Positions 1 to 64,000 of a stretch of 64,000 nucleotides of DNA are shown here, piece after piece. The notes beneath the pieces were generated by a model, which worked only from the letters and a program-made list of their open reading frames with translations, was not told the DNA's origin and made no database searches. The position numbers and the translations under genes are program-made. The first letter of the stretch is position 1. Every line of letters begins with the position of its first letter. The stretch is from Maribacter caenipelagi (GTDB taxonomy: Bacteria; Bacteroidota; Bacteroidia; Flavobacteriales; Flavobacteriaceae), in assembly GCF_004364175.1 (NCBI RefSeq), contig NZ_SNZW01000013.1, forward strand, positions 610,726-674,725. The letters run 5' to 3'.

Positions 1-1514
1 GCGTTAAAACTCTGCACTTCTCTTTGATAACCAAGTGTTAAGTTCTGTAACTTAAAAGGTTGTAAATCTAATTTTATATCAATAACAGGTTGTGTATAGG
101 CTTGGTCTAAAAATCTGGAGTTATTTAAACCTAATACGGATTTTAAAACCGTTTTAGGAAATAACTTGTACTGCAAACCCACTAATACTACATGCGAAGT
201 TGCTTTATTATCGGTAACCGTATTTTCGGTAGATCTAAAGAAATAAGATACCGTACTTCTAAATTTAGTTGAAAAAGGTACATCTATCGTTGTATTTGTA
301 AAAAAGGCAGTGTTATTTCCATTATCAAAGGTATAGGCTGCATGCTCTTCAATTGTAGGGGTATGCATTAAGTTCAGTTTATTGATAAAACCTTTAGCAT
401 CTTTTTGATTTTTATAGAACTTTAATGTTTGGCTTGCCATATTGTATGCTGGTATAATCTTGTCAGATGCAAATAATGCATTTGCCTTACCTAAATTACC
501 ATCAAATGAGGCACTGTCATTAACCAAAATTCTATCATAACTTTCAACACTAGATTTAGCATCACCGGTATATAGACCTAACGTTGCTTTTAGGGCTAAT
601 ATCCAATTCTTATTGGGGTAATGAACTTCTAAACTATCAATCTTATTTCTAGCAGAAATAAACTTTCTGTTCCATATTAAGGCTTGTACAAACCTATCGT
701 ATGTGCTTTCGGTAAGTTTTACATCATTAATTTTATCAACCTTTACCATTGCACTTTTAGAGATGATAAGAGCTTCTTTATCATTCTCATCTATATGTTC
801 TGCCAATGCAATACCGTTTAGTGCGGTAATAGAATCTTTTGGGGTAGTTGCATATCTAACATACATACTTTTTGCCTTGTCTGCTTGTTTTATTATAAGA
901 TACAGGTTCGCCAAGTTGATCAATACATCTTTATCATCAGGAAAATCTTCAAAAATCTTCTTTAATGTTTGCTCTCCTTTTCCATATTGCTGATTGTTTA
1001 CAAACTCGTTGGCATAACCCAATCGCATAAATTTTCTAGAAATTTTTGCACTTTCATTTTCGGGCTGAAGTTCTATTGCTTTTTCGACCCAACTTAAGGC
1101 TAATTTATACTCTTTTAAATTACTTAACGTGTTTGCATACCCTAATACCGCACCAAATTTCTTTGGAAATTTATCTACTAAATCGGCATATAAAGGTTTG
1201 GCTTGTTCATACTCTTTCGCCCATAAATAAGATTCGTTGTAATTAATTAAAATTTCAAAATCACCAGGGTAATCTTCTAATAGATCAGAAAATAAACCTG
1301 TTGCTTTTTGAGGTTCGCCACTTAAGCCAACTGCTCGACCATAACACAGCAATGCCGTTTTATTGTTTGTGTCTGTTTTAATGTATTCACCAAAAAAAAG
1401 TTCTGCTTCTTGAAAATCACCTTTTTCCAAAAGACCAAAGCCTTTGGTCATATCAGATTGTGCTTTCAAGAAAGATGAGGTTAAAAGAATAAGGAATACT
1501 AAATTACGAATCAT
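1..1514 (-). CDS. TPR-repeat protein with C-terminal outer-membrane-type region (partial)
   Basis: Minus-strand reading frame starting at ATG 1514 and running off the left edge of the window without a stop, so only the N-terminal ~504 residues are seen. It opens with a signal peptide (MIRNLVFLILLTSSFLKAQS). About 300 residues of tetratricopeptide-like helices follow, with repeated W/Y-A-x-A-L and P-x-N/D patterns. The last visible part is rich in alternating aromatic and polar residues (for example TVSYFFRSTENTVTDN), as expected for an outer-membrane beta-barrel. TPR plus barrel is the layout of polysaccharide export proteins such as PgaA/BcsC, and the neighbouring glycosyltransferases and flippases fit that. 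The export role is inference; the barrel C-terminus lies outside the window. Confidence 0.7.
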   Translation of the reverse strand, partial: MIRNLVFLILLTSSFLKAQSDMTKGFGLLEKGDFQEAELFFGEYIKTDTNNKTALLCYGRAVGLSGEPQKATGLFSDLLEDYPGDFEILINYNESYLWAKEYEQAKPLYADLVDKFPKKFGAVLGYANTLSNLKEYKLALSWVEKAIELQPENESAKISRKFMRLGYANEFVNNQQYGKGEQTLKKIFEDFPDDKDVLINLANLYLIIKQADKAKSMYVRYATTPKDSITALNGIALAEHIDENDKEALIISKSAMVKVDKINDVKLTESTYDRFVQALIWNRKFISARNKIDSLEVHYPNKNWILALKATLGLYTGDAKSSVESYDRILVNDSASFDGNLGKANALFASDKIIPAYNMASQTLKFYKNQKDAKGFINKLNLMHTPTIEEHAAYTFDNGNNTAFFTNTTIDVPFSTKFRSTVSYFFRSTENTVTDNKATSHVVLVGLQYKLFPKTVLKSVLGLNNSRFLDQAYTQPVIDIKLDLQPFKLQNLTLGYQREVQSFN

Positions 1515-1626
1515 TTAAAGTGAGATTAATACTACAAATACCTAACGGTAATTATTGCGATTTATTTGTCTTTTTCAATATTGTAAAGATAAAATTGACT
1601 TCACCGATATGGAAGTAAGATAATTG

Positions 1627-1696
1627 CCATTCGTCTATAGTAATTGGTTATCGACCTAAAGCCCTTAAAAAACAAGGGTAGTCTTCATGATATTTG
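1627..1696 (+). promoter_or_regulatory. Putative activator site plus -7 box upstream of flippase 1 (site A)
   Basis: CCATTCGTCTATAGTAA at 1627-1643 and a second half-site-like TCGACCTA at 1651 are followed by GATATTTG at 1689-1696, one mismatch from the Bacteroidota -7 consensus TAnnTTTG. The same arrangement recurs at 3143-3212 with exactly the same 62-bp offset and at 14639-14707 with 61 bp. No good -33 TTTG is seen, which fits an activator-dependent promoter. CCATTCGTC resembles the AlgR/LytTR-type half-site CCGTTCGTC; that family assignment is inference. Confidence 0.55.
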
Positions 1697-1739
1697 ATGT
1701 AGAACCAAGTCAATGTTGAGACTTAAAAAAAATATGATT

Positions 1740-2987
1740 ATGACAGCAATTAGACTAGTACTACACAGAATTTCTCCGGAAAAATTATTTATGGGCAGCG
1801 TACTTGTTGTAAATGGGGGTAATTATCTATATAATCTTGTTTTGGGTAGACTACTTGGTCCGGCTGTGTATAGCGAGGCTGCTTTATTGATTACCTTATT
1901 ATTGGTGCTTTCTTTTTTAGGAATGACTTTTCAACTGGCTACAGCTAAATTTGCAATTTTGTTCAGCAATGATGATTGGCTTGCTTTAGAGCAAATACTC
2001 TATAAGTATGCTTTAGGTTTTGGTTTAGTAATAGGTATTCTAATATTTGCCTTTGCAGGTAACTTACAAGAACTATTTCATACAGAATCTTCTTTGTTAT
2101 TTAAAACCTTCGCCGTTTCAGTGCCCTTATATTTTTTTATGTCGGTCAATAGAGGTAAATATCAAGGCAAGCAAGATTATCAGAAATTATCGCTTACGTA
2201 CCAAACAGAAATGTGGAGTAGGTTAGTGATCACACTTGGTTTATTATGGGTATTACCTTTTAAACCAACTTTTTTAGTAGCACTAGGAATTGGATTGTCG
2301 TTTGTATTCGGATTGATTCCTACCGACTTTAATATAAAGAGCATCATTCAAAAGGTTGCGCTATCTAAAGAAAATAAACGAAAAGTAATCAGTTTTATAG
2401 TATTGACCGCCTGTTATGAGCTTACCCAGATAATTATTAATAATAGTGATATTCTTTTAGTAAAGCATTATTTTGATACCGTAGACGCCGGACTCTATTC
2501 TTCTTTAGCCATGATTGGGCGTGCCGTTTATTTCGTAGCTTGGATGTTCGTAATGCTCTTGTTGCCTACCGTTATACAAAAACAAAAAGATGGAGAGGCA
2601 ACAGCTCCTATATTAATAAAATATGTTAGTTATGTTGGGCTTTTGGCTATCACTATAATTTTCTGCTGTGCTGTTTTTCCAGAATTAATTATTCAATTAA
2701 TGTTTGGCGAAGCCTATGTGTCAATGGCACCGTTATTATGGCAATATGCACTGGCAACTTCTTTATTTGCAATATCTAATATATTTGCCTACTACTTTTT
2801 ATCTCTGGATCAATATGTACCGGTAATACTTTCTGGTGTATTAGGTATATCGCAGATTGTCATGATCATTTTCTTTCATAGTACCTTATATATGGTAGTG
2901 CAGGTTCAAATTATAGCCATGGTTGCTTTGTTGGTGGCGCAGTTGCTTTATTTTGCTCATAATAATATATTGAACAAGACCTCTTGA
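1740..2987 (+). CDS. Oligosaccharide flippase-like polytopic membrane protein (copy 1)
   Basis: Hydrophobic protein of about 415 residues with roughly a dozen predicted membrane helices and the early signature NGGNYLYN-x3-GRLLGP, typical of Wzx/PST-type polysaccharide flippases of the MOP superfamily. These move undecaprenyl-linked sugars across the inner membrane. It is a close paralogue of the protein at 5932; most positions are identical. The reading frame is open from ATG 1713, but ATG 1740 (MTAIRLVL) aligns with the paralogue's start (MTAIKLAL), so 1740 is preferred. It has its own upstream motif and its own terminator at 3013. The paralogue lies in an operon between a receiver-GT2 protein and a GT4 gene, which supports a role in surface polysaccharide assembly. 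The substrate is unknown. Confidence 0.8.
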   Translation: MTAIRLVLHRISPEKLFMGSVLVVNGGNYLYNLVLGRLLGPAVYSEAALLITLLLVLSFLGMTFQLATAKFAILFSNDDWLALEQILYKYALGFGLVIGILIFAFAGNLQELFHTESSLLFKTFAVSVPLYFFMSVNRGKYQGKQDYQKLSLTYQTEMWSRLVITLGLLWVLPFKPTFLVALGIGLSFVFGLIPTDFNIKSIIQKVALSKENKRKVISFIVLTACYELTQIIINNSDILLVKHYFDTVDAGLYSSLAMIGRAVYFVAWMFVMLLLPTVIQKQKDGEATAPILIKYVSYVGLLAITIIFCCAVFPELIIQLMFGEAYVSMAPLLWQYALATSLFAISNIFAYYFLSLDQYVPVILSGVLGISQIVMIIFFHSTLYMVVQVQIIAMVALLVAQLLYFAHNNILNKTS

Positions 2988-3012
2988 TACTTCAATATTA
3001 GGTGAGTCTGGT

Positions 3013-3045
3013 CCGAAGAAATCCCCCATCTTCGGGCTTTTTTTT
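3013..3045 (+). terminator. Rho-independent terminator after flippase 1
   Basis: Stem CCGAAGA (3013-3019) pairs with TCTTCGG (3029-3035) around a 9-nt loop and is followed by a T-run at 3038-3045. It separates flippase 1 from the following glycosyltransferase, which therefore has its own promoter. Confidence 0.85.
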
Positions 3046-3142
3046 AATAATTCTGTCTTAAACCATTAACTTATGATTACTGCTGAAAAAGTTATTTGCC
3101 GATATATAAATTAGAATAATATGGCTTATCTAATTATAGCTT

Positions 3143-3212
3143 CCATTCGTCTATAGTAACCTTTCATCCACCTAAAATCGATCAAAAAGCCTTCTTCTTA
3201 ATTAGATATTTG
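3143..3212 (+). promoter_or_regulatory. Putative activator site plus -7 box upstream of GT4 copy 1 (site B)
   Basis: CCATTCGTCTATAGTAA at 3143-3159 is identical over 17 bases to site A. A degenerate second half TCCACCTA begins at 3167, and GATATTTG lies at 3205-3212. Offset from motif start to -7 box is 62 bp, the same as in site A. It lies downstream of a terminator and 40 bp ahead of the gene. Confidence 0.55.
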
Positions 3213-3251
3213 TAGAAGAAATAACCAAGCGACAAATTAAAACCTTAACCT

Positions 3252-4481
3252 ATGAGACTTGCAATTGTAACGGCATACCCCCCAAGCAAAGTAACACTTA
3301 CCGAATACGGATATCACTTGGTAAAACATTTCAGACTTCAAAAAGAAGTAACAGAAATTATTTTAATTACAGATAGGACCGAAGGTAATAAGGATTTAAA
3401 TTTTAAAGAAGACGGATGCAAAATTACCGTTAAGGAATGTTGGAGTTTTAATGACTACAAAAACATATTTAAAATCAATAGTGCTATTTCAGAAACAAAG
3501 CCCGATGCTGTACTTTTTAATTTACAGTTTTTAAAATTCGGGGATAAAAAAATTCCTGCCGCACTAGGTTTAATGTTACCACTAATGTGTAAGTTAAAAG
3601 GAATACCTACTATTTCTTTACTACATAATATATTAGAGCAAGTAGATTTAGACAACGCTGGTATTACCTCAAATAAACTTCTACAGAAAGTTTATAATGG
3701 TATCGGCTATGTATTAACAAGATGTGTTTTGGCGTCAGATGTTGTTGCAGTGACTATTAGCAAATATCAATCAATCTTAGAGAACAAATATCAATCTAGA
3801 AATGTGGCCATAATTCCGCATGGCTCTTTCGAAACTCCGCCAACTCCGGATTATAGCTTACCTGCAGGACCAAAAAAAATAATGGCTTTCGGTAAGTTCG
3901 GTACCTATAAAAAGGTTGAGATAATGATAGAGGCAATTGAGTTAATTAGACAACGAACTAATGAAGATATCCAAATAGTGATTGCCGGTACGGATAGCCC
4001 AAATACACCAGGATACTTAGAAAGTGTGAAAAAGAAATATGCTAATGTAGAGCAATTGGTTTTTACAGGTTATGTTGCAGAAGAAGATGTTCCGGTATTA
4101 TTTGGTGAAAGCGCTGTAATTGTTTTTCCATATACATCTACAACAGGTAGTTCTGGTGTATTGAACCAAGCTGGTAGTTACGGTAAAGCGGTTGTATTAC
4201 CAGATTTAGGTGACCTTAGTATACTTGTAAAAGAAGAAGGATATAAGGGAGAGTTCTTTAATCCTGAAAGTGCAGCTTCATTAGCAGACGCCATTGAAAG
4301 AATTTTGCAACATGATTCTTATAGAACATATTTGGCAAAAGCAAATTTTCGGGCAGCGTGTTCTTTTCCAATGGAAACTATTACGAAAATGTATGTAGAA
4401 TATTTTAAAGTATTACAAGTGGCAAAACTTAAAGGTTTCACTTTAGATGTACCTATGGTAGAAAAAGAATTAATGGCATAA
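3252..4481 (+). CDS. GT4-type glycosyltransferase (copy 1)
   Basis: Protein of 409 residues with a GT-B fold pattern. The N-terminal Rossmann half begins MRLAIVTAYPPSKVTLTEYG. The C-terminal donor-binding half has GKFGTYKKVE, VIAGTDSPNTPGY and FPYTSTTGSSGVLNQAGSYG, the last resembling the nucleotide-sugar region of GT4 retaining enzymes. It is closely paralogous to the protein at 7253, with the same length and mostly identical residues. It is preceded by a flippase paralogue and followed by a strong terminator. It probably adds a sugar to a lipid-linked oligosaccharide on the cytoplasmic face; donor and acceptor are unknown. Confidence 0.82.
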   Translation: MRLAIVTAYPPSKVTLTEYGYHLVKHFRLQKEVTEIILITDRTEGNKDLNFKEDGCKITVKECWSFNDYKNIFKINSAISETKPDAVLFNLQFLKFGDKKIPAALGLMLPLMCKLKGIPTISLLHNILEQVDLDNAGITSNKLLQKVYNGIGYVLTRCVLASDVVAVTISKYQSILENKYQSRNVAIIPHGSFETPPTPDYSLPAGPKKIMAFGKFGTYKKVEIMIEAIELIRQRTNEDIQIVIAGTDSPNTPGYLESVKKKYANVEQLVFTGYVAEEDVPVLFGESAVIVFPYTSTTGSSGVLNQAGSYGKAVVLPDLGDLSILVKEEGYKGEFFNPESAASLADAIERILQHDSYRTYLAKANFRAACSFPMETITKMYVEYFKVLQVAKLKGFTLDVPMVEKELMA

Positions 4482-4502
4482 ACTTTCTGGTTAGGTTTTG
4501 TG

Positions 4503-4537
4503 AAAAAGGGGGTAGTGTGGTTAGCTACTCCCTTTTT
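4503..4537 (+). terminator. Rho-independent terminator after GT4 copy 1
   Basis: A 13-bp stem (4503-4515 with 4525-4537, one G-T pair) and a 9-nt loop; the right arm ends in a T-run. Confidence 0.85.
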
Positions 4538-4753
4538 ATTTTCATCAATTTAATTGGCATTTTTAATTATATAGGGCTATTCTACTATTAAAATATTTAA
4601 ATAATTTAAAATGGGAGTATTACTGGTTTTTAGGTAAGTCTCAGTAGGTTAGGGGGCTTAAGCTTACTGTTTTTTTTTATTTTTTTGCTCTAGAACTACA
4701 ATTTTTGTGAAATTATGCGTTATATGTAAGTTAAATCTTACTTACGTAAAACC

Positions 4754-5893
4754 ATGAAAATACTAACCATTGATGATCAACAGCTTATTTTATTGTCTGT
4801 TGAAAAAAGACTTACCGAATTAGGTTATGATGTAAAAACGGCCGATTCTGGTCAAAAAGGAATTGAAGTATATGATTCATTTGAACCAGATTTAGTTCTT
4901 GTTGATATTAATATGCCAGATATGTCTGGTTTAGATGTTGTTAAACATATTAAAACAAGTAAACGTAATACTACACCGGTATTAGTTATGTCTGGTAACA
5001 CCGAAGAAAATATAATTACAGATGGCTTTAATTTAGGCATCGACGATTATATGAAAAAGCCTGTGAGTTTGTCTGAAATGGCAGCTCGTATTAAAAGGTT
5101 GATCGGTGCGCCAGTTATCGAACTGAATGCTCAAGAGTCTACTAGCACTAGAATGCTCCAAAAAAATTGTGTTGGTGTTGTTATACCTTGTTATAATGAA
5201 GAAGAACGTCTTTTAGGTAAAGAATTCAGAGATTTTGCGCATAGTAACCTAGGCTACCACCTTTGTTTTGTAAACGACGGTAGTACAGATAAAACACTCG
5301 AAGTTTTAGAAGAATTAAAGAAAGGTAACGAAAGCAATATTAGTATATACGATTGCGAGAAAAATGGTGGTAAGGCCGAAGCGGTACGCTTGGGTATGTT
5401 ACACATGGCAAAAGATCCTCAATTAGATTATATAGGGTTTTTAGATGCCGATCTCTCTACCGATTTTAGAGATTTTGATGATTTAGTAGAAACTTTAGAT
5501 CAATCTGATTTTAAAATTGTCAGTGGTTCTAGAATGAGTAGAATGGGTGCAGATATTACAAAAGAATCTGCTCGTAAGATAATTAGTATGACCATTAATC
5601 TTATCATTAGAACCATTTTAAGAATGCCTTTTAATGATACGCAATGTGGTGCTAAAGTAATGGACCGTTCAGTTGTTCCCTTACTTTTTAATAAGCCATT
5701 TATTACCAAGTGGTTGTTCGATGTTGAAATGTTTATACGAATGAGAAAATACTATGGTAAAACCGAAGCTAAAAAACTTATTTGTGAACAGCCATTAAAA
5801 AGATGGATTCATGCCGATGGTTCTAAACTATCAATGAAAGATTCTGTCAAAATCGTTGGTCAGTTGGCAAAAATCGCCTTTGTCTACAGATAA
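4754..5893 (+). CDS. Receiver domain fused to GT2 (polyprenol-phosphate-type) glycosyltransferase, copy 1
   Basis: Residues 1-118 form a CheY-like receiver: acidic pair D7/D8, phospho-acceptor D51 in LVLVDINMPDMSG, switch S80 and conserved K102. There is no DNA-binding output domain. Residues ~135-379 are a GT-A family 2 transferase of the dolichyl/undecaprenyl-phosphate sugar synthase type: VIPCYNEEERLL, FVNDGSTDKT, NGGKAEAVR and the metal-binding-like FLDADLSTD. There is no obvious C-terminal membrane anchor. It is first in an operon with a flippase (38-nt gap) and a GT4 gene (49 nt). Phosphorylation control of a sugar-transfer step is the natural inference. A close copy lies at 14742. Domain calls are firm; the regulatory mechanism is untested. 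Confidence 0.85.
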   Translation: MKILTIDDQQLILLSVEKRLTELGYDVKTADSGQKGIEVYDSFEPDLVLVDINMPDMSGLDVVKHIKTSKRNTTPVLVMSGNTEENIITDGFNLGIDDYMKKPVSLSEMAARIKRLIGAPVIELNAQESTSTRMLQKNCVGVVIPCYNEEERLLGKEFRDFAHSNLGYHLCFVNDGSTDKTLEVLEELKKGNESNISIYDCEKNGGKAEAVRLGMLHMAKDPQLDYIGFLDADLSTDFRDFDDLVETLDQSDFKIVSGSRMSRMGADITKESARKIISMTINLIIRTILRMPFNDTQCGAKVMDRSVVPLLFNKPFITKWLFDVEMFIRMRKYYGKTEAKKLICEQPLKRWIHADGSKLSMKDSVKIVGQLAKIAFVYR

Positions 5894-5931
5894 ATAAGTA
5901 CTACCGAACCCCCGAAAACCCTATCAAAATC

Positions 5932-7203
5932 ATGACAGCAATTAAATTGGCTTTAAAGCGGATCTCCTCTAAACATTTGTTTATGGGCAGTGCTGTGCTG
6001 GTAAATGGTGGTAACTATTTATACAACTTACTCTTAGGCAGACTACTTGGTCCTGAGGCATTTGCCGATGCCGCCCTATTGGTAACATTACTTTTAGTGT
6101 TGTCTTTTGTTGGTATGACTTTTCAATTAGCGACCACAAAATTTGCTGTGCTATTTACAGGTTACACGTGGGTCGCTTTTAAGAATACCATGTATAGATA
6201 TGCATTGGTATTCGGTGTCTTTACCGGTATTTTGGTTCTCATTTTTTCGAAAAATCTACAAGAACTTTTTAATACGCAGAATCATTACATGTTCATGATT
6301 TTTGCTGTTGCCATACCCTTATACTTTGTTATGAGTGTTAACAGAGGTAGGTTTCAAGGAAAGCATGATTTCGGAAAATTGGCAGGTACCTACCAAACTG
6401 AAATGTGGAGTAGGTTATTGATCACTTTTGCCTTGCTGTTATTGCTACCCTTTGAACCGGGAATCTTAATTGCGGCAGGTATTGCACTTTCTTTTGTATT
6501 CGGACTTTTTCCGTCAGATTTTAAAGGAGTTCAGGTTTTTTCAAAAGACAAATTAGCTGCGGTAGATTTAAAACAAGTCTGGATTTTTATCGGTCTTACG
6601 GCGGGTTATGAACTTACCCAGATTATTATAAACAATAGCGATATTCTGTTGGTCAAGCATTATTTCGATGATAAACAAGCAGGCTTGTATTCATCATTGG
6701 CATTGATCGGTAGGGTAGTGTACTTTGTGGCTTGGATGTTTGTAATGCTGTTAATGCCTACGGTAATTCAAAAACAAAAAGACGGCGAGCCTACGGCTCC
6801 TGTACTCTTTAAGTATGTATTCTTTATTGGTGGTTTATCGACCTTCATAGTTTTTGTATGCTTTCTGTTTCCGAATTTGATTATTACGTTAATGTTCGGT
6901 GATGCCTATTTATCTATTGCACATCTGCTTTGGAAGTATGCCTTGGCGACATCACTATTCGCAGTCTCTAATATTTTTGCTTATTACTTTCTTTCGTTAA
7001 ATCAATATTCACCTGTAATATTATCAGGTTTATTGGGTTTCTCTCAAGTAGTACTAATCATGCTATATCACGATAATCTTGAAACCGTAGTTCACATGCA
7101 AATCATTGCCATGGTCATATTATTGGTAGCACAGTTATTATTTTTTATCATCAAGAATAAAAAGGATTCATCAGCCTTAAAAGAACAAAATAATTTGGTT
7201 TAG
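5932..7203 (+). CDS. Oligosaccharide flippase-like polytopic membrane protein (copy 2)
   Basis: Protein of 423 residues, closely similar along its length to the flippase-like protein at 1740, with the same NGGNYLYN-x3-GRLLGP signature near residue 25 and about 12 hydrophobic segments. It belongs to the MOP/Wzx-type flippase group (inference from pattern). It is the middle gene of a three-gene operon with the receiver-GT2 protein 38 nt upstream and a GT4 transferase 49 nt downstream. Start ATG 5932 (MTAIKLAL) is well placed after the intergenic gap. The order receiver-GT2, flippase, GT4 suggests assembly and translocation of a lipid-linked glycan. Confidence 0.82.
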   Translation: MTAIKLALKRISSKHLFMGSAVLVNGGNYLYNLLLGRLLGPEAFADAALLVTLLLVLSFVGMTFQLATTKFAVLFTGYTWVAFKNTMYRYALVFGVFTGILVLIFSKNLQELFNTQNHYMFMIFAVAIPLYFVMSVNRGRFQGKHDFGKLAGTYQTEMWSRLLITFALLLLLPFEPGILIAAGIALSFVFGLFPSDFKGVQVFSKDKLAAVDLKQVWIFIGLTAGYELTQIIINNSDILLVKHYFDDKQAGLYSSLALIGRVVYFVAWMFVMLLMPTVIQKQKDGEPTAPVLFKYVFFIGGLSTFIVFVCFLFPNLIITLMFGDAYLSIAHLLWKYALATSLFAVSNIFAYYFLSLNQYSPVILSGLLGFSQVVLIMLYHDNLETVVHMQIIAMVILLVAQLLFFIIKNKKDSSALKEQNNLV

Positions 7204-7252
7204 CACGACTATGCCGACACAAAACAACCCTATTTAATAAAATTTAGCTCAA

Positions 7253-8482
7253 ATGAAATTAGCAATCGTAACCGCCTATCCGCCTAGTAAAGTAACTTTA
7301 ACAGAGTATGGCTATTACTTGGTAAAACACTTTAGACTTCAAGAAGAAGTGACCGAATTAATTCTGATTACTGATCGAACCGATGAACCTAAAGACTTAA
7401 ACTTTGAAGAGAACGGTTGTAAGATTACGGTGAAAGAATGTTGGAGCTTTAATAGTTACAGCAATATATTTAGTATTAGTAAGACTATTTCGCAAACAAA
7501 GCCAGATGCCGTTTTGTTCAATCTACAGTTTTTAAAATTCGGAGATAAGAAAATACCGGCTGCACTTGGGTTGATGCTTCCTTTTATTTGCAAGTCTAAG
7601 GGTATACCAACTATTTCATTATTACATAACATTTTAGAACAAGTTGATTTAGAGAATGCAGGCTTTACTAAAAACAAGCTGTTACAAAGTATCTATAATT
7701 TTATAGGTACGACATTGACCAAGTTTGTATTAGCTTCAGATATACTTGCCGTTACTATTAGTAAATATGTGACTACACTTGAAGATAAGTACAAGGTTAA
7801 GAATGTAGCTTTAATTCCGCATGGTGCTTTTGAAACTCCGCCAGAGCCCGATTTTAAACTTCCGGCAGGTCCAAAACAGGTAATGGCTTTCGGTAAGTTC
7901 GGTACGTATAAAAAAGTAGAAATACTTATTGAGGCCGTAGAAGAAATTAGAGCTCGAACCAATGAAGATATAGAAATTGTTATCGCGGGTACAGACAGCC
8001 CAAATACCCCTGGTTACTTAGAAGAAATGAAGCAGAAATATAGCCATGTACCTCAAATCAGGTATACCGGTTATGTAGCAGAAGAAGATGTGCCGAAAAT
8101 ATTTGGTGCTAGTGCTGTAACTGTTTTTCCTTATACTTCTACCACCGGTAGTTCTGGGGTTTTACACCAAGCTGGTAGTTATGGTAACGCTGTTGCCTTA
8201 CCAGATTTAGGTGACTTAAGTGTTTTAGTAAAGGAAGAAGGTTATGTAGGCGAGTTTTTTGATGCTCATGATACTTCATCTCTAGCAAACGCCATTGAGA
8301 AAATTATTACCGATGATACTTATAGAATACAATTGGCGAAACAAAATTATAAAGCGGCATGTTCATTACCAATGTCTGCCATTACACAAATGTATATAGA
8401 TTACTTTAAGGCAATCCAGAAATCGAAAGAAAGCGGTTTCAATATTGATATATCAACTATGGAGAAGAAATTGGTTCATTAA
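7253..8482 (+). CDS. GT4-type glycosyltransferase (copy 2)
   Basis: Protein of 409 residues, a paralogue of the one at 3252 with the same length and the same motifs: MKLAIVTAYPPSKVTLTEYG, GKFGTYKKVEI, VIAGTDSPNTPGY and FPYTSTTGSSGVLHQAGSYG. The GT-B fold with a C-terminal GT4-like donor-binding half suggests a retaining glycosyltransferase using a nucleotide sugar. It is the last gene of the 4754-8482 operon, closed by a strong terminator at 8505. Whether the two copies use different sugars cannot be read from the sequence. Confidence 0.82.
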   Translation: MKLAIVTAYPPSKVTLTEYGYYLVKHFRLQEEVTELILITDRTDEPKDLNFEENGCKITVKECWSFNSYSNIFSISKTISQTKPDAVLFNLQFLKFGDKKIPAALGLMLPFICKSKGIPTISLLHNILEQVDLENAGFTKNKLLQSIYNFIGTTLTKFVLASDILAVTISKYVTTLEDKYKVKNVALIPHGAFETPPEPDFKLPAGPKQVMAFGKFGTYKKVEILIEAVEEIRARTNEDIEIVIAGTDSPNTPGYLEEMKQKYSHVPQIRYTGYVAEEDVPKIFGASAVTVFPYTSTTGSSGVLHQAGSYGNAVALPDLGDLSVLVKEEGYVGEFFDAHDTSSLANAIEKIITDDTYRIQLAKQNYKAACSLPMSAITQMYIDYFKAIQKSKESGFNIDISTMEKKLVH

Positions 8483-8504
8483 GAATCGATATGGTTAGTA
8501 TTTG

Positions 8505-8533
8505 AAGGCTGGTGTGGTAACCAGCCTTTTTTT
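8505..8533 (+). terminator. Rho-independent terminator after GT4 copy 2
   Basis: Stem AAGGCTGGT (8505-8513) with ACCAGCCTT (8520-8528), 6-nt loop, then a T-run. It faces the end of the convergent glycosidase gene at 8598. Confidence 0.88.
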
Positions 8534-8597
8534 ATGCCTATTATTTAGATTCTTAAAATGGAAGTCGATAGGTTAGAAATAAAGTGGAATACTTACG

Positions 8598-10136
8598 CTA
8601 TTTTTTAATCGCCAGTTCGTAATACGCTGGTTTTTTATTTCCTAATGAATCTATACAACCGAAGAAGTGTTGCTTTTTGGTTTTCCAAGGTAAGCTGCCT
8701 GCTACAGAGCTAGGTACTTTTTCAAAGTCATACAGCGTCCAAAACAAAAAAGGTATGTTCTCTTTTTCTAAATAGCCCTGCATCTCTTTATAATAAGCTG
8801 CTTGTTTTTCATCAGAGCCTAAGAATAAACTCCACATACCGCCATAAGAAGAGTCTCCATATTCCTGTAAAACAATGGGCTTGTTGGGCGTTAAATACCG
8901 CAGAATCTTATAGGACTCCAAAAAGTATTCTGGCTTTTTATAATAATGGAAAGAAATAAAATCAACTTCATTTGATAGGTGCAATGCCGCTTCGGGGTTA
9001 GACCATCCAATAGTTATTGGGTTCTTTTTATCCCATTTTTTAATTTCTAACATCATTTGATTCAACCATTGAATTACATTGCTCTTACCTCGTGATTCAA
9101 AATCTAGGTCCGGTTCATTTTTAATATCCCAACCCAAGAGGGCAGGGTGGTCTTTAACCGCATTTACAATCGCTTCTGCATGTCTGTGGGTTAGTGTCCA
9201 GTTAGAAATATCATAATCCCCATAAAAATCAAATAAAGTGATTAGAACATCTAATTCGTGGTCTTTTGCCTTATCTAAGAGTTTGTTGAGAAGTGTAAGC
9301 TTTTTGGTATCGACCCTGTTTTTTCCAAAATCCTCATATTGAATAAATACCCTAATGGTATTTAAACCCATATCTTGAATTATTTGAAAATCTTGATTGA
9401 TAATGGTGTCATTGAACCTTTTACCAAAAGTATCCCAAGGAGAATCTTTTGGGTAATAATTAATACCTTTTTGATTTTTGATCTTTTCAAGCTTTGTAGC
9501 AATGTTTCGTTCAACTACTTTAGTAGTATCTAGCAGATTTGGTATTTCTTTTAAATGTCTAATACGCCAAAACCCGTCTTCTAAAAGCATCATTACTTGA
9601 TAGCTGGTAGTATCTTTTTCTTTAAGAATTAGTGTTTCACCTTCATACGTTTCTTGGTATTCTTCAACATTATAATCTTTAAATACGACCATGGTACCAT
9701 CTGCCGTATAAAAATCTAATGCGGGATTATGGTTTAAAGTGGTGCGTTTATACCAGTGGTTGTTTTTTTTGTTGAGGTCAATATTATCGTAAAGTCTAAC
9801 TCTTGCGCTATCGGTGTAAAAATCTTCAATACCGTAACGGTCATTTTTCTTGAACGCAATATTTCGAACGTGCCATGCATTCATATAATCGTTGGTAATT
9901 TCGCCTAATGCTTGTTCTTCCATTGGTCGCCCTGGGTTATCTAAGTCAGACCATTCTAGATTTGGTTTATACACATCATCCATCGGTACTTCTAAATGCA
10001 ACATTGAAGTTTTATCTGCACCGGTATTCATAAATGACCATGCAGCTCCTATTCCATATAGAATAAGTCCGTTTATAGCTAAAAACGTAACTATCAATAC
10101 GGTTCTGTATAATGTTTTATTTAACTGTATCGCCAT
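8598..10136 (-). CDS. Membrane-anchored GH5-like glycoside hydrolase with NTF2-like N-terminal domain
   Basis: Protein of 512 residues. A single N-terminal membrane helix (about residues 12-35) suggests an anchored, periplasm-facing protein. Residues ~75-200 look like an NTF2/SnoaL-like cone domain. From ~225 a TIM-barrel glycosidase follows, with the probable acid/base E341 in WDIKNEPDLD, substrate-site FHYY at 397-400 and probable nucleophile E425 in IVLQEYGDSS. These are the two strand-end glutamates of clan GH-A (GH5-like). The ATG at 10136 overlaps the upstream lipoprotein gene by 20 nt, so translation is probably coupled. It may trim or release the glycan made by the locus. Exact GH family and substrate are uncertain. 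Confidence 0.78.
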   Translation of the reverse strand: MAIQLNKTLYRTVLIVTFLAINGLILYGIGAAWSFMNTGADKTSMLHLEVPMDDVYKPNLEWSDLDNPGRPMEEQALGEITNDYMNAWHVRNIAFKKNDRYGIEDFYTDSARVRLYDNIDLNKKNNHWYKRTTLNHNPALDFYTADGTMVVFKDYNVEEYQETYEGETLILKEKDTTSYQVMMLLEDGFWRIRHLKEIPNLLDTTKVVERNIATKLEKIKNQKGINYYPKDSPWDTFGKRFNDTIINQDFQIIQDMGLNTIRVFIQYEDFGKNRVDTKKLTLLNKLLDKAKDHELDVLITLFDFYGDYDISNWTLTHRHAEAIVNAVKDHPALLGWDIKNEPDLDFESRGKSNVIQWLNQMMLEIKKWDKKNPITIGWSNPEAALHLSNEVDFISFHYYKKPEYFLESYKILRYLTPNKPIVLQEYGDSSYGGMWSLFLGSDEKQAAYYKEMQGYLEKENIPFLFWTLYDFEKVPSSVAGSLPWKTKKQHFFGCIDSLGNKKPAYYELAIKK

Positions 10137-11364
10137 TTATACTTTTTGTAAATTCTTTTGTGATACCTGCAGCATTTATTTTAAATAAGTACTCGCCATC
10201 TGGTAAAAAATACTCCCCTAAGAAAATATTACAAACTCCGCTTTTTGTGGTGGTTATCTTAGACTCAATAAAATTACCTTCGGTATCATAAACCTCTAGT
10301 TTTAATAGGAGTCCGTCAGGAATAAGCTGTTTCATAAAACTCTCGAACGGACCAATATCTATATTTCTGTTTCCTTTTGAAAAATGAACGGGATAATCTT
10401 TTATAGCAGCTTTAAACTCAAATTCTGTAGTATTACTTTCTGCAGCACCAGTTACAAATGCTTGTATTTCCCATGATGCAGCTTTATCTGGGTGCAAGGT
10501 TTTCGCTTCGGCAATACCGTTTATAGTGGTACCTATTGTGTACAGATAAGAGTTATCTTCATTTTTAATGACAAAGGTTACTAATGTACCATTGGTGACC
10601 ACATTACCAAATTCATCTTTTATAATATCTGATGTAAACGTTACAATTTGATTGCCATCTGCAAAGTTATGCGCACTAGAACTACTGATGTTAAAGTTGA
10701 CCGCATTCGCAGGATAAACAATTGTTGCCAGTTCTTTTGAAGTAGTACCGTTACATTCTGATGTTACTAATATCCTCCCTGATTTTAAGGTAGATGCCAC
10801 ATTGTACCAAGCTATAAAGCTTTCTGTAGTTATTTTTTGCTCGTCTATATTCTCTAAAAATTGATATTTAACAGTTACCTCGGTACCATCATCTACGGGG
10901 TTGTCATAAGCGTCGGTGGGTGATATGGTTAGCATTGAGAAATCATTTCTGCCCGCGGTAACACTACGCGGTCCAAAATACGATTCTACATATGTTGCTT
11001 TCGGTGCATTTGTTGTAATTGAATGTTTGCCATTGTGTAGGGTTTCTCCATTTGATAATAACTTCCACCGAAACGGACCGGCAATTCTAGTAAAGTTTTT
11101 AGGGATGTTGAAAGTGATGTTTTTATCAGTTGAGTTTTTAGGATTCAGTAAAACATTACCATAAGCATTTTTTACTTGTAGTTTGTAATTTGCATTCGGT
11201 TGATCTGTGTTAAAAGCTAAGGTAATTGCCTCGCCCGCTATACTAGTATTCTTTGACGTAATAAAGGTTGTATTTGGGGTGTTCGTTTCCTTTGGTTGTT
11301 CTTCCTCTTTACTAGAACAACCAAGTAGTACAAGACTTAAAATCATTAAAATTTTAACGCGCAT
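10117..11364 (-). CDS. Lipoprotein with invasin-type (Big_1-like) Ig domains
   Basis: The open frame begins further upstream, but ATG 11364 is preferred: it gives a clean lipoprotein signal (MRVKILMILSLVLLGCSS, lipobox LLGC) and sits one base after the stop of the upstream GT-C-like gene. The mature part is about 400 residues of beta-rich Ig-like modules. Two contain the Big_1 hallmark D-x-YGN/DNPVDDGTEVTVKY or DEFGNVVTNGTLVTF. It is probably anchored in the outer or inner membrane and may act as scaffold or spacer for the polysaccharide machinery. It is the middle gene of a tightly packed three-gene operon. Specific function unknown. Confidence 0.72.
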   Translation of the reverse strand: MRVKILMILSLVLLGCSSKEEEQPKETNTPNTTFITSKNTSIAGEAITLAFNTDQPNANYKLQVKNAYGNVLLNPKNSTDKNITFNIPKNFTRIAGPFRWKLLSNGETLHNGKHSITTNAPKATYVESYFGPRSVTAGRNDFSMLTISPTDAYDNPVDDGTEVTVKYQFLENIDEQKITTESFIAWYNVASTLKSGRILVTSECNGTTSKELATIVYPANAVNFNISSSSAHNFADGNQIVTFTSDIIKDEFGNVVTNGTLVTFVIKNEDNSYLYTIGTTINGIAEAKTLHPDKAASWEIQAFVTGAAESNTTEFEFKAAIKDYPVHFSKGNRNIDIGPFESFMKQLIPDGLLLKLEVYDTEGNFIESKITTTKSGVCNIFLGEYFLPDGEYLFKINAAGITKEFTKSINGDTVK

Positions 11365-11365
11365 A

Positions 11366-14300
11366 CTATTTAGGATTACCGATGTAACTGTTAATCTCAA
11401 ACTTTATGTATTCATATCCTTTTCCTTTAAAAGGCTGTGCCTGCTTCATGCCATGCGTCAATTTTCTATTGGGGAATAATTTATCGGCTATGGCTTTATT
11501 AGGCGAACCGTTTACAAAACAATTTTCTAAACTACTGCTTACAACCGCTAAACTATCAAGATCTAAAGGTTTGTAATTGAAAAACTGCTTACGCTGTATT
11601 CGCACCCCTTCGGTTATAAACTTATGATCTACCCAAAGTAACTTGCCCTCTGCATCGTAATACGAGATTATAAGTTGAGGTATAGTCACTTCTTGCACAC
11701 CTGAATTGAACAATACACCATTGAAACCTTGTTCTGTGTAAACCAAATCTTGTAAAGCAACATGCTTATATAAGTCAGTATTTGCCGTATTACCTGCTGA
11801 TTGCAAGTTGAATTTAGTAGGTTGTTCTTCGAAACTAATAGGTGTAAACTGGTCAGGATCAAAAGTAGGGGGTAGGGTATCTTTGGTAGACGACCATGCA
11901 ATACCTTCAAAGTTAATTTTGAACGTTGTCGTTTCTTTTGGCATCAACTTATGTTTAATTTGATGCTTGGCGTTATAATTCGCCAACTCCTTGTTATCAT
12001 CATTATACAAGGTTGCTTTAATTACAATATCTGCTGGTGTATTGTCGACATTTTGTAATTCACCTATAATGCTATATTGTCCTTTATATTTTACCAGTTT
12101 AGCACTTAGGATTTCAAGAACAGGCTGTTTTAATACATCTTCATGATAGGTTTCTTGAGTCGTAATTTTTCGTCTACCGTGGTTATAATAGGTTGTGCCG
12201 TTTGAGGTGAAAAGTTGATCTGGTGGTATGTCATTATCTACTTTTAATGATTTAATGTACCACTTATTTTTTCGTTTTATCAGTTCGTGGTGGTCATTGT
12301 TGAATACATTTTCTAAAGGGGTAATCCACCTTGTTGATACTTTGGCTTTTGCACTATTTTCGGTTTTATCGTAAATTTCTATACCTAACGAATCTAGTTT
12401 TGCATACGAACTTAAAATACCATCGGTCACAGATACCTCTAACATATACTGGGCAATGTCTATGTTTTGCTCTGGATCTATATACGAATGTGCTCTAGAG
12501 AATTCTTTAAAATCTAAGGCATCATAATAAGATTCTACAACATTGTTCGGCGATAATTGAGTAACATTTTTTACGTAAAATATATACATGCCATAGCCCA
12601 TACATATCAGTACTAGTAAAGCCCACCAATGTGAAAAGGTTAAAAGTTTAGACGAGAATTTATTGTACGGTAGTTCTAACTTCATAAAAGAATGAACCGG
12701 AACTTTTCTAGACTTTAATAGCCGCACCCAAATCATCTGAATGTTCACAAATATGGCTATTAGTACTGTCGAAAGCGGAATTATACCCCACATAATTTTC
12801 ATTATGGTAGGTACATCTTGCTTAGGCATTATTTGTGGTATGGGTGCCACATTAAGTTTCTCCCAAACCATAATGCCATTTTCTAATTGTTGTAGACGTT
12901 GCCAGCCACAGTAGTAGAGTATGGGGTCGTAGAATTTATCGTTCGAGAAAATGTACTTTAAATTATATTTTTCGGGTACGGTCAAAAATTGCTGTAATGA
13001 TCCTATACCCTCAACACCCCTAAACTTTGAATTTTCTATGCGTTCGATCGCTCTAGTGGTCAATTCTGGCAATCGCCTTGCAGAGTGGTAATTTCCATCG
13101 ACTGTCATCGCACCTGTCTGTGCAGAAAGCCAAGCCATTTGATCACCAAAACCAAGTGGTAAATACCGCCAAGAATCATGCGAATCAGCCCCTAGAAAGT
13201 TGACAATAGGCAGCATTTTAATTTTAGCGGGCTGCGAGGGTCTAAAATAGCCCAAGGTCATGGTAAATAGTACCATAAACAACATTCCGCCTGCAATCAA
13301 CCCACCTAAGACCCTATGATAAACTCCGCCGAATCTTTTTTGAATCAACGCTTTTAAATCTCCTTCAACCATCCGGTAGGCGAACTCTGCGAATATAGGG
13401 AGCGCCATAATGGTTGCCCATAATGTAAACCTATCCAATGTAAGAATATTGAAGGCCATTTCTCCCAACATCATACGTGGAATAGGGGTCGTGCCACCTG
13501 TTCCTAAAATCGTTAAAAGCCCAAAAGATAATCCGAAAAATACATATCTTTTACTAAAATATCTGTAAAAAAAGTAGGGGAGAATAAATAGAAATACTCC
13601 CCACGGAATTATGAAGAACACGAGCCCGGACGAGGTTATTTCTAAAAAATTATCTCGTGACCCATGTGGTATGGCTACTTGGGTTATAGGGTTTCTTTTT
13701 GAGTTATACCAGTACGGAAAAATACAGAATACAAGTAAAAATATTGCCGTACCACCAAACTTCGCTATGCGCCAAAAGTGTTGTAAGGTAGTGCCCCAGA
13801 ATACCTTAAATGTAAGCGCTTTGTAAGATGCTACTTTTTCTCTAGAAGCATCCATAACCGCCATACCCATTAAAGGTGCGATGAAAAAGACCATACCAAA
13901 AAGCGGCGTTACATGATGCGAAGTAACCGTTACCGCAAGCATAGTCGCCGATGTTATAAAATAACGTGTTTTGCCTGTTTTGATCCACAGGTATATTTCG
14001 GTCATAGAATGCAGTAAAATTGATAGTGCCGAGATACTGGGTAACTGTCCGAAAATATGTAAGGTTTCGACAAAAGTTGATGAGAAAACTGCCATAACAG
14101 CCCCGTAGCCTGCTATTCTACGGCTACCGGTCATTAAAAGAGTATACCTATATGCACCGGTAATAAAGAGCACAATAGCTATTAATGCCACCGTGTACAT
14201 ACCGAATTTTAAACCGCCTATGTACGAAAGTATACCAATAAGTTGATGTACTAATGGCGGATAGGACTGTACAGTAAAGCCTGTATACCATCTATATTCC

Positions 14301-14455
14301 CACGGATCAAACCAACTATTGGCATAATGATCGGCGAAAAATAAATGAATTAATGCGTCGTAAGTAGATTCTAACGTAAAGAAGATAGCAGAACCGTGAA
14401 AAGCAAGCCCTACGATTAAAGCTAATATTAAGAGGGTGTTGGTTTTTTTTTCCAA
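11366..14455 (-). CDS. Large GT-C-like membrane protein with periplasmic NTF2-like and FxLYD-like domains
   Basis: Protein of 1,029 residues. The first ~420 residues hold about ten membrane helices. A loop after helix 1 carries acidic and His residues (D33, H37, D42 in STYDALIHLFFADHY), reminiscent of GT-C transferases such as STT3/ArnT and of the PTPS_related membrane family. Two further helices lie near 590 and 660. The ~360-residue C-terminal tail has an NTF2-like stretch (~695-800) and two FxLYD-like beta-sandwiches (GELQNVDNTPADIVIKATLY and a second near 930). First gene of an operon with the Ig lipoprotein and GH5-like enzyme. It probably transfers sugar from a polyprenyl-phosphate donor in the periplasm; the receiver-GT2 proteins could make that donor. 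This link is inference. Confidence 0.68.
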   Translation of the reverse strand: MEKKTNTLLILALIVGLAFHGSAIFFTLESTYDALIHLFFADHYANSWFDPWEYRWYTGFTVQSYPPLVHQLIGILSYIGGLKFGMYTVALIAIVLFITGAYRYTLLMTGSRRIAGYGAVMAVFSSTFVETLHIFGQLPSISALSILLHSMTEIYLWIKTGKTRYFITSATMLAVTVTSHHVTPLFGMVFFIAPLMGMAVMDASREKVASYKALTFKVFWGTTLQHFWRIAKFGGTAIFLLVFCIFPYWYNSKRNPITQVAIPHGSRDNFLEITSSGLVFFIIPWGVFLFILPYFFYRYFSKRYVFFGLSFGLLTILGTGGTTPIPRMMLGEMAFNILTLDRFTLWATIMALPIFAEFAYRMVEGDLKALIQKRFGGVYHRVLGGLIAGGMLFMVLFTMTLGYFRPSQPAKIKMLPIVNFLGADSHDSWRYLPLGFGDQMAWLSAQTGAMTVDGNYHSARRLPELTTRAIERIENSKFRGVEGIGSLQQFLTVPEKYNLKYIFSNDKFYDPILYYCGWQRLQQLENGIMVWEKLNVAPIPQIMPKQDVPTIMKIMWGIIPLSTVLIAIFVNIQMIWVRLLKSRKVPVHSFMKLELPYNKFSSKLLTFSHWWALLVLICMGYGMYIFYVKNVTQLSPNNVVESYYDALDFKEFSRAHSYIDPEQNIDIAQYMLEVSVTDGILSSYAKLDSLGIEIYDKTENSAKAKVSTRWITPLENVFNNDHHELIKRKNKWYIKSLKVDNDIPPDQLFTSNGTTYYNHGRRKITTQETYHEDVLKQPVLEILSAKLVKYKGQYSIIGELQNVDNTPADIVIKATLYNDDNKELANYNAKHQIKHKLMPKETTTFKINFEGIAWSSTKDTLPPTFDPDQFTPISFEEQPTKFNLQSAGNTANTDLYKHVALQDLVYTEQGFNGVLFNSGVQEVTIPQLIISYYDAEGKLLWVDHKFITEGVRIQRKQFFNYKPLDLDSLAVVSSSLENCFVNGSPNKAIADKLFPNRKLTHGMKQAQPFKGKGYEYIKFEINSYIGNPK

Positions 14456-14638
14456 AGGTTAGATTAGAATCAAATTCTATATAAAGGTATTAAATATATG
14501 AGATGATCAATACAATAAAAAGGGTTTAGTTGAAATTTTAATAATAGAATACCTACAATATGCTGTTCTGTTATTATTAAATTATGAAAATCTAAAGATC
14601 AAACGTTTTCAAAACCAGAGATTATCGAATGTTATAAA

Positions 14639-14707
14639 CCTCTCGTCTACAGTAAACTGTTACCCATCTTGGTCTTTTCAAATTTTAGGGCTTGACAAGT
14701 AAATTTG
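14639..14707 (+). promoter_or_regulatory. Putative activator site plus -7 box upstream of receiver-GT2 copy 2 (site C)
   Basis: CCTCTCGTCTACAGTAA at 14639-14655 shares 14 of 17 bases with sites A and B, with a degenerate second half (ACCCATCTT) beginning at 14662. TAAATTTG at 14700-14707 is a perfect TAnnTTTG -7 box, 61 bp after the motif start. The region is intergenic between divergent genes. Confidence 0.55.
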
Positions 14708-14711
14708 TCAA
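14692..14711. promoter_or_regulatory. Inverted repeat overlapping the -7 box
   Basis: TTGACAA (14692-14698) and TTGTCAA (14705-14711) form a perfect 7-bp inverted repeat around GTAAAT, straddling the -7 box. Position suggests a repressor operator, but the arms may be coincidence in AT-rich DNA. Confidence 0.35.
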
Positions 14712-14741
14712 TGTAAACTATAAATAACCAAAATCTAACAT

Positions 14742-15908
14742 ATGAAAATTCTAGCCATAGATGATCAAAAACTTATTCTTCTTTCTGTTGAAAAACGATT
14801 ATCAGAATTAGGTTATGAAGTGCAAACCGCCAATTCAATTGAATCTGGTATACAACTATTTAACTTTTTTAAACCGGATTTGGTTTTACTAGATATGAAT
14901 ATGCCAGAAATGTCTGGTACAGAATTGGTTTCATGTACCGGTACAGAAGTGGTGAAATATATTCGCCTATTTATGAAAAATGATACGCCCATTCTTGTAA
15001 TGTCTGGAAATACAGATGAAAATCTAATTATGCAGAATTTTAATTTAGGGGTTAACGATTACCTGAAAAAACCGGTAAGTCTAGATGAAATGGCTGCTAG
15101 AATAAAAAGAATAATAGGTGCGCCTGAAAATAAGGGAGTGGTTACTGCGAAAAAATCTGATACACGTATTCTTCAGAAGAATTGTGTAGGTGTCGTAATA
15201 CCTTGTTATAATGAAGAAGAGCGACTTTTAAGTGAAGAATTTAAACAATTTGCACATAAGAATCTTGGGTATCATTTGTGCTTTGTAAATGATGGTAGTA
15301 CAGATAATACGTTGTCAGTGCTTCAGAAATTAAAAAAAGATAATCCCGATAATATTAGTATTTATAATTGTAAGCAAAATGGAGGAAAAGCCGAAGCTGT
15401 AAGACAAGGCATGCTGCATCTTGTAAAGGATCAACAATTAGATTATATAGGATTTTTAGATGCCGATTTATCGACAGATTTTAGAGATTTTGATGATTTG
15501 GTAAAAACAATTGAAAGCTCAGATTTTAAAATCGTAAGTGGTTCTCGAATCGAAAGAATGGGCGCTAACATCACTAAAGAATCTGCTCGTAAGCTAATTA
15601 GTATGACGATTAATTTGATCATTCAAACTATTTTAGGAATGCCCTTTAAAGACACCCAATGTGGTGCAAAGGTGATGGATCGTGAAATTGCCTCTAAAAT
15701 GTTTAAAAAGAAATTCGTTACCAAATGGCTTTTCGATGTTGAGCTATTCATGAGAATGAAAAAGTACTTTGGTAAAACAGCCGTAAAAAGCATGATTTGC
15801 GAACAACCTTTAAAAAGGTGGATTCACGCAAATGGGTCTAAACTTTCAATGAAAGACTCTGTTAAAATTGTAGGTCAACTAGCCCAAATCGCTGTTCATT
15901 ATAGATAA
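14742..15908 (+). CDS. Receiver domain fused to GT2 (polyprenol-phosphate-type) glycosyltransferase, copy 2
   Basis: Protein of 388 residues, a close paralogue of the protein at 4754. The receiver keeps D7/D8, acceptor D51 (LVLLDMNMPEMSG), S88 and K110. The GT2 part keeps VIPCYNEEERLL, FVNDGSTDNT, NGGKAEAVR and FLDADLSTD. It carries an 8-residue insertion just after the MSG following the phospho-acceptor, produced by a 24-nt near-repeat (GGTACAGAA at 14916 and 14940), which lengthens the beta3-alpha3 loop. It is monocistronic, with motif C upstream and a terminator at 15950, and divergent from the GT-C/lipoprotein/GH5 operon. It probably supplies a lipid-phosphate sugar; control by an unlinked histidine kinase is inferred. 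Confidence 0.85.
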   Translation: MKILAIDDQKLILLSVEKRLSELGYEVQTANSIESGIQLFNFFKPDLVLLDMNMPEMSGTELVSCTGTEVVKYIRLFMKNDTPILVMSGNTDENLIMQNFNLGVNDYLKKPVSLDEMAARIKRIIGAPENKGVVTAKKSDTRILQKNCVGVVIPCYNEEERLLSEEFKQFAHKNLGYHLCFVNDGSTDNTLSVLQKLKKDNPDNISIYNCKQNGGKAEAVRQGMLHLVKDQQLDYIGFLDADLSTDFRDFDDLVKTIESSDFKIVSGSRIERMGANITKESARKLISMTINLIIQTILGMPFKDTQCGAKVMDREIASKMFKKKFVTKWLFDVELFMRMKKYFGKTAVKSMICEQPLKRWIHANGSKLSMKDSVKIVGQLAQIAVHYR

Positions 15909-15949
15909 TTATACTGAAAATTTAGGTTAACCTTTTTTAAGATGTAGAA

Positions 15950-15983
15950 AAGTGTTGAGATTACATTATCTCAGCACTTTTTG
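15950..15983 (+). terminator. Rho-independent terminator after receiver-GT2 copy 2
   Basis: A 12-bp stem (15950-15961 with 15968-15979, one G-T pair), loop TACATT, then a T-run. Confidence 0.88.
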
Positions 15984-16018
15984 TTTTTATATAGTCAATA
16001 CCGCTTCGCTCCAAAGTG

Positions 16019-16026
16019 TATCTTTG
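16019..16026 (+). promoter_or_regulatory. -7 box of the FUSC-family gene
   Basis: TATCTTTG matches TAnnTTTG exactly, 15 bp before the GTG start at 16042. The leader would be only about 10 nt. No clear -33 element was seen. Confidence 0.5.
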
Positions 16027-16041
16027 TACCTGATTCTATAG

Positions 16042-18273
16042 GTGTTGAACAAAATTCAAAATTTTATTTCTGTTTCTATTAATGAACTGCTGCAATATTT
16101 GCGTAGTACTAATTTTTCAAAATCGGTGCTTACCGTAGTTGCGGTTATTACACCTTTGTCCATTGGTATTTCTACTGGCTATACTGAAATTGGTGTGGCG
16201 ATATGTTTTGGTGCTTTTTGGTGTAATCCTAGTGATGTTAATGGTAGTCTTAAGCATAAGGTCTACGGTATTTTATTCTCTGCAGCCTTGGTTATGGTAG
16301 TGAGTTTTATAGGGGGGTATGTTCATTATTCACCCTGGCTATCTTTGATAATCTTAGGGGTGACCAGCTTCGCCATTTCTTTGATTTCATCTTATGGATT
16401 TAGAGCTTCGCTCATCAGTTTTTCAGGATTATTGGCGCTGATTCTAAGCTTTGCCCATACTCCGGATAAGTTAAAAATTTATGAATATTCGTTGTTGGTT
16501 GGTCTAGGCGGACTCTGGTATTTGGCAGTATCTCTTCTTTGGTATAAGATAAATCCGAAGGGTCAGACCGAAGAAATATTATATGAAACCATTGGTCGAA
16601 CCGGTAAACTTTTAATGAAACGTGGGCAGCTGATTGATGAACAATCCAATAGAAAAAAACTGCAGCAAGGGCTGTTTCTAATTCAAAGCGAGCTTACAGA
16701 ACAACATGATACGTTACGTGAAATTCTTATTTTATCTCGTAAAAATTCTGGTAGGTCTACATATAATGGTAAGCGTGTTCTGGTATTGGTGCAATTAATA
16801 GAAATGTTAGAAACTGCAGGGGCGAATCCGGTAAATTATACGAAGATGGATGAGCAGTTTAAATTATATCCAAAATTTATCAAGTTGTTTCAAAGCTTGA
16901 CTTTTGAGATGGCCAATCAACTGCAATTAATTTCTGAAATTGGTAATAAGCCTAGTAAAATGCCAAAGCATGATGCGCTAACAAAACATTTTGAAGAATT
17001 GCGAATTAAGATTTCAGAGCTTGGGACTGTAAAAGAGGCTAAAGCTTACGAAGCTTTTATTATGTTTCAGAATTTGTTAGAGTATCAAGAAAAGCAATTC
17101 GACAAACTTAAAAGAATGAAGTGGCTGCTGAGTGATCACGATGTAGCTTCAGAAGAATTTATTGATAAAGAGATTTTAAAACGTTTCTTGATTTCTCAAG
17201 ATTATAGTCCACGTATTTTAGTAAGAAACTTAAGCTTTAGGTCTACCATTTTTAAGCATTCATTACGTATGGCGGTCACCCTGATGATCGGATTTGTATT
17301 AGGTAATGTATTCGCTTTTCAGAATCCGTATTGGATTCTTTTAACCATTATTTTGATTATGAGACCTAATTATGGTCTTACTAAAGCTCGCTCTAAAGAC
17401 AGAATCATTGGTACAATTATTGGCGGAGTCATCGCCACGGTCATTGTTTATTTAGTACAAGATGTTTATGTATATGCTACGTTGGCATTGATTTCGTTTG
17501 TGATTGCACTTTCAATGCTACAGAAAAACTATAAAGCATCTGCCATATATGTTACGCTTAGTATTGTATTTATTTACGGAATATTGCAACCAGATGTTAT
17601 GGCGGTAATTCAATACCGAATTGTTGATACTCTTCTAGGTGCAGGATTGTCGTATTTAGGATTTCTATTTTTATGGCCCAGCTGGAGCTTTCAAGAAATA
17701 CAAAAAGATGTTACCAAAAGTGTTGAAGCCAATAAAGTGTACTTAGCTAAGATTGCAGATTTTTATATTCACAAAGGTAGTGTACCTACCAGCTACCGTC
17801 TTGCCCGTAAGAATGCATTTTTAGAGACTTCCAACTTAAGTTCAGCTTTTCAGAGAATGACACAAGAACCACATTCTAAACAGAAGAATCTGAATAAGAT
17901 TTATGAGTTGGTAGAGTTGAACCATAACTTTTTATCATCTCTGGCATCATTAAGTATTTATATACAACACCATACTACCACAGAGGCGTCAGAACGTTTT
18001 AATAGCATTGTTTTTAAGATAGATGAAAACCTTGGTTTGGTAATACAAGCGCTTTCTAATAGTATTGCTATTGGCGATGAGCCAAATTTTGAAGAGGTAG
18101 GTTCGTTTGAAAAACAATTGCCCAAGTTCGAATCTGAAAATGTGAATTTAAATGCAGCAGATAATAGTACGCTAAAACGAAATCATCAAGAAGAACAACT
18201 TATTTGGGAACAATTGCGTTGGTTGTATTCATTAAGCTCTACGATGTTGAAATTGACTATTAGTTTGAAATAA
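16042..18273 (+). CDS. FUSC-family (YccS/YhfK/AaeB-like) inner-membrane exporter
   Basis: Protein of 743 residues with the duplicated layout of the FUSC family: a first block of about six membrane helices (~20-170), a soluble alpha-helical linker (~180-390), a second helix block (~405-555) and a cytoplasmic tail. The second block begins with FRSTIFKHSLRMAVTLMIG and holds NPYWILLTIILIMRPNYG-x-TKARSKDR, the family's most conserved stretch. Relatives include the aromatic-acid exporter AaeB and YccS. The start is GTG 16042, or possibly TTG 16045; no ATG is available. It follows the polysaccharide locus on its own promoter, so a link to it is not shown. Confidence 0.85.
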   Translation: MLNKIQNFISVSINELLQYLRSTNFSKSVLTVVAVITPLSIGISTGYTEIGVAICFGAFWCNPSDVNGSLKHKVYGILFSAALVMVVSFIGGYVHYSPWLSLIILGVTSFAISLISSYGFRASLISFSGLLALILSFAHTPDKLKIYEYSLLVGLGGLWYLAVSLLWYKINPKGQTEEILYETIGRTGKLLMKRGQLIDEQSNRKKLQQGLFLIQSELTEQHDTLREILILSRKNSGRSTYNGKRVLVLVQLIEMLETAGANPVNYTKMDEQFKLYPKFIKLFQSLTFEMANQLQLISEIGNKPSKMPKHDALTKHFEELRIKISELGTVKEAKAYEAFIMFQNLLEYQEKQFDKLKRMKWLLSDHDVASEEFIDKEILKRFLISQDYSPRILVRNLSFRSTIFKHSLRMAVTLMIGFVLGNVFAFQNPYWILLTIILIMRPNYGLTKARSKDRIIGTIIGGVIATVIVYLVQDVYVYATLALISFVIALSMLQKNYKASAIYVTLSIVFIYGILQPDVMAVIQYRIVDTLLGAGLSYLGFLFLWPSWSFQEIQKDVTKSVEANKVYLAKIADFYIHKGSVPTSYRLARKNAFLETSNLSSAFQRMTQEPHSKQKNLNKIYELVELNHNFLSSLASLSIYIQHHTTTEASERFNSIVFKIDENLGLVIQALSNSIAIGDEPNFEEVGSFEKQLPKFESENVNLNAADNSTLKRNHQEEQLIWEQLRWLYSLSSTMLKLTISLK

Positions 18274-18283
18274 TAATTTTAAT

Positions 18284-19134
18284 TTATTCTTTAGGTGATT
18301 GTAGTTCTTTAAACGCTACACTATTTCTTTCTAAATAAGCCCAAATTTGATCCATACTTCCAGCATTAGATAGTTCGTTAAAATCTGGTTGAGAAAGGCA
18401 GTAGGTGAGAAAACCATTGACTTTAGATTTTGGAATATCAAAGCTTTCTGCTATCGTTCGTTTTGAAAATTTATTAATGATTTCTTTTTCCAATTTCATG
18501 TTTTCATCGCGTTCAACCATTTCTTCTAAATATTTGGTTCTGCCAGAGACTTTGTTCATGATTTTGTGTGTGTTGACCTTAACACTCAAACCAACGTAAC
18601 TCAAAATTTCATTTAGCCTACCATACTCATCCATTGTTTGTAGACTTACATACTTTCCTCGATCTGCTTCTAATAGCAACCGCTCACTTTGGGTCATTTT
18701 ATTTAAGCTAGCATTTGGTAAGCCTAACGATGCAGAAGTAACCGCTTTTTTAAGTGCCAGTCTATCTATATCTAAATTAATATCTCCAGTTAAATTATAG
18801 GGGGTAACCGTAACTTCTTTTAAATCGATAATATTTTCAATTAGGTCGACAACTATTAATTTAGCACTCAAAACATTTTCTGTTATGAGAATTTCTTTGG
18901 GCAAGTATTGAACAGCAGAAATACGCAGAGAATCTTTTAATTTGGCTTCGATACTAAATAAACCGAACGAATCTGTAATGGTTGAGTTCTTTGTATTTAA
19001 GTTGATGATCAAAACATTTGATACATCATTTTAGCGCTCGTTATTTTACCTTTTATAAGTGTTGGTCTGTCTTGACCAAAACTTGTAAAAGAGGTTAATA
19101 TGATAAGAATAGAAAAGCGCAAATATTGCCGCAA
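18284..19134 (-). pseudogene. CarboxypepD_reg-like secreted protein, disrupted by a frameshift
   Basis: The long frame 18284-19012 would start at TTG with no signal peptide, in the middle of a carboxypeptidase-regulatory-like beta-sandwich (LIINLNTKNSTITDSFG). Upstream, a second frame from TTG 19134 encodes a signal peptide (MRQYLRFSILIILTSFTSFG) and the domain's first strand (KGKITSAK), then hits a stop. Adding one A to the A4 run at 19029-19032 joins the two into SAKNDVSNVLIINLNT, a normal start for this family. So the gene is either a one-base-deletion pseudogene or carries a sequencing error. The C-terminal ~150 residues are helical and of unknown function. It converges on the FUSC gene with a 10-bp gap. 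Confidence 0.72.
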
Positions 19135-19254
19135 TAGATATATTTTGCTCTAAATATAAATGGTCTTTTTTCAAGAAAGTAGAATATTGAGTTAAATGTT
19201 ATATGCTGATTGTAAATGATTTATTACCAATTTTCCTGCTAGTTAGTATCCTTT

Positions 19255-19902
19255 TTATTTTTGGCTATTGTAATTTATGGTGTCTTTAATCAATAAAATG
19301 TGAGACAAATAAACTAGAGGGACTATACAGGTAGGTAAAAAGCAATATGGAAATTGAAAAAGAGCCACATTCGGTTGCTCAAATGCAAATTGCTGAATGG
19401 GTAAAGGAGAAGATAAAATTGCTATGATAACAATAAAAGATAGAAACAGCAGTCCTATGTAATTCCAAACTATGAAAGATTTACGTGCCACCGTGTTGTT
19501 TTTTACAAGTTCATATATAAAAATAGTACCTGCGGATATCCCGATTAAAACATCAAAATTCCAACCTGAGAATGTCATAATTTCTGGAACCTGACTTTCT
19601 ATGTAAAGTGCATAAAGGCATAGTTCTACAGGGATTCTAACAATGTGAATTCCTATTAAAAAATTTCTTTTCAATTTGCTGACGGTGATCATCCTTAAAC
19701 ACAAAACAGATAATAGAATAGTAGCGACGATAGCCATTGGGAATAATTGGGGCTTTTCTTTAAAGACTTCAAAGTAGGACAGAAGCCCTATTAGTAACTG
19801 CCAAACAATAAAAATAAGTACTAGCCTTAAGTCTTTTCCTGTTCCAATATAAAACAAGGATAAGGTCAATAGTGTAATAAATAAAAATATAGCTTCTAGC
19901 AT
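19255..19902 (-). CDS. Polytopic membrane protein of unknown function
   Basis: Protein of 215 residues with about six hydrophobic helices and short loops, beginning MLEAIFLFITLLTLSLFYIG. No catalytic motif or transporter signature was recognised. It lies 9 nt downstream of the DUF1569 gene on the same strand, so the two are probably co-transcribed. ATG 19902 is the natural start, as the preceding stop is only a few bases away. Confidence 0.6.
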   Translation of the reverse strand: MLEAIFLFITLLTLSLFYIGTGKDLRLVLIFIVWQLLIGLLSYFEVFKEKPQLFPMAIVATILLSVLCLRMITVSKLKRNFLIGIHIVRIPVELCLYALYIESQVPEIMTFSGWNFDVLIGISAGTIFIYELVKNNTVARKSFIVWNYIGLLFLSFIVIIAILSSPLPIQQFAFEQPNVALFQFPYCFLPTCIVPLVYLSHILLIKDTINYNSQK

Positions 19903-19911
19903 AACATTTAA

Positions 19912-20355
19912 TTATCTACCAAATTGCTTTAAATGGTGGTCAGAATGTTTATAAACAAATATGCCAATTTCGTTGTTAGTCATTTTTCCAAAAAACGGAT
20001 GAATGAAGTTTGAATTTGAATAACCGTGATAACCGTTTAGTAAACTAATCCACTTTTGCTTTTCGCTATCGAAATCTCCTGATCCAGATATTTTAAATTC
20101 AGGATGAGTAGGCTGATTTTTCTTCATCGGAAGCTCATTTTTCATGATTCCCTTCAATGTCATTCCGCCAAATAATTTGCCGATGAAGAGTCTTTTATAT
20201 TGCTTTTTACCTTGAAACATTTCTTCGCCCAACGTACAATGTTTTAGCATTTGATATGCGTCCATTTTACCCCATTTTGCGGTGTCCGATTCTTTCAGGG
20301 TTTGAATTCGTTCAATTAATTCGCTATTAGTGTTCTTATTGAAAATTGTTTTCAT
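19912..20355 (-). CDS. DUF1569 / DinB-like protein
   Basis: Protein of 147 residues matching the DUF1569 pattern within the DinB/YfiT four-helix superfamily: early WGKMDAYQMLKHC and C-terminal YKHSDHHLKQFGR, where the histidines are the likely metal ligands. Members are often bacillithiol/glutathione-type transferase relatives, but the activity of this subfamily is not established. It is first of a probable two-gene operon with the membrane protein at 19255. A perfect -7 box (TATATTTG) lies about 50 bp upstream. Confidence 0.75.
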   Translation of the reverse strand: MKTIFNKNTNSELIERIQTLKESDTAKWGKMDAYQMLKHCTLGEEMFQGKKQYKRLFIGKLFGGMTLKGIMKNELPMKKNQPTHPEFKISGSGDFDSEKQKWISLLNGYHGYSNSNFIHPFFGKMTNNEIGIFVYKHSDHHLKQFGR

Positions 20356-20403
20356 AAAGTGTTTTTATATTTTTTGCCTTTTGAATAGCTGTGGTTATAA
20401 AGA

Positions 20404-20411
20404 CAAATATA
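20404..20411 (-). promoter_or_regulatory. -7 box upstream of the DUF1569 gene
   Basis: On the minus strand this reads TATATTTG, an exact TAnnTTTG match, about 49 bp before the ATG at 20355. Confidence 0.45.
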
Positions 20412-20456
20412 TATGGCACTTTCCACTAAAAAATTGCCCTATGGCAAAAACGGACT

Positions 20457-21035
20457 TTACGATGCTATTTCTTTCCGAATACGACTTAATGAATATTTGG
20501 TAATGCCCAAAAACGTGGCTAAATGCTGTAGCGAAACGTTTTTAATAACGTGTGGTTTCTCTTGTAATAATCTTAGATAGCGTTCTTTTGCTTCATCTGC
20601 TATAAATGATACACGCTGATTCTTAAGGGCAAAATAAGAACCAACAAGCTTTTTTCTACCTTGTTCTCTAAAGGATTCTATGCTCTGAAATAGTTCTTGA
20701 AAAGTATCAAAATCTAATTGCCAACATTCAATGTTGGTCAAAGCTTGTATATTTTCACGGGTAGGATTGCGAAGAAAAAATGAAGACCAATCTATTGCAA
20801 TATCGCCCTGACCATAAAAATCTGTAGTAATATCGTTGCCTTTTGTGTCGTTTACAAATGAACGGGCAAATCCACTTTCTATAAACCAATAGTGGTTTTC
20901 AATTATGCCTTCTTTTAATAGATATTCATTTTTAGAGAAATTTACTTTTTTGAAATTAGGAATAATCAATTCCAGTTCTTTTTTTGTGAAAGTATTTGGT
21001 GAGAATATATTCTTTAGAAAGTGTTCGTCTTGCAT
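20457..21035 (-). CDS. Crp/Fnr-family transcriptional regulator
   Basis: Protein of 192 residues. The N-terminal ~115 residues fit a cyclic-nucleotide-binding-like beta-roll (FSKNEYLLKEGIIENHYWFIESG). The C-terminal helix-turn-helix reads VSLQHLATFLGITKYSLSRIRKE, typical of Bacteroidota Crp/Fnr regulators. It lacks the Cys cluster of oxygen-sensing Fnr and the canonical cAMP-binding residues, so the effector is unknown. It is encoded alone, between an NAD(P)-binding protein and a DUF1569 gene, and may regulate these neighbours (inference). Confidence 0.85.
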   Translation of the reverse strand: MQDEHFLKNIFSPNTFTKKELELIIPNFKKVNFSKNEYLLKEGIIENHYWFIESGFARSFVNDTKGNDITTDFYGQGDIAIDWSSFFLRNPTRENIQALTNIECWQLDFDTFQELFQSIESFREQGRKKLVGSYFALKNQRVSFIADEAKERYLRLLQEKPHVIKNVSLQHLATFLGITKYSLSRIRKEIAS

Positions 21036-21134
21036 TTTAAATGTTCGATTTTAAAATAATTAATGCTGATGTATTCTCATTAATATTTTTCTAAACTACT
21101 TATAATTTGCCTCTAACACATTACTTGATTTATA

Positions 21135-22085
21135 TTATTTTGTTGACTTTCGGTTAAGTATGATAGTGTCATTTTTTATCTGTTCAATACCTTCTCGATA
21201 AGTGGTGACCGTAAAATCTGGGAATCGTTTTTTAAACTTGGTGGAGACGAATATGTTATCGCGCTTATACCTAGGTAATAGTTCTTGTAATTCTTTCATT
21301 TGTGTATTGAAAATACCACCTATTTTAAAAGCAATTTTTGGAACTACAGTATATTCAAATTGTTTGCCATAAACCTTAGTAATCAAAGCAATAAACTGTT
21401 TGTAGGTAAGTCGAAAATCATCGCAAGGTAGATGCCATGTTTGATTATAAGTATCGGGCATGTTGCCAATTAAAGCCATTGCTTTACTGGCATCTGGTGT
21501 CCATATTAGAGTTCTTAATGTAGTATCACTTATGAATACCTTTAATTTTTTATTGTTTTTAATATTGTCAAAAATGATGGCGTTGGTGATGCTCTGTGTT
21601 TTGCCAGGACCATAAAATTCTGGCGCTCTACAAATAACTGCTTCTAGATTATTTGAATTTATTTCATCTAAAAGCATATTGGTAATTTCTGCTCTTACTC
21701 TACCTTTTTGCCCTACAGGCGCAAATTGGCTTTCTTCGGTTAAAGGAGTATCATTTTGTGCATACATGTAGGTGTTATCAAAGAACACCAGTTTTGTTTG
21801 GTGTTTTTTGCATGCATGTATTACATTTCGCATCATTATAGGAAATTGGTTCACCCACATTTTGGTATTCATTGGTAGACCAACAGTTAGGTATGCAATT
21901 TCACTTCCCTTTACAGCTTCTTCGGTTTTTTGTTTGTCTAATAAGTTGGCAGAAAAAAGCACGTCGGTTTCATTAACCTTTTTAGGGTTTCTACTGACCA
22001 GTCTTATATTTGAAGTATACTTCTTCTTTAACTCTTTCGCTAACTCAATTGCGATTTGACCGTTAGCCCCAAGTATCGTTTGCAT
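21135..22085 (-). CDS. NAD(P)-binding epimerase/NmrA-like protein (atypical SDR)
   Basis: Protein of 316 residues opening with a Rossmann motif (TILGANGQIAIELAKEL) followed by LVSRNPKK, the pattern of NmrA-like atypical short-chain dehydrogenases. A YxxxK catalytic pair is not evident, so it may be a reductase or a non-catalytic NAD(P) sensor. The start at 22085 lies 9 nt after the stop of the DUF2147 gene, so both are probably co-transcribed. Confidence 0.78.
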   Translation of the reverse strand: MQTILGANGQIAIELAKELKKKYTSNIRLVSRNPKKVNETDVLFSANLLDKQKTEEAVKGSEIAYLTVGLPMNTKMWVNQFPIMMRNVIHACKKHQTKLVFFDNTYMYAQNDTPLTEESQFAPVGQKGRVRAEITNMLLDEINSNNLEAVICRAPEFYGPGKTQSITNAIIFDNIKNNKKLKVFISDTTLRTLIWTPDASKAMALIGNMPDTYNQTWHLPCDDFRLTYKQFIALITKVYGKQFEYTVVPKIAFKIGGIFNTQMKELQELLPRYKRDNIFVSTKFKKRFPDFTVTTYREGIEQIKNDTIILNRKSTK

Positions 22086-22094
22086 TGCTGTTTT

Positions 22095-22514
22095 CTATTT
22101 CTTTCTTATCCAGTATTGGGTTCTTCCTAATAACGAAAATCCTAAATAACCTCTTACTTTCAATTTGTTAGGTTCTTCTAGTTCTAAGTAGCACTTATAT
22201 TCTTTACCGTTTTCAGGATCTAAAATTGTACCGTCGTTATATTCATCACCGTCTTTCTTGATGTCTTCAATGATTACTAGACCTTTTATTTTTTGTCCTT
22301 TTTTTGAGCCCTTACAGTTGTCGCAAACCTTGTTTTCATCACTTTTATAACTATTCACTATTTTGGCGAAATAAGTATCGTTGGTTTTGTAAATTTCAAT
22401 AAGAGCTTTTTTCTCGTTAGTTTCGTCGTCATAGGTTTCCCATTGCCCAGTAATTGTTTGCCCGTAGCTAATGAAGCTTACTGTCATTAGTAATAGTGCG
22501 AATAAATTTTTCAT
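22095..22514 (-). CDS. Secreted DUF2147 protein
   Basis: Protein of 139 residues with a signal peptide (MKNLFALLLMTVSFISYGQ) and the DUF2147 pattern: ITGQWETYDDETNEKKALIE, ILDPENGKEYKCYL and the closing YLGFSLLGRTQYWIR. It contains CDNC, a C-x2-C pair that could bind metal or form a disulfide. The family is small, periplasmic or extracytoplasmic and beta-rich, with no established function. It is upstream of, and probably in an operon with, the SDR gene at 21135. Confidence 0.8.
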   Translation of the reverse strand: MKNLFALLLMTVSFISYGQTITGQWETYDDETNEKKALIEIYKTNDTYFAKIVNSYKSDENKVCDNCKGSKKGQKIKGLVIIEDIKKDGDEYNDGTILDPENGKEYKCYLELEEPNKLKVRGYLGFSLLGRTQYWIRKK

Positions 22515-22594
22515 GATTGAATACTATTTTTTATTGTTAAAAGATGTTTTACCCTCTTTTGTTATTGAATAGTTGAGTAAAAGGGAGTAAAAAA

Positions 22595-22602
22595 TAAAGA
22601 TA
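22595..22602 (-). promoter_or_regulatory. Possible -7 box upstream of the DUF2147 operon
   Basis: TATCTTTA on the minus strand is one mismatch from TAnnTTTG, about 80 bp before the ATG. The rest of the 22515-22765 spacer is AT-rich without other obvious signals. Confidence 0.25.
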
Positions 22603-22765
22603 CTATTTCTACGAATATTCATAGCCATTGAACATTTATTGCATTAAAAATTCAACTAGAACTTTAAGAATTTATAAGTTTTACGCAAATGGATTTCAAC
22701 TGTTTATAATTGGTAAGCGTAAATTCAACTTTTATGAATATTTTACTTAACTAGCCAAAGGCCAT

Positions 22766-23284
22766 TTATTTTTTCTTACGCTTCTGTTTAAAATATTCTT
22801 TGTCAGCTATGTAGATGGTCTTTTTAACCTCGCAAAAAACTTGGGTTTTATCTTTATTTGTGAGCTGAGTAATTTTTATAATATCTATTTCTTTGTTTTC
22901 AGCTACCTGCTCTCTAATTCCCATAAGTTCTTTCTCGGTAAAATTGAAATCTGCAAACAGGTTTTCTTTCGCCGGTTTTTTGAAGAAGATTTCGGCAGAT
23001 TTGTCCCAAACTACATAATCATTACCCATAATACTTAATAACTGAATCATTGGTATTGGGTCTACGGCAGAGAATAAACTACCACCAAAAATAGAATTTA
23101 CGTAATTTTTATTTTTATACGATAACGGTAATTTAATTCTTACGTGTAATAAATCTTCTGATACCTCAATTATCTTTGCAGTACTTCGTTTGTACATTGG
23201 TGATAGATTAAAGCCATATTTAAAAATGGTATTTTTCTTTAAAAATTTTGAGGCTAAGGCTTCAACTTTCTGATAAACTGACAT
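22766..23284 (-). CDS. DUF4442 hotdog-fold thioesterase-like protein
   Basis: Protein of 172 residues fitting DUF4442 in the hotdog superfamily: conserved NSIFGGSLFSAVDPIPMIQL and a following strand (YVVWDKSAEIFFKKPAKE). Hotdog proteins of this type are usually acyl-CoA thioesterases or related, but no activity is shown for this one. The C-terminal tail is a short Lys-rich stretch. It is monocistronic as far as can be seen; a 12-bp palindrome lies 33 bp upstream of the start. Confidence 0.8.
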   Translation of the reverse strand: MSVYQKVEALASKFLKKNTIFKYGFNLSPMYKRSTAKIIEVSEDLLHVRIKLPLSYKNKNYVNSIFGGSLFSAVDPIPMIQLLSIMGNDYVVWDKSAEIFFKKPAKENLFADFNFTEKELMGIREQVAENKEIDIIKITQLTNKDKTQVFCEVKKTIYIADKEYFKQKRKKK

Positions 23285-23316
23285 ATTCTTTTTATTGATT
23301 TTTAAATAGACTTAAC

Positions 23317-23328
23317 AGGTGTACACCT
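23317..23328. promoter_or_regulatory. Perfect 12-bp palindrome upstream of the DUF4442 gene
   Basis: AGGTGTACACCT is self-complementary and sits 33 bp upstream of the ATG at 23284. It could be an operator, but a single 12-bp palindrome is weak evidence. Confidence 0.25.
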
Positions 23329-23452
23329 AAAATTGATAAAAGCATATGAATTATTTTGATGATAAATAGTATCTATGTACAGCAATTTTAGTGCTAGCTT
23401 TAATTTCTAATCTCTTTAGAAATTAAAAAGGGCAATAATAATAATTTAACTA

Positions 23453-24427
23453 TTAAAATTCTTCTAAATTTCGAATCGATAATTTTGAGGCCATTACACT
23501 AATTATTAGTATTTGTATGGCATGAAATAACATGAGCGGTAATAAGATGATACCAATAGATGCTATATTGCCAAATAGTATTTTAGAAAAAACGGTTCCA
23601 TGTACCAACGATTTTTTAGTACCGCAAAATTGGGCGGTAATTTGGTCTTCTTTATTGAGGTGTAGTTTTCTTGATATTAATTTAGCGAGATAAAAGACAG
23701 TTGAAAACAAGAAAATGACACCGATTAATATGAAAAGTAAATCTAATATAGAAACAGCACTAAAAATATTTTTTTCAAAAGATTTACTAAAGCTTTTATA
23801 AATAATCAATAAAATAATCGATTTATCGAACAGCGTAATTTTACTATTATGTTTTTGTACAAAAGAACCAAAGAAGCGATGTAAAAGAAGCCCTGTTATT
23901 ACAGGTATTATTATTTGAACGATTAGTTTAATGTAAATATCTTTAAAATCGAAGTCGGTTTGTAAATCACTTACAAAATACCCCATCCATAAAGGAGTAA
24001 GAGCAATACCTATAATGCCAGAAATACTGGCGTTAAATATTGCTGCAGGAATATTCCCTTTTGCTAATGAGACCATAAGTACTGAAGATGATACTGTAGA
24101 TGGTAGGGCAGCCAAAAAAAAGAAACCCAACCAAATGTGTTGTTGTTCTTCATTTTGAATAAATGGATGTAATAGTAAAACCAATAATGGAAAAAGCAAA
24201 AATGTAGACCCTTGCACCAACAAATGTAGTTTCCAATTTTTGAGCCCCTGCTTTAATTTATCGGGACTTAACTTGAGTCCGTAAAAAAAGAAAATAAGTG
24301 AAATACCAATACTACTAATCGTATTTAATGGAAATTTACTTTCTTCTGTTCCCCACTGTGGAAATAAGTATGCTAATACTATTGCAATAATTATAAAAAA
24401 AACAAACTTATCAATCTTCAATTTCAT
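23453..24427 (-). CDS. Bile acid:sodium symporter-like transporter (SBF-like family)
   Basis: Protein of 324 residues with about nine or ten membrane helices and the SBF-like features GISLIFFFYGLKLSPDKLKQG near residue 50, AALPSTVSSSVLMV in helix 4 and AQFCGTKKSLVHGT in helix 8, resembling the two crossover motifs of the bile-acid/sodium symporter fold (YfeH-like branch). It probably moves an organic anion with sodium; the substrate is unknown. It stands alone, with 168 bp downstream and 308 bp upstream without genes. Confidence 0.85.
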   Translation of the reverse strand: MKLKIDKFVFFIIIAIVLAYLFPQWGTEESKFPLNTISSIGISLIFFFYGLKLSPDKLKQGLKNWKLHLLVQGSTFLLFPLLVLLLHPFIQNEEQQHIWLGFFFLAALPSTVSSSVLMVSLAKGNIPAAIFNASISGIIGIALTPLWMGYFVSDLQTDFDFKDIYIKLIVQIIIPVITGLLLHRFFGSFVQKHNSKITLFDKSIILLIIYKSFSKSFEKNIFSAVSILDLLFILIGVIFLFSTVFYLAKLISRKLHLNKEDQITAQFCGTKKSLVHGTVFSKILFGNIASIGIILLPLMLFHAIQILIISVMASKLSIRNLEEF

Positions 24428-24735
24428 GAATATTGTTTAGGGCAAATAATTGAATTTTATATAGGTTAATAAGAGACTTTCCTAAATGGAATGCATTTGT
24501 TCAAAATTAGTATTACCCTTTTGTAGCAGAAACAAAATCTCCTTTTTTTATATATTCAATTGAAGCCATTTAAAATGGCTATTATCTTTCTTCTGTACTC
24601 AGTTTCTTGATGTGATTAGTATATTGTAATACTCTTAAATTTCACAAAATAAAGGTCTTTATTGTATTATTTGTTCATTTTTAGAACTTACTACTAGATT
24701 GTGATTTCGGTTTGATTTAGGTAAAAAGTTTTATT
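24428..24735. other. Gene-free AT-rich spacer
   Basis: No frame with coding character was found. The only structure is the inverted repeat AGCCATTT/AAATGGCT with one central base near 24565-24585; it is not followed by a T-run on either strand. No -7 box with a full match was found for the symporter. Confidence 0.4.
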
Positions 24736-24999
24736 TCAAATACCACGTTTCTTCAAGAGCGCTTCTAATTCTTTGTTTTTATTTGAATTACCAACTATTC
24801 GATAAATAAAATAGATGGGAAATAATAATGGAATAAGAATCGAGTAATTTTTCCCATAAATCGATGAAACAACCGCTATAACTATTATACTAGCAAGAAA
24901 TCCGATTAAAAATGCATTTATAGTTTTTGTTTTCTTCAGTTTCTTTTTTTTAACTACCAACTCTTCATCAGTTAATTCTGAAAGATTATTCTTTTTCAT
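24736..24999 (-). CDS. Small membrane protein of unknown function
   Basis: Protein of 87 residues: charged N-terminus (SELTDEELVVKKKKLKKTK), two hydrophobic segments (about 29-47 and 52-68) separated by a short loop, and a charged C-terminus. The LSELTDEEL opening plus two-helix plan is common to small Bacteroidota membrane proteins of unknown role. Coding character is supported by clean amphipathic structure and an ATG start preceded by an AT-rich leader. Confidence 0.6.
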   Translation of the reverse strand: MKKNNLSELTDEELVVKKKKLKKTKTINAFLIGFLASIIVIAVVSSIYGKNYSILIPLLFPIYFIYRIVGNSNKNKELEALLKKRGI

Positions 25000-25122
25000 T
25001 TCTAGTATCTTTTAATTTTAGAAGATTTTACCTTAGGCTACAAATTTCAGTTTCAATAGTTCAAGATAAGAATCGCTACTCAAGCCTAATAGTTTTGAAA
25101 AGTATAATTTAGCGTTTCTTAA

Positions 25123-25737
25123 TTATAGCGATTGCAGCTCTTGTTGTAAGTTTTGCTTAGCTTGTGTTTCAAATTTATTATAAAAAAAGTCTGTTTTAAA
25201 TATTCTATCCATTGAGAGAAAATGATTTAGAACTTTTTTGCGTCCAGAATTATACATAAAGGTGGGGTAGATACCATATTCTTTTCTAACATTTTTGAAA
25301 TATAAAGAATATGTTTCCCAACTCTGTCCTAGTACCGAAAGGTCGGCATCTATAAAATAGTTGGTGTCACTGTCGATTGATTTACTATGCGATTTGGTAG
25401 CCAAAATTTGTTTTTTACATTGTTCTATAATCTCATTTGAAACAGAAATTTTTTTCATACGTTTTTCAGCAAGTTCAGCACTTTTTTCTTCATTGTTAGA
25501 TTTTGTTGAACTATAAATTATATCGTGGTAGTAGAGTGTAAATAAGATGGTTTCCCAGTTTTTTATTTCTCGCTTTACAATAGTTAATTGAGAATGTAAA
25601 TTGTCAAGGTGCTGTAAGGTATGATAATGTCTTTTTTTGCTTGAATAGTTTTTCTCGATTTCTGCCCATAGTACGTTCATCAAATCCTTATCGGCAGTAT
25701 ATTTTGTCATAAGTTTTATGAATGTTTCTCTAAGCAT
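25123..25737 (-). CDS. HD-superfamily metal-dependent phosphohydrolase-like protein
   Basis: Protein of 204 residues with the layout of the predicted HD phosphohydrolases of COG4339: RHYHTLQHLDNL (first His motif), LFTLYYHDIIYSS (HD motif) and FIDADLSVLG (distal Asp). These residues would bind a divalent metal. Some databases attach a misleading receptor-subunit name to this family; nothing here supports that. The nucleotide or phosphoester substrate is unknown. Neighbours on the same strand are spaced by more than 100 bp, so it is probably transcribed alone. Confidence 0.75.
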   Translation of the reverse strand: MLRETFIKLMTKYTADKDLMNVLWAEIEKNYSSKKRHYHTLQHLDNLHSQLTIVKREIKNWETILFTLYYHDIIYSSTKSNNEEKSAELAEKRMKKISVSNEIIEQCKKQILATKSHSKSIDSDTNYFIDADLSVLGQSWETYSLYFKNVRKEYGIYPTFMYNSGRKKVLNHFLSMDRIFKTDFFYNKFETQAKQNLQQELQSL

Positions 25738-25862
25738 ACTTGTCTTTTTATAGCTGCCAATGCAAACATATTATACGGTATATCTACCCAAGAAAGATAC
25801 AATTTTAAACTAAAGCCAACTTGTCTAGTTGATTTAAAAATAAATCTAGAAAATACGAAAAA

Positions 25863-27107
25863 TCAAGAAGTAGCAATCGGTAAAGGTATTTCATATACCT
25901 GTAAATCAAAATAGGGTAGGGCGGCTAGTAGATGGTCAAAAATATCTGCCATTACGTACTCGTAATTTTCCCAGCGTTTGTCTGAGCTAAAAGCATATAC
26001 TTCTAGCGGAATACCCTGTGGGGTTGGTGCTAATTGACGCACCATTAAGGTCATACCTTTATTTACGGCAGAATGGTTCTCTAAATAATCGTTCACGTAT
26101 TTTCTAAACACACCAATATTCGTCAAATTTCTACCATTTATAGCAAGCTCTTTATTGATATTATTTGCTGTATTATAAGTATTAATTTGCTCTGATTTTG
26201 AATTTAAATAGGGCTGAATTAATTGTATTTTTTGAAATTCTTCAATATCGGCATCCGACAGAAAACGAATGCTTTTTTGATTAATGATCAAAGCTCGCTT
26301 AATACGTCTTCCGCCAGATTCTTGCATTCCTCGCCAGTTCTGAAATGAATCTGATATTAGGGCATAGGTTGGTATTGTGGTAATGGTTTTATCAAAATTT
26401 TGAACTTTTACCGTGGCCAAAGAAATATCAATTACATCACCATCGGCACCGAATTTGTCAAAACTGATCCAATCGCCAATACGAACCATATCATTAATGC
26501 TTACTTGAATACTTGCAACCAGACCTAGAATAGAATCTTTAAAAATTAATAATACTACGGCTGAACCTGCACCAAGAGCGGTGAAGAACTTCCAAACCTG
26601 TATTTCTGTTATAATGGCGAAAATGGTGAAAATACCCACCACCCAGGCGAAGATCATAAATACCTGTATGTAACTGCCCATAGGTTTATCTCTAAACCTA
26701 GGCTTGGTCTTTAAATAATCATTGATACTTGTAAATACACTTTTAACAACATAGAGCGTAAGAACTACGAACAGTACACTTAAAAATTTTAAAACTATTT
26801 TTTCGGCATAGTCAAAACCTATAAACCCAAAAGGAACCAATTCTACCAGTATGCTTAAAGGAATAATATGGGCAATGTACCTTGGGACTTTATTAGCTAC
26901 TAGAAAATTATCAAAGTTAGTTTTAGACTTTCGGGCTAGTTTAATTGATACTGAGCGTAACACTTTCCAAATTATAAGATCTAAGAAATATGCAAGAACT
27001 AAAGCAAGAACTAATAAAACGGCAAGGTTCAAATACGAGGCCGCGGTTTCATTTAGACCACCTTCTACAAGGTAGTTATATAGTATTCGGTTAAATCCGT
27101 CGTTCAT
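25863..27107 (-). CDS. MscS-family mechanosensitive channel (YbdG-like)
   Basis: Protein of 414 residues: about five membrane helices in residues 20-190, then the MscS beta domain (GDWISFDKFGADGDVIDISLATVKVQNFDKTI, here split: GDWISF, GDVIDI, VKVQNFD) and a longer C-terminal cytoplasmic part. The pore-lining helix carries GAGSAVVLLIFKDSILG, where small residues alternate as in MscS TM3. Length and long C-terminal domain fit the YbdG/MscM branch, which releases solutes at hypo-osmotic shock. A -7 box (TACCTTTG) lies 24 bp upstream. It neighbours a universal stress protein gene on the same strand. Confidence 0.88.
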   Translation of the reverse strand: MNDGFNRILYNYLVEGGLNETAASYLNLAVLLVLALVLAYFLDLIIWKVLRSVSIKLARKSKTNFDNFLVANKVPRYIAHIIPLSILVELVPFGFIGFDYAEKIVLKFLSVLFVVLTLYVVKSVFTSINDYLKTKPRFRDKPMGSYIQVFMIFAWVVGIFTIFAIITEIQVWKFFTALGAGSAVVLLIFKDSILGLVASIQVSINDMVRIGDWISFDKFGADGDVIDISLATVKVQNFDKTITTIPTYALISDSFQNWRGMQESGGRRIKRALIINQKSIRFLSDADIEEFQKIQLIQPYLNSKSEQINTYNTANNINKELAINGRNLTNIGVFRKYVNDYLENHSAVNKGMTLMVRQLAPTPQGIPLEVYAFSSDKRWENYEYVMADIFDHLLAALPYFDLQVYEIPLPIATS

Positions 27108-27130
27108 AATCCTTGTTCATCTTTGCGATA

Positions 27131-27138
27131 CAAAGGTA
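27131..27138 (-). promoter_or_regulatory. -7 box of the MscS gene
   Basis: On the minus strand this reads TACCTTTG, an exact TAnnTTTG match, 24 bp before the ATG at 27107. Confidence 0.45.
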
Positions 27139-27181
27139 CGATATGCAACAGCTAGAAACGACGAATATATACTTAAAAGGC

Positions 27182-28030
27182 TTATTTAGCATGTAGCGCC
27201 AATACCGGCACGTTGGCATAGTAGCCCAATTTGCTTAGCGATAGTTTACCAAAACCAAGACGCTCCCAGAACGACGGTTTTTTATCTACATAACTGATCA
27301 TGTTAGAGGCTCTAATCTCAACAAAGCAACTTAAGGCAATTGCCATTTTTACATTGCGTAGCGAATTAAATTTGTATTCTACATCTTTAAGCTGACTTCG
27401 AACAAATACCTTATTTCTTCTTTGAGAGAAGCTCAGTTTATTCGGTTGTGTAAGACTTAATACCTGAATACAGGCATCACTTAATTTGGCTATTTCAACC
27501 AGGTATTTAATTTCAGATGATTTTATTTTAGTATTGAAATTCGTAGTTAATACAATTTCTTTTGGGTGATTAAAATCTACTTTTGATGGTACCACCAAAA
27601 TGGGGCATTTTCTAATTTGTTTTAAAATCTCAAGAGTTTGTCTACCATACGATTCTCCGGTCTTGTTAGTAATGCCTTTGGCACCCATAACAATCATTTT
27701 AAAATGAATTTTTTCATTCAAAGTCTTAATGGCATCTAAAAGCAATGTAGATTCTGATACTACATGAAACTCGTGATTTTCATTATTTTTTAATCTAGAT
27801 AATTGTATCAAAATATCACCTAAGCCTTGTCTAGCTCTTAATTCAGATAATTTATTAAAGGCTTCATCGGGATCTAATAATGTTAAACTATCTAAGCCAT
27901 GGGTTTCTTTAGAATGGGCATGCAAAATGTAAAAAGTGCATTTTTTTTCTTCAAAGAGTTTTATAGCGTACTGTATTGCGTTCCATGAGTTCTTCGAAAA
28001 ATCTGTTGGTAATAGTATTCTATTTTCCAT
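27182..28030 (-). CDS. Universal stress protein (tandem UspA domains)
   Basis: Protein of 282 residues with a complete N-terminal Usp domain (residues 1-150) and a second, more degenerate one (155-282). The first has ILLPTDFSKNSWNAIQYAIKLF and the ATP-type loop MGAKGI followed by YGRQTLEILKQIRKCPILVVP; the second lacks a clear G-x2-G-x9-G loop. Tandem Usp proteins are common in Bacteroidota and usually respond to starvation or redox stress. It lies between an MscS channel and a GreA-like operon on the same strand. A possible -7 box (TGCCTTTG, one mismatch) is at 28069-28076. Confidence 0.85.
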   Translation of the reverse strand: MENRILLPTDFSKNSWNAIQYAIKLFEEKKCTFYILHAHSKETHGLDSLTLLDPDEAFNKLSELRARQGLGDILIQLSRLKNNENHEFHVVSESTLLLDAIKTLNEKIHFKMIVMGAKGITNKTGESYGRQTLEILKQIRKCPILVVPSKVDFNHPKEIVLTTNFNTKIKSSEIKYLVEIAKLSDACIQVLSLTQPNKLSFSQRRNKVFVRSQLKDVEYKFNSLRNVKMAIALSCFVEIRASNMISYVDKKPSFWERLGFGKLSLSKLGYYANVPVLALHAK

Positions 28031-28089
28031 GACGGTATGTTTTAGCCTTTTTGATTAGGTTTGGTTTGCAAAGGCAGTTTCTAATTCAC

Positions 28090-28482
28090 TTAACTTCTTG
28101 CATTAATTAGTACTTGTGATAATATTTTAAGTTTCAGAATTCTGTAATTTTCAATTAACGCCAGGTAAGCATCTCTCTTCTTTTCATGATGGTTTAGATA
28201 ATAGGCATCACATGCTACAGTGTCACATTCTATAGATTTGCTCACAGCATTATCATATCGGTAAAGTGCAGCCAACATCAATGCATTTTCTCTACGTATG
28301 CCATGTAATTCTTGGTACAATTTCGAACTATGGATCATGCTGTCTTCAATATCTAGATAGAATTCGATTTCCTTATTTAAAAACTCAAGCTCATCTGTCC
28401 AGTTATTAATTTCTAATCGATCTTTTTTCATCATGATTCTTTTGTCCGATTCATGCGGATAAAAATGTTTAGATGCGATCAT
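28090..28482 (-). CDS. Small helical protein of unknown function, coupled to a GreA-like gene
   Basis: Protein of 130 residues, predicted almost entirely alpha-helical, with many charged residues and repeated leucine spacing (DELEFLNKEIEFYLDIEDSM). No known motif was recognised. ATG 28482 overlaps the upstream GreA-like gene's stop in an ATGA arrangement, so translation is probably coupled; this supports 28482 over the later internal ATGs. A partner of the GreA-like protein is possible (inference). Confidence 0.6.
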   Translation of the reverse strand: MIASKHFYPHESDKRIMMKKDRLEINNWTDELEFLNKEIEFYLDIEDSMIHSSKLYQELHGIRRENALMLAALYRYDNAVSKSIECDTVACDAYYLNHHEKKRDAYLALIENYRILKLKILSQVLINARS

Positions 28483-28898
28483 AGTACCATATTTATGTTC
28501 ATATATTCATTCTCTTGTTCTACTTTTTCTATGGTTAGTTTTTGTTCTCCGGATGGAAATTCCCAAACGATGGCATCACCTTCGCTATACCCAATAACTG
28601 CTGCACCCATTGGTGTGAGTATAGATATTTTGTCATTTTTAATATCGCTGTCCGTAGGCATCACCAACTTAAATTTTTTATGCCACCCGTTTTCAGATAC
28701 GATAGTAACCGTGGTGTTAAACCGAATAACATCTTCGTACATTTCTGATGCATCGCAGATAATTGCAGTTTCTAATTCACCGACCAGTTTTTTTACCGAT
28801 TTGCGTAACGTATCATCTTTATAGTACCCAGATAGGTTCATAAACCTTTTAAGTACCACGTATTCTTTTTTCTCTATAACCAGATTACCGTACTTCAT
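28479..28898 (-). CDS. GreA/GreB C-terminal-type (Rnk-like) protein, copy 1
   Basis: Protein of 139 residues. The C-terminal half has the GreA/GreB FKBP-like pattern (KFKLVMPTDSDIKNDKIS followed by LTPMGAAVIGYSEGDAI). The N-terminal half is short and lacks the long coiled coil that GreA inserts in the RNA polymerase channel. This is the layout of Rnk-type regulators of nucleoside diphosphate kinase, which bind RNA polymerase without cleavage stimulation. It is paralogous to the protein at 31707. The stop overlaps the start of the next gene by 4 nt. Confidence 0.78.
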   Translation of the reverse strand: MKYGNLVIEKKEYVVLKRFMNLSGYYKDDTLRKSVKKLVGELETAIICDASEMYEDVIRFNTTVTIVSENGWHKKFKLVMPTDSDIKNDKISILTPMGAAVIGYSEGDAIVWEFPSGEQKLTIEKVEQENEYMNINMVL

Positions 28899-29069
28899 TT
28901 TCTAATTGTTTTATTGAGATATGAGTTTAAAAGTATAGTTCATTGCTATTGTAAGCGCAGCCGATAATACTGTCGAGTTTATAAAAAAGAAATCGACCGC
29001 GCTCATTATAGCAGTATTTAATACATACTTTTTAAAATCATTATCTGTGTTTAAATTCTGTATTATTTA

Positions 29070-30359
29070 TCATGGAAAAATGCCACGTTGTACATAGGCC
29101 TCTTCCAATCTTTCAATGGCTATTATAAATGCTGCCGTACGCATGTCAACTTTTCTCTTTTTCGATGTTTCTATAACAGTGGTAAAAGACTCTTTCATTT
29201 TCTTTTCTAATTTTACCATTACTTCATCTAAAGTCCATATTTCGCCATTACGGTTCTGCAACCACTCAAAATAACTACCGATCACTCCGCCAGAGTTACA
29301 CAAAATGTCAGGTATAATATCGATGCCTTTTTTTAATAGAATTTCTTCGGCATCTACATCTGTTGGTCCGTTAGCACCTTCAGCAATTAAATAGGCTTTT
29401 ATCTTACTGGCATTTTTTGGTGTAATCTGGTTACCTAATGCAGCCGGTATACAGATATCACAGTCTAAAGAGAAGAAATCTTTATTGTCCAAAGTTCTTG
29501 CTTTTGCATACCCTAGTATACTACCCTTATTACTTTGTGTGTAGGTAAGCAGCTCATCAACATTAATACCCTCTTCATTTACAATACTGCCATAGGCATC
29601 TTGTACTGCCGTTAAAATGGCACCTTCGCTCACTAAGAAATAGGCTGCCCAATAGCCAACATTACCAAAACCTTGTACTATAAATTTTTTGTCCTTTAAA
29701 TCTACATTATGACTTTCTGCCCAGAATTTAATGGTTAGAAATACACCATAACCTGTAGCTCTATCACGACCTTTTGAGCCACCTGCACCTATAGGTTTGC
29801 CTGTAACTACGTGCATGTTGGTAGATCGTTCTGCAGGTGCTTTGGTAGACATGTAGGTGTCAAGAATCCAAGCCATTGTCTGCGGATTGGTATTTACATC
29901 TGGAGCAGGAATATCTAACTCAGGACCAATATTATCGCCTAACGCATAAGTGAATCTTCTGGTTATACGCTCTAATTCAGAATTAGAATACTTGTTTGGG
30001 TCTAATTGAATACCACCCTTTGCACCACCATAGGGCAAACCTGCTAAAGAGGTTTTCCAGGTCATCCACATTGCCAATGCTTTCGCGGCATCGATATCAA
30101 CGGTAGGGTGGTAGCGTAGTCCGCCTTTATATGGTCCAAGCGCATTGTTATGCTGAACACGGTAACCAGTAAAAATTTCAACCTCGTCATTATCCATTCG
30201 CACAGGAAAATGAACAACTATTTCATTATTGGTCACCTCTAATATTTTTCGAATATTGGTGTTTAGTTCAATAATGTCTGCGGCATTATCAAATTGTCGC
30301 ATTACATTTTCAAGCATACCTTGTTTAGGAGCTTTTTTAGATGCTACTTTTGCTATCAT
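29070..30359 (-). CDS. gdhA: Glutamate dehydrogenase (Glu/Leu/Phe/Val dehydrogenase family)
   Basis: Protein of 429 residues, the usual length for hexameric GDH. It has the substrate/catalytic region GGLRYHPTVDIDAAKALA, the catalytic-Lys loop PYGGAKGGIQLDP, DIPAPDVNTNPQTMAW and the Rossmann NAD(P) loop VQGFGNVGYWAAYFL. It interconverts glutamate and 2-oxoglutarate plus ammonium in the cytoplasm. The residues that decide NAD or NADP preference cannot be judged safely by eye. A 63-residue Cys-rich protein gene ends 5 nt upstream on the same strand, so both are probably one operon. Nearby is a sigma-54 activator/kinase pair, which would fit nitrogen control, but no sigma-54 promoter was found for this gene. 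Confidence 0.92.
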   Translation of the reverse strand: MIAKVASKKAPKQGMLENVMRQFDNAADIIELNTNIRKILEVTNNEIVVHFPVRMDNDEVEIFTGYRVQHNNALGPYKGGLRYHPTVDIDAAKALAMWMTWKTSLAGLPYGGAKGGIQLDPNKYSNSELERITRRFTYALGDNIGPELDIPAPDVNTNPQTMAWILDTYMSTKAPAERSTNMHVVTGKPIGAGGSKGRDRATGYGVFLTIKFWAESHNVDLKDKKFIVQGFGNVGYWAAYFLVSEGAILTAVQDAYGSIVNEEGINVDELLTYTQSNKGSILGYAKARTLDNKDFFSLDCDICIPAALGNQITPKNASKIKAYLIAEGANGPTDVDAEEILLKKGIDIIPDILCNSGGVIGSYFEWLQNRNGEIWTLDEVMVKLEKKMKESFTTVIETSKKRKVDMRTAAFIIAIERLEEAYVQRGIFP

Positions 30360-30364
30360 TATAT

Positions 30365-30556
30365 TTAGTTTAAGACTAATTCTCTTTTAAGTTCTTTACT
30401 TGCCATTTCATTAGAAATGATCAATATAGGTTCATTGGTGATGTCTACTACATGTACATATTCACTGCACGAAACAATTGAATTTTTATCATTTGTTAAA
30501 GAGCAAAATGTCACGTAGGTGCAGGTAGAGCATATGCTCCGCATATAATTTTTCAT
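30365..30556 (-). CDS. Small Cys-motif protein upstream of glutamate dehydrogenase
   Basis: A 63-residue frame with four cysteines at C9, C12, C18 and C30 (C-x2-C-x5-C-x11-C) near the N-terminus, then a beta-like segment (VHVVDITNEPILIISN). The spacing suits a small zinc knuckle or an Fe-S site. It ends 5 nt before the GDH start on the same strand and starts 32 nt after the previous gene, so it fits the operon. It is short, but ordered cysteines and position make it likely real. Confidence 0.6.
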   Translation of the reverse strand: MKNYMRSICSTCTYVTFCSLTNDKNSIVSCSEYVHVVDITNEPILIISNEMASKELKRELVLN

Positions 30557-30588
30557 CGCGCTTATATTAAAATGTTTGCGTAATATTT

Positions 30589-31218
30589 TTAATGATCCAA
30601 AACAGGTAGTTTTGTTTTCAAGGGATAAAAGATTAAAGCCAATAAGGCAAGTCCGATAGCTATTAAAAAGCCTAACTCTAATTTAGACATTAGTATTTTG
30701 GTGTCTAGGGTTTTGTTAGAACGCTGTGTCATTTGCCTACTCTCTTCAAGCTGTATACGTGCTAGCACATTTAAATTTTGATTTATTTGTTCTAAGGTTT
30801 TCAATGATAATACATGAACACCACTTCTTAAATTGTCTTTGGACTGCATTACTTTTTTTTCAGACTTTTTAAGCTTATCGAATTGTAAAGTCAATTCGTT
30901 CAATGTATTATATTCTTTGGTAGTTAATTTTGTTAGGGCAAAGTTTGAAAGTAATTTTTCCGTTTTTTTATTTTCATCTGTTACTAGGGCAAAATCTCCT
31001 TCGGTAATAAATCGAATTTTCTTTTGGTTAAAAATGTTGCTTAATTGGTATATATAATCTTGAACCTTAATTCTGTCTTCGTAGACTGAATTTACCGTGT
31101 TCTGCAATGTTGAGAAGTGTCTTTGGTACAATCTATTAGAACCCAACACCAATAAAAATGCGATAGCTAGTATAAAGCCAGCTTGCATTCTATGCGGTGT
31201 TTTAAGTTTTTTAAACAT
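30589..31218 (-). CDS. Membrane protein with periplasmic four-helix-bundle (MCP-type) sensor domain
   Basis: Protein of 209 residues. One membrane helix near residues 12-27 and another near 179-197 flank a ~150-residue periplasmic helical region (HFSTLQNTVNSVYEDRIKVQ), matching the 4HB_MCP ligand-binding domain of chemoreceptors. It stops about ten residues after the second helix: there is no HAMP, methyl-accepting, kinase or cyclase domain. It may be a stand-alone sensor that signals through a partner, for example the histidine kinase encoded nearby (inference). Confidence 0.75.
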   Translation of the reverse strand: MFKKLKTPHRMQAGFILAIAFLLVLGSNRLYQRHFSTLQNTVNSVYEDRIKVQDYIYQLSNIFNQKKIRFITEGDFALVTDENKKTEKLLSNFALTKLTTKEYNTLNELTLQFDKLKKSEKKVMQSKDNLRSGVHVLSLKTLEQINQNLNVLARIQLEESRQMTQRSNKTLDTKILMSKLELGFLIAIGLALLALIFYPLKTKLPVLDH

Positions 31219-31251
31219 GAGTTCTGTCTTAATTAAATTATTTTTTTAGGA

Positions 31252-31310
31252 AATCCACTTGGTTGTTTCTTAATAAATCAGCCAACTTATTTATAGAGAC
31301 CAAGTGGATT
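31252..31310. repeat. 12-bp inverted repeat between two minus-strand genes
   Basis: AATCCACTTGGT (31252-31263) and ACCAAGTGGATT (31299-31310) are perfectly complementary and separated by 35 nt. Neither side ends in a T-run, so it is not a standard terminator. It lies in the leader of the 30589 gene and could form an intercistronic RNA hairpin. Confidence 0.5.
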
Positions 31311-31329
31311 ATCAATCAACTAAAAAAAA

Positions 31330-31689
31330 TTATAGAGCTTGTAATTCACCAGAGTTAATGGCTTCTTTGAAATCTGCGGTTACTACGGTGTGACTGTTAA
31401 AGAAGCGACCACCATCATTTCTTTTGATTTTAATTTCGGTTGTACCGTCTTTTTTCTCTTTTACCGCGGTTACAACAACTTCTTCGCCATGGGCACGCCT
31501 ATAATTGGCAATGCCACCGCGTTTAATAATGAAATTTTCTCTAGGGAAATCTATATGCTTGAACTTGTTCGTCTCTGGTTTTCCTATTTCAAAAACATCA
31601 CCAACATTTACATTGGATGGTGTGTTTGTATTGTCTTGTGCATGTAACATGCTTGCTGAAAATAAAAGGGCTATTGCATATTTTATCAT
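31330..31689 (-). CDS. Small secreted protein of unknown function
   Basis: Protein of 119 residues with a signal peptide (MIKYAIALLFSASMLHAQ) followed by a beta-rich region (VGDVFEIGKPETNKFKHIDF and EEVVVTAVKEKKDGTTEIKI). No known catalytic motif. It starts 17 nt after the GreA-like gene at 31707 on the same strand and is probably under the same sigma-54 promoter. Public annotation of similar proteins is inconsistent; no enzymatic function is supported here. Confidence 0.65.
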   Translation of the reverse strand: MIKYAIALLFSASMLHAQDNTNTPSNVNVGDVFEIGKPETNKFKHIDFPRENFIIKRGGIANYRRAHGEEVVVTAVKEKKDGTTEIKIKRNDGGRFFNSHTVVTADFKEAINSGELQAL

Positions 31690-31706
31690 AACTGAATATT
31701 TTAGAA

Positions 31707-32153
31707 TTAATAAATTTTTACTTTTTTGGTCTCAATAACTTTGGTAGCGTTTTTGTTGGCTGAGTTTGGTTGGGTTACTTTGGTAATTGTCAATGACACT
31801 AGGTCTCCTGGTAGTCCGTAAGAAATTTTATCTCCTACGGCACGTCCAATGACCGATGCGCCTAAACTGCTGATAACAGAAATTTTATTCTTTTTTATAT
31901 CTACTTCGTCAGGAGGCACTATTTGGAATGTTTGCCGAATGCCAGATGCTCCGCTAACTTTAATAATAGCGTTGATAGTGATAATATCGAACGGAATATC
32001 TTCGTCATTTAAACACATAGCAATAGTCATATGTTGACCAAGAAGCTCCAGCACATTTTTGTGTGCATAATCTTCAATGGTTAGATTCTTTTCTTGAAAT
32101 TTTTTAATGCTCAAGAATTCACTTTCTTCAAAAACGAGACTACCGTATTTCAT
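31707..32153 (-). CDS. GreA/GreB C-terminal-type (Rnk-like) protein, copy 2, sigma-54 controlled
   Basis: Protein of 148 residues, a paralogue of the protein at 28479: shared start MKYGSLVFEE/MKYGNLVIEK and GreA/GreB FKBP-like C-terminal region (DIKKNKISVISSLGASVIGR). The GreA coiled coil is missing, so an Rnk-like role at RNA polymerase or on nucleoside diphosphate kinase is more likely than transcript cleavage. It is the first gene downstream of a clear sigma-54 promoter at 32222-32237 and is followed 17 nt later by a small secreted protein. The adjacent NtrC-type activator is the obvious regulator. Confidence 0.78.
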   Translation of the reverse strand: MKYGSLVFEESEFLSIKKFQEKNLTIEDYAHKNVLELLGQHMTIAMCLNDEDIPFDIITINAIIKVSGASGIRQTFQIVPPDEVDIKKNKISVISSLGASVIGRAVGDKISYGLPGDLVSLTITKVTQPNSANKNATKVIETKKVKIY

Positions 32154-32221
32154 CTGTTGCCTTTTAATGATTCCACTAACTATTAGAACTATTTCTTATA
32201 GTTTCTATTCGTGGTCTATAA

Positions 32222-32237
32222 AGCAATTGATGTGCCT
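32222..32237 (-). promoter_or_regulatory. Sigma-54 (RpoN) promoter of the GreA-like operon
   Basis: On the minus strand this reads AGGCACATCAATTGCT, which matches the sigma-54 consensus TGGCACR-N4-TTGCW at all but the first base. The diagnostic GG and GC are exactly 10 bases apart. It lies 70-85 bp before the ATG at 32153 and next to an NtrC-type activator gene. Confidence 0.85.
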
Positions 32238-32265
32238 ATAAAGAATTTAAAATGTAGATAATTTT

Positions 32266-32292
32266 ATAAATAATTGATAATCAATTATTTAT
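32266..32292. promoter_or_regulatory. 27-bp perfect palindrome upstream of the sigma-54 promoter
   Basis: Two 13-base arms (32266-32278 and 32280-32292) are perfectly complementary around one central base; the core reads TTGATAATCAA. It is centred about 50 bp upstream of the sigma-54 core. It could bind an integration-type or regulatory protein, or be a transcript end of the activator gene, although no T-run follows. Confidence 0.45.
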
Positions 32293-32326
32293 GTTCGATA
32301 ATAATTTAATGGAAGTTTTTGTAAGT

Positions 32327-32361
32327 GGGGAAAAATTACCCGATAGGGTAGAAATTACCCG
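32327..32361 (-). promoter_or_regulatory. Tandem enhancer-like repeats, candidate binding sites of the NtrC-type activator
   Basis: Two 16-bp units read on the minus strand as CGGGTAATTTCTACCC (32361-32346) and CGGGTAATTTTTCCCC (32342-32327), 19 bp apart. The first has perfect 5-bp inverted ends. They lie about 120-140 bp upstream of the expected sigma-54 transcription start, the usual place for enhancer sites, and directly after the activator's stop codon. Confidence 0.6.
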
Positions 32362-32362
32362 G

Positions 32363-33688
32363 TCATTTTAATTTTTCTCGCAGGGTTTTACGATCTATTT
32401 GAAGAATTTGGGCGGCTTTAGTTTTGTTACCACCTGTATGATTGAGGATACGCTGAACATATTCTCGCTCTATATCTCGAAGCGGACGCAGCTCGTTATC
32501 AGAAAAATCAATTTGATACTTTAAAAAATCTGGTAAGTCTTTTACTTCAATTTTGCCATCTGCCATAATTACGGCTCTTTGAATAATATTTTCAAGTTCT
32601 CTTATATTGCCGGGCCAGTTGTATCGTTGGAGTATTTGTAAAGCTTCCGGAGAAATACGAAGTAACCGATCTTTAAACTCTATTCCGTACTTACGTAGAA
32701 ACTTCTCCGTTAAAAGGGCAATATCAGATTTACGCTCTCGTAATGGTGGTACATTAATTTCTACTACCGTTAATCTGTAATACAGATCTTCCCTAAACGT
32801 ATTGTTTTTGATTTCCTCTCTTAAGTTGGCATTTGTAGCTGCAATAACTCGAATATCTACCTTTTCCACTTTTTGGGATCCTACCCGTGTAATTTCCTTT
32901 TCTTGAAGAGCACGCAGTAATTTGGTCTGTACGGCTAAAGAAGCCGTACCTATTTCATCTAAAAACAAAGTGCCGCCTTTTGCTGCTTGAAAGAATCCGT
33001 TTCTATTTTCGTTAGCTCCTGTAAAGGCACCTTTTATGTAGCCAAAAAGTTCAGCTTCCTGAAGATTTTCTGGTATGGCAGCGCAGTTTACGGCTATGAA
33101 CGGTTCTCTAGAAAACTTACCTGAATAGTGAATTGCCCTAGCAACTAATTCCTTACCGGTACCACTTTCACCGGTAACAATTACGGTAGCTTTATTATCC
33201 TTTACACGGTCAATTATATTAATTACCTTATTAAAAGCTTCAGATTCACCGACCATATCTGAATAGATATTTGGCTTTTGATGTACGTCTTTTTGTATAG
33301 TTTTTTTGCGTGCTTTGTTTTGTTTCAGCGCTTTTTCAACTGCTTCTTTAAGTTCTAATTTGGTGAAGGGCTTGGTCAAATAATCTGTAGCGCCAGATTT
33401 TATGACTTCTAATGTTCCTTCAACAGATGGGTACCCGGTGACCACCAATTTTGGAATTTCAGGATAATGTTCGTTAGCAAATTTCAATAATTGTAGCCCA
33501 TTAATTTCAGGCATTTGTATGTCTGTAATGAGCAAATCAATGAAGGTATCTTTAAGTATAAATAACGCTTCTTTTACAGAAACCGCTTTATAGGTATGAT
33601 AATCCATTGATTGTAGATGCCTTTGTAAAAGCTCTAATATGTCAATATCATCATCTACTATAAGAATGTTCTCTTTGCGCAAATCCAT
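32363..33688 (-). CDS. NtrC-family sigma-54-dependent response regulator
   Basis: Protein of 441 residues in three parts. The receiver (1-120) has acidic D12-D14, acceptor D56 in LLITDIQMPEING and K104-like TKPF. The AAA+ sigma-54 activation domain (~145-375) has Walker A GESGTGKE, the sigma-54-contacting GAFTGA in KGAFTGANENR and Walker B GGTLFLDEI. The C-terminal Fis-type helix-turn-helix reads GGNKTKAAQILQIDRKTLREK. It activates transcription from sigma-54 promoters on phosphorylation, and one lies just downstream of its stop. The start is 4 nt after the histidine kinase's stop, so they form a cognate two-component pair. Confidence 0.95.
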   Translation of the reverse strand: MDLRKENILIVDDDIDILELLQRHLQSMDYHTYKAVSVKEALFILKDTFIDLLITDIQMPEINGLQLLKFANEHYPEIPKLVVTGYPSVEGTLEVIKSGATDYLTKPFTKLELKEAVEKALKQNKARKKTIQKDVHQKPNIYSDMVGESEAFNKVINIIDRVKDNKATVIVTGESGTGKELVARAIHYSGKFSREPFIAVNCAAIPENLQEAELFGYIKGAFTGANENRNGFFQAAKGGTLFLDEIGTASLAVQTKLLRALQEKEITRVGSQKVEKVDIRVIAATNANLREEIKNNTFREDLYYRLTVVEINVPPLRERKSDIALLTEKFLRKYGIEFKDRLLRISPEALQILQRYNWPGNIRELENIIQRAVIMADGKIEVKDLPDFLKYQIDFSDNELRPLRDIEREYVQRILNHTGGNKTKAAQILQIDRKTLREKLK

Positions 33689-33691
33689 AGA

Positions 33692-34780
33692 TTACAATTT
33701 AGGAAAGTCAACGGTAAATATAGTCCCTTTAGGTGTATTTGGTTTGTACTCTATTTTGCCTTTATGGCTGGTAATAATTCCGTGAACTACACTAAGGCCC
33801 AAGCCAGTGCCTTCTCCAATGGGTTTGGTAGTAAAGAAAGGTTCAAATACCTTATCTTCTAATTCTGTTGGTATACCTTTTCCTTGATCAGAAATTTGAA
33901 TACTTATCTGACTATCGGTTTCTAAAACCTGTACAGCAATAGTACTACCATCATGAGAATAGTAAATGGCATTCATGATTAAATTGAACATAACCTGAGT
34001 CAACTGTACCGTATCTGCTCTAAGCTCAATATTTTCATTGTCAAAGACTTTTGTCAATTTTAAATTCTTGGATCGTAAAGAGGGTTCAAGTAGTTTAACA
34101 ACACTGGTAACAATAGGTATTAGTTGTACCGTTTTCATTTCTTGTGGCATTTCACAAGCAAAAAACATGAGTTTTTTAACGATTTCTCGACTGAAAATAG
34201 CACTGTCCATTATTTTTTCGAGGTCTCTAACAGCTTCTTTATCTTTTATTTTATCTGTCAATAATTCAGCAAAACCAAGAATATTGGCAAGAGGTGTGTT
34301 CAATTCATGGGCAATTCCCGCGGTTATTTCACCAAGTATATGTAAACGATCCGTACGTTCCATCTTTCTTCTTGTAATGGCTTCACTATCTCGAATCTGT
34401 TTACGTTCAATAAGATTACCGATATCTAAAGCTACGTTATTCAACAAAGTCTGTTCTTCAACCAAAAAATCGTCAAGAGTATACTTGTTTGAAGGATACC
34501 CTACAATTACTTCGCCCTCTATTTTATTAAAGACCTTGATCTTTGATACTAAAGCGACCATATCATGATAATAATCATCGGTTTGCACCTGATATTCGCC
34601 CACTTTTAGAAAGACTTCGGTTACATTTTCAAATTGCCAAGCTCTTTTAAGGCAATAAGCGATAGCTTCAAGCGAAGCCTCTAATTGGTCATAATCAGAA
34701 TTTACAATTATAGATGTTACTTCATAAAGACAGGTTAATTCTTTGACGCGCTCCTTTAATTTAGCTTCAACTGATGTCAT
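33692..34780 (-). CDS. Cytoplasmic sensor histidine kinase, partner of the NtrC-type regulator
   Basis: Protein of 362 residues with no membrane helix. An N-terminal GAF-like sensor region (~10-125) is followed by HisKA with phospho-acceptor H158 in ITAGIAHELNTPLANILG and an HATPase domain with N-box LIMNAIYYS, DQGKGIP and GEGTGLGLSVVHGI. It autophosphorylates and passes phosphate to the regulator encoded 4 nt downstream. The soluble sensor suggests an internal signal (metabolite or energy state), not an external one; the signal is unknown. Closely related kinases often carry HTPLANILGFAELL as here. Confidence 0.92.
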   Translation of the reverse strand: MTSVEAKLKERVKELTCLYEVTSIIVNSDYDQLEASLEAIAYCLKRAWQFENVTEVFLKVGEYQVQTDDYYHDMVALVSKIKVFNKIEGEVIVGYPSNKYTLDDFLVEEQTLLNNVALDIGNLIERKQIRDSEAITRRKMERTDRLHILGEITAGIAHELNTPLANILGFAELLTDKIKDKEAVRDLEKIMDSAIFSREIVKKLMFFACEMPQEMKTVQLIPIVTSVVKLLEPSLRSKNLKLTKVFDNENIELRADTVQLTQVMFNLIMNAIYYSHDGSTIAVQVLETDSQISIQISDQGKGIPTELEDKVFEPFFTTKPIGEGTGLGLSVVHGIITSHKGKIEYKPNTPKGTIFTVDFPKL

Positions 34781-35588
34781 ATCTATTGCATTTCAATTGC
34801 GATATATAAAGGTCAGCAATATTTGGTAAGAACGGAAATAATGAATATTCAAATCCATTTGACATCCTTAAAATATAAAACTAGAATACAAGATGGTGGT
34901 TTTATTATCTCAAGATATTCCGGGATAATTATATAGTAGGTAAAATCTAAGTAAATATTTGTAGGAATTTGTTTTTAGTTTTTTGGTCAATTTATACGAT
35001 TGTATTTAGTTGTAAGTACTAAAACTGAAATTATATAAACTGATTTCTTAGATATTCTTCTAAAAATGATAATATGTAACTATTTGATATATTATATTTT
35101 ATCGACAAAATACAGTCTTTTTTTATTTAGACATACAAATAGTTAGCTTTCTCATACAATCTTTTGTAATTGACAACAATATTTTATTATAGCTCAATAC
35201 CCACTTTATATTTAGGAAAAATACCTAGTTTTATGTAGTCCTTGGACTACTTTAAAAAAACTAAACTAACTCTAATTTATGGATGATGTTATTGATTGTA
35301 GGAATCATCAAACTTTTAAAAAAAGAGTTTATGCAGAGAATTTTGGTATTCAAATACAAATGGATGTTATAAAAATGATACCGTTCAACGATACATTTAT
35401 ACCATTCACCTTTAGAAAATCTTCATCGGAATGTAAAATGCACTTTTTAAGTCCTTTAAATTCTTTCTTTGACTTTGTGCATTCACCCTTTTCAGTAATA
35501 AAATGTGGTCTTTATCTAAAGAAAATATAAAATTTTAAAATTCAGATAATAATATCTCGTAAATAAGATCAGTATAGGCTAACTCAAA
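34781..35588. other. Long AT-rich intergenic region before the giant adhesin gene
   Basis: About 800 bp separating the divergent histidine kinase and adhesin genes. There is one frame at 35279-35530 (83 codons), but its product shows no signal, motif or coding-like composition, so it is not called as a gene. A near-consensus -7 box TATATTTA lies at about 35207. The palindrome at 35235 is the clearest element. Such a long leader may carry regulation of the adhesin operon. Confidence 0.4.
35235..35250. promoter_or_regulatory. Inverted repeat in the adhesin upstream region
   Basis: GTAGTCC (35235-35241) and GGACTAC (35244-35250) are perfectly complementary around TT. There is no T-run after it, so it is a candidate operator or leader hairpin, not a terminator. 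Confidence 0.4.
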
Positions 35589-38500
35589 ATGAACAAAACC
35601 ATCTCGCTCCTCGTCAAAATATTCGCAGTATTTCTAAAGGTTATTCAAAACTATTTCAAAAAGTACAGTTCTCTAATGAAAGGTGACTTTTTACAAAAGT
35701 TTGTTTCTAAAAGTTTAAACCTACATTTTATGATAAATAGCAGTAAACTTCAATTATCGTTCTTAGCTATCATATTATTTTTAACTGCAAACGTAAATGC
35801 ACAGAACTTTGAAAATGTTTCAATAACAAGTATTTCAAGTGGAACAGTAGTAGACGCTTACTTCAATGCTACCTCACCAACCATCCCATCACTGTCTTAT
35901 GTTAGGGTTCAAAAAGTAAGTGGTGCTGGTAATAACGGAGAAATAGGGTACTCAAGTGCAGTAGACAATTTCTTTTATAGCAACCCATCCAATAGTGGAA
36001 CAACAGCTCCTTCAAGAATACGAATTAGTTTCATTGCTTCAGACAAAGTTACCTTAATACCTGTTAATGATTTTAGAATTATAATTAACGATATTGATGG
36101 CACACCTGCTGCTGCAAATCCAAGTATTCCTATAGAAAACGAAGCTGTTGGTACAGACTGTGATAATTCTGTTCGGTTTACAGCCACAGATATACCAACT
36201 AATATTAATGTAGATACTACTCCGCCTACGCTACTTTCTGCAGGTACCGAGTCAGAAGCGAATGGTCCGGAAAGTAATTTAATGTTTGAGTTTAATGATG
36301 TAAATTTTATTGAATTTGATATTTATGCAAACCCTGGATTTATAAAAGAGTTTGATCTTAACCAAAGTGAATATCAGATAAACACAGTGTTATATTCTGT
36401 CTGTGTAGGAGATTCAGATGGAGATGGTGTTTTTGATAATGTAGATATTGATGATGATAACGATGGTATTTTAGATATTGTAGAGTCAAATGGTAATGAT
36501 CCTAACGGTGATGCCGATGGTGACGGACTTCCTAATTTTCAAGATGTTTTAGATAATTCTGGTGACGGTGTTCCCACATATAACGCCAATGCCGATGGTA
36601 GCGTTACCAATTACACCGATGCTAATTCCGATGGTGTACCAGATGTTTACGAAGCCAGTCAAGATAATGATAGCTATCCCAACCATTTAGATTTAGATTC
36701 CGATGATGACGGTATACCTGATAATATTGAAGCTCAGGCTAGTGGCTCTTATATCGCTCCGTCTGGTAATGATTCAGATGGCGACGGTTTAGATGATAAT
36801 TATGAAGGCTCTGGTAATCAGGGTCTTATTCCTGTTAATACAGATGTAGCTTTTGCTACACCTGATAATGTTCCAGATTTTTTAGACCCAGATAGTGATA
36901 ATGATGGTATCTCAGATGCTGTTGAAGCTTACGATACCAACGGTGATGATGTTGCTGAAACTACCTTAGCGGGAAATGATACCGATTTAGATGGTATAGA
37001 CGATAATTTTGATCAGAACGCTAACGGAATGGATGATCCTGATGCAGCAACAAACAATGGTCAAACTCCAAATTCATTTCAAGATGACGATCCTGCCGGA
37101 GGAGAAAGAGATTGGAGAGATCCAAGAGATAGTGACGGTGATGGCACTAGTGATAATGATGATACCGATGACGACAATGATGGTATTGTAGATTTAGATG
37201 AATACCCTGGTCTTGATCCTTTTGGTGATGAAGATGGAGATGGTATTTTAAATTTTAAAGATACAAGTCAAGATGTTGGTAATACCGGAGATGGTACCAC
37301 AACTAATTATAACGATGCTGACGGTAATGGAGTGCCCGACGCTTACGATGTGGATAATGATGGTCAACCTAATCATTTAGATATAGATAGTGATGATGAT
37401 GGTCATTTAGATGCTACCGACCCTAATCCCTATGCGCCAACCGCTCAAGATGAAAATGTAAACGCAACTTTAGGTGTAGCTACCAATATCAATATTTTAA
37501 GTAATGATGATTATTTTCCAAATAATAACCCAAATAATCAGGGTACTACCACAATTACCAGAACTGGCGGTACAGCTGGTGGTACTGCAATTTTAGATGC
37601 TTTAACCGGTGAATTGGCGTATACACCATTACTTACGGAGAACGGGTCAACCGTAACGGTAATTTATCAAGTTTGTAATACAGATCCAGATCCAGATGTT
37701 TGTGAAACCGCAACAGTAAACATAACGGTAACTAATGATCCAGATACTGATGGTGATGGTACACCAGATTCCAGTGATGCCGATGATGATAATGATGGTG
37801 TTCTAGATGGTGATGATAATGCACCTTTTGACCCAAGCAGTTGTCAAGATTTGGATGGTGATGGCTGTGATGATTGTTCTGCAACGGCAAGTAACGATTT
37901 TACTGTCGGTGATAATTTTGACCCTGCAAATGACGGTACAGATACCGATGGAGATGGCTTATGTGATGCTAGTGACCCAGACGATGATAATGACGGAGTT
38001 TTAGACGGTGATGACAATGCTCCATTAGATCCAAGTAGCTGTCAAGATTTGGATAATGATGGTTGTGACGATTGTTCGGCAACCGCAAGTACTGATTTTT
38101 CAGCAGGTAATAACTTTGACCCTGCCAATGATGGTACGGATACTGACGGAGATGGTATTTGTGACTCTGGCGATACCGATGATGATAATGACGGAGTTTT
38201 AGATGGAAATGATAACGCACCTTTAGACCCTAGTAGCTGTCAAGATTTGGATAATGATGGTTGTGACGATTGTTCTGCAACGGCAAGCAACGATTTTACA
38301 GGAGGTAATAATTTTGATCCTGCTAATGATGGCATAGATACCGATGGTGATGGATTATGTGATTCTGGTGATGCCGATGATGATAATGACGGGGTTCTGG
38401 ATGGAAATGACAATGCACCTTTAGACCCAAGTAGCTGTCAAGATTTGGATGGCGATGGTTGCGATGATTGTTCCGCAACAGCAAATACTGATTTTTCTGT

Positions 38501-41500
38501 TGGAAATAATTTTGATACGGATAACGACGGCACCGATACCGATGGAGATGGTATTTGTGATTCAGGCGATGCCGATGATGATAACGACGGAGTTCTAGAC
38601 GGTGATGATAATGCGCCCATTGATCCAAGTAGTTGTCAAGATTTAGATGGTGATGGTTGTGACGATTGTTCTGCCACGGCAAATAACGATTTTTCGGTAG
38701 GTAATAACTTTGATGCTTCTAATGATGGTATCGATACCGATGGTGACGGAGTTTGTGATTCTGGCGACCCAGATGATGATAATGATGGAGTTCTAGATGG
38801 TGATGATAATGCACCTTTAGACCCAAGCAGTTGTCAAGATTTGGATGGTGATGGTTGTGATGATTGTTCTGCAACGGCAAGTACTGATTTCTCAGCGGGA
38901 AGTAATTTTGACCCTGCCAATGACGGCACCGATACCGATGGTGACGGAATTTGTGATTCTGGCGATACTGATGATGATAATGACGGAGTTCTGGATGTAA
39001 ACGATAACGCACCTTTAGACCCTAGTAGCTGTCAAGACTTAGATGGTGATGGTTGCGATGATTGTTCGGCAACGGCGAGTACCGATTTTTCCGCCGGCAA
39101 TAATTTTGATCCTTCAAATGATGGTACGGATACCGATGGTGATGGAATTTGTGATGCTAGTGACCCCGATGATGATAATGATGGTGTAGCCGATGGTTCG
39201 GATGCTGCCCCATTAGACCCTTCTGTATGTCAAGATTTAGATGGTGATGGTTGTGATGATTGTTCCGCGACGGCTAGCACTGATTTTTCCGCCGGTAATA
39301 ATTTCGACCCTTCCAATGATGGTACCGATACCGATGGCGATGGAATTTGTGATGACAGTGACCCTGATGATGATAATGACGGAGTTTTGGATGGTGACGA
39401 TAATGCTCCTTTAGACCCAAGTAGTTGTCAAGATTTGGATGGTGATGGTTGTGACGATTGTTCCGCAACGGCCAGTACTGATTTTACTGCAGGCGCTAAT
39501 TTTGATACGGATACTGATGGTACCGATACCGATGGTGATGGAATTTGTGATGCTAGTGACCCCGATGATGATAACGATGGCGTAGCCGATGGCTCGGATG
39601 CTGCCCCGTTAGACCCTTCCATTTGTCAAGATTTAGATAGCGATGGTTGTGATGATTGTTCTGCTACGGCAAGTAATGATTTTACTGCAGGCGCTAATTT
39701 TGATACGGATAATGATGGTACCGATACCGATGGTGATGGTATTTGTGATTCTTCAGATTTAGATGATGATAATGATGGCGTAGCCGATGGCTCGGATGCT
39801 GCTCCGTTAGACCCATCCATTTGTCAAGATTTGGATGGTGATGGTTGTGACGATTGTTCGGCAACGGCAAGTACTGACTTTTCCGCAGGTGATAATTATG
39901 ACCCTTCCAACGATGGAACGGATACCGATGGTGATGGCTTATGTGACTCTGGTGATCCCGATGATGATAATGATGGTGTGCCCGATGGCACAGATACTGC
40001 TCCATTAGACCCATCTGTTTGTCAAGATTCTGATGGTGATGGTTGTGATGATTGTTCCGCAACCGCAAACAATGATTTTACTGCGGGAGTTAATTTTGAC
40101 CCTGCCAATGATGGTACTGATACCGATGGTGATGGTTTATGTGACTCTGGTGATCCTGATGACGACAACGATGGCGTAGCGGATGGTTCTGATACTGATC
40201 CTTTAGACCCTTCCATTTGTCAAGATTTGGATGGTGATGGTTGTGATGATTGTGGTGCAACGGCAAGCAATGATTTTACTGCCGGTGCTAACTTCGACCC
40301 AGACAATGACGGTATAGATACCGATGGAGATGGAATATGTAACACTAATGATGAAGATGATGATAACGACGGTATTCTGGATACTGTTGAAGGAACTAGC
40401 GATTTTGATAATGACGGTATTCCTAATAATGAAGATTTAGATAGTGATAATGATGGTATTCCAGATGTCGTGGAGACAGGCAATGGAAGTTTAGATATCG
40501 ATGGTAATGGGTCTATAGACCCAAGTGAAAGCGATCCAGGTACTAATGGTATTCCTAATTCTGCAGAAGATGGAGGTGTTGATGGAAACGGAGTTACTGC
40601 GGTTCCTGTTAATAGTGATAATACCGGAGGTGCCAATTACTTGGATATTGACTCTGATAATGATGGTATTCAAGATTTGGTAGAATCTCAAACCGATGCC
40701 GGTCTGGTTCAATTATCGGGTAACGATAGTGATAATGATGGTATAGATGATGTTTTTGATGCAGATAACGGAGGTAGCTTTACCAATACACTGGTAAACA
40801 CTGACAGTGATTCGCATCCAGATTATTTAGATTTGGATAGTGATGATGATGGAATTATAGATAATATAGAATGGCAATCAACTTCGGGTTATTTGAGTCC
40901 TTCTGCAGATTCTGACGGTAACGGTTTGGCAGATAATTACGAAGTGGTTCCTGCCGGTTCTGGTGAGTCTATTAATCAACCTGAAAATTCCGATGGTCAA
41001 GATAGTCCAGATTTTAGAGATTTAGATTCTGACAATGATGGTGTAAGCGATTATGTAGAAGCATATGACACAGATGCCGATAATACGGCAGATACTCCAA
41101 TTTCGGGAGTAGATTCCGATAATGATGGTTTAGATGATAATTTCGATTTAAGTATTAGCGCACCAAATGGAATAGCAGATGCAAATGGGGCAACGAATAA
41201 TAACCAAGATGTAGATAACTTTCCAAACGACCAAGATCCCTTTACCAGTGAAGTAGATTTTAGGGATGCCAATGTGCATTTAACACCTATAGATACTGAT
41301 GGTGACGGTGTTAATAATGATTTGGACAAGGATAATGACAATGATGATATTTTGGATTATGTGGAATCATTAGGTTTTGAACCTACGGATACAAAAGGAG
41401 ATGAATGTGGTATACCGCCAGGATCTTTTACAGGTGGCTCATATATAGCGGCTACAGGTAGTGGTGCGGGTACTGTAGGTGCCGAGTATCGTTTTTCAAC

Positions 41501-44500
41501 TGTGGTTACCTCGTCTCTAGGTGTATTAGATGCAATTGTTGCCATTACCGATATAAACAATGCAACCTTAACTTCTATTGATAATGGTGGTTTTGGTAGT
41601 GATGATGCTTGGCAACCTAGTTTTGATGTAGGTGGTGGTGTAGGTGCTGTTGGTAGTATTACTTTCAATATTAGGTTGGTGGCAACAGGAACAGATTTTC
41701 AAGTAAATCTAATTCGTTTTGGTGGTGTAATTTATGATATTGACGGTGCCAATACCGAAGAAAGTGTAACCTTGGCTCAACCAGGCTTGTATGCGGTAGA
41801 TAGTAATACATTATTAAATATTTCAGAAAATGCTGCTACGGGAACAACTACTTTTGAAGGTCCCGCGCAAACATGGTCAGGAGTTGACTTTGGACCAAAA
41901 CTTGCCGTTTATTTCAATTATTATGATACTACTAACTTTACGGTAACCTTCTCAGGTGAGTTGCAATCAGGTTTTTCATCCAATGATTATTTAGGATCTA
42001 TATTGTTTCAAACCTGTGATATTAACGGATTATTTACACCTACAAATACTACATCGGCAGTAAATTCTGCCGGTACGCCTTCAGGTGAAACATCTGGTCC
42101 GGGTACAGCTCCTGTGTATACCATTAACGAAGGTATTGATAGTGATAATGATGGTATAGAAGATCACTTGGATATTGATTCTGATAACGATGGTATTCCA
42201 GATAATGTTGAAGCGCAAACTACAAGTGGTTATGTTGCAAGAAATGCCAATACAGATGGAAATGGAAATGATGATACTGATGGTGATGGTTTAGGAGACG
42301 AGTATGAAGGTACAGGAGATGAAGGTGTCTCACCTATAGATACGGATGGAGATGGAATTCCAGATTATTTGGATTTGGATACGGATGGTGACGGACTTTC
42401 AGATACGGAAGAAGCTGGTTTTACTGCGGCATCGAATAATTTAGATAATGATCATGATGGTTTGTTTGATGATTATGACGATGTCGATACTACAGGTTTA
42501 CCCTTCGATTCTAATGATGATCAAGATAATGGTGCATCAGATTTACCTAATATTGCTGTGACCACAACTACTGAAGTAGATTATAGAGAAAATGCTATTG
42601 ATGATAATGATTTGGATGGCATCGCTGATTCTGCTGATTTAGATGATGATAATGACGGAATCTTAGATACTTTAGAAAGTCCTTCAGGTATAGACCCAAG
42701 TGCCGATGATGACTCTGACGGAATTCTAAACTATAGAGATACCGATTTGGGTGTCGATGCAAATGGTGATGGAATTGTAGATGATTTTGATACCGATGAT
42801 GATGGCGTACCTAATCATTTCGATTTAGATGCCGATAATGATGGAATTTATGATATTGTAGAATCGGGTAGTGGACAAGCGTTTACTGATGGTCTATTAG
42901 ATGGCGATGTTGGTACAGATGGTATTCCAGATTCGGTTCAAGCAAGCGGTCAACAAGATAGTGGTACTGTAAATTATACAGTATTAGATTCGGAGACAAC
43001 TCCGGATGGTATTGCAGATTTCTTGGAATTGGATGCGGATGGCGATTTATGTAATGATGTTATAGAGGCAGGGTTTACAGATGATAATGGAGATGGAATT
43101 TTAGGAGACGGAGCTCTGGTAGTAGACGCAGATGGTGTTGTAACTGGTACCAACGTAGTTGACGGATATACCGAACCAAATAATGTAGATAGTACTACAA
43201 ATACAGATTTCGATTTTCAACAGCTAGGGGAAACTCCAACTATAGCATCAAGCACAGATCAACCACAAGATGTATTGACAAATGCTAGTTTTTCAGAAAC
43301 ATTCACTGTTACGGCATCAGGAATCTCATTAGCATATCAATGGGAGGTAGATGATCAATTGGGTGGTGGTTTTGTAGCTATCGATGATGCCAATGGAACG
43401 GATATTTATACAGGTAGTACAACAGAAACCTTAACGTTAACAGGTGCTACCGCTACCGAAAATGGATTTGAATACCGAGTTATAATTACCGATTTAACTT
43501 TTGTGTGTTCTCCTCTTACTTCTGATGCGGCTTTACTTACGATTGATGTAACTGCGCCAACTGTAGCAATAGATGTAGTATCTACCGATGATATTATCAA
43601 TGCTATTGAAGACGATAGTGATGTTACTATTAGTGGTACAACTACAGGAGCCGAAAACGGTCAGATCGTAACAGTAGTTTTAAACGGGCACACGTATACA
43701 ACTACAGTAACCGGTGGTGTATGGTCGTTAGATGTACCGGCAGTAGATGTACAGGCATTGAATGAAACGGAAAGCATAACTGCAGATGTAAGTGATTTGG
43801 CGGGGAACCCTGCAGTACAGGCAACACGAGATATTGTACATGATGATACGGCACCTACAATTACTATTAATGTGGTTTCTACAGATGATATTATTAGTGG
43901 GTTTGAAGATGATAGTGATGTTACTATTAGCGGTACGACCACCGGGGCTGAAGATGGTCAGACCGTAACAGTAGTTCTAAATGGAGAAACATACACGACT
44001 ACGGTAACTAGCGATGCATGGACTTTAGATATGCCAGCGACAGATGCCCAAGCGTTGGACCCTTCCGAAACCATAACTGCAGACGTGAGTGATTTAGCCG
44101 GTAATCCTGCAACACAAGCTACACGAGATATAACACATGATGTAACTGCACCAACAATTGCAATAAATGTAGTGGCTATAGATGATGTGATAAATGCTTT
44201 GGAGGATGATACAGATGTAACAATTAATGGTACTACAGATGCCGAAGATGGACAGACGGTTACTGTAGTATTGAACGGAGAAATCTATACGACTACAGTT
44301 ACGAGTGGTACTTGGACTTTAGATGTGCCCGCGGCAGAAGCTCAAGTATTGGATGCTTTAGAAACTATTACTGCAGATGTAAGTGATGTAGCAGGCAACC
44401 CTGCAACACAGGCAACCAGAGATATTGAACATGATGTTACGGTACCAATAATTACAATAAATGTAGTAGCCACTGATGATATTATCAATGCAGTTGAAGA

Positions 44501-47500
44501 CGATGATGATGTGACCATAAATGGAACAACAACAGATGTTGAAGACGGTCAAACAGTTACGGTAACCTTAAATGGTCAAACCTATACGACTACGGTTTCT
44601 GGTGGTTCATGGAGTTTTGACTTACCTGCTGCAGATGCTCAGGCATTGGGTACGACCCGAACAATAACGGCAGATGTAAGTAATGATGCCGGTAACCCTG
44701 CAGTTCAAGCGACGCGAGATGTTGAACACGATGCGATTGCTCCCACCATAGCAATTAATGTGGTATCTACCGATGATATTATTAATGCCCTTGAAGATGA
44801 TACTGATGTCACCATTAGTGGAAGCACGACTGGAGCCGAAGATGGTCAGACTGTAACAGTGGTATTGAACGGACAAACATATACGACTACGGTAGCAGGT
44901 GGTACTTGGAGTTTTGATTTACCTGCAGCTGCAGCCCAAGCATTGGATGCTTTGGAAACCATAACTGCAGATGTAAGTGATGTAGCGGGTAACCCTGCAA
45001 CACAGGCAGCACGAGATATTGAGCATGATGTTGCGGCTCCGACAATTACAATAGATGTTGTATCGGGCGATGATGTTATAAATGCAGTTGAAGATGACAC
45101 GGATGTAACTATAAGCGGTACAACAACAGATGCCGAAAATGGTCAAACCGTATCGGTACTATTGGACGGACAAACTTATACGACTACAGTAACAGGTGGC
45201 ACATGGAGTTTTGACTTACCTGCGGCTGCTGCCCAAGCATTAGGTGCAACGGAAACAATCACTGCAGATGTAAGTGATGTTGCTGGTAACCCTGCAATTC
45301 AGGCGACAAGAGATATCCAACATGATGTCACTGCACCTACGATTACGATAGATGTAGTTACTACCGATGATATTATCAATGCAGTTGAAGATGATACGGA
45401 CGTAACCATAAGTGGCACAACAACAGATGCCGAAGACGGTCAAGCCGTTACGGTAACTTTACACGGACAAGCATACACAACTACCGTAACAGGTGGTACC
45501 TGGAGTTTTGACTTGCCAGCAGCAGCAGCTCAAGCATTGGGCGCAACGGAAACGATTACTGCAGATGTAAGTGATGCTGCCGGTAACCCTGCCACTCAAG
45601 CAACCAGAGTTGTTACACATGATGTAACTGCCCCAACTGTAGCAATAGATGTAGTATCTACTGATGATATTATTAATGCTATTGAAGACGACACCGATGT
45701 AACTATCAGTGGTACCACTACGGGTGCCGAAGATGGTCAGACTGTAACTGTAGAGTTGAACGGACAAACATACACTACAACAGTAACCGGTGGAATTTGG
45801 AGTTTTGATTTGCCTGCGGCGGATTCCCAAGCATTAGGTGCAACGGAAACGATTACTGCAGATGTTAGTGATTTGGCAGGTAACCCTGCAATACAGTCAT
45901 CCAGAGATATTGAACATGATGTCACTGCGCCAACTATAACAATCGATGTAGTAACTGGAGACGATGTTATAAACGCCGTGGAAGATGATACAGATGTGAC
46001 TATTAGTGGAACAACAACAGGTGCCGAAGACGGTCAAACCGTAACTGTATTTTTAGACGGACAAACATATACGACTACTGTAACAGGAGGAATATGGAGT
46101 ATTGACTTGCCCGCAGCAGCAGCTCAAGCATTGGGCGCATCGGAAACCATTACTGCAGACGTAAGTGATTTGGCGGGTAACCCGGCAACGCAGGCAACAA
46201 GAGATATTGAGCATGATGTTACGGCTCCGACAATTGCAATAGATGTTGTATCGGGCGATGACATTATCAGTGCTGTTGAAGATGATACTGATGTAACCAT
46301 TAGTGGAACAACGACTGGAGCAGAGGATGGTCAGACTGTAACGATTGTATTAAATGGACAGACGTACACTACAACGGTTACAGGAGGAACATGGAGTTTT
46401 GATTTACCTGCAGCAGATGCGCAGGCATTAAATCCTTTGGAAACGATTACGGCAGATGTTAGTGATTTGGCAGGTAACCTTGCAACACAAGCAACACGAG
46501 ATATTATTCATGATGATACCGCTCCGGTAATCACAATAGATGTGGTTTCTACAGATGATATTATAAATGAATTTGAGCAAAATAGTGATGTTACCATCAG
46601 TGGTACTGCAGATGCCGAAGATGGTCAAACTGCAACGGTTACCTTAAATGGTCAAACCTACACAACTACGGTAATAGGTGGCACATGGAGCCTAGATGTT
46701 CCGGCAGTAGACGTCCAAGCTTTAGACCCTAATGAAACGATTACTGCAGATGTAAGTGATTTGGCGGGGAACACTGCAACACAAGCTACTAGAGATATTG
46801 AACATGATGTTACCGCTCCTGTAATTACGATTGATGTAGTTGCTTTAGATGATGTTATCAACTCGATTGAAGATGATAGCGATATTATTATCAGTGGTAC
46901 TACAGATGCTGAAGATGGTCAAATAGTGACCGTTTTATTAGACGGACAAACATACACGACAACGGTAACAGGAGGAACATGGAGTTTTGATTTACCTGAA
47001 GCTGCAGCCCAAGCATTGGACGCAACGGAAACCATAACTGCAGATGTAAGTGATTTGGCTGGTAATCCTGCAACACAGGCAACACGAGATGTTGAGCATG
47101 ATGTCACTGCACCAATAATAGCAATAAACGTAGTATCTACCGATGATATCATTAATGCTGTGGAAGATGATAGTGATGTTGCCATCAATGGTACTACAGA
47201 TGCCGAAGATGGTCAAACAGTTACAGTGGTGTTGCATGGTCAAACGTATACAACAACGGTAACTGGTGGTATTTGGAGTTTAGATGTGCCTGCGACTGAT
47301 GCTCAGGCATTAAATGCAAATGAAACGATTACTGCTAATGTAAATGATGTATCCGGTAACCCTGCTGTTGAAGCTACACGCGATATTGAACATGATGTCA
47401 CGGCACCAACGATAAGCATCAATGTAGTATCAACCGATGATATTATTAATGCGGTCGAAGACGATAGTGACGTTACCATCAATGGTATTACAGATGCCGA

Positions 47501-49478
47501 AGACGGTCAAATCGTAACGGTAACCTTGAACGGACAAACCTACACTACTTTGGTAACAGGTGGTACTTGGAGTTTAGAGGTGCCAGCTGCAGATGCACAG
47601 GCATTAGTTGCAAACGAAACCATTACTGCAGATGTAAGTAATGTAGCCGGTAATCCTGCTATTCAGGCGACAAGAGGTATCGAACATGATGTAACTCCTC
47701 CAATAATAACTATAGATGTAGTATCTAACGATGATGTTATCAATGGAGTTGAAGATGATAACGATGTTACTATTAGTGGTACTACAGATGCCGAAGATGG
47801 TCAAACTGTAACGGTAACCTTGAATGGTCAAACTTATACAACAACAGTTATCGGTGGCATTTGGAGTTTAGATGTACCTGCAGCAGATGCACAGGCGTTG
47901 GATGTCAATGAAACCATCACAGCAGATGTGAGTGATTTGGCAGGAAACCCTGCTACGCAAGATGCTCGGGATATTGTTCATGATGTTATTATTGACATTG
48001 AGATAAATACTCCTATTGAAATAGATAATATTGTTAGCGAAGCTGAGGTAGCCGATGTAATAATTTCAGGGGTTACCACTGGGGTTGAAGACAACCAAAC
48101 AGTAACCGTTACTTTAGATGATGGTGTAAATTCTGTTACTACAACTGCAACGGTAACTGCTGGAACCTGGACGGCTAATGAAATTGATATTTCAGGATTG
48201 AATAATGGTCCGATATCGGTCAATGCTGAGGTTTCTGATTTTGCAGGCAATACTGCCGATGACTTAGAATCAATAGTGCTCAATACTACGGCTCCTAGTG
48301 CAGATAGCTTTAGTACTTCGGATGTCACTCCAATTGTAACTGGGCAAGGTGACGCTAACGAAAGTCTTGTAGTTGAATTGGATACTAATGGTGATAATAT
48401 AGTTGATGTAACCTATAGTGTGACAGTTGATTTAAATGGTGATTGGAGTATAGATACCGGTTCCGCTACTCCTGATAGTGGTAGTCTTCCTGCTCTTTCT
48501 GATGAAGATGTTATACAAGTTATTGTAACGGATGAAACCGGTAATTTAGGGACTGGTACGGTGACGATTTCAGAGGATACTGATAACGATGGACTTACAA
48601 ATAACGAAGAAGTTGCTTTAGGAACGGACCCCAATGACCCTGATTCAGATGGGGACGGTATCAACGATGGTCAAGAAGTAAACGTTGATACTACAGATCC
48701 TTTAGACGATTGTGACCATGTAGGTGGTACTCCATTGGGTACTAGCGATTGTGACGATGATGGTTTGTCCACCGATGAGGAAACGGCATTGGGTACAGAT
48801 ACGAACAACCCGGATACCGATAACGATGGACTTACGGACGGGGAGGAAGTAGATTTAGGTACGGATCCATTAAACCCCGATTCGGACGGCGACGGTATAA
48901 ACGACGGGCAAGAAGTATTGGACAATACCGATCCTTTAGACGATTGCGATCATGTTGGCGGTACAGCGTTTCCAGATAGCGATTGTGATGCCGATGGATT
49001 GAATACGGCACAAGAAGATGCAATCGGTACTGACCCAGATGTTGCCGATACTGATGGTGATACTATCTCGGACGGACAGGAAATAATCGATGGTACTGAT
49101 CCATTGAACCCATGTGATTCATTGAACGGATTTCCACCCTTTGATGCTGGTTGTAATGCTGAGATAGTTGATAGCGGAATAGCTGTTGCCAACGAAGTAA
49201 TTACCCCAGATGGAGATGGAACCAATGATTTCTTTGGTATAGAGAATATAGAATCTTTCCCGAACAATACGGTTCAGATCTATAACAGATGGGGAATATT
49301 GGTGTATGAAATGTCAGGTTATGACAATAGAACAAATGTATTCACAGGGTCTTCAGATGGTAGAGCAACGCTTAGTAAAGATTCAGAGCTTCCTGTAGGC
49401 GTATATTTCTATGTGATCAAGTACGATAACGACGGAAACAAGCTGAACAAGTCCGGCTACCTATATATAAACAGATAA
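35589..49478 (+). CDS. Giant T9SS type-B cargo adhesin (Ca-binding repeats, Ig-like repeats, CHU_C domain)
   Basis: Protein of 4,629 residues. A signal peptide is seen at about residues 48-72 (ATG 35730, ending LTANVNAQ); the frame opens at ATG 35589 with an odd 47-residue extension, so the true start may be 35676 or 35730. Order: N-terminal beta domain (72-270); thrombospondin-type-3-like DxDxDG repeats (275-1935), interrupted by a cadherin-like module (~615-715); a second beta domain (1940-2180); more DxDxDG repeats to 2540; one Ig-like domain (2547-2650); 15 near-identical Ig-like repeats (2652-4130) plus two diverged; DxDxDG repeats (4330-4525); and a gliding-motility CHU_C domain (~4530-4629, [17 protein letters not shown]). 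It is very Asp-rich, so calcium-stiffened. Probably a surface adhesin exported by the type IX system. Confidence 0.93.
37842..40380 (+). repeat. 13 tandem 198-bp units coding Cys-containing thrombospondin-3-like repeats
   Basis: Each unit begins [12 protein letters not shown] and carries [11 protein letters not shown] plus DDDNDGV, so four cysteines per 66 residues. Spacing from the first unit's Cys codon at 37842 to the 13th at 40218 is exactly 12 x 198. The units differ mainly at silent sites and in a short S/N-DF-T/S-AG segment. Confidence 0.9.
43545..47981 (+). repeat. 15 tandem ~296-bp units coding Ig-like domains
   Basis: Units of 98-99 codons share D-VTAPTI-x-I-x-VVS-x-DDIIN, [48 protein letters not shown][10 protein letters not shown]. 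Total length 4,437 bp divided by 15 gives 295.8. This is the bacterial Ig-like (Big_13-type) stalk pattern. Confidence 0.9.
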
Positions 49479-49500
49479 AATTTCCCCAAAAACCAATACG

Positions 49501-50433
49501 ATGAAAAAACATTTCCTGACCATATTAATAGTCATTTCCGGTCTTTGCATGGGCTATTCCCAGCAAGACGCGCAATATACACAGTATATGTACAATACCA
49601 TCTCGGTGAACCCTGCGTACGCGGGTTCTCGTGGGGAGTTGAGTATAGTAGCACTACACCGTTCGCAGTGGGTGGGGCTAGATGGAGCACCGACTACGCA
49701 GACGCTGAACTTCCATACCCCAGTATCGGACCATGTAGGTCTGGGTCTATCTGTGGTGAACGACGAGATCGGTAACGGTACCAATCAAGATACCTATATC
49801 GACGCGGTGTTCAGCTACACGGTAATCACTTCGGAGGAAGGTAAACTTTCCTTCGGTCTAAAAGCGGGCGGACACCTGTTCAACGTCGATTTCACGAAAC
49901 TGAGGAACTACGGTGCGGAGAGCAACCTACCGAACATTGACAACAAGTTCTCTCCGAATTTCGGTGCTGGCATCTATTACCATACGGATCGATTCTATGC
50001 GGGACTTTCGGTACCTAACTTTTTACAGACGGAGCATTTCGACAGTTCGGATACGAATAGTTCCAGCCTTATCGCACAAGAACGAATGAACTTCTATCTG
50101 ATTACAGGTTATGTTTTCGATCTGAACACAAACGTAAAATTGAAACCTGCGGCACTTATCAAGGCGGTAAAGGGCGCACCGTTACAAGTGGACCTTAGCG
50201 CAAACTTCCTGTTCAACGATAAATTCTCCCTAGGGGCGGCGTATAGATGGGATGCGGCATTGAGCGTACTGTTCGGCTTTCAGTTAAACGACCAATTAAT
50301 GTTGGGACTTGCCTATGACAAAGAGGTTACGGATTTGGGAGCTACTAGGTTCAATGATGGGTCATTCGAGTTCATGCTCAGATATGAATTCTTGAACAAG
50401 TACAGACGAGTAATCACCCCAAGATTCTTTTAA
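49501..50433 (+). CDS. PorP/SprF-like outer-membrane protein of the type IX secretion/gliding system
   Basis: Protein of 310 residues with a signal peptide (to about residue 20, MGYSQQ) and the PorP/SprF signature QQDAQYTQYMYNTISVNPAYAGSRG followed by HRSQWVGLDGAPTTQ (given here in parts: AQYTQYMYN, NPAYAGSRG, LHRSQWVGLDG). It is an outer-membrane barrel ending in an aromatic-rich strand. In flavobacteria SprF-like proteins are needed to export or attach the CHU_C-type adhesin encoded immediately upstream; that pairing is seen here, 23 bp after the adhesin stop. Visibly higher GC and different codon choice (GAC, AAC, ATC) than surrounding genes. Confidence 0.9.
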   Translation: MKKHFLTILIVISGLCMGYSQQDAQYTQYMYNTISVNPAYAGSRGELSIVALHRSQWVGLDGAPTTQTLNFHTPVSDHVGLGLSVVNDEIGNGTNQDTYIDAVFSYTVITSEEGKLSFGLKAGGHLFNVDFTKLRNYGAESNLPNIDNKFSPNFGAGIYYHTDRFYAGLSVPNFLQTEHFDSSDTNSSSLIAQERMNFYLITGYVFDLNTNVKLKPAALIKAVKGAPLQVDLSANFLFNDKFSLGAAYRWDAALSVLFGFQLNDQLMLGLAYDKEVTDLGATRFNDGSFEFMLRYEFLNKYRRVITPRFF

Positions 50434-50442
50434 AAAAACGAC

Positions 50443-52380
50443 ATGAAAAAAGCAGGATATATATTTTGTGGCTTGGCGGTAGTGACTATGATGGCAAGCG
50501 CACAGGACAAGAAAGTACAAAAAGCGGATACAAAATTCACGAACTACGCCTATGCCTCGGCGATACAATCGTACGAGCAATTGGTAAAGGACGGTTATAC
50601 TGAAGAGGAGGTGTACAAGAACCTGGGCAATGCAAACTATCTGAACGCGAACTACGAAGAAGCATCAAGCTGGTATGGCAAGCTGTTCTCGCTCAAAGGA
50701 GCGGATATCAACCCTGAATATATGTACCGTTACGCACAGACCTTAAAGTCACTTGAAAACTATAAAGAATCCGACACGTGGATGAACAAATTCAAGAGCG
50801 CAAGAGAGAACGATCAACGTGCGTTGGTATTCGATGAGAACAGAGATTATCTGGAACAGATTGAGGAACGCTCGGGAAGGTACGAACTAAAGAACATTGG
50901 GCTGAATTCGAAGGTATCGGACTTTGCACCCTCTTTCCATGAAGTAGGATTGGTGTTCTCGACGGCAAGGGACAGTGGATTGCTATCTAAGAACATCCAT
51001 AAATGGAACAACGGATCGTTTTTAAATCTATACAAGGCATCACAAGATGATCAGGGTAACTTCACCAATGTGGACAAGCTGAGCAAAAGATTGAACAAGA
51101 AGACCCATGAATCTTCGACTGTATTTACCAAGGACGGACAGACGATGTACTTTACAAGGAACAATTCCGACGAGGGCAAGTTCGAAAGGGACGATGAAGG
51201 TGTAAGTAGACTAAAAATATACAGGGCAAGATTAATAGAAGGAGAGTGGAACGATATTGAAGAATTGCCCTTTAACGGGGACAGCTATTCTGTAGCACAT
51301 CCGACCTTAAATAAAGGAGAAACGAAACTATACTTCGCTTCCGATATGCCGGGAACGAAAGGGCAGTCGGATATTTATGTAATAGATATCAACAAGGACG
51401 GTACTTTCGGTACACCAAAGAACCTGGGAGAACGGATCAATACCGAGGCAAGGGAGACCTTTCCTTTCGTGACCCAGAGTGATAAACTCTATTTTTCATC
51501 CGATGGACATCCGGGACTAGGTGGACTTGACGTCTTCGCAACGGACCTGAACAATGAAAAGGGAGAGATCTACAATGTAGGACGTCCCTTGAACGGAGAG
51601 GAAGATGACTTCTCTTATATTATTGATGAAGAGACCGGAAAAGGTTTTTTTGCATCCAACAGAAAAGGGGGAAAGGGGAACGACGATATCTATAGTTTTG
51701 TAGAAAGGACCCCATTGGACTTTGCCTGCCATACGGCAATCACGGGAATCGTAAAGGACCAAAAAACCAATGCACTGTTAACGGATGTATCGGTAATGGT
51801 CTACGACAAGGATAACAAGGTAGTGTCGAGTTCAAGCACCGATGCTAACGGAGCATTCCAAATGGAGGGCACCTGCGCGGAAGGAAGCTATAAAGTAGTG
51901 GCGACCAAGACCTATTACGAAGAAGGCAACAAGACCTTCATGACCGTCAAAGCTGAAGATGCGACCGGCATAGAGATAGTACTGGCACAGGTAGACCCAT
52001 CGTCACCGATAGGCACCGACCTTGCGAAATACCTGAACATAGAACCTATTTATTTCGATTTCGACAAGTACTTCATCCGAGAAGATGCAAGGATCAGTAT
52101 CAATAAAGTAATGGCATACTTGAATGAATACCCAAGTGTAAACGTACAAGTACGCTCGCATACTGATTCACGTGCTGACGATGCGTACAATATGCGATTA
52201 TCGACGAATAGGGCTAAGGCAACTGCCGAATATTTGATAGCGGCAGGAATCCCGAGCAACAGAATCTCTTATGAAGGTTATGGCGAAACAGAGCTTACCA
52301 ATGGCTGTAGCAACGATATACCTTGTAGCAAAGAAAAGCATCAGTTGAACAGAAGGTCTGAGTTTATTGTGGTGGAATAG
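50443..52380 (+). CDS. OmpA-family protein with TPR, PD40-type propeller and CarboxypepD_reg-like domain
   Basis: Protein of 645 residues. Signal peptide (to MASAQ), TPR-like helices (~25-135), a WD40/PD40-like propeller (~160-430, with repeats such as LYFASDMPGTKGQSDIYVI), a carboxypeptidase-regulatory beta-sandwich (~435-520) and a C-terminal OmpA/MotB peptidoglycan-binding domain (~535-645: YFDFDKYFIR, VRSHTDSRADDAYN, NRRSEF). It anchors to the cell wall from the outer membrane. It follows the PorP/SprF-like gene by 9 bp and is the last gene of the adhesin operon, a very common triad in flavobacteria. Shares the high-GC character of the preceding gene. Confidence 0.92.
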   Translation: MKKAGYIFCGLAVVTMMASAQDKKVQKADTKFTNYAYASAIQSYEQLVKDGYTEEEVYKNLGNANYLNANYEEASSWYGKLFSLKGADINPEYMYRYAQTLKSLENYKESDTWMNKFKSARENDQRALVFDENRDYLEQIEERSGRYELKNIGLNSKVSDFAPSFHEVGLVFSTARDSGLLSKNIHKWNNGSFLNLYKASQDDQGNFTNVDKLSKRLNKKTHESSTVFTKDGQTMYFTRNNSDEGKFERDDEGVSRLKIYRARLIEGEWNDIEELPFNGDSYSVAHPTLNKGETKLYFASDMPGTKGQSDIYVIDINKDGTFGTPKNLGERINTEARETFPFVTQSDKLYFSSDGHPGLGGLDVFATDLNNEKGEIYNVGRPLNGEEDDFSYIIDEETGKGFFASNRKGGKGNDDIYSFVERTPLDFACHTAITGIVKDQKTNALLTDVSVMVYDKDNKVVSSSSTDANGAFQMEGTCAEGSYKVVATKTYYEEGNKTFMTVKAEDATGIEIVLAQVDPSSPIGTDLAKYLNIEPIYFDFDKYFIREDARISINKVMAYLNEYPSVNVQVRSHTDSRADDAYNMRLSTNRAKATAEYLIAAGIPSNRISYEGYGETELTNGCSNDIPCSKEKHQLNRRSEFIVVE

Positions 52381-52402
52381 CTTACATAAACCACGACATA
52401 TT

Positions 52403-52438
52403 GAAAAGGGAGGAGCATGGCTTTTTCCCTTTTTTTTT
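52403..52438 (+). terminator. Rho-independent terminator of the adhesin operon
   Basis: AAAAGGG (52404-52410) pairs with CCCTTTT (52427-52433), followed by a long T-run. Confidence 0.75.
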
Positions 52439-52492
52439 GCTTATTATCTAATTGATAAGGATTTATGATTGTGACTTAATTTTACCGTAAAC

Positions 52493-52526
52493 AAAAAAAC
52501 CTCCAAATAATTACTATTTGAAGGTT
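52493..52526 (-). terminator. Terminator of tRNA-Lys copy 1
   Basis: On the minus strand an 11-bp stem (52526-52516 with 52508-52498, one G-T pair) is followed by a T-run ending at 52493. Confidence 0.8.
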
Positions 52527-52532
52527 TAAAAG

Positions 52533-52605
52533 TGACCGGGCTGGGGCTCGAACCCAGGACCCTCTCCTTAAAAGGGAGATGCTCTACCAACTGAGCTACC
52601 AGGTC
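52533..52605 (-). tRNA. tRNA-Lys (TTT), copy 1
   Basis: Minus-strand cloverleaf of 73 nt: acceptor GACCTGG, D-arm GCTC/GAGC with AGTTGGTA loop, anticodon stem TCTCC/GGAGA with loop CTTTTAA (anticodon TTT), T-arm CTGGG-TTCGAGC-CCCAG and 3' acceptor CCCGGTC plus A. Pair 5-68 reads T-C, a mismatch present in both copies. Identical to the copy at 52705. Confidence 0.95.
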
Positions 52606-52664
52606 AAAAAAATGTTAAGAGCGTTAGCGTTAATTACTCATAAAATAAGCTTAAACACTTAAAT

Positions 52665-52691
52665 AAAAAAGCCTCTTTTTGGTGAAGAGGC
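52665..52691 (-). terminator. Terminator of tRNA-Lys copy 2
   Basis: On the minus strand GCCTCTT (52691-52685) pairs with AAGAGGC (52677-52671), then six T. It lies between the two tRNA genes, so each is a separate unit. Confidence 0.82.
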
Positions 52692-52704
52692 TACTATTTA
52701 TTGG

Positions 52705-52777
52705 TGACCGGGCTGGGGCTCGAACCCAGGACCCTCTCCTTAAAAGGGAGATGCTCTACCAACTGAGCTACCAGGTC
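52705..52777 (-). tRNA. tRNA-Lys (TTT), copy 2
   Basis: Minus-strand 73-nt cloverleaf identical to the copy at 52533, with anticodon loop CTTTTAA (TTT) and T-loop TTCGAGC. It has its own terminator at 52665. The duplication of gene plus following terminator suggests a tandem duplication with diverged spacers. Confidence 0.95.
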
Positions 52778-52873
52778 AAAAGCATTTTCAGAACTTATAT
52801 TCCCTCAATGCGGGTGCAAATATAAGTCGATTACTTTATTTTACAAACCCTTTTCAATATAAATTTATTTTTT

Positions 52874-52904
52874 TTTGAAAAGCCTATTTTTTAGTCCAAT
52901 TTTG
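52874..52904 (+). promoter_or_regulatory. Bacteroidota-type promoter of the shikimate kinase gene
   Basis: TTTG at 52874-52877 and CAATTTTG at 52897-52904 (one mismatch to TAnnTTTG) are separated by 19 bp, the usual spacing. The ATG is at 52910, so transcription would begin at or next to the start codon. Confidence 0.5.
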
Positions 52905-52909
52905 TAATA

Positions 52910-53434
52910 ATGAAAAATGTGAAAATCGTATTGTTAGGTTATATGGGTAGCGGTAAATCTACTGTTGGTAGAATAGTGGCTAACCATTTGAATATTAAAT
53001 TTTTAGATTTAGATACTTATATCGAGGAAGTTGAAGCGATGCCTATAGCTAGCATTTTTGAGACCAAAGGTGAAATCTATTTTAGAAAAAAAGAAATTGA
53101 ATATTTGAACAAAATATTTTCAAATGAGGAAAGTTTTGTGCTTTCACTTGGTGGTGGTACTCCTTGTTTTGGAACTAACATGGCCTTGATAAATGAAAAA
53201 ACTGCTAATTCGTTCTATTTGAATGTGGGTATAAATGAACTTGCTGATCGTTTATTGATGGAAAAAAGCCACCGTCCAATGATTTCTCATTTACAAGATG
53301 AAGAGCTAATCGGATTTATTGGAAAGCATTTGTTCGAAAGAAGCTATTTTTATAATCAAGCACATCAAAAGGTCAAGAGCAATCTAAATACTCCGACAGA
53401 GATTGCAGAAATGATCGTAAAGAAACTAGTCTAA
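52910..53434 (+). CDS. aroK: Shikimate kinase
   Basis: Protein of 174 residues, the usual length. Walker A LLGYMGSGKSTVGR at the N-terminus, shikimate-binding FLDLDTYIEE, RKKEIEYL and LGGGTPCF, and the lid region near EKSHRPMI. It phosphorylates shikimate at position 3 with ATP in the chorismate pathway, in the cytoplasm. It is monocistronic: tRNA genes lie upstream on the other strand, and the convergent phosphoribosyltransferase gene overlaps its 3' end by 9 bp. Confidence 0.93.
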   Translation: MKNVKIVLLGYMGSGKSTVGRIVANHLNIKFLDLDTYIEEVEAMPIASIFETKGEIYFRKKEIEYLNKIFSNEESFVLSLGGGTPCFGTNMALINEKTANSFYLNVGINELADRLLMEKSHRPMISHLQDEELIGFIGKHLFERSYFYNQAHQKVKSNLNTPTEIAEMIVKKLV

Positions 53435-53923
53435 ATACACTCTGTCATTTCTAGTTTCAAAATGGACATTAACATGTTCTTGTAAAGAGGTAGATAAAGA
53501 AATTCCTTTAAAATCTGCCTTGACCGGATACTTTTTATGGTTTCGATTAACCAACACAGCAGTTTTTAGTTGCTTTAATGGAGTTTTTAAAAAATGGTGT
53601 ACACCATAAATTAAGGTGGTGCCTGAGTTTAGTACATCATCTACTATAACTACCGATTTATTTATGAACTCATTATCGGGTAATGATGTTGTAACTCCAC
53701 TAGATAACGGGTCTTTCTTATCCATAGACAATTTGCACAGTACAATTTTAGCCTCAGTAATTTTTTTAAGCTTTGCGACGATCTTTTTTGCGAATTGTAA
53801 TCCGCCGCCATCTATACCTGCAATAATAATTTCTTCTTCAGAAACATTTGCCTCATAGATTTGGTACGCTATACGTTCTATTTTATGTTGAATCTGTAGA
53901 TGTGAAAGTATGGTCTGTTGCAT
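53426..53923 (-). CDS. Type I phosphoribosyltransferase (PyrR-like fold)
   Basis: Protein of 165 residues with the type I PRTase PRPP loop VVIVDDVLNSGTTLIYG and an early IAGIDGGGLQFAKKI. Layout and length resemble PyrR/hypoxanthine-type PRTases; the base specificity cannot be read from sequence by eye. It converges with aroK (9-bp overlap). A near-consensus -7 box lies at 53942-53949. It is downstream of the Hsp15-like gene on the same strand with a 48-bp gap. Confidence 0.82.
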   Translation of the reverse strand: MQQTILSHLQIQHKIERIAYQIYEANVSEEEIIIAGIDGGGLQFAKKIVAKLKKITEAKIVLCKLSMDKKDPLSSGVTTSLPDNEFINKSVVIVDDVLNSGTTLIYGVHHFLKTPLKQLKTAVLVNRNHKKYPVKADFKGISLSTSLQEHVNVHFETRNDRVYLD

Positions 53924-53941
53924 GTGCTGTTCTTAAAACAA

Positions 53942-53949
53942 TAAAGATA
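53942..53949 (-). promoter_or_regulatory. Possible -7 box of the phosphoribosyltransferase gene
   Basis: TATCTTTA on the minus strand, one mismatch from TAnnTTTG, 19 bp before the start codon. Confidence 0.3.
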
Positions 53950-53971
53950 GGTATGTTTTTAAAAGTTTTAG

Positions 53972-54400
53972 TTAATCTTCAACTTCTTTACTTTTATTCT
54001 CATGATCTATGGTACTAGCTTCATCATTATTGGTGTCGCCATCTAAATAATCGTCAATATCTCTTCTATCTTTTTTAGTCGGTCGACCAATACCTTTTTT
54101 TCGATAATAATCTTTAGAATATTGTAAGAGTTCGTTATGTTCAAAGGCTTCTTTAGGTGTAGTATCTTTTCTATAAATATCTACTAGTTTAGCCCCAACA
54201 CGACTTGGCGGTATGTCTAGAACCGTAAATTTATAGTCAATCTGATTCTTACGTACCACAACTTCATCCATCGGAAAAACTTCTTTTCCTGGTTTAGCAG
54301 TAATACCGTTAATTTTTGCATGCCCTTTTTTACATGCTGTAGCGGCAATGTTTCGGGTTTTAAAATATCGTGTGCTCCACAAGAATTTATCTATGCGCAT
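53972..54400 (-). CDS. S4-domain RNA-binding protein (Hsp15/HslR-like)
   Basis: An upstream in-frame ATG exists at 54466, but ATG 54400 is preferred: it gives MRIDKFLWSTRYFKTRNIA, the normal S4 start, and leaves room for divergent transcription of the FKBP gene. The S4 fold covers residues 1-65 (ATACKKGHAKINGITAKPG). The tail is charged, with KKGIGRPTKKDRRDID and an acidic C-terminus. Hsp15 binds stalled large ribosomal subunits carrying nascent chains. Product is about 142 residues, typical of the family. Confidence 0.85.
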   Translation of the reverse strand: MRIDKFLWSTRYFKTRNIAATACKKGHAKINGITAKPGKEVFPMDEVVVRKNQIDYKFTVLDIPPSRVGAKLVDIYRKDTTPKEAFEHNELLQYSKDYYRKKGIGRPTKKDRRDIDDYLDGDTNNDEASTIDHENKSKEVED

Positions 54401-54478
54401 TACTGGTTGTATTTCTTTGTTAACTTCCAAACAAAAATAAGGGAAAATTGTATCTTGCGCGTTCAAAATAAATTATTG

Positions 54479-55441
54479 ATGAAATTGAAAAATGCCTATT
54501 TGCTAATAGCTGGCTTATTGATTATAAGTTCTTGCAAAAGTGATGATGATTCTATTGGTGAAGTAGTACCGCCAAGGTTGTTAAGTGAAGTTACTGTTGA
54601 GGACGATGCTGAAATTATAGAATTTTTAAAAACGCATTTCTATAATAAAGAAGAGTTTGATACGCCACCAGAAGGTTTCGATTTTAAAATTAAATTTGAT
54701 ACGATTGCTGGTGCAAATAGTACTCAACAATCGCTTTTTGATAGTCCGAATTTAATAACTCAAACTATTTCTGTTAATTCTGAAGATTTAGGTAGAGCTG
54801 ACGATGATGAAATAATTGATCAAACATTATATACTCTTGTAGTAAGACAAGGTGTTGTAGATGGTACGCCTACAATTGGTGATTTTTCTATTCTTAGATA
54901 TGAGGGTTTGTTATTAGATGGAACTCTTTTTGATGCTTCGGTCAATCAACCAATACGCTTTAACCTTTCTTCTGTGGTTAGAGGGTTTGGTAATGGTATG
55001 AAAAACTTTCAAACTGGTGAAGGTCCAATTGAAAATGGTGATGGTACTGTTAGCTATGAAGGATACGGTATAGGAGCTATTTTTATGCCTGCAGCTTTGG
55101 CATATTTCGATGCATCACCAAATACTGATGTACCTATATATTCGCCATTGATTTTTAAGGTAGATGCATTTGCATATGAGCCTGATTCAGATTTAGATGG
55201 TGATGGTGTTCCTTCTATTTTAGAAGATTTAAATGGTAACGGATATTTGAATGATGATAATACTAATGAAGAGGCAGAAGCTAATATAAGAACCTATGTT
55301 GCAAATTATTTAGATCCAGATGATGACGGTGATGGTATTTTAACAATAGATGAAATTGAATTGGATGCCGATGGTAATTTTGTTGGTTTCTTAGATACAG
55401 ATGGTGACGGTACTCCTGATCATCTTGATAATGACTTATAG
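54479..55441 (+). CDS. Lipoprotein with FKBP-type peptidyl-prolyl isomerase domain and Ca-binding-like repeats
   Basis: The frame opens upstream, but ATG 54479 gives a clean lipoprotein signal (MKLKNAYLLIAGLLIISSC) with Cys in the lipobox. Length is about 320 residues. The central part is FKBP-like (YEGLLLDGTLFDAS, NGMKNFQTGEGP, GIGAIFMPAALAYF). The C-terminal ~90 residues contain thrombospondin-3-like DSDLDGDGVPSILEDLNGNG and DPDDDGDGILTIDEI motifs. It is probably an envelope-anchored folding factor stabilised by calcium. It starts 79 bp from the divergent Hsp15-like gene and ends in a strong bidirectional terminator. Confidence 0.82.
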   Translation: MKLKNAYLLIAGLLIISSCKSDDDSIGEVVPPRLLSEVTVEDDAEIIEFLKTHFYNKEEFDTPPEGFDFKIKFDTIAGANSTQQSLFDSPNLITQTISVNSEDLGRADDDEIIDQTLYTLVVRQGVVDGTPTIGDFSILRYEGLLLDGTLFDASVNQPIRFNLSSVVRGFGNGMKNFQTGEGPIENGDGTVSYEGYGIGAIFMPAALAYFDASPNTDVPIYSPLIFKVDAFAYEPDSDLDGDGVPSILEDLNGNGYLNDDNTNEEAEANIRTYVANYLDPDDDGDGILTIDEIELDADGNFVGFLDTDGDGTPDHLDNDL

Positions 55442-55460
55442 TATTTCATTTTAAAGCATA

Positions 55461-55494
55461 AAAAAACCTCTTAAGAATTCTTAAGAGGTTTTTT
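55461..55494. terminator. Bidirectional terminator (perfect 34-bp palindrome)
   Basis: The arms 55461-55477 and 55478-55494 are perfectly complementary (core CTTAAGAATTCTTAAG), with T-runs on both strands. It serves the convergent FKBP and outer-membrane barrel genes. Confidence 0.92.
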
Positions 55495-55511
55495 ATTTCT
55501 TGTGGTTTTGT

Positions 55512-56102
55512 TTACAATGCCAAAGACAAACTTAATATCAATTGGTCTGGTCTGGTATCAATTCTACTCGGACCTAAATTTGTAATGTTGGTATTAATAA
55601 AAGATGCTTCATTATCGTTAAAACCTCTTTCGTAACGTAAATCGATACCGAATTTACCAAAGCTTACTCCGGCACCAATATTCATCCCAACAGAAAAATC
55701 ATTCTCTACGTCATCAATGGTAACACCATCAAATTCGGTATCTAAAATATACTGAAAACTAGGACCTGCAAAAACATGTAACGGTCCAATTAGGTTGATG
55801 CCCAACAGTACGGGTACATCTAATTTGCTCATGTCAAAATCGGCTCCGTCATAGTCAGACTTTGTTTTGGTGTATACCAATTCTGGTCTTAAATACACCT
55901 TAGAAGCTCCGAATTTTCCGAAGACACCAACATGATATCCTACGTTTCTATCTGGATTTATTGCAGCATCACCGGCAGATTCAAAATAATCTCCATTAGC
56001 GTTGTAGTTTAATCCCCCTTTAATTCCAAATCCCGAATCACTCTGTGCTATCCCATAAAACCCAGAGAGCGCCATAAAGGCAACTAAAATTGTTTTTTTC
56101 AT
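55512..56102 (-). CDS. Outer-membrane beta-barrel protein (porin family)
   Basis: Signal peptide from ATG 56102 (MKKTILVAFMALSGFYGIAQ); the frame opens upstream, but the extra N-terminal residues look non-coding. ATG 56108 two codons earlier is also possible. Mature part about 175 residues, beta-barrel of the OMP_b-brl type: GFGIKGGLNYNANG, FGASKVYLRPELVYT, GISFGKFGIDLRYERGF-like strands and a C-terminal LILSLSLAL ending in a hydrophobic residue. Function unknown; members are often abundant outer-membrane proteins. Confidence 0.8.
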   Translation of the reverse strand: MKKTILVAFMALSGFYGIAQSDSGFGIKGGLNYNANGDYFESAGDAAINPDRNVGYHVGVFGKFGASKVYLRPELVYTKTKSDYDGADFDMSKLDVPVLLGINLIGPLHVFAGPSFQYILDTEFDGVTIDDVENDFSVGMNIGAGVSFGKFGIDLRYERGFNDNEASFINTNITNLGPSRIDTRPDQLILSLSLAL

Positions 56103-56315
56103 AATCATTGCTGTTTTGAGTGAAATAGGTATCAAATACGATACCAAATGTTCCCTTTCTCGTTATACCATCAGAACGGAGGTAAAATATCTTTATTGTT
56201 TACGAGTGTATTTGGGTTAATTTCAGTTTTATCAAGTTACAATCACCAACATCTTAGTTTATTACTTTCAGTAACATCTTTGCTTTTTATTAAGTTTTTC
56301 CCAAACACAGTTCAT

Positions 56316-56323
56316 TATATTTG
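56316..56323 (+). promoter_or_regulatory. -7 box of the tgt operon
   Basis: TATATTTG is an exact TAnnTTTG match. It overlaps an upstream in-frame TTG at 56321, so that TTG cannot be the start; TTG 56342 is. Confidence 0.55.
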
Positions 56324-56341
56324 CAGCTAGATTTAGAAAAT

Positions 56342-57472
56342 TTGAAGTTTACACTACATAATACCGATTTACAATCAAAGGCTAGGGCAGGTACGATCGT
56401 TACTGACCATGGTATCATTGAAACCCCAATTTTTATGCCGGTGGGTACGGTAGCCTCTGTAAAAGGGGTGCACCAAAAAGAATTAAAGGAAGAGGTAAAC
56501 CCAGATATTATTCTTGGTAATACCTATCATTTATTTCTTCGACCTAAAACGGAGATTTTAAAGAAAGCAGGCGGACTCCATAAATTTATGGGTTGGGATA
56601 GAAATATTCTTACCGATAGTGGTGGTTACCAAGTATATTCTTTATCGGCGAATAGAAAGATAAAAGAAGAAGGAGTTAAATTTAAATCTCATATAGATGG
56701 ATCTATGCATTTATTTACTCCTGAGAATGTTATGGAAATTCAGCGGGTAATTGGCGCAGATATTATCATGGCTTTTGATGAATGTACACCTTACCCTTGC
56801 GATTATAATTATGCCAAGCGCTCTATGCATATGACGCATAGGTGGTTAGATAGATGTATTAATCACCTTTCTAAAACACCTTTTGAGTATGATTATGAAC
56901 AAACATTTTTTCCTATCGTACAAGGGTCTACGTATAAAGATTTAAGAAGGCAATCGGCAGAATACATTGCGAATGCCGGTGCAGAAGGTAACGCCATTGG
57001 CGGACTCTCAGTTGGTGAGCCTGCAGAAGAAATGTATGGCATGACCGAGGTGGTATGCGAGATTTTACCAGAGGACAAGCCACGTTATTTAATGGGTGTA
57101 GGTACGCCTATTAATATTCTTGAAAATATTGCTTTAGGTATTGATATGTTCGATTGTGTAATGCCTACAAGAAATGCAAGAAACGGAATGTTGTTTACGG
57201 CACATGGTACTATTAATATAAAGAACAAGAAGTGGGAAGATGATTTCTCGCCTATTGACGAAATGGGTACAACTTTCGTAGATCATGAGTATTCTAAAGC
57301 GTATTTAAGACATTTATTTGCCGCCAACGAATATTTAGGGAAACAAATAGCAACAATTCATAACTTAGGCTTTTATATGTGGTTGGTGCGCGAAGCTCGT
57401 AAACATATTATAGCAGGTGATTTTAGAACCTGGAAAGATATGATGGTTAAACAAATGGATAAAAGGCTATAA
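56342..57472 (+). CDS. tgt: Queuine tRNA-ribosyltransferase (tRNA-guanine transglycosylase), apparently zinc-free
   Basis: About 376 residues from TTG 56342 (MKFTLHNTDLQSKARAG). Exchanges guanine 34 of GUN-anticodon tRNAs for preQ1 in queuosine synthesis. Seen: DSGGYQVYSLS with the general Asp, FDECTPYPCDYNYAKRS, GGLSVGEP and the nucleophile-type region FDCVMPTRNARNGMLFT. The family's C-x-C-x2-C zinc triad (three Cys in E. coli Tgt) is replaced by non-cysteine residues in SPIDEMGTTFVDHEYS, while the following HNL histidine remains. Only one Cys (FDCVMP) is left in the C-terminal third. Stop overlaps the start of the next gene by one base (TAATG). Confidence 0.9.
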   Translation: MKFTLHNTDLQSKARAGTIVTDHGIIETPIFMPVGTVASVKGVHQKELKEEVNPDIILGNTYHLFLRPKTEILKKAGGLHKFMGWDRNILTDSGGYQVYSLSANRKIKEEGVKFKSHIDGSMHLFTPENVMEIQRVIGADIIMAFDECTPYPCDYNYAKRSMHMTHRWLDRCINHLSKTPFEYDYEQTFFPIVQGSTYKDLRRQSAEYIANAGAEGNAIGGLSVGEPAEEMYGMTEVVCEILPEDKPRYLMGVGTPINILENIALGIDMFDCVMPTRNARNGMLFTAHGTINIKNKKWEDDFSPIDEMGTTFVDHEYSKAYLRHLFAANEYLGKQIATIHNLGFYMWLVREARKHIIAGDFRTWKDMMVKQMDKRL

Positions 57473-58554
57473 TGCTATCAATAATAGATAAATACATTCT
57501 AAAGCGGTATTTAGCAACTTTTTCGTTGATGCTTTTGTTGTTTATTCCCATTGGTATCATGGTGAATTTGGCAGAGCAGATCGGTAAAATGATCGATAAT
57601 GAAGCACCGTTGAATGAAATTGTAATGTATTATGTGAATTTCACTATATACATTGGTAATCTATTATTTCCTATTTTTCTATTCCTTTCCGTAATTTTCT
57701 TTACTTCTAAGTTGGCGAACAATACCGAAATTGTTGCCATATTAAGTTCAGGAGTTTCTTATGGGCGTTTTTTAAGGCCTTATTTAATAGGGGCTTCTAT
57801 GGTCGCAATATTAATGTTCTTTATGACCATGTTCATTGTACCCAATGCCAGTGTAGGTTTCAATGAATTCAAATATAAATACCTAAAAAAAGGGAAGCAA
57901 GATCGGGTCACCAACAATATCTTCAATCAGCTGAATGAAACCGATTTTATTTATGTGAGTAGTTTTGATCCGGCAAGGCAGCTTGGCCATAATTTTACGT
58001 TTGAGCGTTTTAATGAGAATAATGAGCTAGATTTTAAAATATCTGCAGCTAATATTAGATGGGTCGATAAAGACTCTAGCTACCGCTTAACATCATACAA
58101 AAAGAGAACTGTTTTAGGCGATACGGCAATTATTGAAAGTAAACGTCGACTAGATACCATTTTTGCTTTTGATATAGGAGATTTGACCCCTGTATCTTAT
58201 GTTGCTGAAACAAAGAACCTTTTTGAATTAGATACTTTTATTAAAGATCAAAGGAGAAAGGGAGCCTCTAATATTAATACGTATGTTTTGGTGAAGTACA
58301 AGCGTTGGGCATTGCCATTAACAGCCTTTATCTTGACGATTATTGCCGTTTCTGTTTCTTCTGTTAAAAGGCGAGGGGGTATGGGAGCTAACTTGGCATT
58401 CGGTATTTTGATTGCGTTTATATTCATATTTTTTGATAAGGTATTCGGTGTACTCGCTGAGCAATCGGGCTTTTCGCCTTTGTTAGCGGTTATTATACCT
58501 AATGTAGTATTTGGATGTCTGGCATTTTATCTACTTCAAAATGCAAAAAGATAG
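57472..58554 (+). CDS. LptF/LptG-family permease (YjgP/YjgQ)
   Basis: Protein of 360 residues: three N-terminal membrane helices, a ~150-residue periplasmic beta-jellyroll region (starting near KQDRVTNNIFNQLNETDFIYV) and three C-terminal helices, the LptF/LptG layout. These permeases, with LptB, extract lipopolysaccharide from the inner membrane. Start ATG overlaps the tgt stop by one base. One homologue only is in the window; its partner is probably elsewhere. Confidence 0.88.
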   Translation: MLSIIDKYILKRYLATFSLMLLLFIPIGIMVNLAEQIGKMIDNEAPLNEIVMYYVNFTIYIGNLLFPIFLFLSVIFFTSKLANNTEIVAILSSGVSYGRFLRPYLIGASMVAILMFFMTMFIVPNASVGFNEFKYKYLKKGKQDRVTNNIFNQLNETDFIYVSSFDPARQLGHNFTFERFNENNELDFKISAANIRWVDKDSSYRLTSYKKRTVLGDTAIIESKRRLDTIFAFDIGDLTPVSYVAETKNLFELDTFIKDQRRKGASNINTYVLVKYKRWALPLTAFILTIIAVSVSSVKRRGGMGANLAFGILIAFIFIFFDKVFGVLAEQSGFSPLLAVIIPNVVFGCLAFYLLQNAKR

Positions 58555-59440
58555 AGTCCTTAATTTACTACACTTACATTTCATTGTCTTCATTTGGGGC
58601 TTTACAGCGATTTTAGGAAAGTTAATTACCATAGATTCGCTACCACTTGTTTGGATTAGAATGGGGTTGGCAACTCTTTTTATCGCTATCTATATTCTCT
58701 TTGCAAAATTCAGTTTAAAAGTTTCTAAAAAAACGTTTTGGTGGTTGGTCGGTGGTGGTATCGTAGTAGCATTACACTGGGTCACTTTCTTTTTGGCAAT
58801 AAAAGTATCTACTGTTTCAGTTGCACTGGCTATGATGTCTACAGGAGCTTTTTTTACAGCGTTGATGGAACCCTTTTGGTACAAACGAAAGATAATCGGT
58901 TATGAAATTCTTTTTGGCTTAATGGTCGTAGCAGGACTCTATTTGATTTTTAAAGTTGAAACGGAGTATGTATACGGAATGATAATCGCATTAATATCGG
59001 CATTTTTAGCAGCTGTTTTTTCATTGATCAATGGCAAGCTAGTACAAAACAATAAACCATCGATCATCTCTTTTTATGAATTAGGCGTGGGTATGGTTTT
59101 TTTATCTATAGTCTTATTATTTAAAGGTGATTTTAATATGTTATTGGTAACACTGCCTCAAATGGATTGGATTTACCTGATTGTTTTAGCGCTTATCTGT
59201 ACGGCATATGCATTTATCGCATCGGTTAAAATTATGCGAGTTTTAACGCCATATACCGTAATGCTTACTACAAATTTAGAACCAGTATATGGTATTCTGC
59301 TGGCTTGGGTCATATTTGGGTCAGAAGAAAAAATGAAACCAATGTTTTATGTGGGAGCCTTAATTATACTCAGTACGGTCATTGCGAACGGTATTTTGAA
59401 ACAAAGAGCAAATATTAAAAAAAGGGTACCCAAGATTTAG
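58541..59440 (+). CDS. EamA/DMT-family transporter (RhaT-like)
   Basis: About 299 residues from ATG 58541 (MQKDRVLNLLHLHFIV), with ten membrane helices in two EamA halves. The upstream in-frame ATG 58511 would start deep inside the LptF/G gene; 58541 gives a 14-nt overlap. Helix 1 has FIVFIWGFTAILGKL and the second half shows TAYAFIASVKIMRVLTPYTVMLTTNLEPVYGILLAW (in parts: VLTPYTVMLTTNLEPVYG). Drug/metabolite transporter of unknown substrate. Third gene of the tgt operon. Confidence 0.85.
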   Translation: MQKDRVLNLLHLHFIVFIWGFTAILGKLITIDSLPLVWIRMGLATLFIAIYILFAKFSLKVSKKTFWWLVGGGIVVALHWVTFFLAIKVSTVSVALAMMSTGAFFTALMEPFWYKRKIIGYEILFGLMVVAGLYLIFKVETEYVYGMIIALISAFLAAVFSLINGKLVQNNKPSIISFYELGVGMVFLSIVLLFKGDFNMLLVTLPQMDWIYLIVLALICTAYAFIASVKIMRVLTPYTVMLTTNLEPVYGILLAWVIFGSEEKMKPMFYVGALIILSTVIANGILKQRANIKKRVPKI

Positions 59441-59452
59441 GTATTAAAGTTT

Positions 59453-59460
59453 TATCTTTG
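59453..59460 (+). promoter_or_regulatory. -7 box of the accA gene
   Basis: TATCTTTG, an exact TAnnTTTG match, 30 bp before the ATG at 59490. No convincing -33 TTTG was found at the usual spacing. Confidence 0.5.
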
Positions 59461-59489
59461 AGCCGCAACTAAAGAAACTTTAAAGAAAT

Positions 59490-60443
59490 ATGGAATATTT
59501 GGATTTTGAACTTCCAATTAAAGAATTGGAAGAGCAATTGGACAAGTGCATGGTAATTGGAGAGGAAAGTGATGTTGATGTTACCGAGACATGTAAACAG
59601 ATTGAAAAGAAACTTACCGAAACTAGAAAAGATATCTATAAGAATCTAACTGCTTGGCAACGAGTTCAGTTATCTAGACACCCAAATAGACCTTATACAT
59701 TAGACTATATAAAAGCTATTTGTGGTGATACCTTTTTGGAACTACATGGTGACCGTACCGTCAAAGATGACAAGGCCATGATCGGTGGTTTAGGTAAAAT
59801 TGGTGATCAGAGCTATATGTTTATTGGTCAACAGAAAGGATATAATACTAAAACACGTCAGTATAGAAATTTTGGAATGGCCAACCCAGAAGGGTATAGA
59901 AAGGCTTTACGTTTAATGAAATCTGCCGAAAAATTCCAGGTGCCTGTAGTTTGCTTAATTGATACACCTGGTGCTTACCCAGGTATTGAGGCAGAAGAAA
60001 GAGGACAAGGAGAGGCAATTGCAAGAAACATACTTGAAATGACCCGACTAAAAGTGCCTATAATTGTTGTAATTATTGGTGAAGGTGCCTCTGGTGGTGC
60101 ATTGGGTATAGGTGTTGGTGATAAGGTATTAATGCTAGAGAATACATGGTATTCTGTTATTTCACCAGAATCTTGTTCTTCAATTTTATGGAGAAGCTGG
60201 GAGTATAAAGAGAGAGCTGCCGAAGCTTTGAAATTGACAGCTACCGATATGAAAAAGTTGAAATTAATAGATGAAATCATTCGCGAACCTGCAGGTGGTG
60301 CTCATGCTAACAGACCTAAAACTTTTGAAACCGTAAAAAATAAAATTTCTTCTCATTTTGATGATTTGCAAAAGTTATCACCAAAAGAATTGGTAAATCA
60401 GCGTATGGATAAATACGCACAGATGGGCGTTTTTAACGGCTAA
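59490..60443 (+). CDS. accA: Acetyl-CoA carboxylase carboxyltransferase subunit alpha
   Basis: Protein of 317 residues, normal length for AccA. N-terminal [10 protein letters not shown] helices, core [27 protein letters not shown] and [14 protein letters not shown], the typical crotonase-fold oxyanion stretch (given here in parts: [19 protein letters not shown]). It forms the carboxyltransferase with AccD, making malonyl-CoA for fatty-acid synthesis in the cytoplasm. Transcribed alone: exact -7 box upstream and a terminator downstream. Confidence 0.96.
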
Positions 60444-60470
60444 TATACGTTTTAGGCATCTTAAAAATAT

Positions 60471-60498
60471 ACCGAGGATTTTATTCCTCGGTTTTTTT
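60471..60498 (+). terminator. Rho-independent terminator after accA
   Basis: Stem ACCGAGGA (60471-60478) with TCCTCGGT (60485-60492), then a T-run to 60498. Confidence 0.9.
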
Positions 60499-60597
60499 AT
60501 GTTATTAACAGAAAATCGTAACTTATAAACAATCAATTGTTAGTCAATTGTGAACATCGTATTCGATGTTTTTCACGTTAACTAAAGGTTAATTGTA

Positions 60598-60605
60598 TAC
60601 TTTCG
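60598..60605 (+). promoter_or_regulatory. Possible -7 box of dnaB
   Basis: TACTTTCG, one mismatch from TAnnTTTG, ending 5 bp before the ATG at 60610. No clear -33 element. It would give an essentially leaderless mRNA. Confidence 0.35.
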
Positions 60606-60609
60606 CACT

Positions 60610-62160
60610 ATGGAGAACACGAAACCTTTTGTCGCCCGAAAGATCGACAAATCTAATATTATAAGCCTTCAAAAAGGTAAAATCCCACCGCAAGCTATTG
60701 ATTTAGAAGAGGTTGTGTTGGGTGCTATGATGATAGATAAAAAAGGTGTTGATGAAGTTATCGATATATTACACCCCGATGTTTTTTATAAAGACGCTCA
60801 TAGATTTATATACGAGGCTATCTTCATTCTCTTTGAAGAGTCGCAACCTATCGATTTATTAACCGTTTCGTCACAACTTAAGAAAGCAGGTAAATTAGAG
60901 GTTTGTGGAGGCGATTTTTACTTGATAAAATTGACTCAAAAAGTAGCATCATCTGCTCATATTGAGTTTCATGCACGTATTATTCTTCAGAAGTTTATTC
61001 AGCGTAGTTTGATTAAAATTTCCGGTGAAATTATTGAAGAGGCATATGATGAGGCTATCGATGTATTTGACTTATTAGATACTGCCGAAGCAAAACTATA
61101 TGATGTTACCCAAGGGAACTTAAAACGTTCTGCAGAGACTGCGCAAGATTTGGTAATACAAGCCAAAAAACGAATTGAAGAGATTGCCGGTAAAGAGGGG
61201 ATGAGTGGTGTCGCATCAGGATTCGATAAGCTAGATAAGCTTACTTCGGGTTGGCAACCAAGTGATTTAATTATCGTTGCTGCACGTCCTGGTATGGGTA
61301 AAACGGCTTTTACTTTATCCATGGCTAGAAATATGGCGGTAAATACAAATACACCCGTAGCATTCTTCTCATTGGAGATGTCCTCGGTACAGCTGATTAC
61401 GAGATTAATTTCTTCTGAAACTGGTTTGTCTTCAGAAAAATTGAGAACCGGAAAGCTTGAAAAGCACGAGTGGGAACAACTGAATGTAAAGGTGAAAACT
61501 TTAGAAAAGGCACCTTTGTTTATTGATGACACTCCATCACTATCTATTTTCGATTTACGTGCAAAGGCAAGACGTTTGGCTTCTCAGCATGGTATAAAAA
61601 TGATCATGATCGATTATTTACAGTTAATGACAGCTGGGGGTAGTCAAAAAGGTGGAAACAGGGAACAGGAAATTTCTACGATTTCTAGAAACTTAAAAGC
61701 TCTAGCAAAAGAATTGAACGTACCTGTAATTGCATTATCTCAGTTATCGCGTGCTGTTGAAACACGTGGGGGCAGTAAAAGACCTATTCTTTCGGATTTG
61801 AGGGAATCTGGAGCAATCGAGCAAGATGCCGATATTGTTTCGTTCATCTATAGACCAGAGTATTATAAGATAGAAGAATGGGATGATGAAGAGCGTACAC
61901 CAACACAAGGTCAGGGTGAATTTATTGTAGCAAAACACCGTAATGGTGGTTTAGAAAATATTAGATTGAAGTTTATCGGTAACCAAGGTAAGTTCGATAA
62001 CCTTGATGATTTTGATTCACCGTTCGAATTCCAATCCAAAATGAATGCAAATGAAGAGAATCCGTTTGCTACTAAAAATTTACCAAGTGCAGATGATGCT
62101 TTTGGTAGTAGTATGAATAGTAGTCCTGATCTAGATGAGGATAATGATGTACCTTTCTAA
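60610..62160 (+). CDS. dnaB: Replicative DNA helicase DnaB
   Basis: Protein of 516 residues. N-terminal DnaB domain (~20-130: PQAIDLEEVVLGAMMIDKKG) and RecA-like helicase domain (~195-470) with Walker A AARPGMGKTAFTLSMARN, Walker B IKMIMIDYLQLM and the DLRESGAIEQDADIV sensor/finger region; C-terminal tail is acidic. Unwinds DNA ahead of the replication fork as a hexamer. No intein interrupts it. Spacer 60499-60609 holds short inverted and direct repeats (CATCG/CGATG, CAATTG twice). A terminator follows at 62184. Confidence 0.97.
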   Translation: MENTKPFVARKIDKSNIISLQKGKIPPQAIDLEEVVLGAMMIDKKGVDEVIDILHPDVFYKDAHRFIYEAIFILFEESQPIDLLTVSSQLKKAGKLEVCGGDFYLIKLTQKVASSAHIEFHARIILQKFIQRSLIKISGEIIEEAYDEAIDVFDLLDTAEAKLYDVTQGNLKRSAETAQDLVIQAKKRIEEIAGKEGMSGVASGFDKLDKLTSGWQPSDLIIVAARPGMGKTAFTLSMARNMAVNTNTPVAFFSLEMSSVQLITRLISSETGLSSEKLRTGKLEKHEWEQLNVKVKTLEKAPLFIDDTPSLSIFDLRAKARRLASQHGIKMIMIDYLQLMTAGGSQKGGNREQEISTISRNLKALAKELNVPVIALSQLSRAVETRGGSKRPILSDLRESGAIEQDADIVSFIYRPEYYKIEEWDDEERTPTQGQGEFIVAKHRNGGLENIRLKFIGNQGKFDNLDDFDSPFEFQSKMNANEENPFATKNLPSADDAFGSSMNSSPDLDEDNDVPF

Positions 62161-62183
62161 AAAAGAACTTATATATAAGTTTG

Positions 62184-62210
62184 AAAGTCTTCCATTAGGG
62201 AGACTTTTTT
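62184..62210 (+). terminator. Rho-independent terminator after dnaB
   Basis: Stem AAGTCTTCC (62185-62193) with GGGAGACTT (62198-62206), one G-T pair, loop ATTA, then a T-run. Confidence 0.85.
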
Positions 62211-62301
62211 GTTTTATAGTTAACTCATTTTCGACAATTCTCATTATCTTAATTACAATAGCTTTAACGAAACCCTAATTAATGCTCCAAAGATTTTACT
62301 A

Positions 62302-62309
62302 TATCTTTG
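62302..62309 (+). promoter_or_regulatory. -7 box upstream of the 62333 gene
   Basis: TATCTTTG, an exact TAnnTTTG match, 23 bp before the ATG. Confidence 0.5.
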
Positions 62310-62332
62310 GGTGAATACCTTGATCATATTTT

Positions 62333-63595
62333 ATGTCTAGATTTATAACATCAGTTTTCTTTCTCTTAATTTCAGTACAGCTTCTCGCATCTTCTATTTT
62401 AATACCTATGGATGCCGATACCCAAAAAAATCACTTAAAAGCTTACGGAATTACGTATTGGGTTTTGTCAAAACAACAGAAAGTACAATGGTTATTGAAT
62501 TACCGTGGTGGTTCTTTTTTATTACCAGATGGGGAAAGTATTAGAAAAGAATGTCAGATTAGAGGGGTAAGTTTTGAGATTTTATCGGATGGACAAGCAA
62601 ACAGAATTTTAGATGATATTAGCAGTCCTTCCGTTAATCAGGATGCAGTAATTCTAGAAAAAGCACCAAGAATAGCTGTTTATTCACCAAAAGATAAACA
62701 ACCTTGGGATGATGCAGTAACCATGGCTTTGACTTATGCTGAGATTCCATATACCACAATTTATGATGAAGAGGTTCTTGGAGATAAACTAGCTCTGTAT
62801 GATTGGCTTCACTTACATCACGAAGATTTTACAGGTCAATATGGTAAGTTTTATGGTGCATATAGAGCTACACCATGGTATATTGAAGGAAAGAAAAATG
62901 CAAAGAAATTAGCTAATAAATTAGGGTTTGATAAGGTTTCCGAAGAAAAAAGAGCGGTTGCTTTGAAGATTAGAAATTATGTAATTGGTGGCGGATTCAT
63001 GTTTGCCATGTGTTCTGCAACTGATAGTTTCGATATTGCTTTAGCTGCTGACGGAATTGATATAGTTGAACCCATGTTCGATGGTGATGCTTCTGACCCT
63101 AACTATCAAGCCAATTTAGATTATGGGAAAACGTTTGCATTTACAGATTTTATTCTAGAACGTAGTCCGCTGAAATATGAATTCTCTTCTATAGATATGA
63201 CCAACAAGAGAGGTAACGTACCAAAAGAATCAGATTACTTTTCGTTAATGGACTTTTCAGCTAAATGGGATCCAATACCTACTATGCTATGTCAGAATCA
63301 TACTTCTTTGGTAAAGGGCTTTATGGGACAAACTACTGCTTTTACACGTTCTGAAATTAAGCCGACGGTATTAGTGTTAGGGGAAAATAAGTTAAACGAA
63401 GAAGCAAGATATATTCACGGAATTAAAGGAAAAGGGTTCTTTACTTTCTACGGTGGTCACGATCCTGAAGATTACCAGCATAGGGTAGGGGACCCAAAAA
63501 CAGAATTAGAGTTGCACCCGACGTCACCAGGGTATAGATTAATACTTAATAATGTATTATTTCCGGCAGCAAGAAAAAAGAAGCAAAAGACATAA
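62333..63595 (+). CDS. Secreted protein of unknown function with ThuA/GATase-like fold features
   Basis: Protein of 420 residues with an N-terminal signal peptide (MSRFITSVFFLLISVQLLAS). The C-terminal two thirds look like a class I amidotransferase/ThuA-like alpha/beta fold: APRIAVYSPKDKQPWDDAVTMAL, DWLHLHHEDFTGQYG, GGGFMFAMCSATDSFDIAL with a nucleophile-elbow-like Cys, and GKGFFTFYGGHDPED near the end. Some databases call relatives asparagine synthetase B; no AsnB N-terminal Cys nucleophile or synthetase motif is present, so that name is not supported. Function unknown. Followed by a strong bidirectional terminator. Confidence 0.7.
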   Translation: MSRFITSVFFLLISVQLLASSILIPMDADTQKNHLKAYGITYWVLSKQQKVQWLLNYRGGSFLLPDGESIRKECQIRGVSFEILSDGQANRILDDISSPSVNQDAVILEKAPRIAVYSPKDKQPWDDAVTMALTYAEIPYTTIYDEEVLGDKLALYDWLHLHHEDFTGQYGKFYGAYRATPWYIEGKKNAKKLANKLGFDKVSEEKRAVALKIRNYVIGGGFMFAMCSATDSFDIALAADGIDIVEPMFDGDASDPNYQANLDYGKTFAFTDFILERSPLKYEFSSIDMTNKRGNVPKESDYFSLMDFSAKWDPIPTMLCQNHTSLVKGFMGQTTAFTRSEIKPTVLVLGENKLNEEARYIHGIKGKGFFTFYGGHDPEDYQHRVGDPKTELELHPTSPGYRLILNNVLFPAARKKKQKT

Positions 63596-63620
63596 ATTGA
63601 ATTCATGTTTCTATTGAAAT

Positions 63621-63666
63621 AAAAAAAACCGTGATCAATACGAAAGTATTGATCACGGTTTTTTTT
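63621..63666. terminator. Bidirectional terminator
   Basis: A ~17-bp stem with loop GAAA centred at about 63642 (core CCGTGATCAATAC), with T-runs on both strands. Serves the 62333 gene and the convergent gene at 63687. Confidence 0.92.
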
Positions 63667-63686
63667 ATAAAGTTTCTTCTTTAGAT

Positions 63687-64000
63687 TTAGAATACTCCAA
63701 TAAAGTGACTACCTGCAACATTCACCAACTCAGCACCTTTAGTTACTGCACCAGTTTCAGTTTCTACAACATAGATATTTCCATTTTGACCAACAGCGCC
63801 TTGGGTAAGGTAAATTTCGGTACCTTCAACAACAAAGCCTTGGTATTGAAATAAGTAGAAATCTGGATCATAAGGTATATCTTCAATTTTAACTGCAGTC
63901 TTGGCATTTAGATCTACTAGGGCGAAAAAGCCTTGTGGACCTGCAACACCTTCTGCAGAACCATCATGACGGTATGCTAATACGGCTTTTCCATTAGCAG
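63687..64000 (-). CDS. C-terminal part of a secreted beta-propeller-like protein (partial)
   Basis: Minus-strand frame ending at TAA 63687-63689; the start lies outside the window. About 103 residues are seen, beta-rich with repeated patterns: AVLAYRHDGSAEGVAG, FFALVDLNAKTAVKIEDIP, VEGTEIYLTQGAVGQNGNIY and VVETETGAVTKGAELVNVAG. Phrases like ALVDLNAKT and IYVVETETG recall DUF4374/YncE-type propeller proteins. Identity is uncertain because most of the gene is missing. Confidence 0.6.
   Translation of the reverse strand, partial: ANGKAVLAYRHDGSAEGVAGPQGFFALVDLNAKTAVKIEDIPYDPDFYLFQYQGFVVEGTEIYLTQGAVGQNGNIYVVETETGAVTKGAELVNVAGSHFIGVF

Follow-up and report, generated by a model that had tools for sequence, protein, structure and literature searches.

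The 64,000-nucleotide stretch of Maribacter caenipelagi DNA analysed here (the window; from a draft genome in 20 contigs) holds a reading frame of 4,629 codons, which raises the question of what kind of surface protein it encodes and how that gene stands to its neighbours and to the same site in other genomes of the genus. The frame is open throughout, and the original prediction of a large, 4,629-residue type B T9SS gene holds on both the frame and its C-terminal family matches, with CHU_C at 88.7 bits (cut-off 27) in the Pfam search and the T9SS type B sorting domain TIGR04131 at 36.3 bits (cut-off 35). Six Pfam families were matched at E≤1, none of them an RTX family as would be expected for the C-terminal nonapeptides of type I secretion, and the C-terminus is CHU_C.

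Layout of the adhesin gene and its neighbours

The features of the locus, with the evidence for each in brackets, are as follows.
32363..33688, minus strand: NtrC-type sigma-54 response regulator, upstream flank (Pfam Sigma54_activat, Response_reg)
33692..34780, minus strand: histidine kinase, left border of the site (HATPase_c, HisKA)
35100..38110, plus strand: tract nearly identical to genome G004, comprising upstream DNA, N-terminal domain, first TSP3 block and first 66-residue repeat (93.7-99.7% nucleotide identity per alignment window)
35589..49478, plus strand: giant type B T9SS adhesin, 4,629 residues (open reading frame and family matches)
35589..35804, plus strand: signal peptide with a possible extended n-region, from Met1 or Met48 (sequence and relatives)
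35805..36413, plus strand: N-terminal domain, candidate ligand-binding, outside known families (six-sequence alignment)
36414..37838, plus strand: TSP3 calcium repeats, first block (DxDxDG motifs)
37842..40415, plus strand: 13 tandem 66-residue TSP3-type repeats with four cysteines each, 52 in all (repeat analysis)
40416..41402, plus strand: TSP3 calcium repeats 3' of the cysteine array (DxDxDG motifs)
41403..42038, plus strand: second beta domain (alignment; matches in passengers of G033, G022 and G026)
42039..43544, plus strand: TSP3 repeats and linker ahead of the Ig array (DxDxDG motifs)
43545..47981, plus strand: stalk of 15 Ca_tandemer/Big_13 Ig repeats (profiles; PDB 4p99, 5irb, 4kdv)
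47982..48566, plus strand: one or two divergent Ig-type repeats (local HMM; NCBIfam)
48567..49175, plus strand: TSP3 repeats ahead of the sorting domain (best TSP3_bac stretch at residues 4409-4430)
49176..49475, plus strand: type B CTD, CHU_C/TIGR04131 (profile matches over cut-off)
49501..50433, plus strand: PorP/SprF-family shuttle (PF11751, 318.8 bits; TIGR03519, 285.4 bits)
50443..52380, plus strand: OmpA-domain protein of PorE/CHU_0125 build (OmpA, 65.8 bits; NF053607, NF052230)
52910..53434, plus strand: shikimate kinase, aroK, right border of the site (PF01202)

The signal peptide had been predicted to begin near residue 48, and its hydrophobic core, read by eye from the translation at about residues 56-67, does follow Met48; the start itself may be Met1 or Met48, with Met1 plausible. 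In the relatives G011 and G438 the last methionine lies about 35 and 41 residues ahead of the core, and both would have a long n-region unless GTG or TTG is their start, while the relative in G407 has a short, ordinary signal peptide. An extended signal peptide as a general trait of giant T9SS adhesins was rejected, long n-regions being present in some and not in others of the CHU_C proteins of the genome and the cassettes that were looked at. No common n-region motif was seen by eye among these, and a literature search returned nothing that, judged by title, treats extended signal peptides of giant T9SS adhesins. Presence of the T9SS in the genome was judged from SprA (SprA_N matched twice within one 2403-residue frame).

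Calcium repeats, Ig stalk and beta domains

The description of the protein as calcium-rich is borne out by 92 D-x-[DN]-x-[DN]-G motifs and by TSP3_bac at 54.9 bits (cut-off 25) in the Pfam search. The motifs fall in four blocks (residues 275-600, 717-1902, 2184-2498 and 4330-4465) where three had been predicted, and the second block is mainly the tandem array of 13 66-residue units at residues 752-1609, which the original prediction did not mention. Thrombospondin type 3 repeats (TSP3_bac, TSP_3) share the DxDxDG calcium repeats with the adhesin, but its unit here is 66 residues with four cysteines. At E≤1e-12 such a unit is present in 4 of the 397 family genomes, M. caenipelagi included; its sole PDB match, a leucine-rich-repeat entry at 6.6e-4, was taken as compositional and rejected as a relative.

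The stalk comprises 15 Ig repeats of 98-99 residues each (residues 2653-4131), with a divergent sixteenth found by a local HMM, and the NCBIfam Ca_tandemer model matches 17 stretches (NF033510, 1105.7 bits; cut-off 50). The predicted count of 15 therefore stands but not the description of the repeats as near-identical, their pairwise identity being 69.7-87.9% in protein (mean 76.6%) and 70.4-81.1% in nucleotides (mean 75.3%). Selection against DNA similarity between neighbouring repeats was considered and rejected, as the codon data point the other way: identical codons at identical residues exceed the shuffled expectation in both arrays (0.540 versus 0.454 and 0.641 versus 0.545), and in neither are neighbouring repeats clearly less similar than distant copies.

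A match at E 1.4e-48 links the Ig repeats to the MpAFP RII tetra-tandemer (PDB 4p99), and by sequence they are relatives of the Ca2+-stiffened extender domains of RTX adhesins. In a comparison with the Ca2+ ligands Asp191 and Asp104 of MpAFP RII (PMC4083281), residue 1 of the repeat is Asp in 15 of 15 copies and the position of Asp191 is Asp in 13 and Asn in two, whereas that of the linker ligand Asp104 is Glu in nine and not acidic in six. The extenders of MpAFP region II and MhLap (4p99, 4kdv, 5irb; PMC4083281) are likewise Ca2+-stabilised tandem Ig-like domains and sequence homologues, but MpAFP has about 120 identical copies where this protein has 15 diverged ones, and RTX adhesins use type I secretion where this one bears a T9SS signal. 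Ca_tandemer exceeds its cut-off in 11 of 395 phylum genomes, M. caenipelagi included; at E≤0.001 it is found in 135 genomes but also in 8 of 14 control genomes, so only the 11 were counted.

The N-terminal domain occurs in 4 of 60 relatives and 4 of 397 family genomes, M. caenipelagi being counted in both, has no PDB match at E≤1 and gave a poor structural model (mean pLDDT 35.5). The second beta domain, which recurs in the otherwise dissimilar passengers of G033, G022 and G026, likewise had no solved relative by sequence search; its model, also poor (mean pLDDT 54.7, pTM 0.64), had no Foldseek match at E≤0.001, the best being a streptococcal adhesin at 8.3e-3 and further sub-threshold matches including carbohydrate-binding modules, lectins and meprins, which suggests a beta sandwich and nothing more specific. 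The original prediction that the two beta domains are related was not upheld, BLASTP giving nothing useful and profile-profile comparison a probability of 1.6%; a short strand followed by DIDG is common to both.

Site occupancy and mosaic history

The response regulator adjoins the histidine kinase in G004, G022, G003, G023, G001, G033, G028 and G011, and a match to the kinase itself at E≤1e-120 is present in 21 of the 36 genomes of the genus. Occupancy was counted in the 10 genomes in which a single contig carries both kinase and tgt no more than 100 kb apart, and the Maribacter site between kinase and aroK is empty or holds one, two or three adhesin-PorP-OmpA cassettes: it is filled in six (one cassette each in M. 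caenipelagi, G004, G011 and G016, two in G022, three in G033) and short in four, with aroK adjoining the kinase in the empty sites of G001, G023 and G028, and G020 being classed by spacing only. Upstream of the adhesin, sigma-70-type elements were found about as often as expected (8 versus 8.1); the sigma-54 motif TGGN8TTGCW, sought on account of the NtrC-type neighbour, occurs four times in the window (4.3 expected) and nowhere upstream of the adhesin.

Within a genome, PorP-OmpA is homogenised, and its copies can match without a difference for 2.4 kb with dissimilar adhesins alongside. In G033, two cassettes have 97% identity in the first 150-column alignment window, which lies around the adhesin stop, and 100% from about +126 to +2526 from it, while the three windows upstream reach only 68-80%; compared with the first cassette, the third shows only 87-100% identity in PorP-OmpA. 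The CTD is less constant than PorP-OmpA, since the G033 CTDs are only 79-83% alike. G011 carries the same passenger as M. caenipelagi (N-terminal domain 83%, second domain 93%) with a CTD at 56%, PorP at 73% and OmpA at 60-62%, and here the anchor set may have been replaced instead of the passenger.

The adhesin gene is also a mosaic, its first 2.5 kb and the preceding DNA looking, from the sequence comparisons, like a recent interspecies exchange. Against G004, 15 of 339 fourfold sites differ before residue 840 and 502 of 1599 after it, a contrast equalled in none of 5000 shuffles, and for the 25 genes of the window that have a match in G004 the share of differing fourfold sites is 29-61%. 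In the N-terminal domain 2 of 90 fourfold sites differ from G004 and 51 of 71 from G011, and because of the latter the stretch is not slow-evolving. The predicted mixed origin thus survives in another form, as gene parts with different recent histories. Length tuning by copy number, by contrast, was not supported: M. caenipelagi, G004 and G011, the three genomes found with this passenger, each have 15 Ig and 13 cysteine repeats, despite differences at 39-74% of fourfold sites between the arrays of M. caenipelagi and G011. A related protein in another genus has three near-identical Ig repeats and one divergent, so length does differ between distant relatives.

Proposed export, anchoring and passenger exchange

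The adhesin is probably the variable gene of a three-gene export and anchor cassette at a fixed site, in which the passenger is exchanged. The T9SS would export it through the type B CTD, and the cognate PorP/SprF, encoded directly 3' of the adhesin, would take the exported protein and, together with a putatively peptidoglycan-binding OmpA-domain protein, hold it as a static fibre on the outer membrane. The fibre would be kept extended by Ca2+, located in the TSP3 blocks and between successive Ig repeats, probably with the help of disulfides in the 13 four-cysteine repeats, and the N-terminal domain, perhaps also the second beta domain, could thereby meet its target. The site would vary by gain, loss, duplication and homologous recombination, with PorP-OmpA as the constant part, the CTD going along and the passenger being exchanged. 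The prediction of a large Ca2+-binding type B surface fibre is supported by the family assignments, the solved Ig relatives and the PorP/SprF and OmpA genes.

The adjacent genes, which probably export and anchor the fibre, agree with the static anchoring that has been proposed for adhesins of type B. F. johnsoniae Fjoh_3952-3951-3950 has the same gene order, CTD type, shuttle family and OmpA/PorE-type third gene, with static anchoring proposed by the authors (PMC12618676), but the OmpA protein here lies under the curated cut-offs for PorE and CHU_0125 (NF053607, 412 bits against 620; NF052230, 309 against 600), and a fixed site with zero to three exchangeable cassettes was not found described for the F. 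johnsoniae operons in the available part of that paper. In P. gingivalis PorE-PorP-PG1035 and in SprF-SprB (PMC9143113), a PorP-like protein likewise holds a protein with a type B CTD, although PG1035 is the single type B substrate of P. gingivalis (PMC12618676) and the substrate here is a giant repeat fibre. Across 57 cassettes, CTD distances correlate with PorP (Mantel r 0.849) and with the preceding 200 residues (0.683), the partial values being 0.52 for CTD-PorP given OmpA and 0.115 for CTD-OmpA given PorP, where the CTD-PorP correlation includes shared ancestry and the set holds near-duplicate loci (L064, L065).

It is unlikely that this is an ordinary type B adhesin operon passed on vertically, with plain gain and loss accounting for the differences between species and selective constraint for the mosaic. 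In Flavobacteriaceae an adhesin followed by PorP is a common arrangement (95 PorP genes, from 93 sources, have an upstream frame of this type), and passenger and kinase gene diverge to a similar degree between M. caenipelagi and G011, but vertical descent sits poorly with the opposed N-terminal divergences from G004 and G011, with the general divergence of the window genes from G004 and with the identical PorP-OmpA of G033. It is quite improbable that the protein is propelled over the cell surface as a gliding adhesin like SprB: the type B CTD and SprF-type partner are as for SprB (PMC9143113), but an OmpA/PorE-type gene follows here, and for F. johnsoniae static anchoring is proposed wherever the operon includes a PorE-type gene, and substrates that move reportedly have none (PMC12618676). 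The gliding assay originally suggested is accordingly not the most likely read-out. That the repeat array is an artefact of annotation, or of assembly as named beforehand among the things that would undo the prediction, is scarcely credible despite the draft assembly: collapse or inflation is unlikely because the copies have diverged and the gene holds one exactly repeated 50-mer and no 60-mer, while G004 and G011 give equal counts.

Exchange of the passenger in a shared cassette, the preferred reading, resembles the diversification of P. gingivalis surface proteins, also in a T9SS organism, by allelic exchange and domain rearrangement, but that exchange is between strains (PMC5266723), where here it would be between species and involve a type B cassette with a shared export and anchor part. 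As a tentative extension, the locus might represent a Bacteroidota surface-diversification locus, one chromosomal site at which exchange, duplication and loss of giant type B adhesins take place, with PorP-OmpA, and the CTD, as both the constant export and anchor part and the arms for homologous recombination, so that a passenger acquired from elsewhere either brings a working shuttle and anchor with it or becomes linked to them.

The locus offers natural experiments, a single large passenger being combined with two distinct CTD/PorP/OmpA sets and nearly identical PorP/OmpA standing next to different passengers, and it places on a T9SS signal the Ca2+ extender repeats familiar above all in RTX adhesins. 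The comparisons suggest a cassette, absent, single or repeated at one fixed chromosomal place, in which the fibre can be exchanged, and thereby how a marine bacterium could alter its surface attachment without rebuilding its export path.

Composition of the adhesin and its repeats

The adhesin gene and the neighbouring features referred to below are as follows.

35589-49478 (+): adhesin gene, an open frame of 4,629 codons without a break
37842-40415: cysteine array within the adhesin gene
19255-25737 (-): six consecutive listed frames (cNMP-binding, epimerase, DUF4442, SBF-like transporter and two without a Pfam match)
11366-14455 (-): 1,029-aa frame with a TTG start and no Pfam match at 1e-4

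Family matches in the adhesin (Pfam and NCBIfam) comprised CHU_C, the T9SS type B sorting domain, TSP3_bac, Big_13 and the Ca2+-stabilised repeat Ca_tandemer, and the protein contains 18.8% Asp and 0.4% Lys, with 92 DxDxDG motifs; a simple count puts its net charge at -970. The genome as a whole carries 17 CHU_C matches, 11 PorP-family matches and SprA. A second operon lies on contig C8 (149800-154700, locus L020), where a type B protein with a 1,350-aa frame, whose TSP3 repeats start soon after the signal peptide, is adjoined by PorP and an OmpA gene (46% identical).

Within the adhesin, an Ig unit of 98 or 99 aa occurs 15 times and a 66-aa unit containing four Cys occurs 13 times. The original prediction described the Ig repeats as near-identical, which is contradicted by mean identities of 76.6% (protein) and 75.3% (DNA) and by the exact repeats, among which one 50-mer but no 60-mer recurs; this divergence also makes an assembly artefact an unlikely source of the array. 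Among Ig repeat pairs sharing a residue, the same codon was used in 54% of cases versus 45% expected from shuffled synonymous codons, indicating copies that are far diverged but whose silent sites are not fully randomised. In the cysteine array, with its 52 Cys, Asp and Glu together account for 32% of residues, Lys and Arg are absent, and disulfides presumably form. This array of four-Cys TSP3 units lies in a presumed outer-surface protein, and the 66-aa unit was also present in three other genera (G206, G221 and G260) of a 397-genome family draw.

Against the PDB, the Ig array matched the MpAFP region II tetra-tandemer 4p99 (E 1.4e-48), the RTX adhesin 5irb (9.3e-27) and 4kdv (2.2e-10). The 4p99 repeats are described as an extended rod with linker Ca2+ bound by Asp104, the Glu106 main chain and Asp191 (PMC4083281). 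In alignments read by eye, the equivalent positions in the 15 Ig repeats held Glu in nine and a non-acidic residue in six (Asp104), Asp in all 15 (Glu106), and Asp in 13 and Asn in two (Asp191). Given the ~0.6 um reported for ~120 MpAFP repeats (PMC4083281), the Ig stalk would measure ~75-85 nm. The two beta domains, predicted to be related, proved unrelated by sequence when an alignment of six N-terminal domains was compared with one of six second domains (profile-profile probability 1.6%), and a PDB sequence search found no match at E<=1 for either; a fold common to both is possible despite the unrelated sequences.

Mosaic history and relatives

Fourfold differences between the adhesin and its counterpart in G004, another Maribacter genome, amounted to 15/339 before residue 840 and 502/1599 (31%) after it, a break equalled in strength by 0 of 5000 shuffles. 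The comparison with G004 stretches covered 31 further frames of the window, out of 40 listed: 25 matched, with fourfold differences of 29-61% and DNA identity of 73-92%, and six had no match in the stretches compared. The N-terminal domain is not a slow region, because 51 of 71 fourfold sites differ from those of G011, also Maribacter. Further near-identical tracts shared with G004 occur in the C-terminal sorting domain (CTD) at 48909-49409, with weaker support (p 0.019), and at 50109-50909, spanning the PorP end and the OmpA start. The simplest reading of these tracts is homologous recombination between species, in either direction. The frames at 19255-25737 had no match in the G004 stretches covering that interval, while the flanking genes matched, and this may possibly be a second variable region.

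The N-terminal domain was found in four of 60 genomes, all of one genus (the window's own, G004, G011 and G027), and in four of the 397 genomes of the family draw, whose matches do not include G004 or G011: the window's own, G027, and, from other genera, G407 (70% identical) and G438 (55%). G004 and G011 each match the window's counts of 15 Ig and 13 cysteine repeats, one G004 cysteine unit being found only with a looser pattern. The best match lay at the same place for all 15 Ig repeats (DNA) and 10 of 13 cysteine repeats in G004, versus G011 figures of 5/15 Ig repeats by DNA, 6/15 by protein (the first six) and 6/13 cysteine repeats by protein. With the G011 repeats mostly out of place, repeat turnover with an unchanged final count is possible in that lineage. 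In G027 the domain sits on a different passenger, with 643 frame residues masked and hence no repeat count, and G438 has a shorter 1688-aa frame with three near-identical Ig repeats and a divergent one, its tail, PorP and OmpA being similar to those of the window.

The cassette site across the genus

Of 36 genus genomes, 21 had a match (E<=1e-120) to the histidine kinase gene upstream of the adhesin, and 12 genomes had the kinase and tgt on one contig; G002 and G005 were left out of the site count, their kinase matches (67-70% identical) lying >1 Mb away. Across the ten genomes judged, there was one cassette in each of the window's own genome, G004, G011 and G016, two in G022 and three in G033. 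The other four had none: the kinase lies ~0.7 kb from aroK in G023 and G001 and ~2.1 kb in G028, and G020 was called empty from spacing alone, its kinase copy there being interrupted by stops. The OmpA gene of G026 is broken by contig borders (the ends of two contigs and the start of a third), the pattern that two or more near-identical copies would produce, and in G003 the contig ends just past an adhesin adjoining the kinase. In G033, a stretch of ~50 kb carrying other genes (by eye, ATP synthase-like and ABC transporter genes among them) lies between the third cassette and the FKBP-like gene (C1, ~2079000-2131000; L141-L143); the kinase-tgt spacing in the other nine genomes judged leaves no room for this stretch.

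Complete passenger frames in genus cassettes, at the site or elsewhere, were 1139-5284 aa long. A family search covered the N-terminal 1000 aa of ten other passengers (nine cassettes of G033, G022, G016, G026 and G003, and one of G002 elsewhere): three matched IgGFc_binding, one an RCC1-like domain, one DUF6923 and two more Big_9, and the remaining three gave no family. Among the papers listed, in a literature set that lacks most subscription papers, no title or abstract start describes such a cassette site; the closest likeness among them is the diversification of P. gingivalis surface proteins by genetic exchange (PMC5266723).

Possible exchange between cassettes and proposed anchoring of the adhesin

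Between G033 cassettes 1 and 2, identity is 97% in the 150-column window that spans the adhesin stop and reaches 100% from ~+126 to ~+2526, versus 68-80% in the three upstream windows, and similarity stops after OmpA; cassette 3 is 87-100% identical to cassette 1 over PorP-OmpA. A third G022 cassette at another locus (contig C10, L040) has a PorP 96-100% identical to those of the tandem pair, which suggests homogenisation between distant loci. Relative to G011, the window's passenger is 83% identical in the N-terminal domain, 93% in the second domain, 82-90% in the first three TSP3 blocks and 76-87% in the Ig repeats, dropping at the last Ig-type repeats (63%) and last TSP3 block (73%), versus an anchor set at 56% (CTD), 73-75% (PorP) and 60-62% (OmpA). 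Either the passenger or the anchor set may have moved.

Across 93 sources (15 drawn from whole genomes and the window, plus 78 of 80 named loci, L055 and L056 being left out as duplicates of G008 and G022), 95 PorP genes had an upstream frame with an end resembling a type B CTD, as judged by a simple pattern. For the 57 with an OmpA frame >350 aa and an adhesin frame >=500 aa, distances correlated at 0.849 (CTD-PorP), 0.789 (CTD-OmpA) and 0.897 (PorP-OmpA), and those of the 200 aa ahead of the CTD at 0.683 with CTD, 0.660 with PorP and 0.631 with OmpA, none reached in 2000 permutations. These values include kinship, and shared ancestry contributes to them; the partial correlations were 0.52 for CTD-PorP given OmpA and 0.115 for CTD-OmpA given PorP.

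PorP-PG1035 and SprF-SprB complexes have been reported (PMC9143113), and type B CTDs are described as having cognate shuttles, with some crosstalk between close pairs (PMC12618676). In the same source, a PorE-type gene in the operon is proposed to anchor the substrate statically, moving adhesins being those without such a gene. This build, proposed for static anchoring, is also that of the window's operon, although its OmpA protein scores under the cut-offs of both PorE and CHU_0125. On the basis of this PorE-type build, the favoured reading is that the adhesin would act as a static adhesive fibre, anchored by its operon partners.
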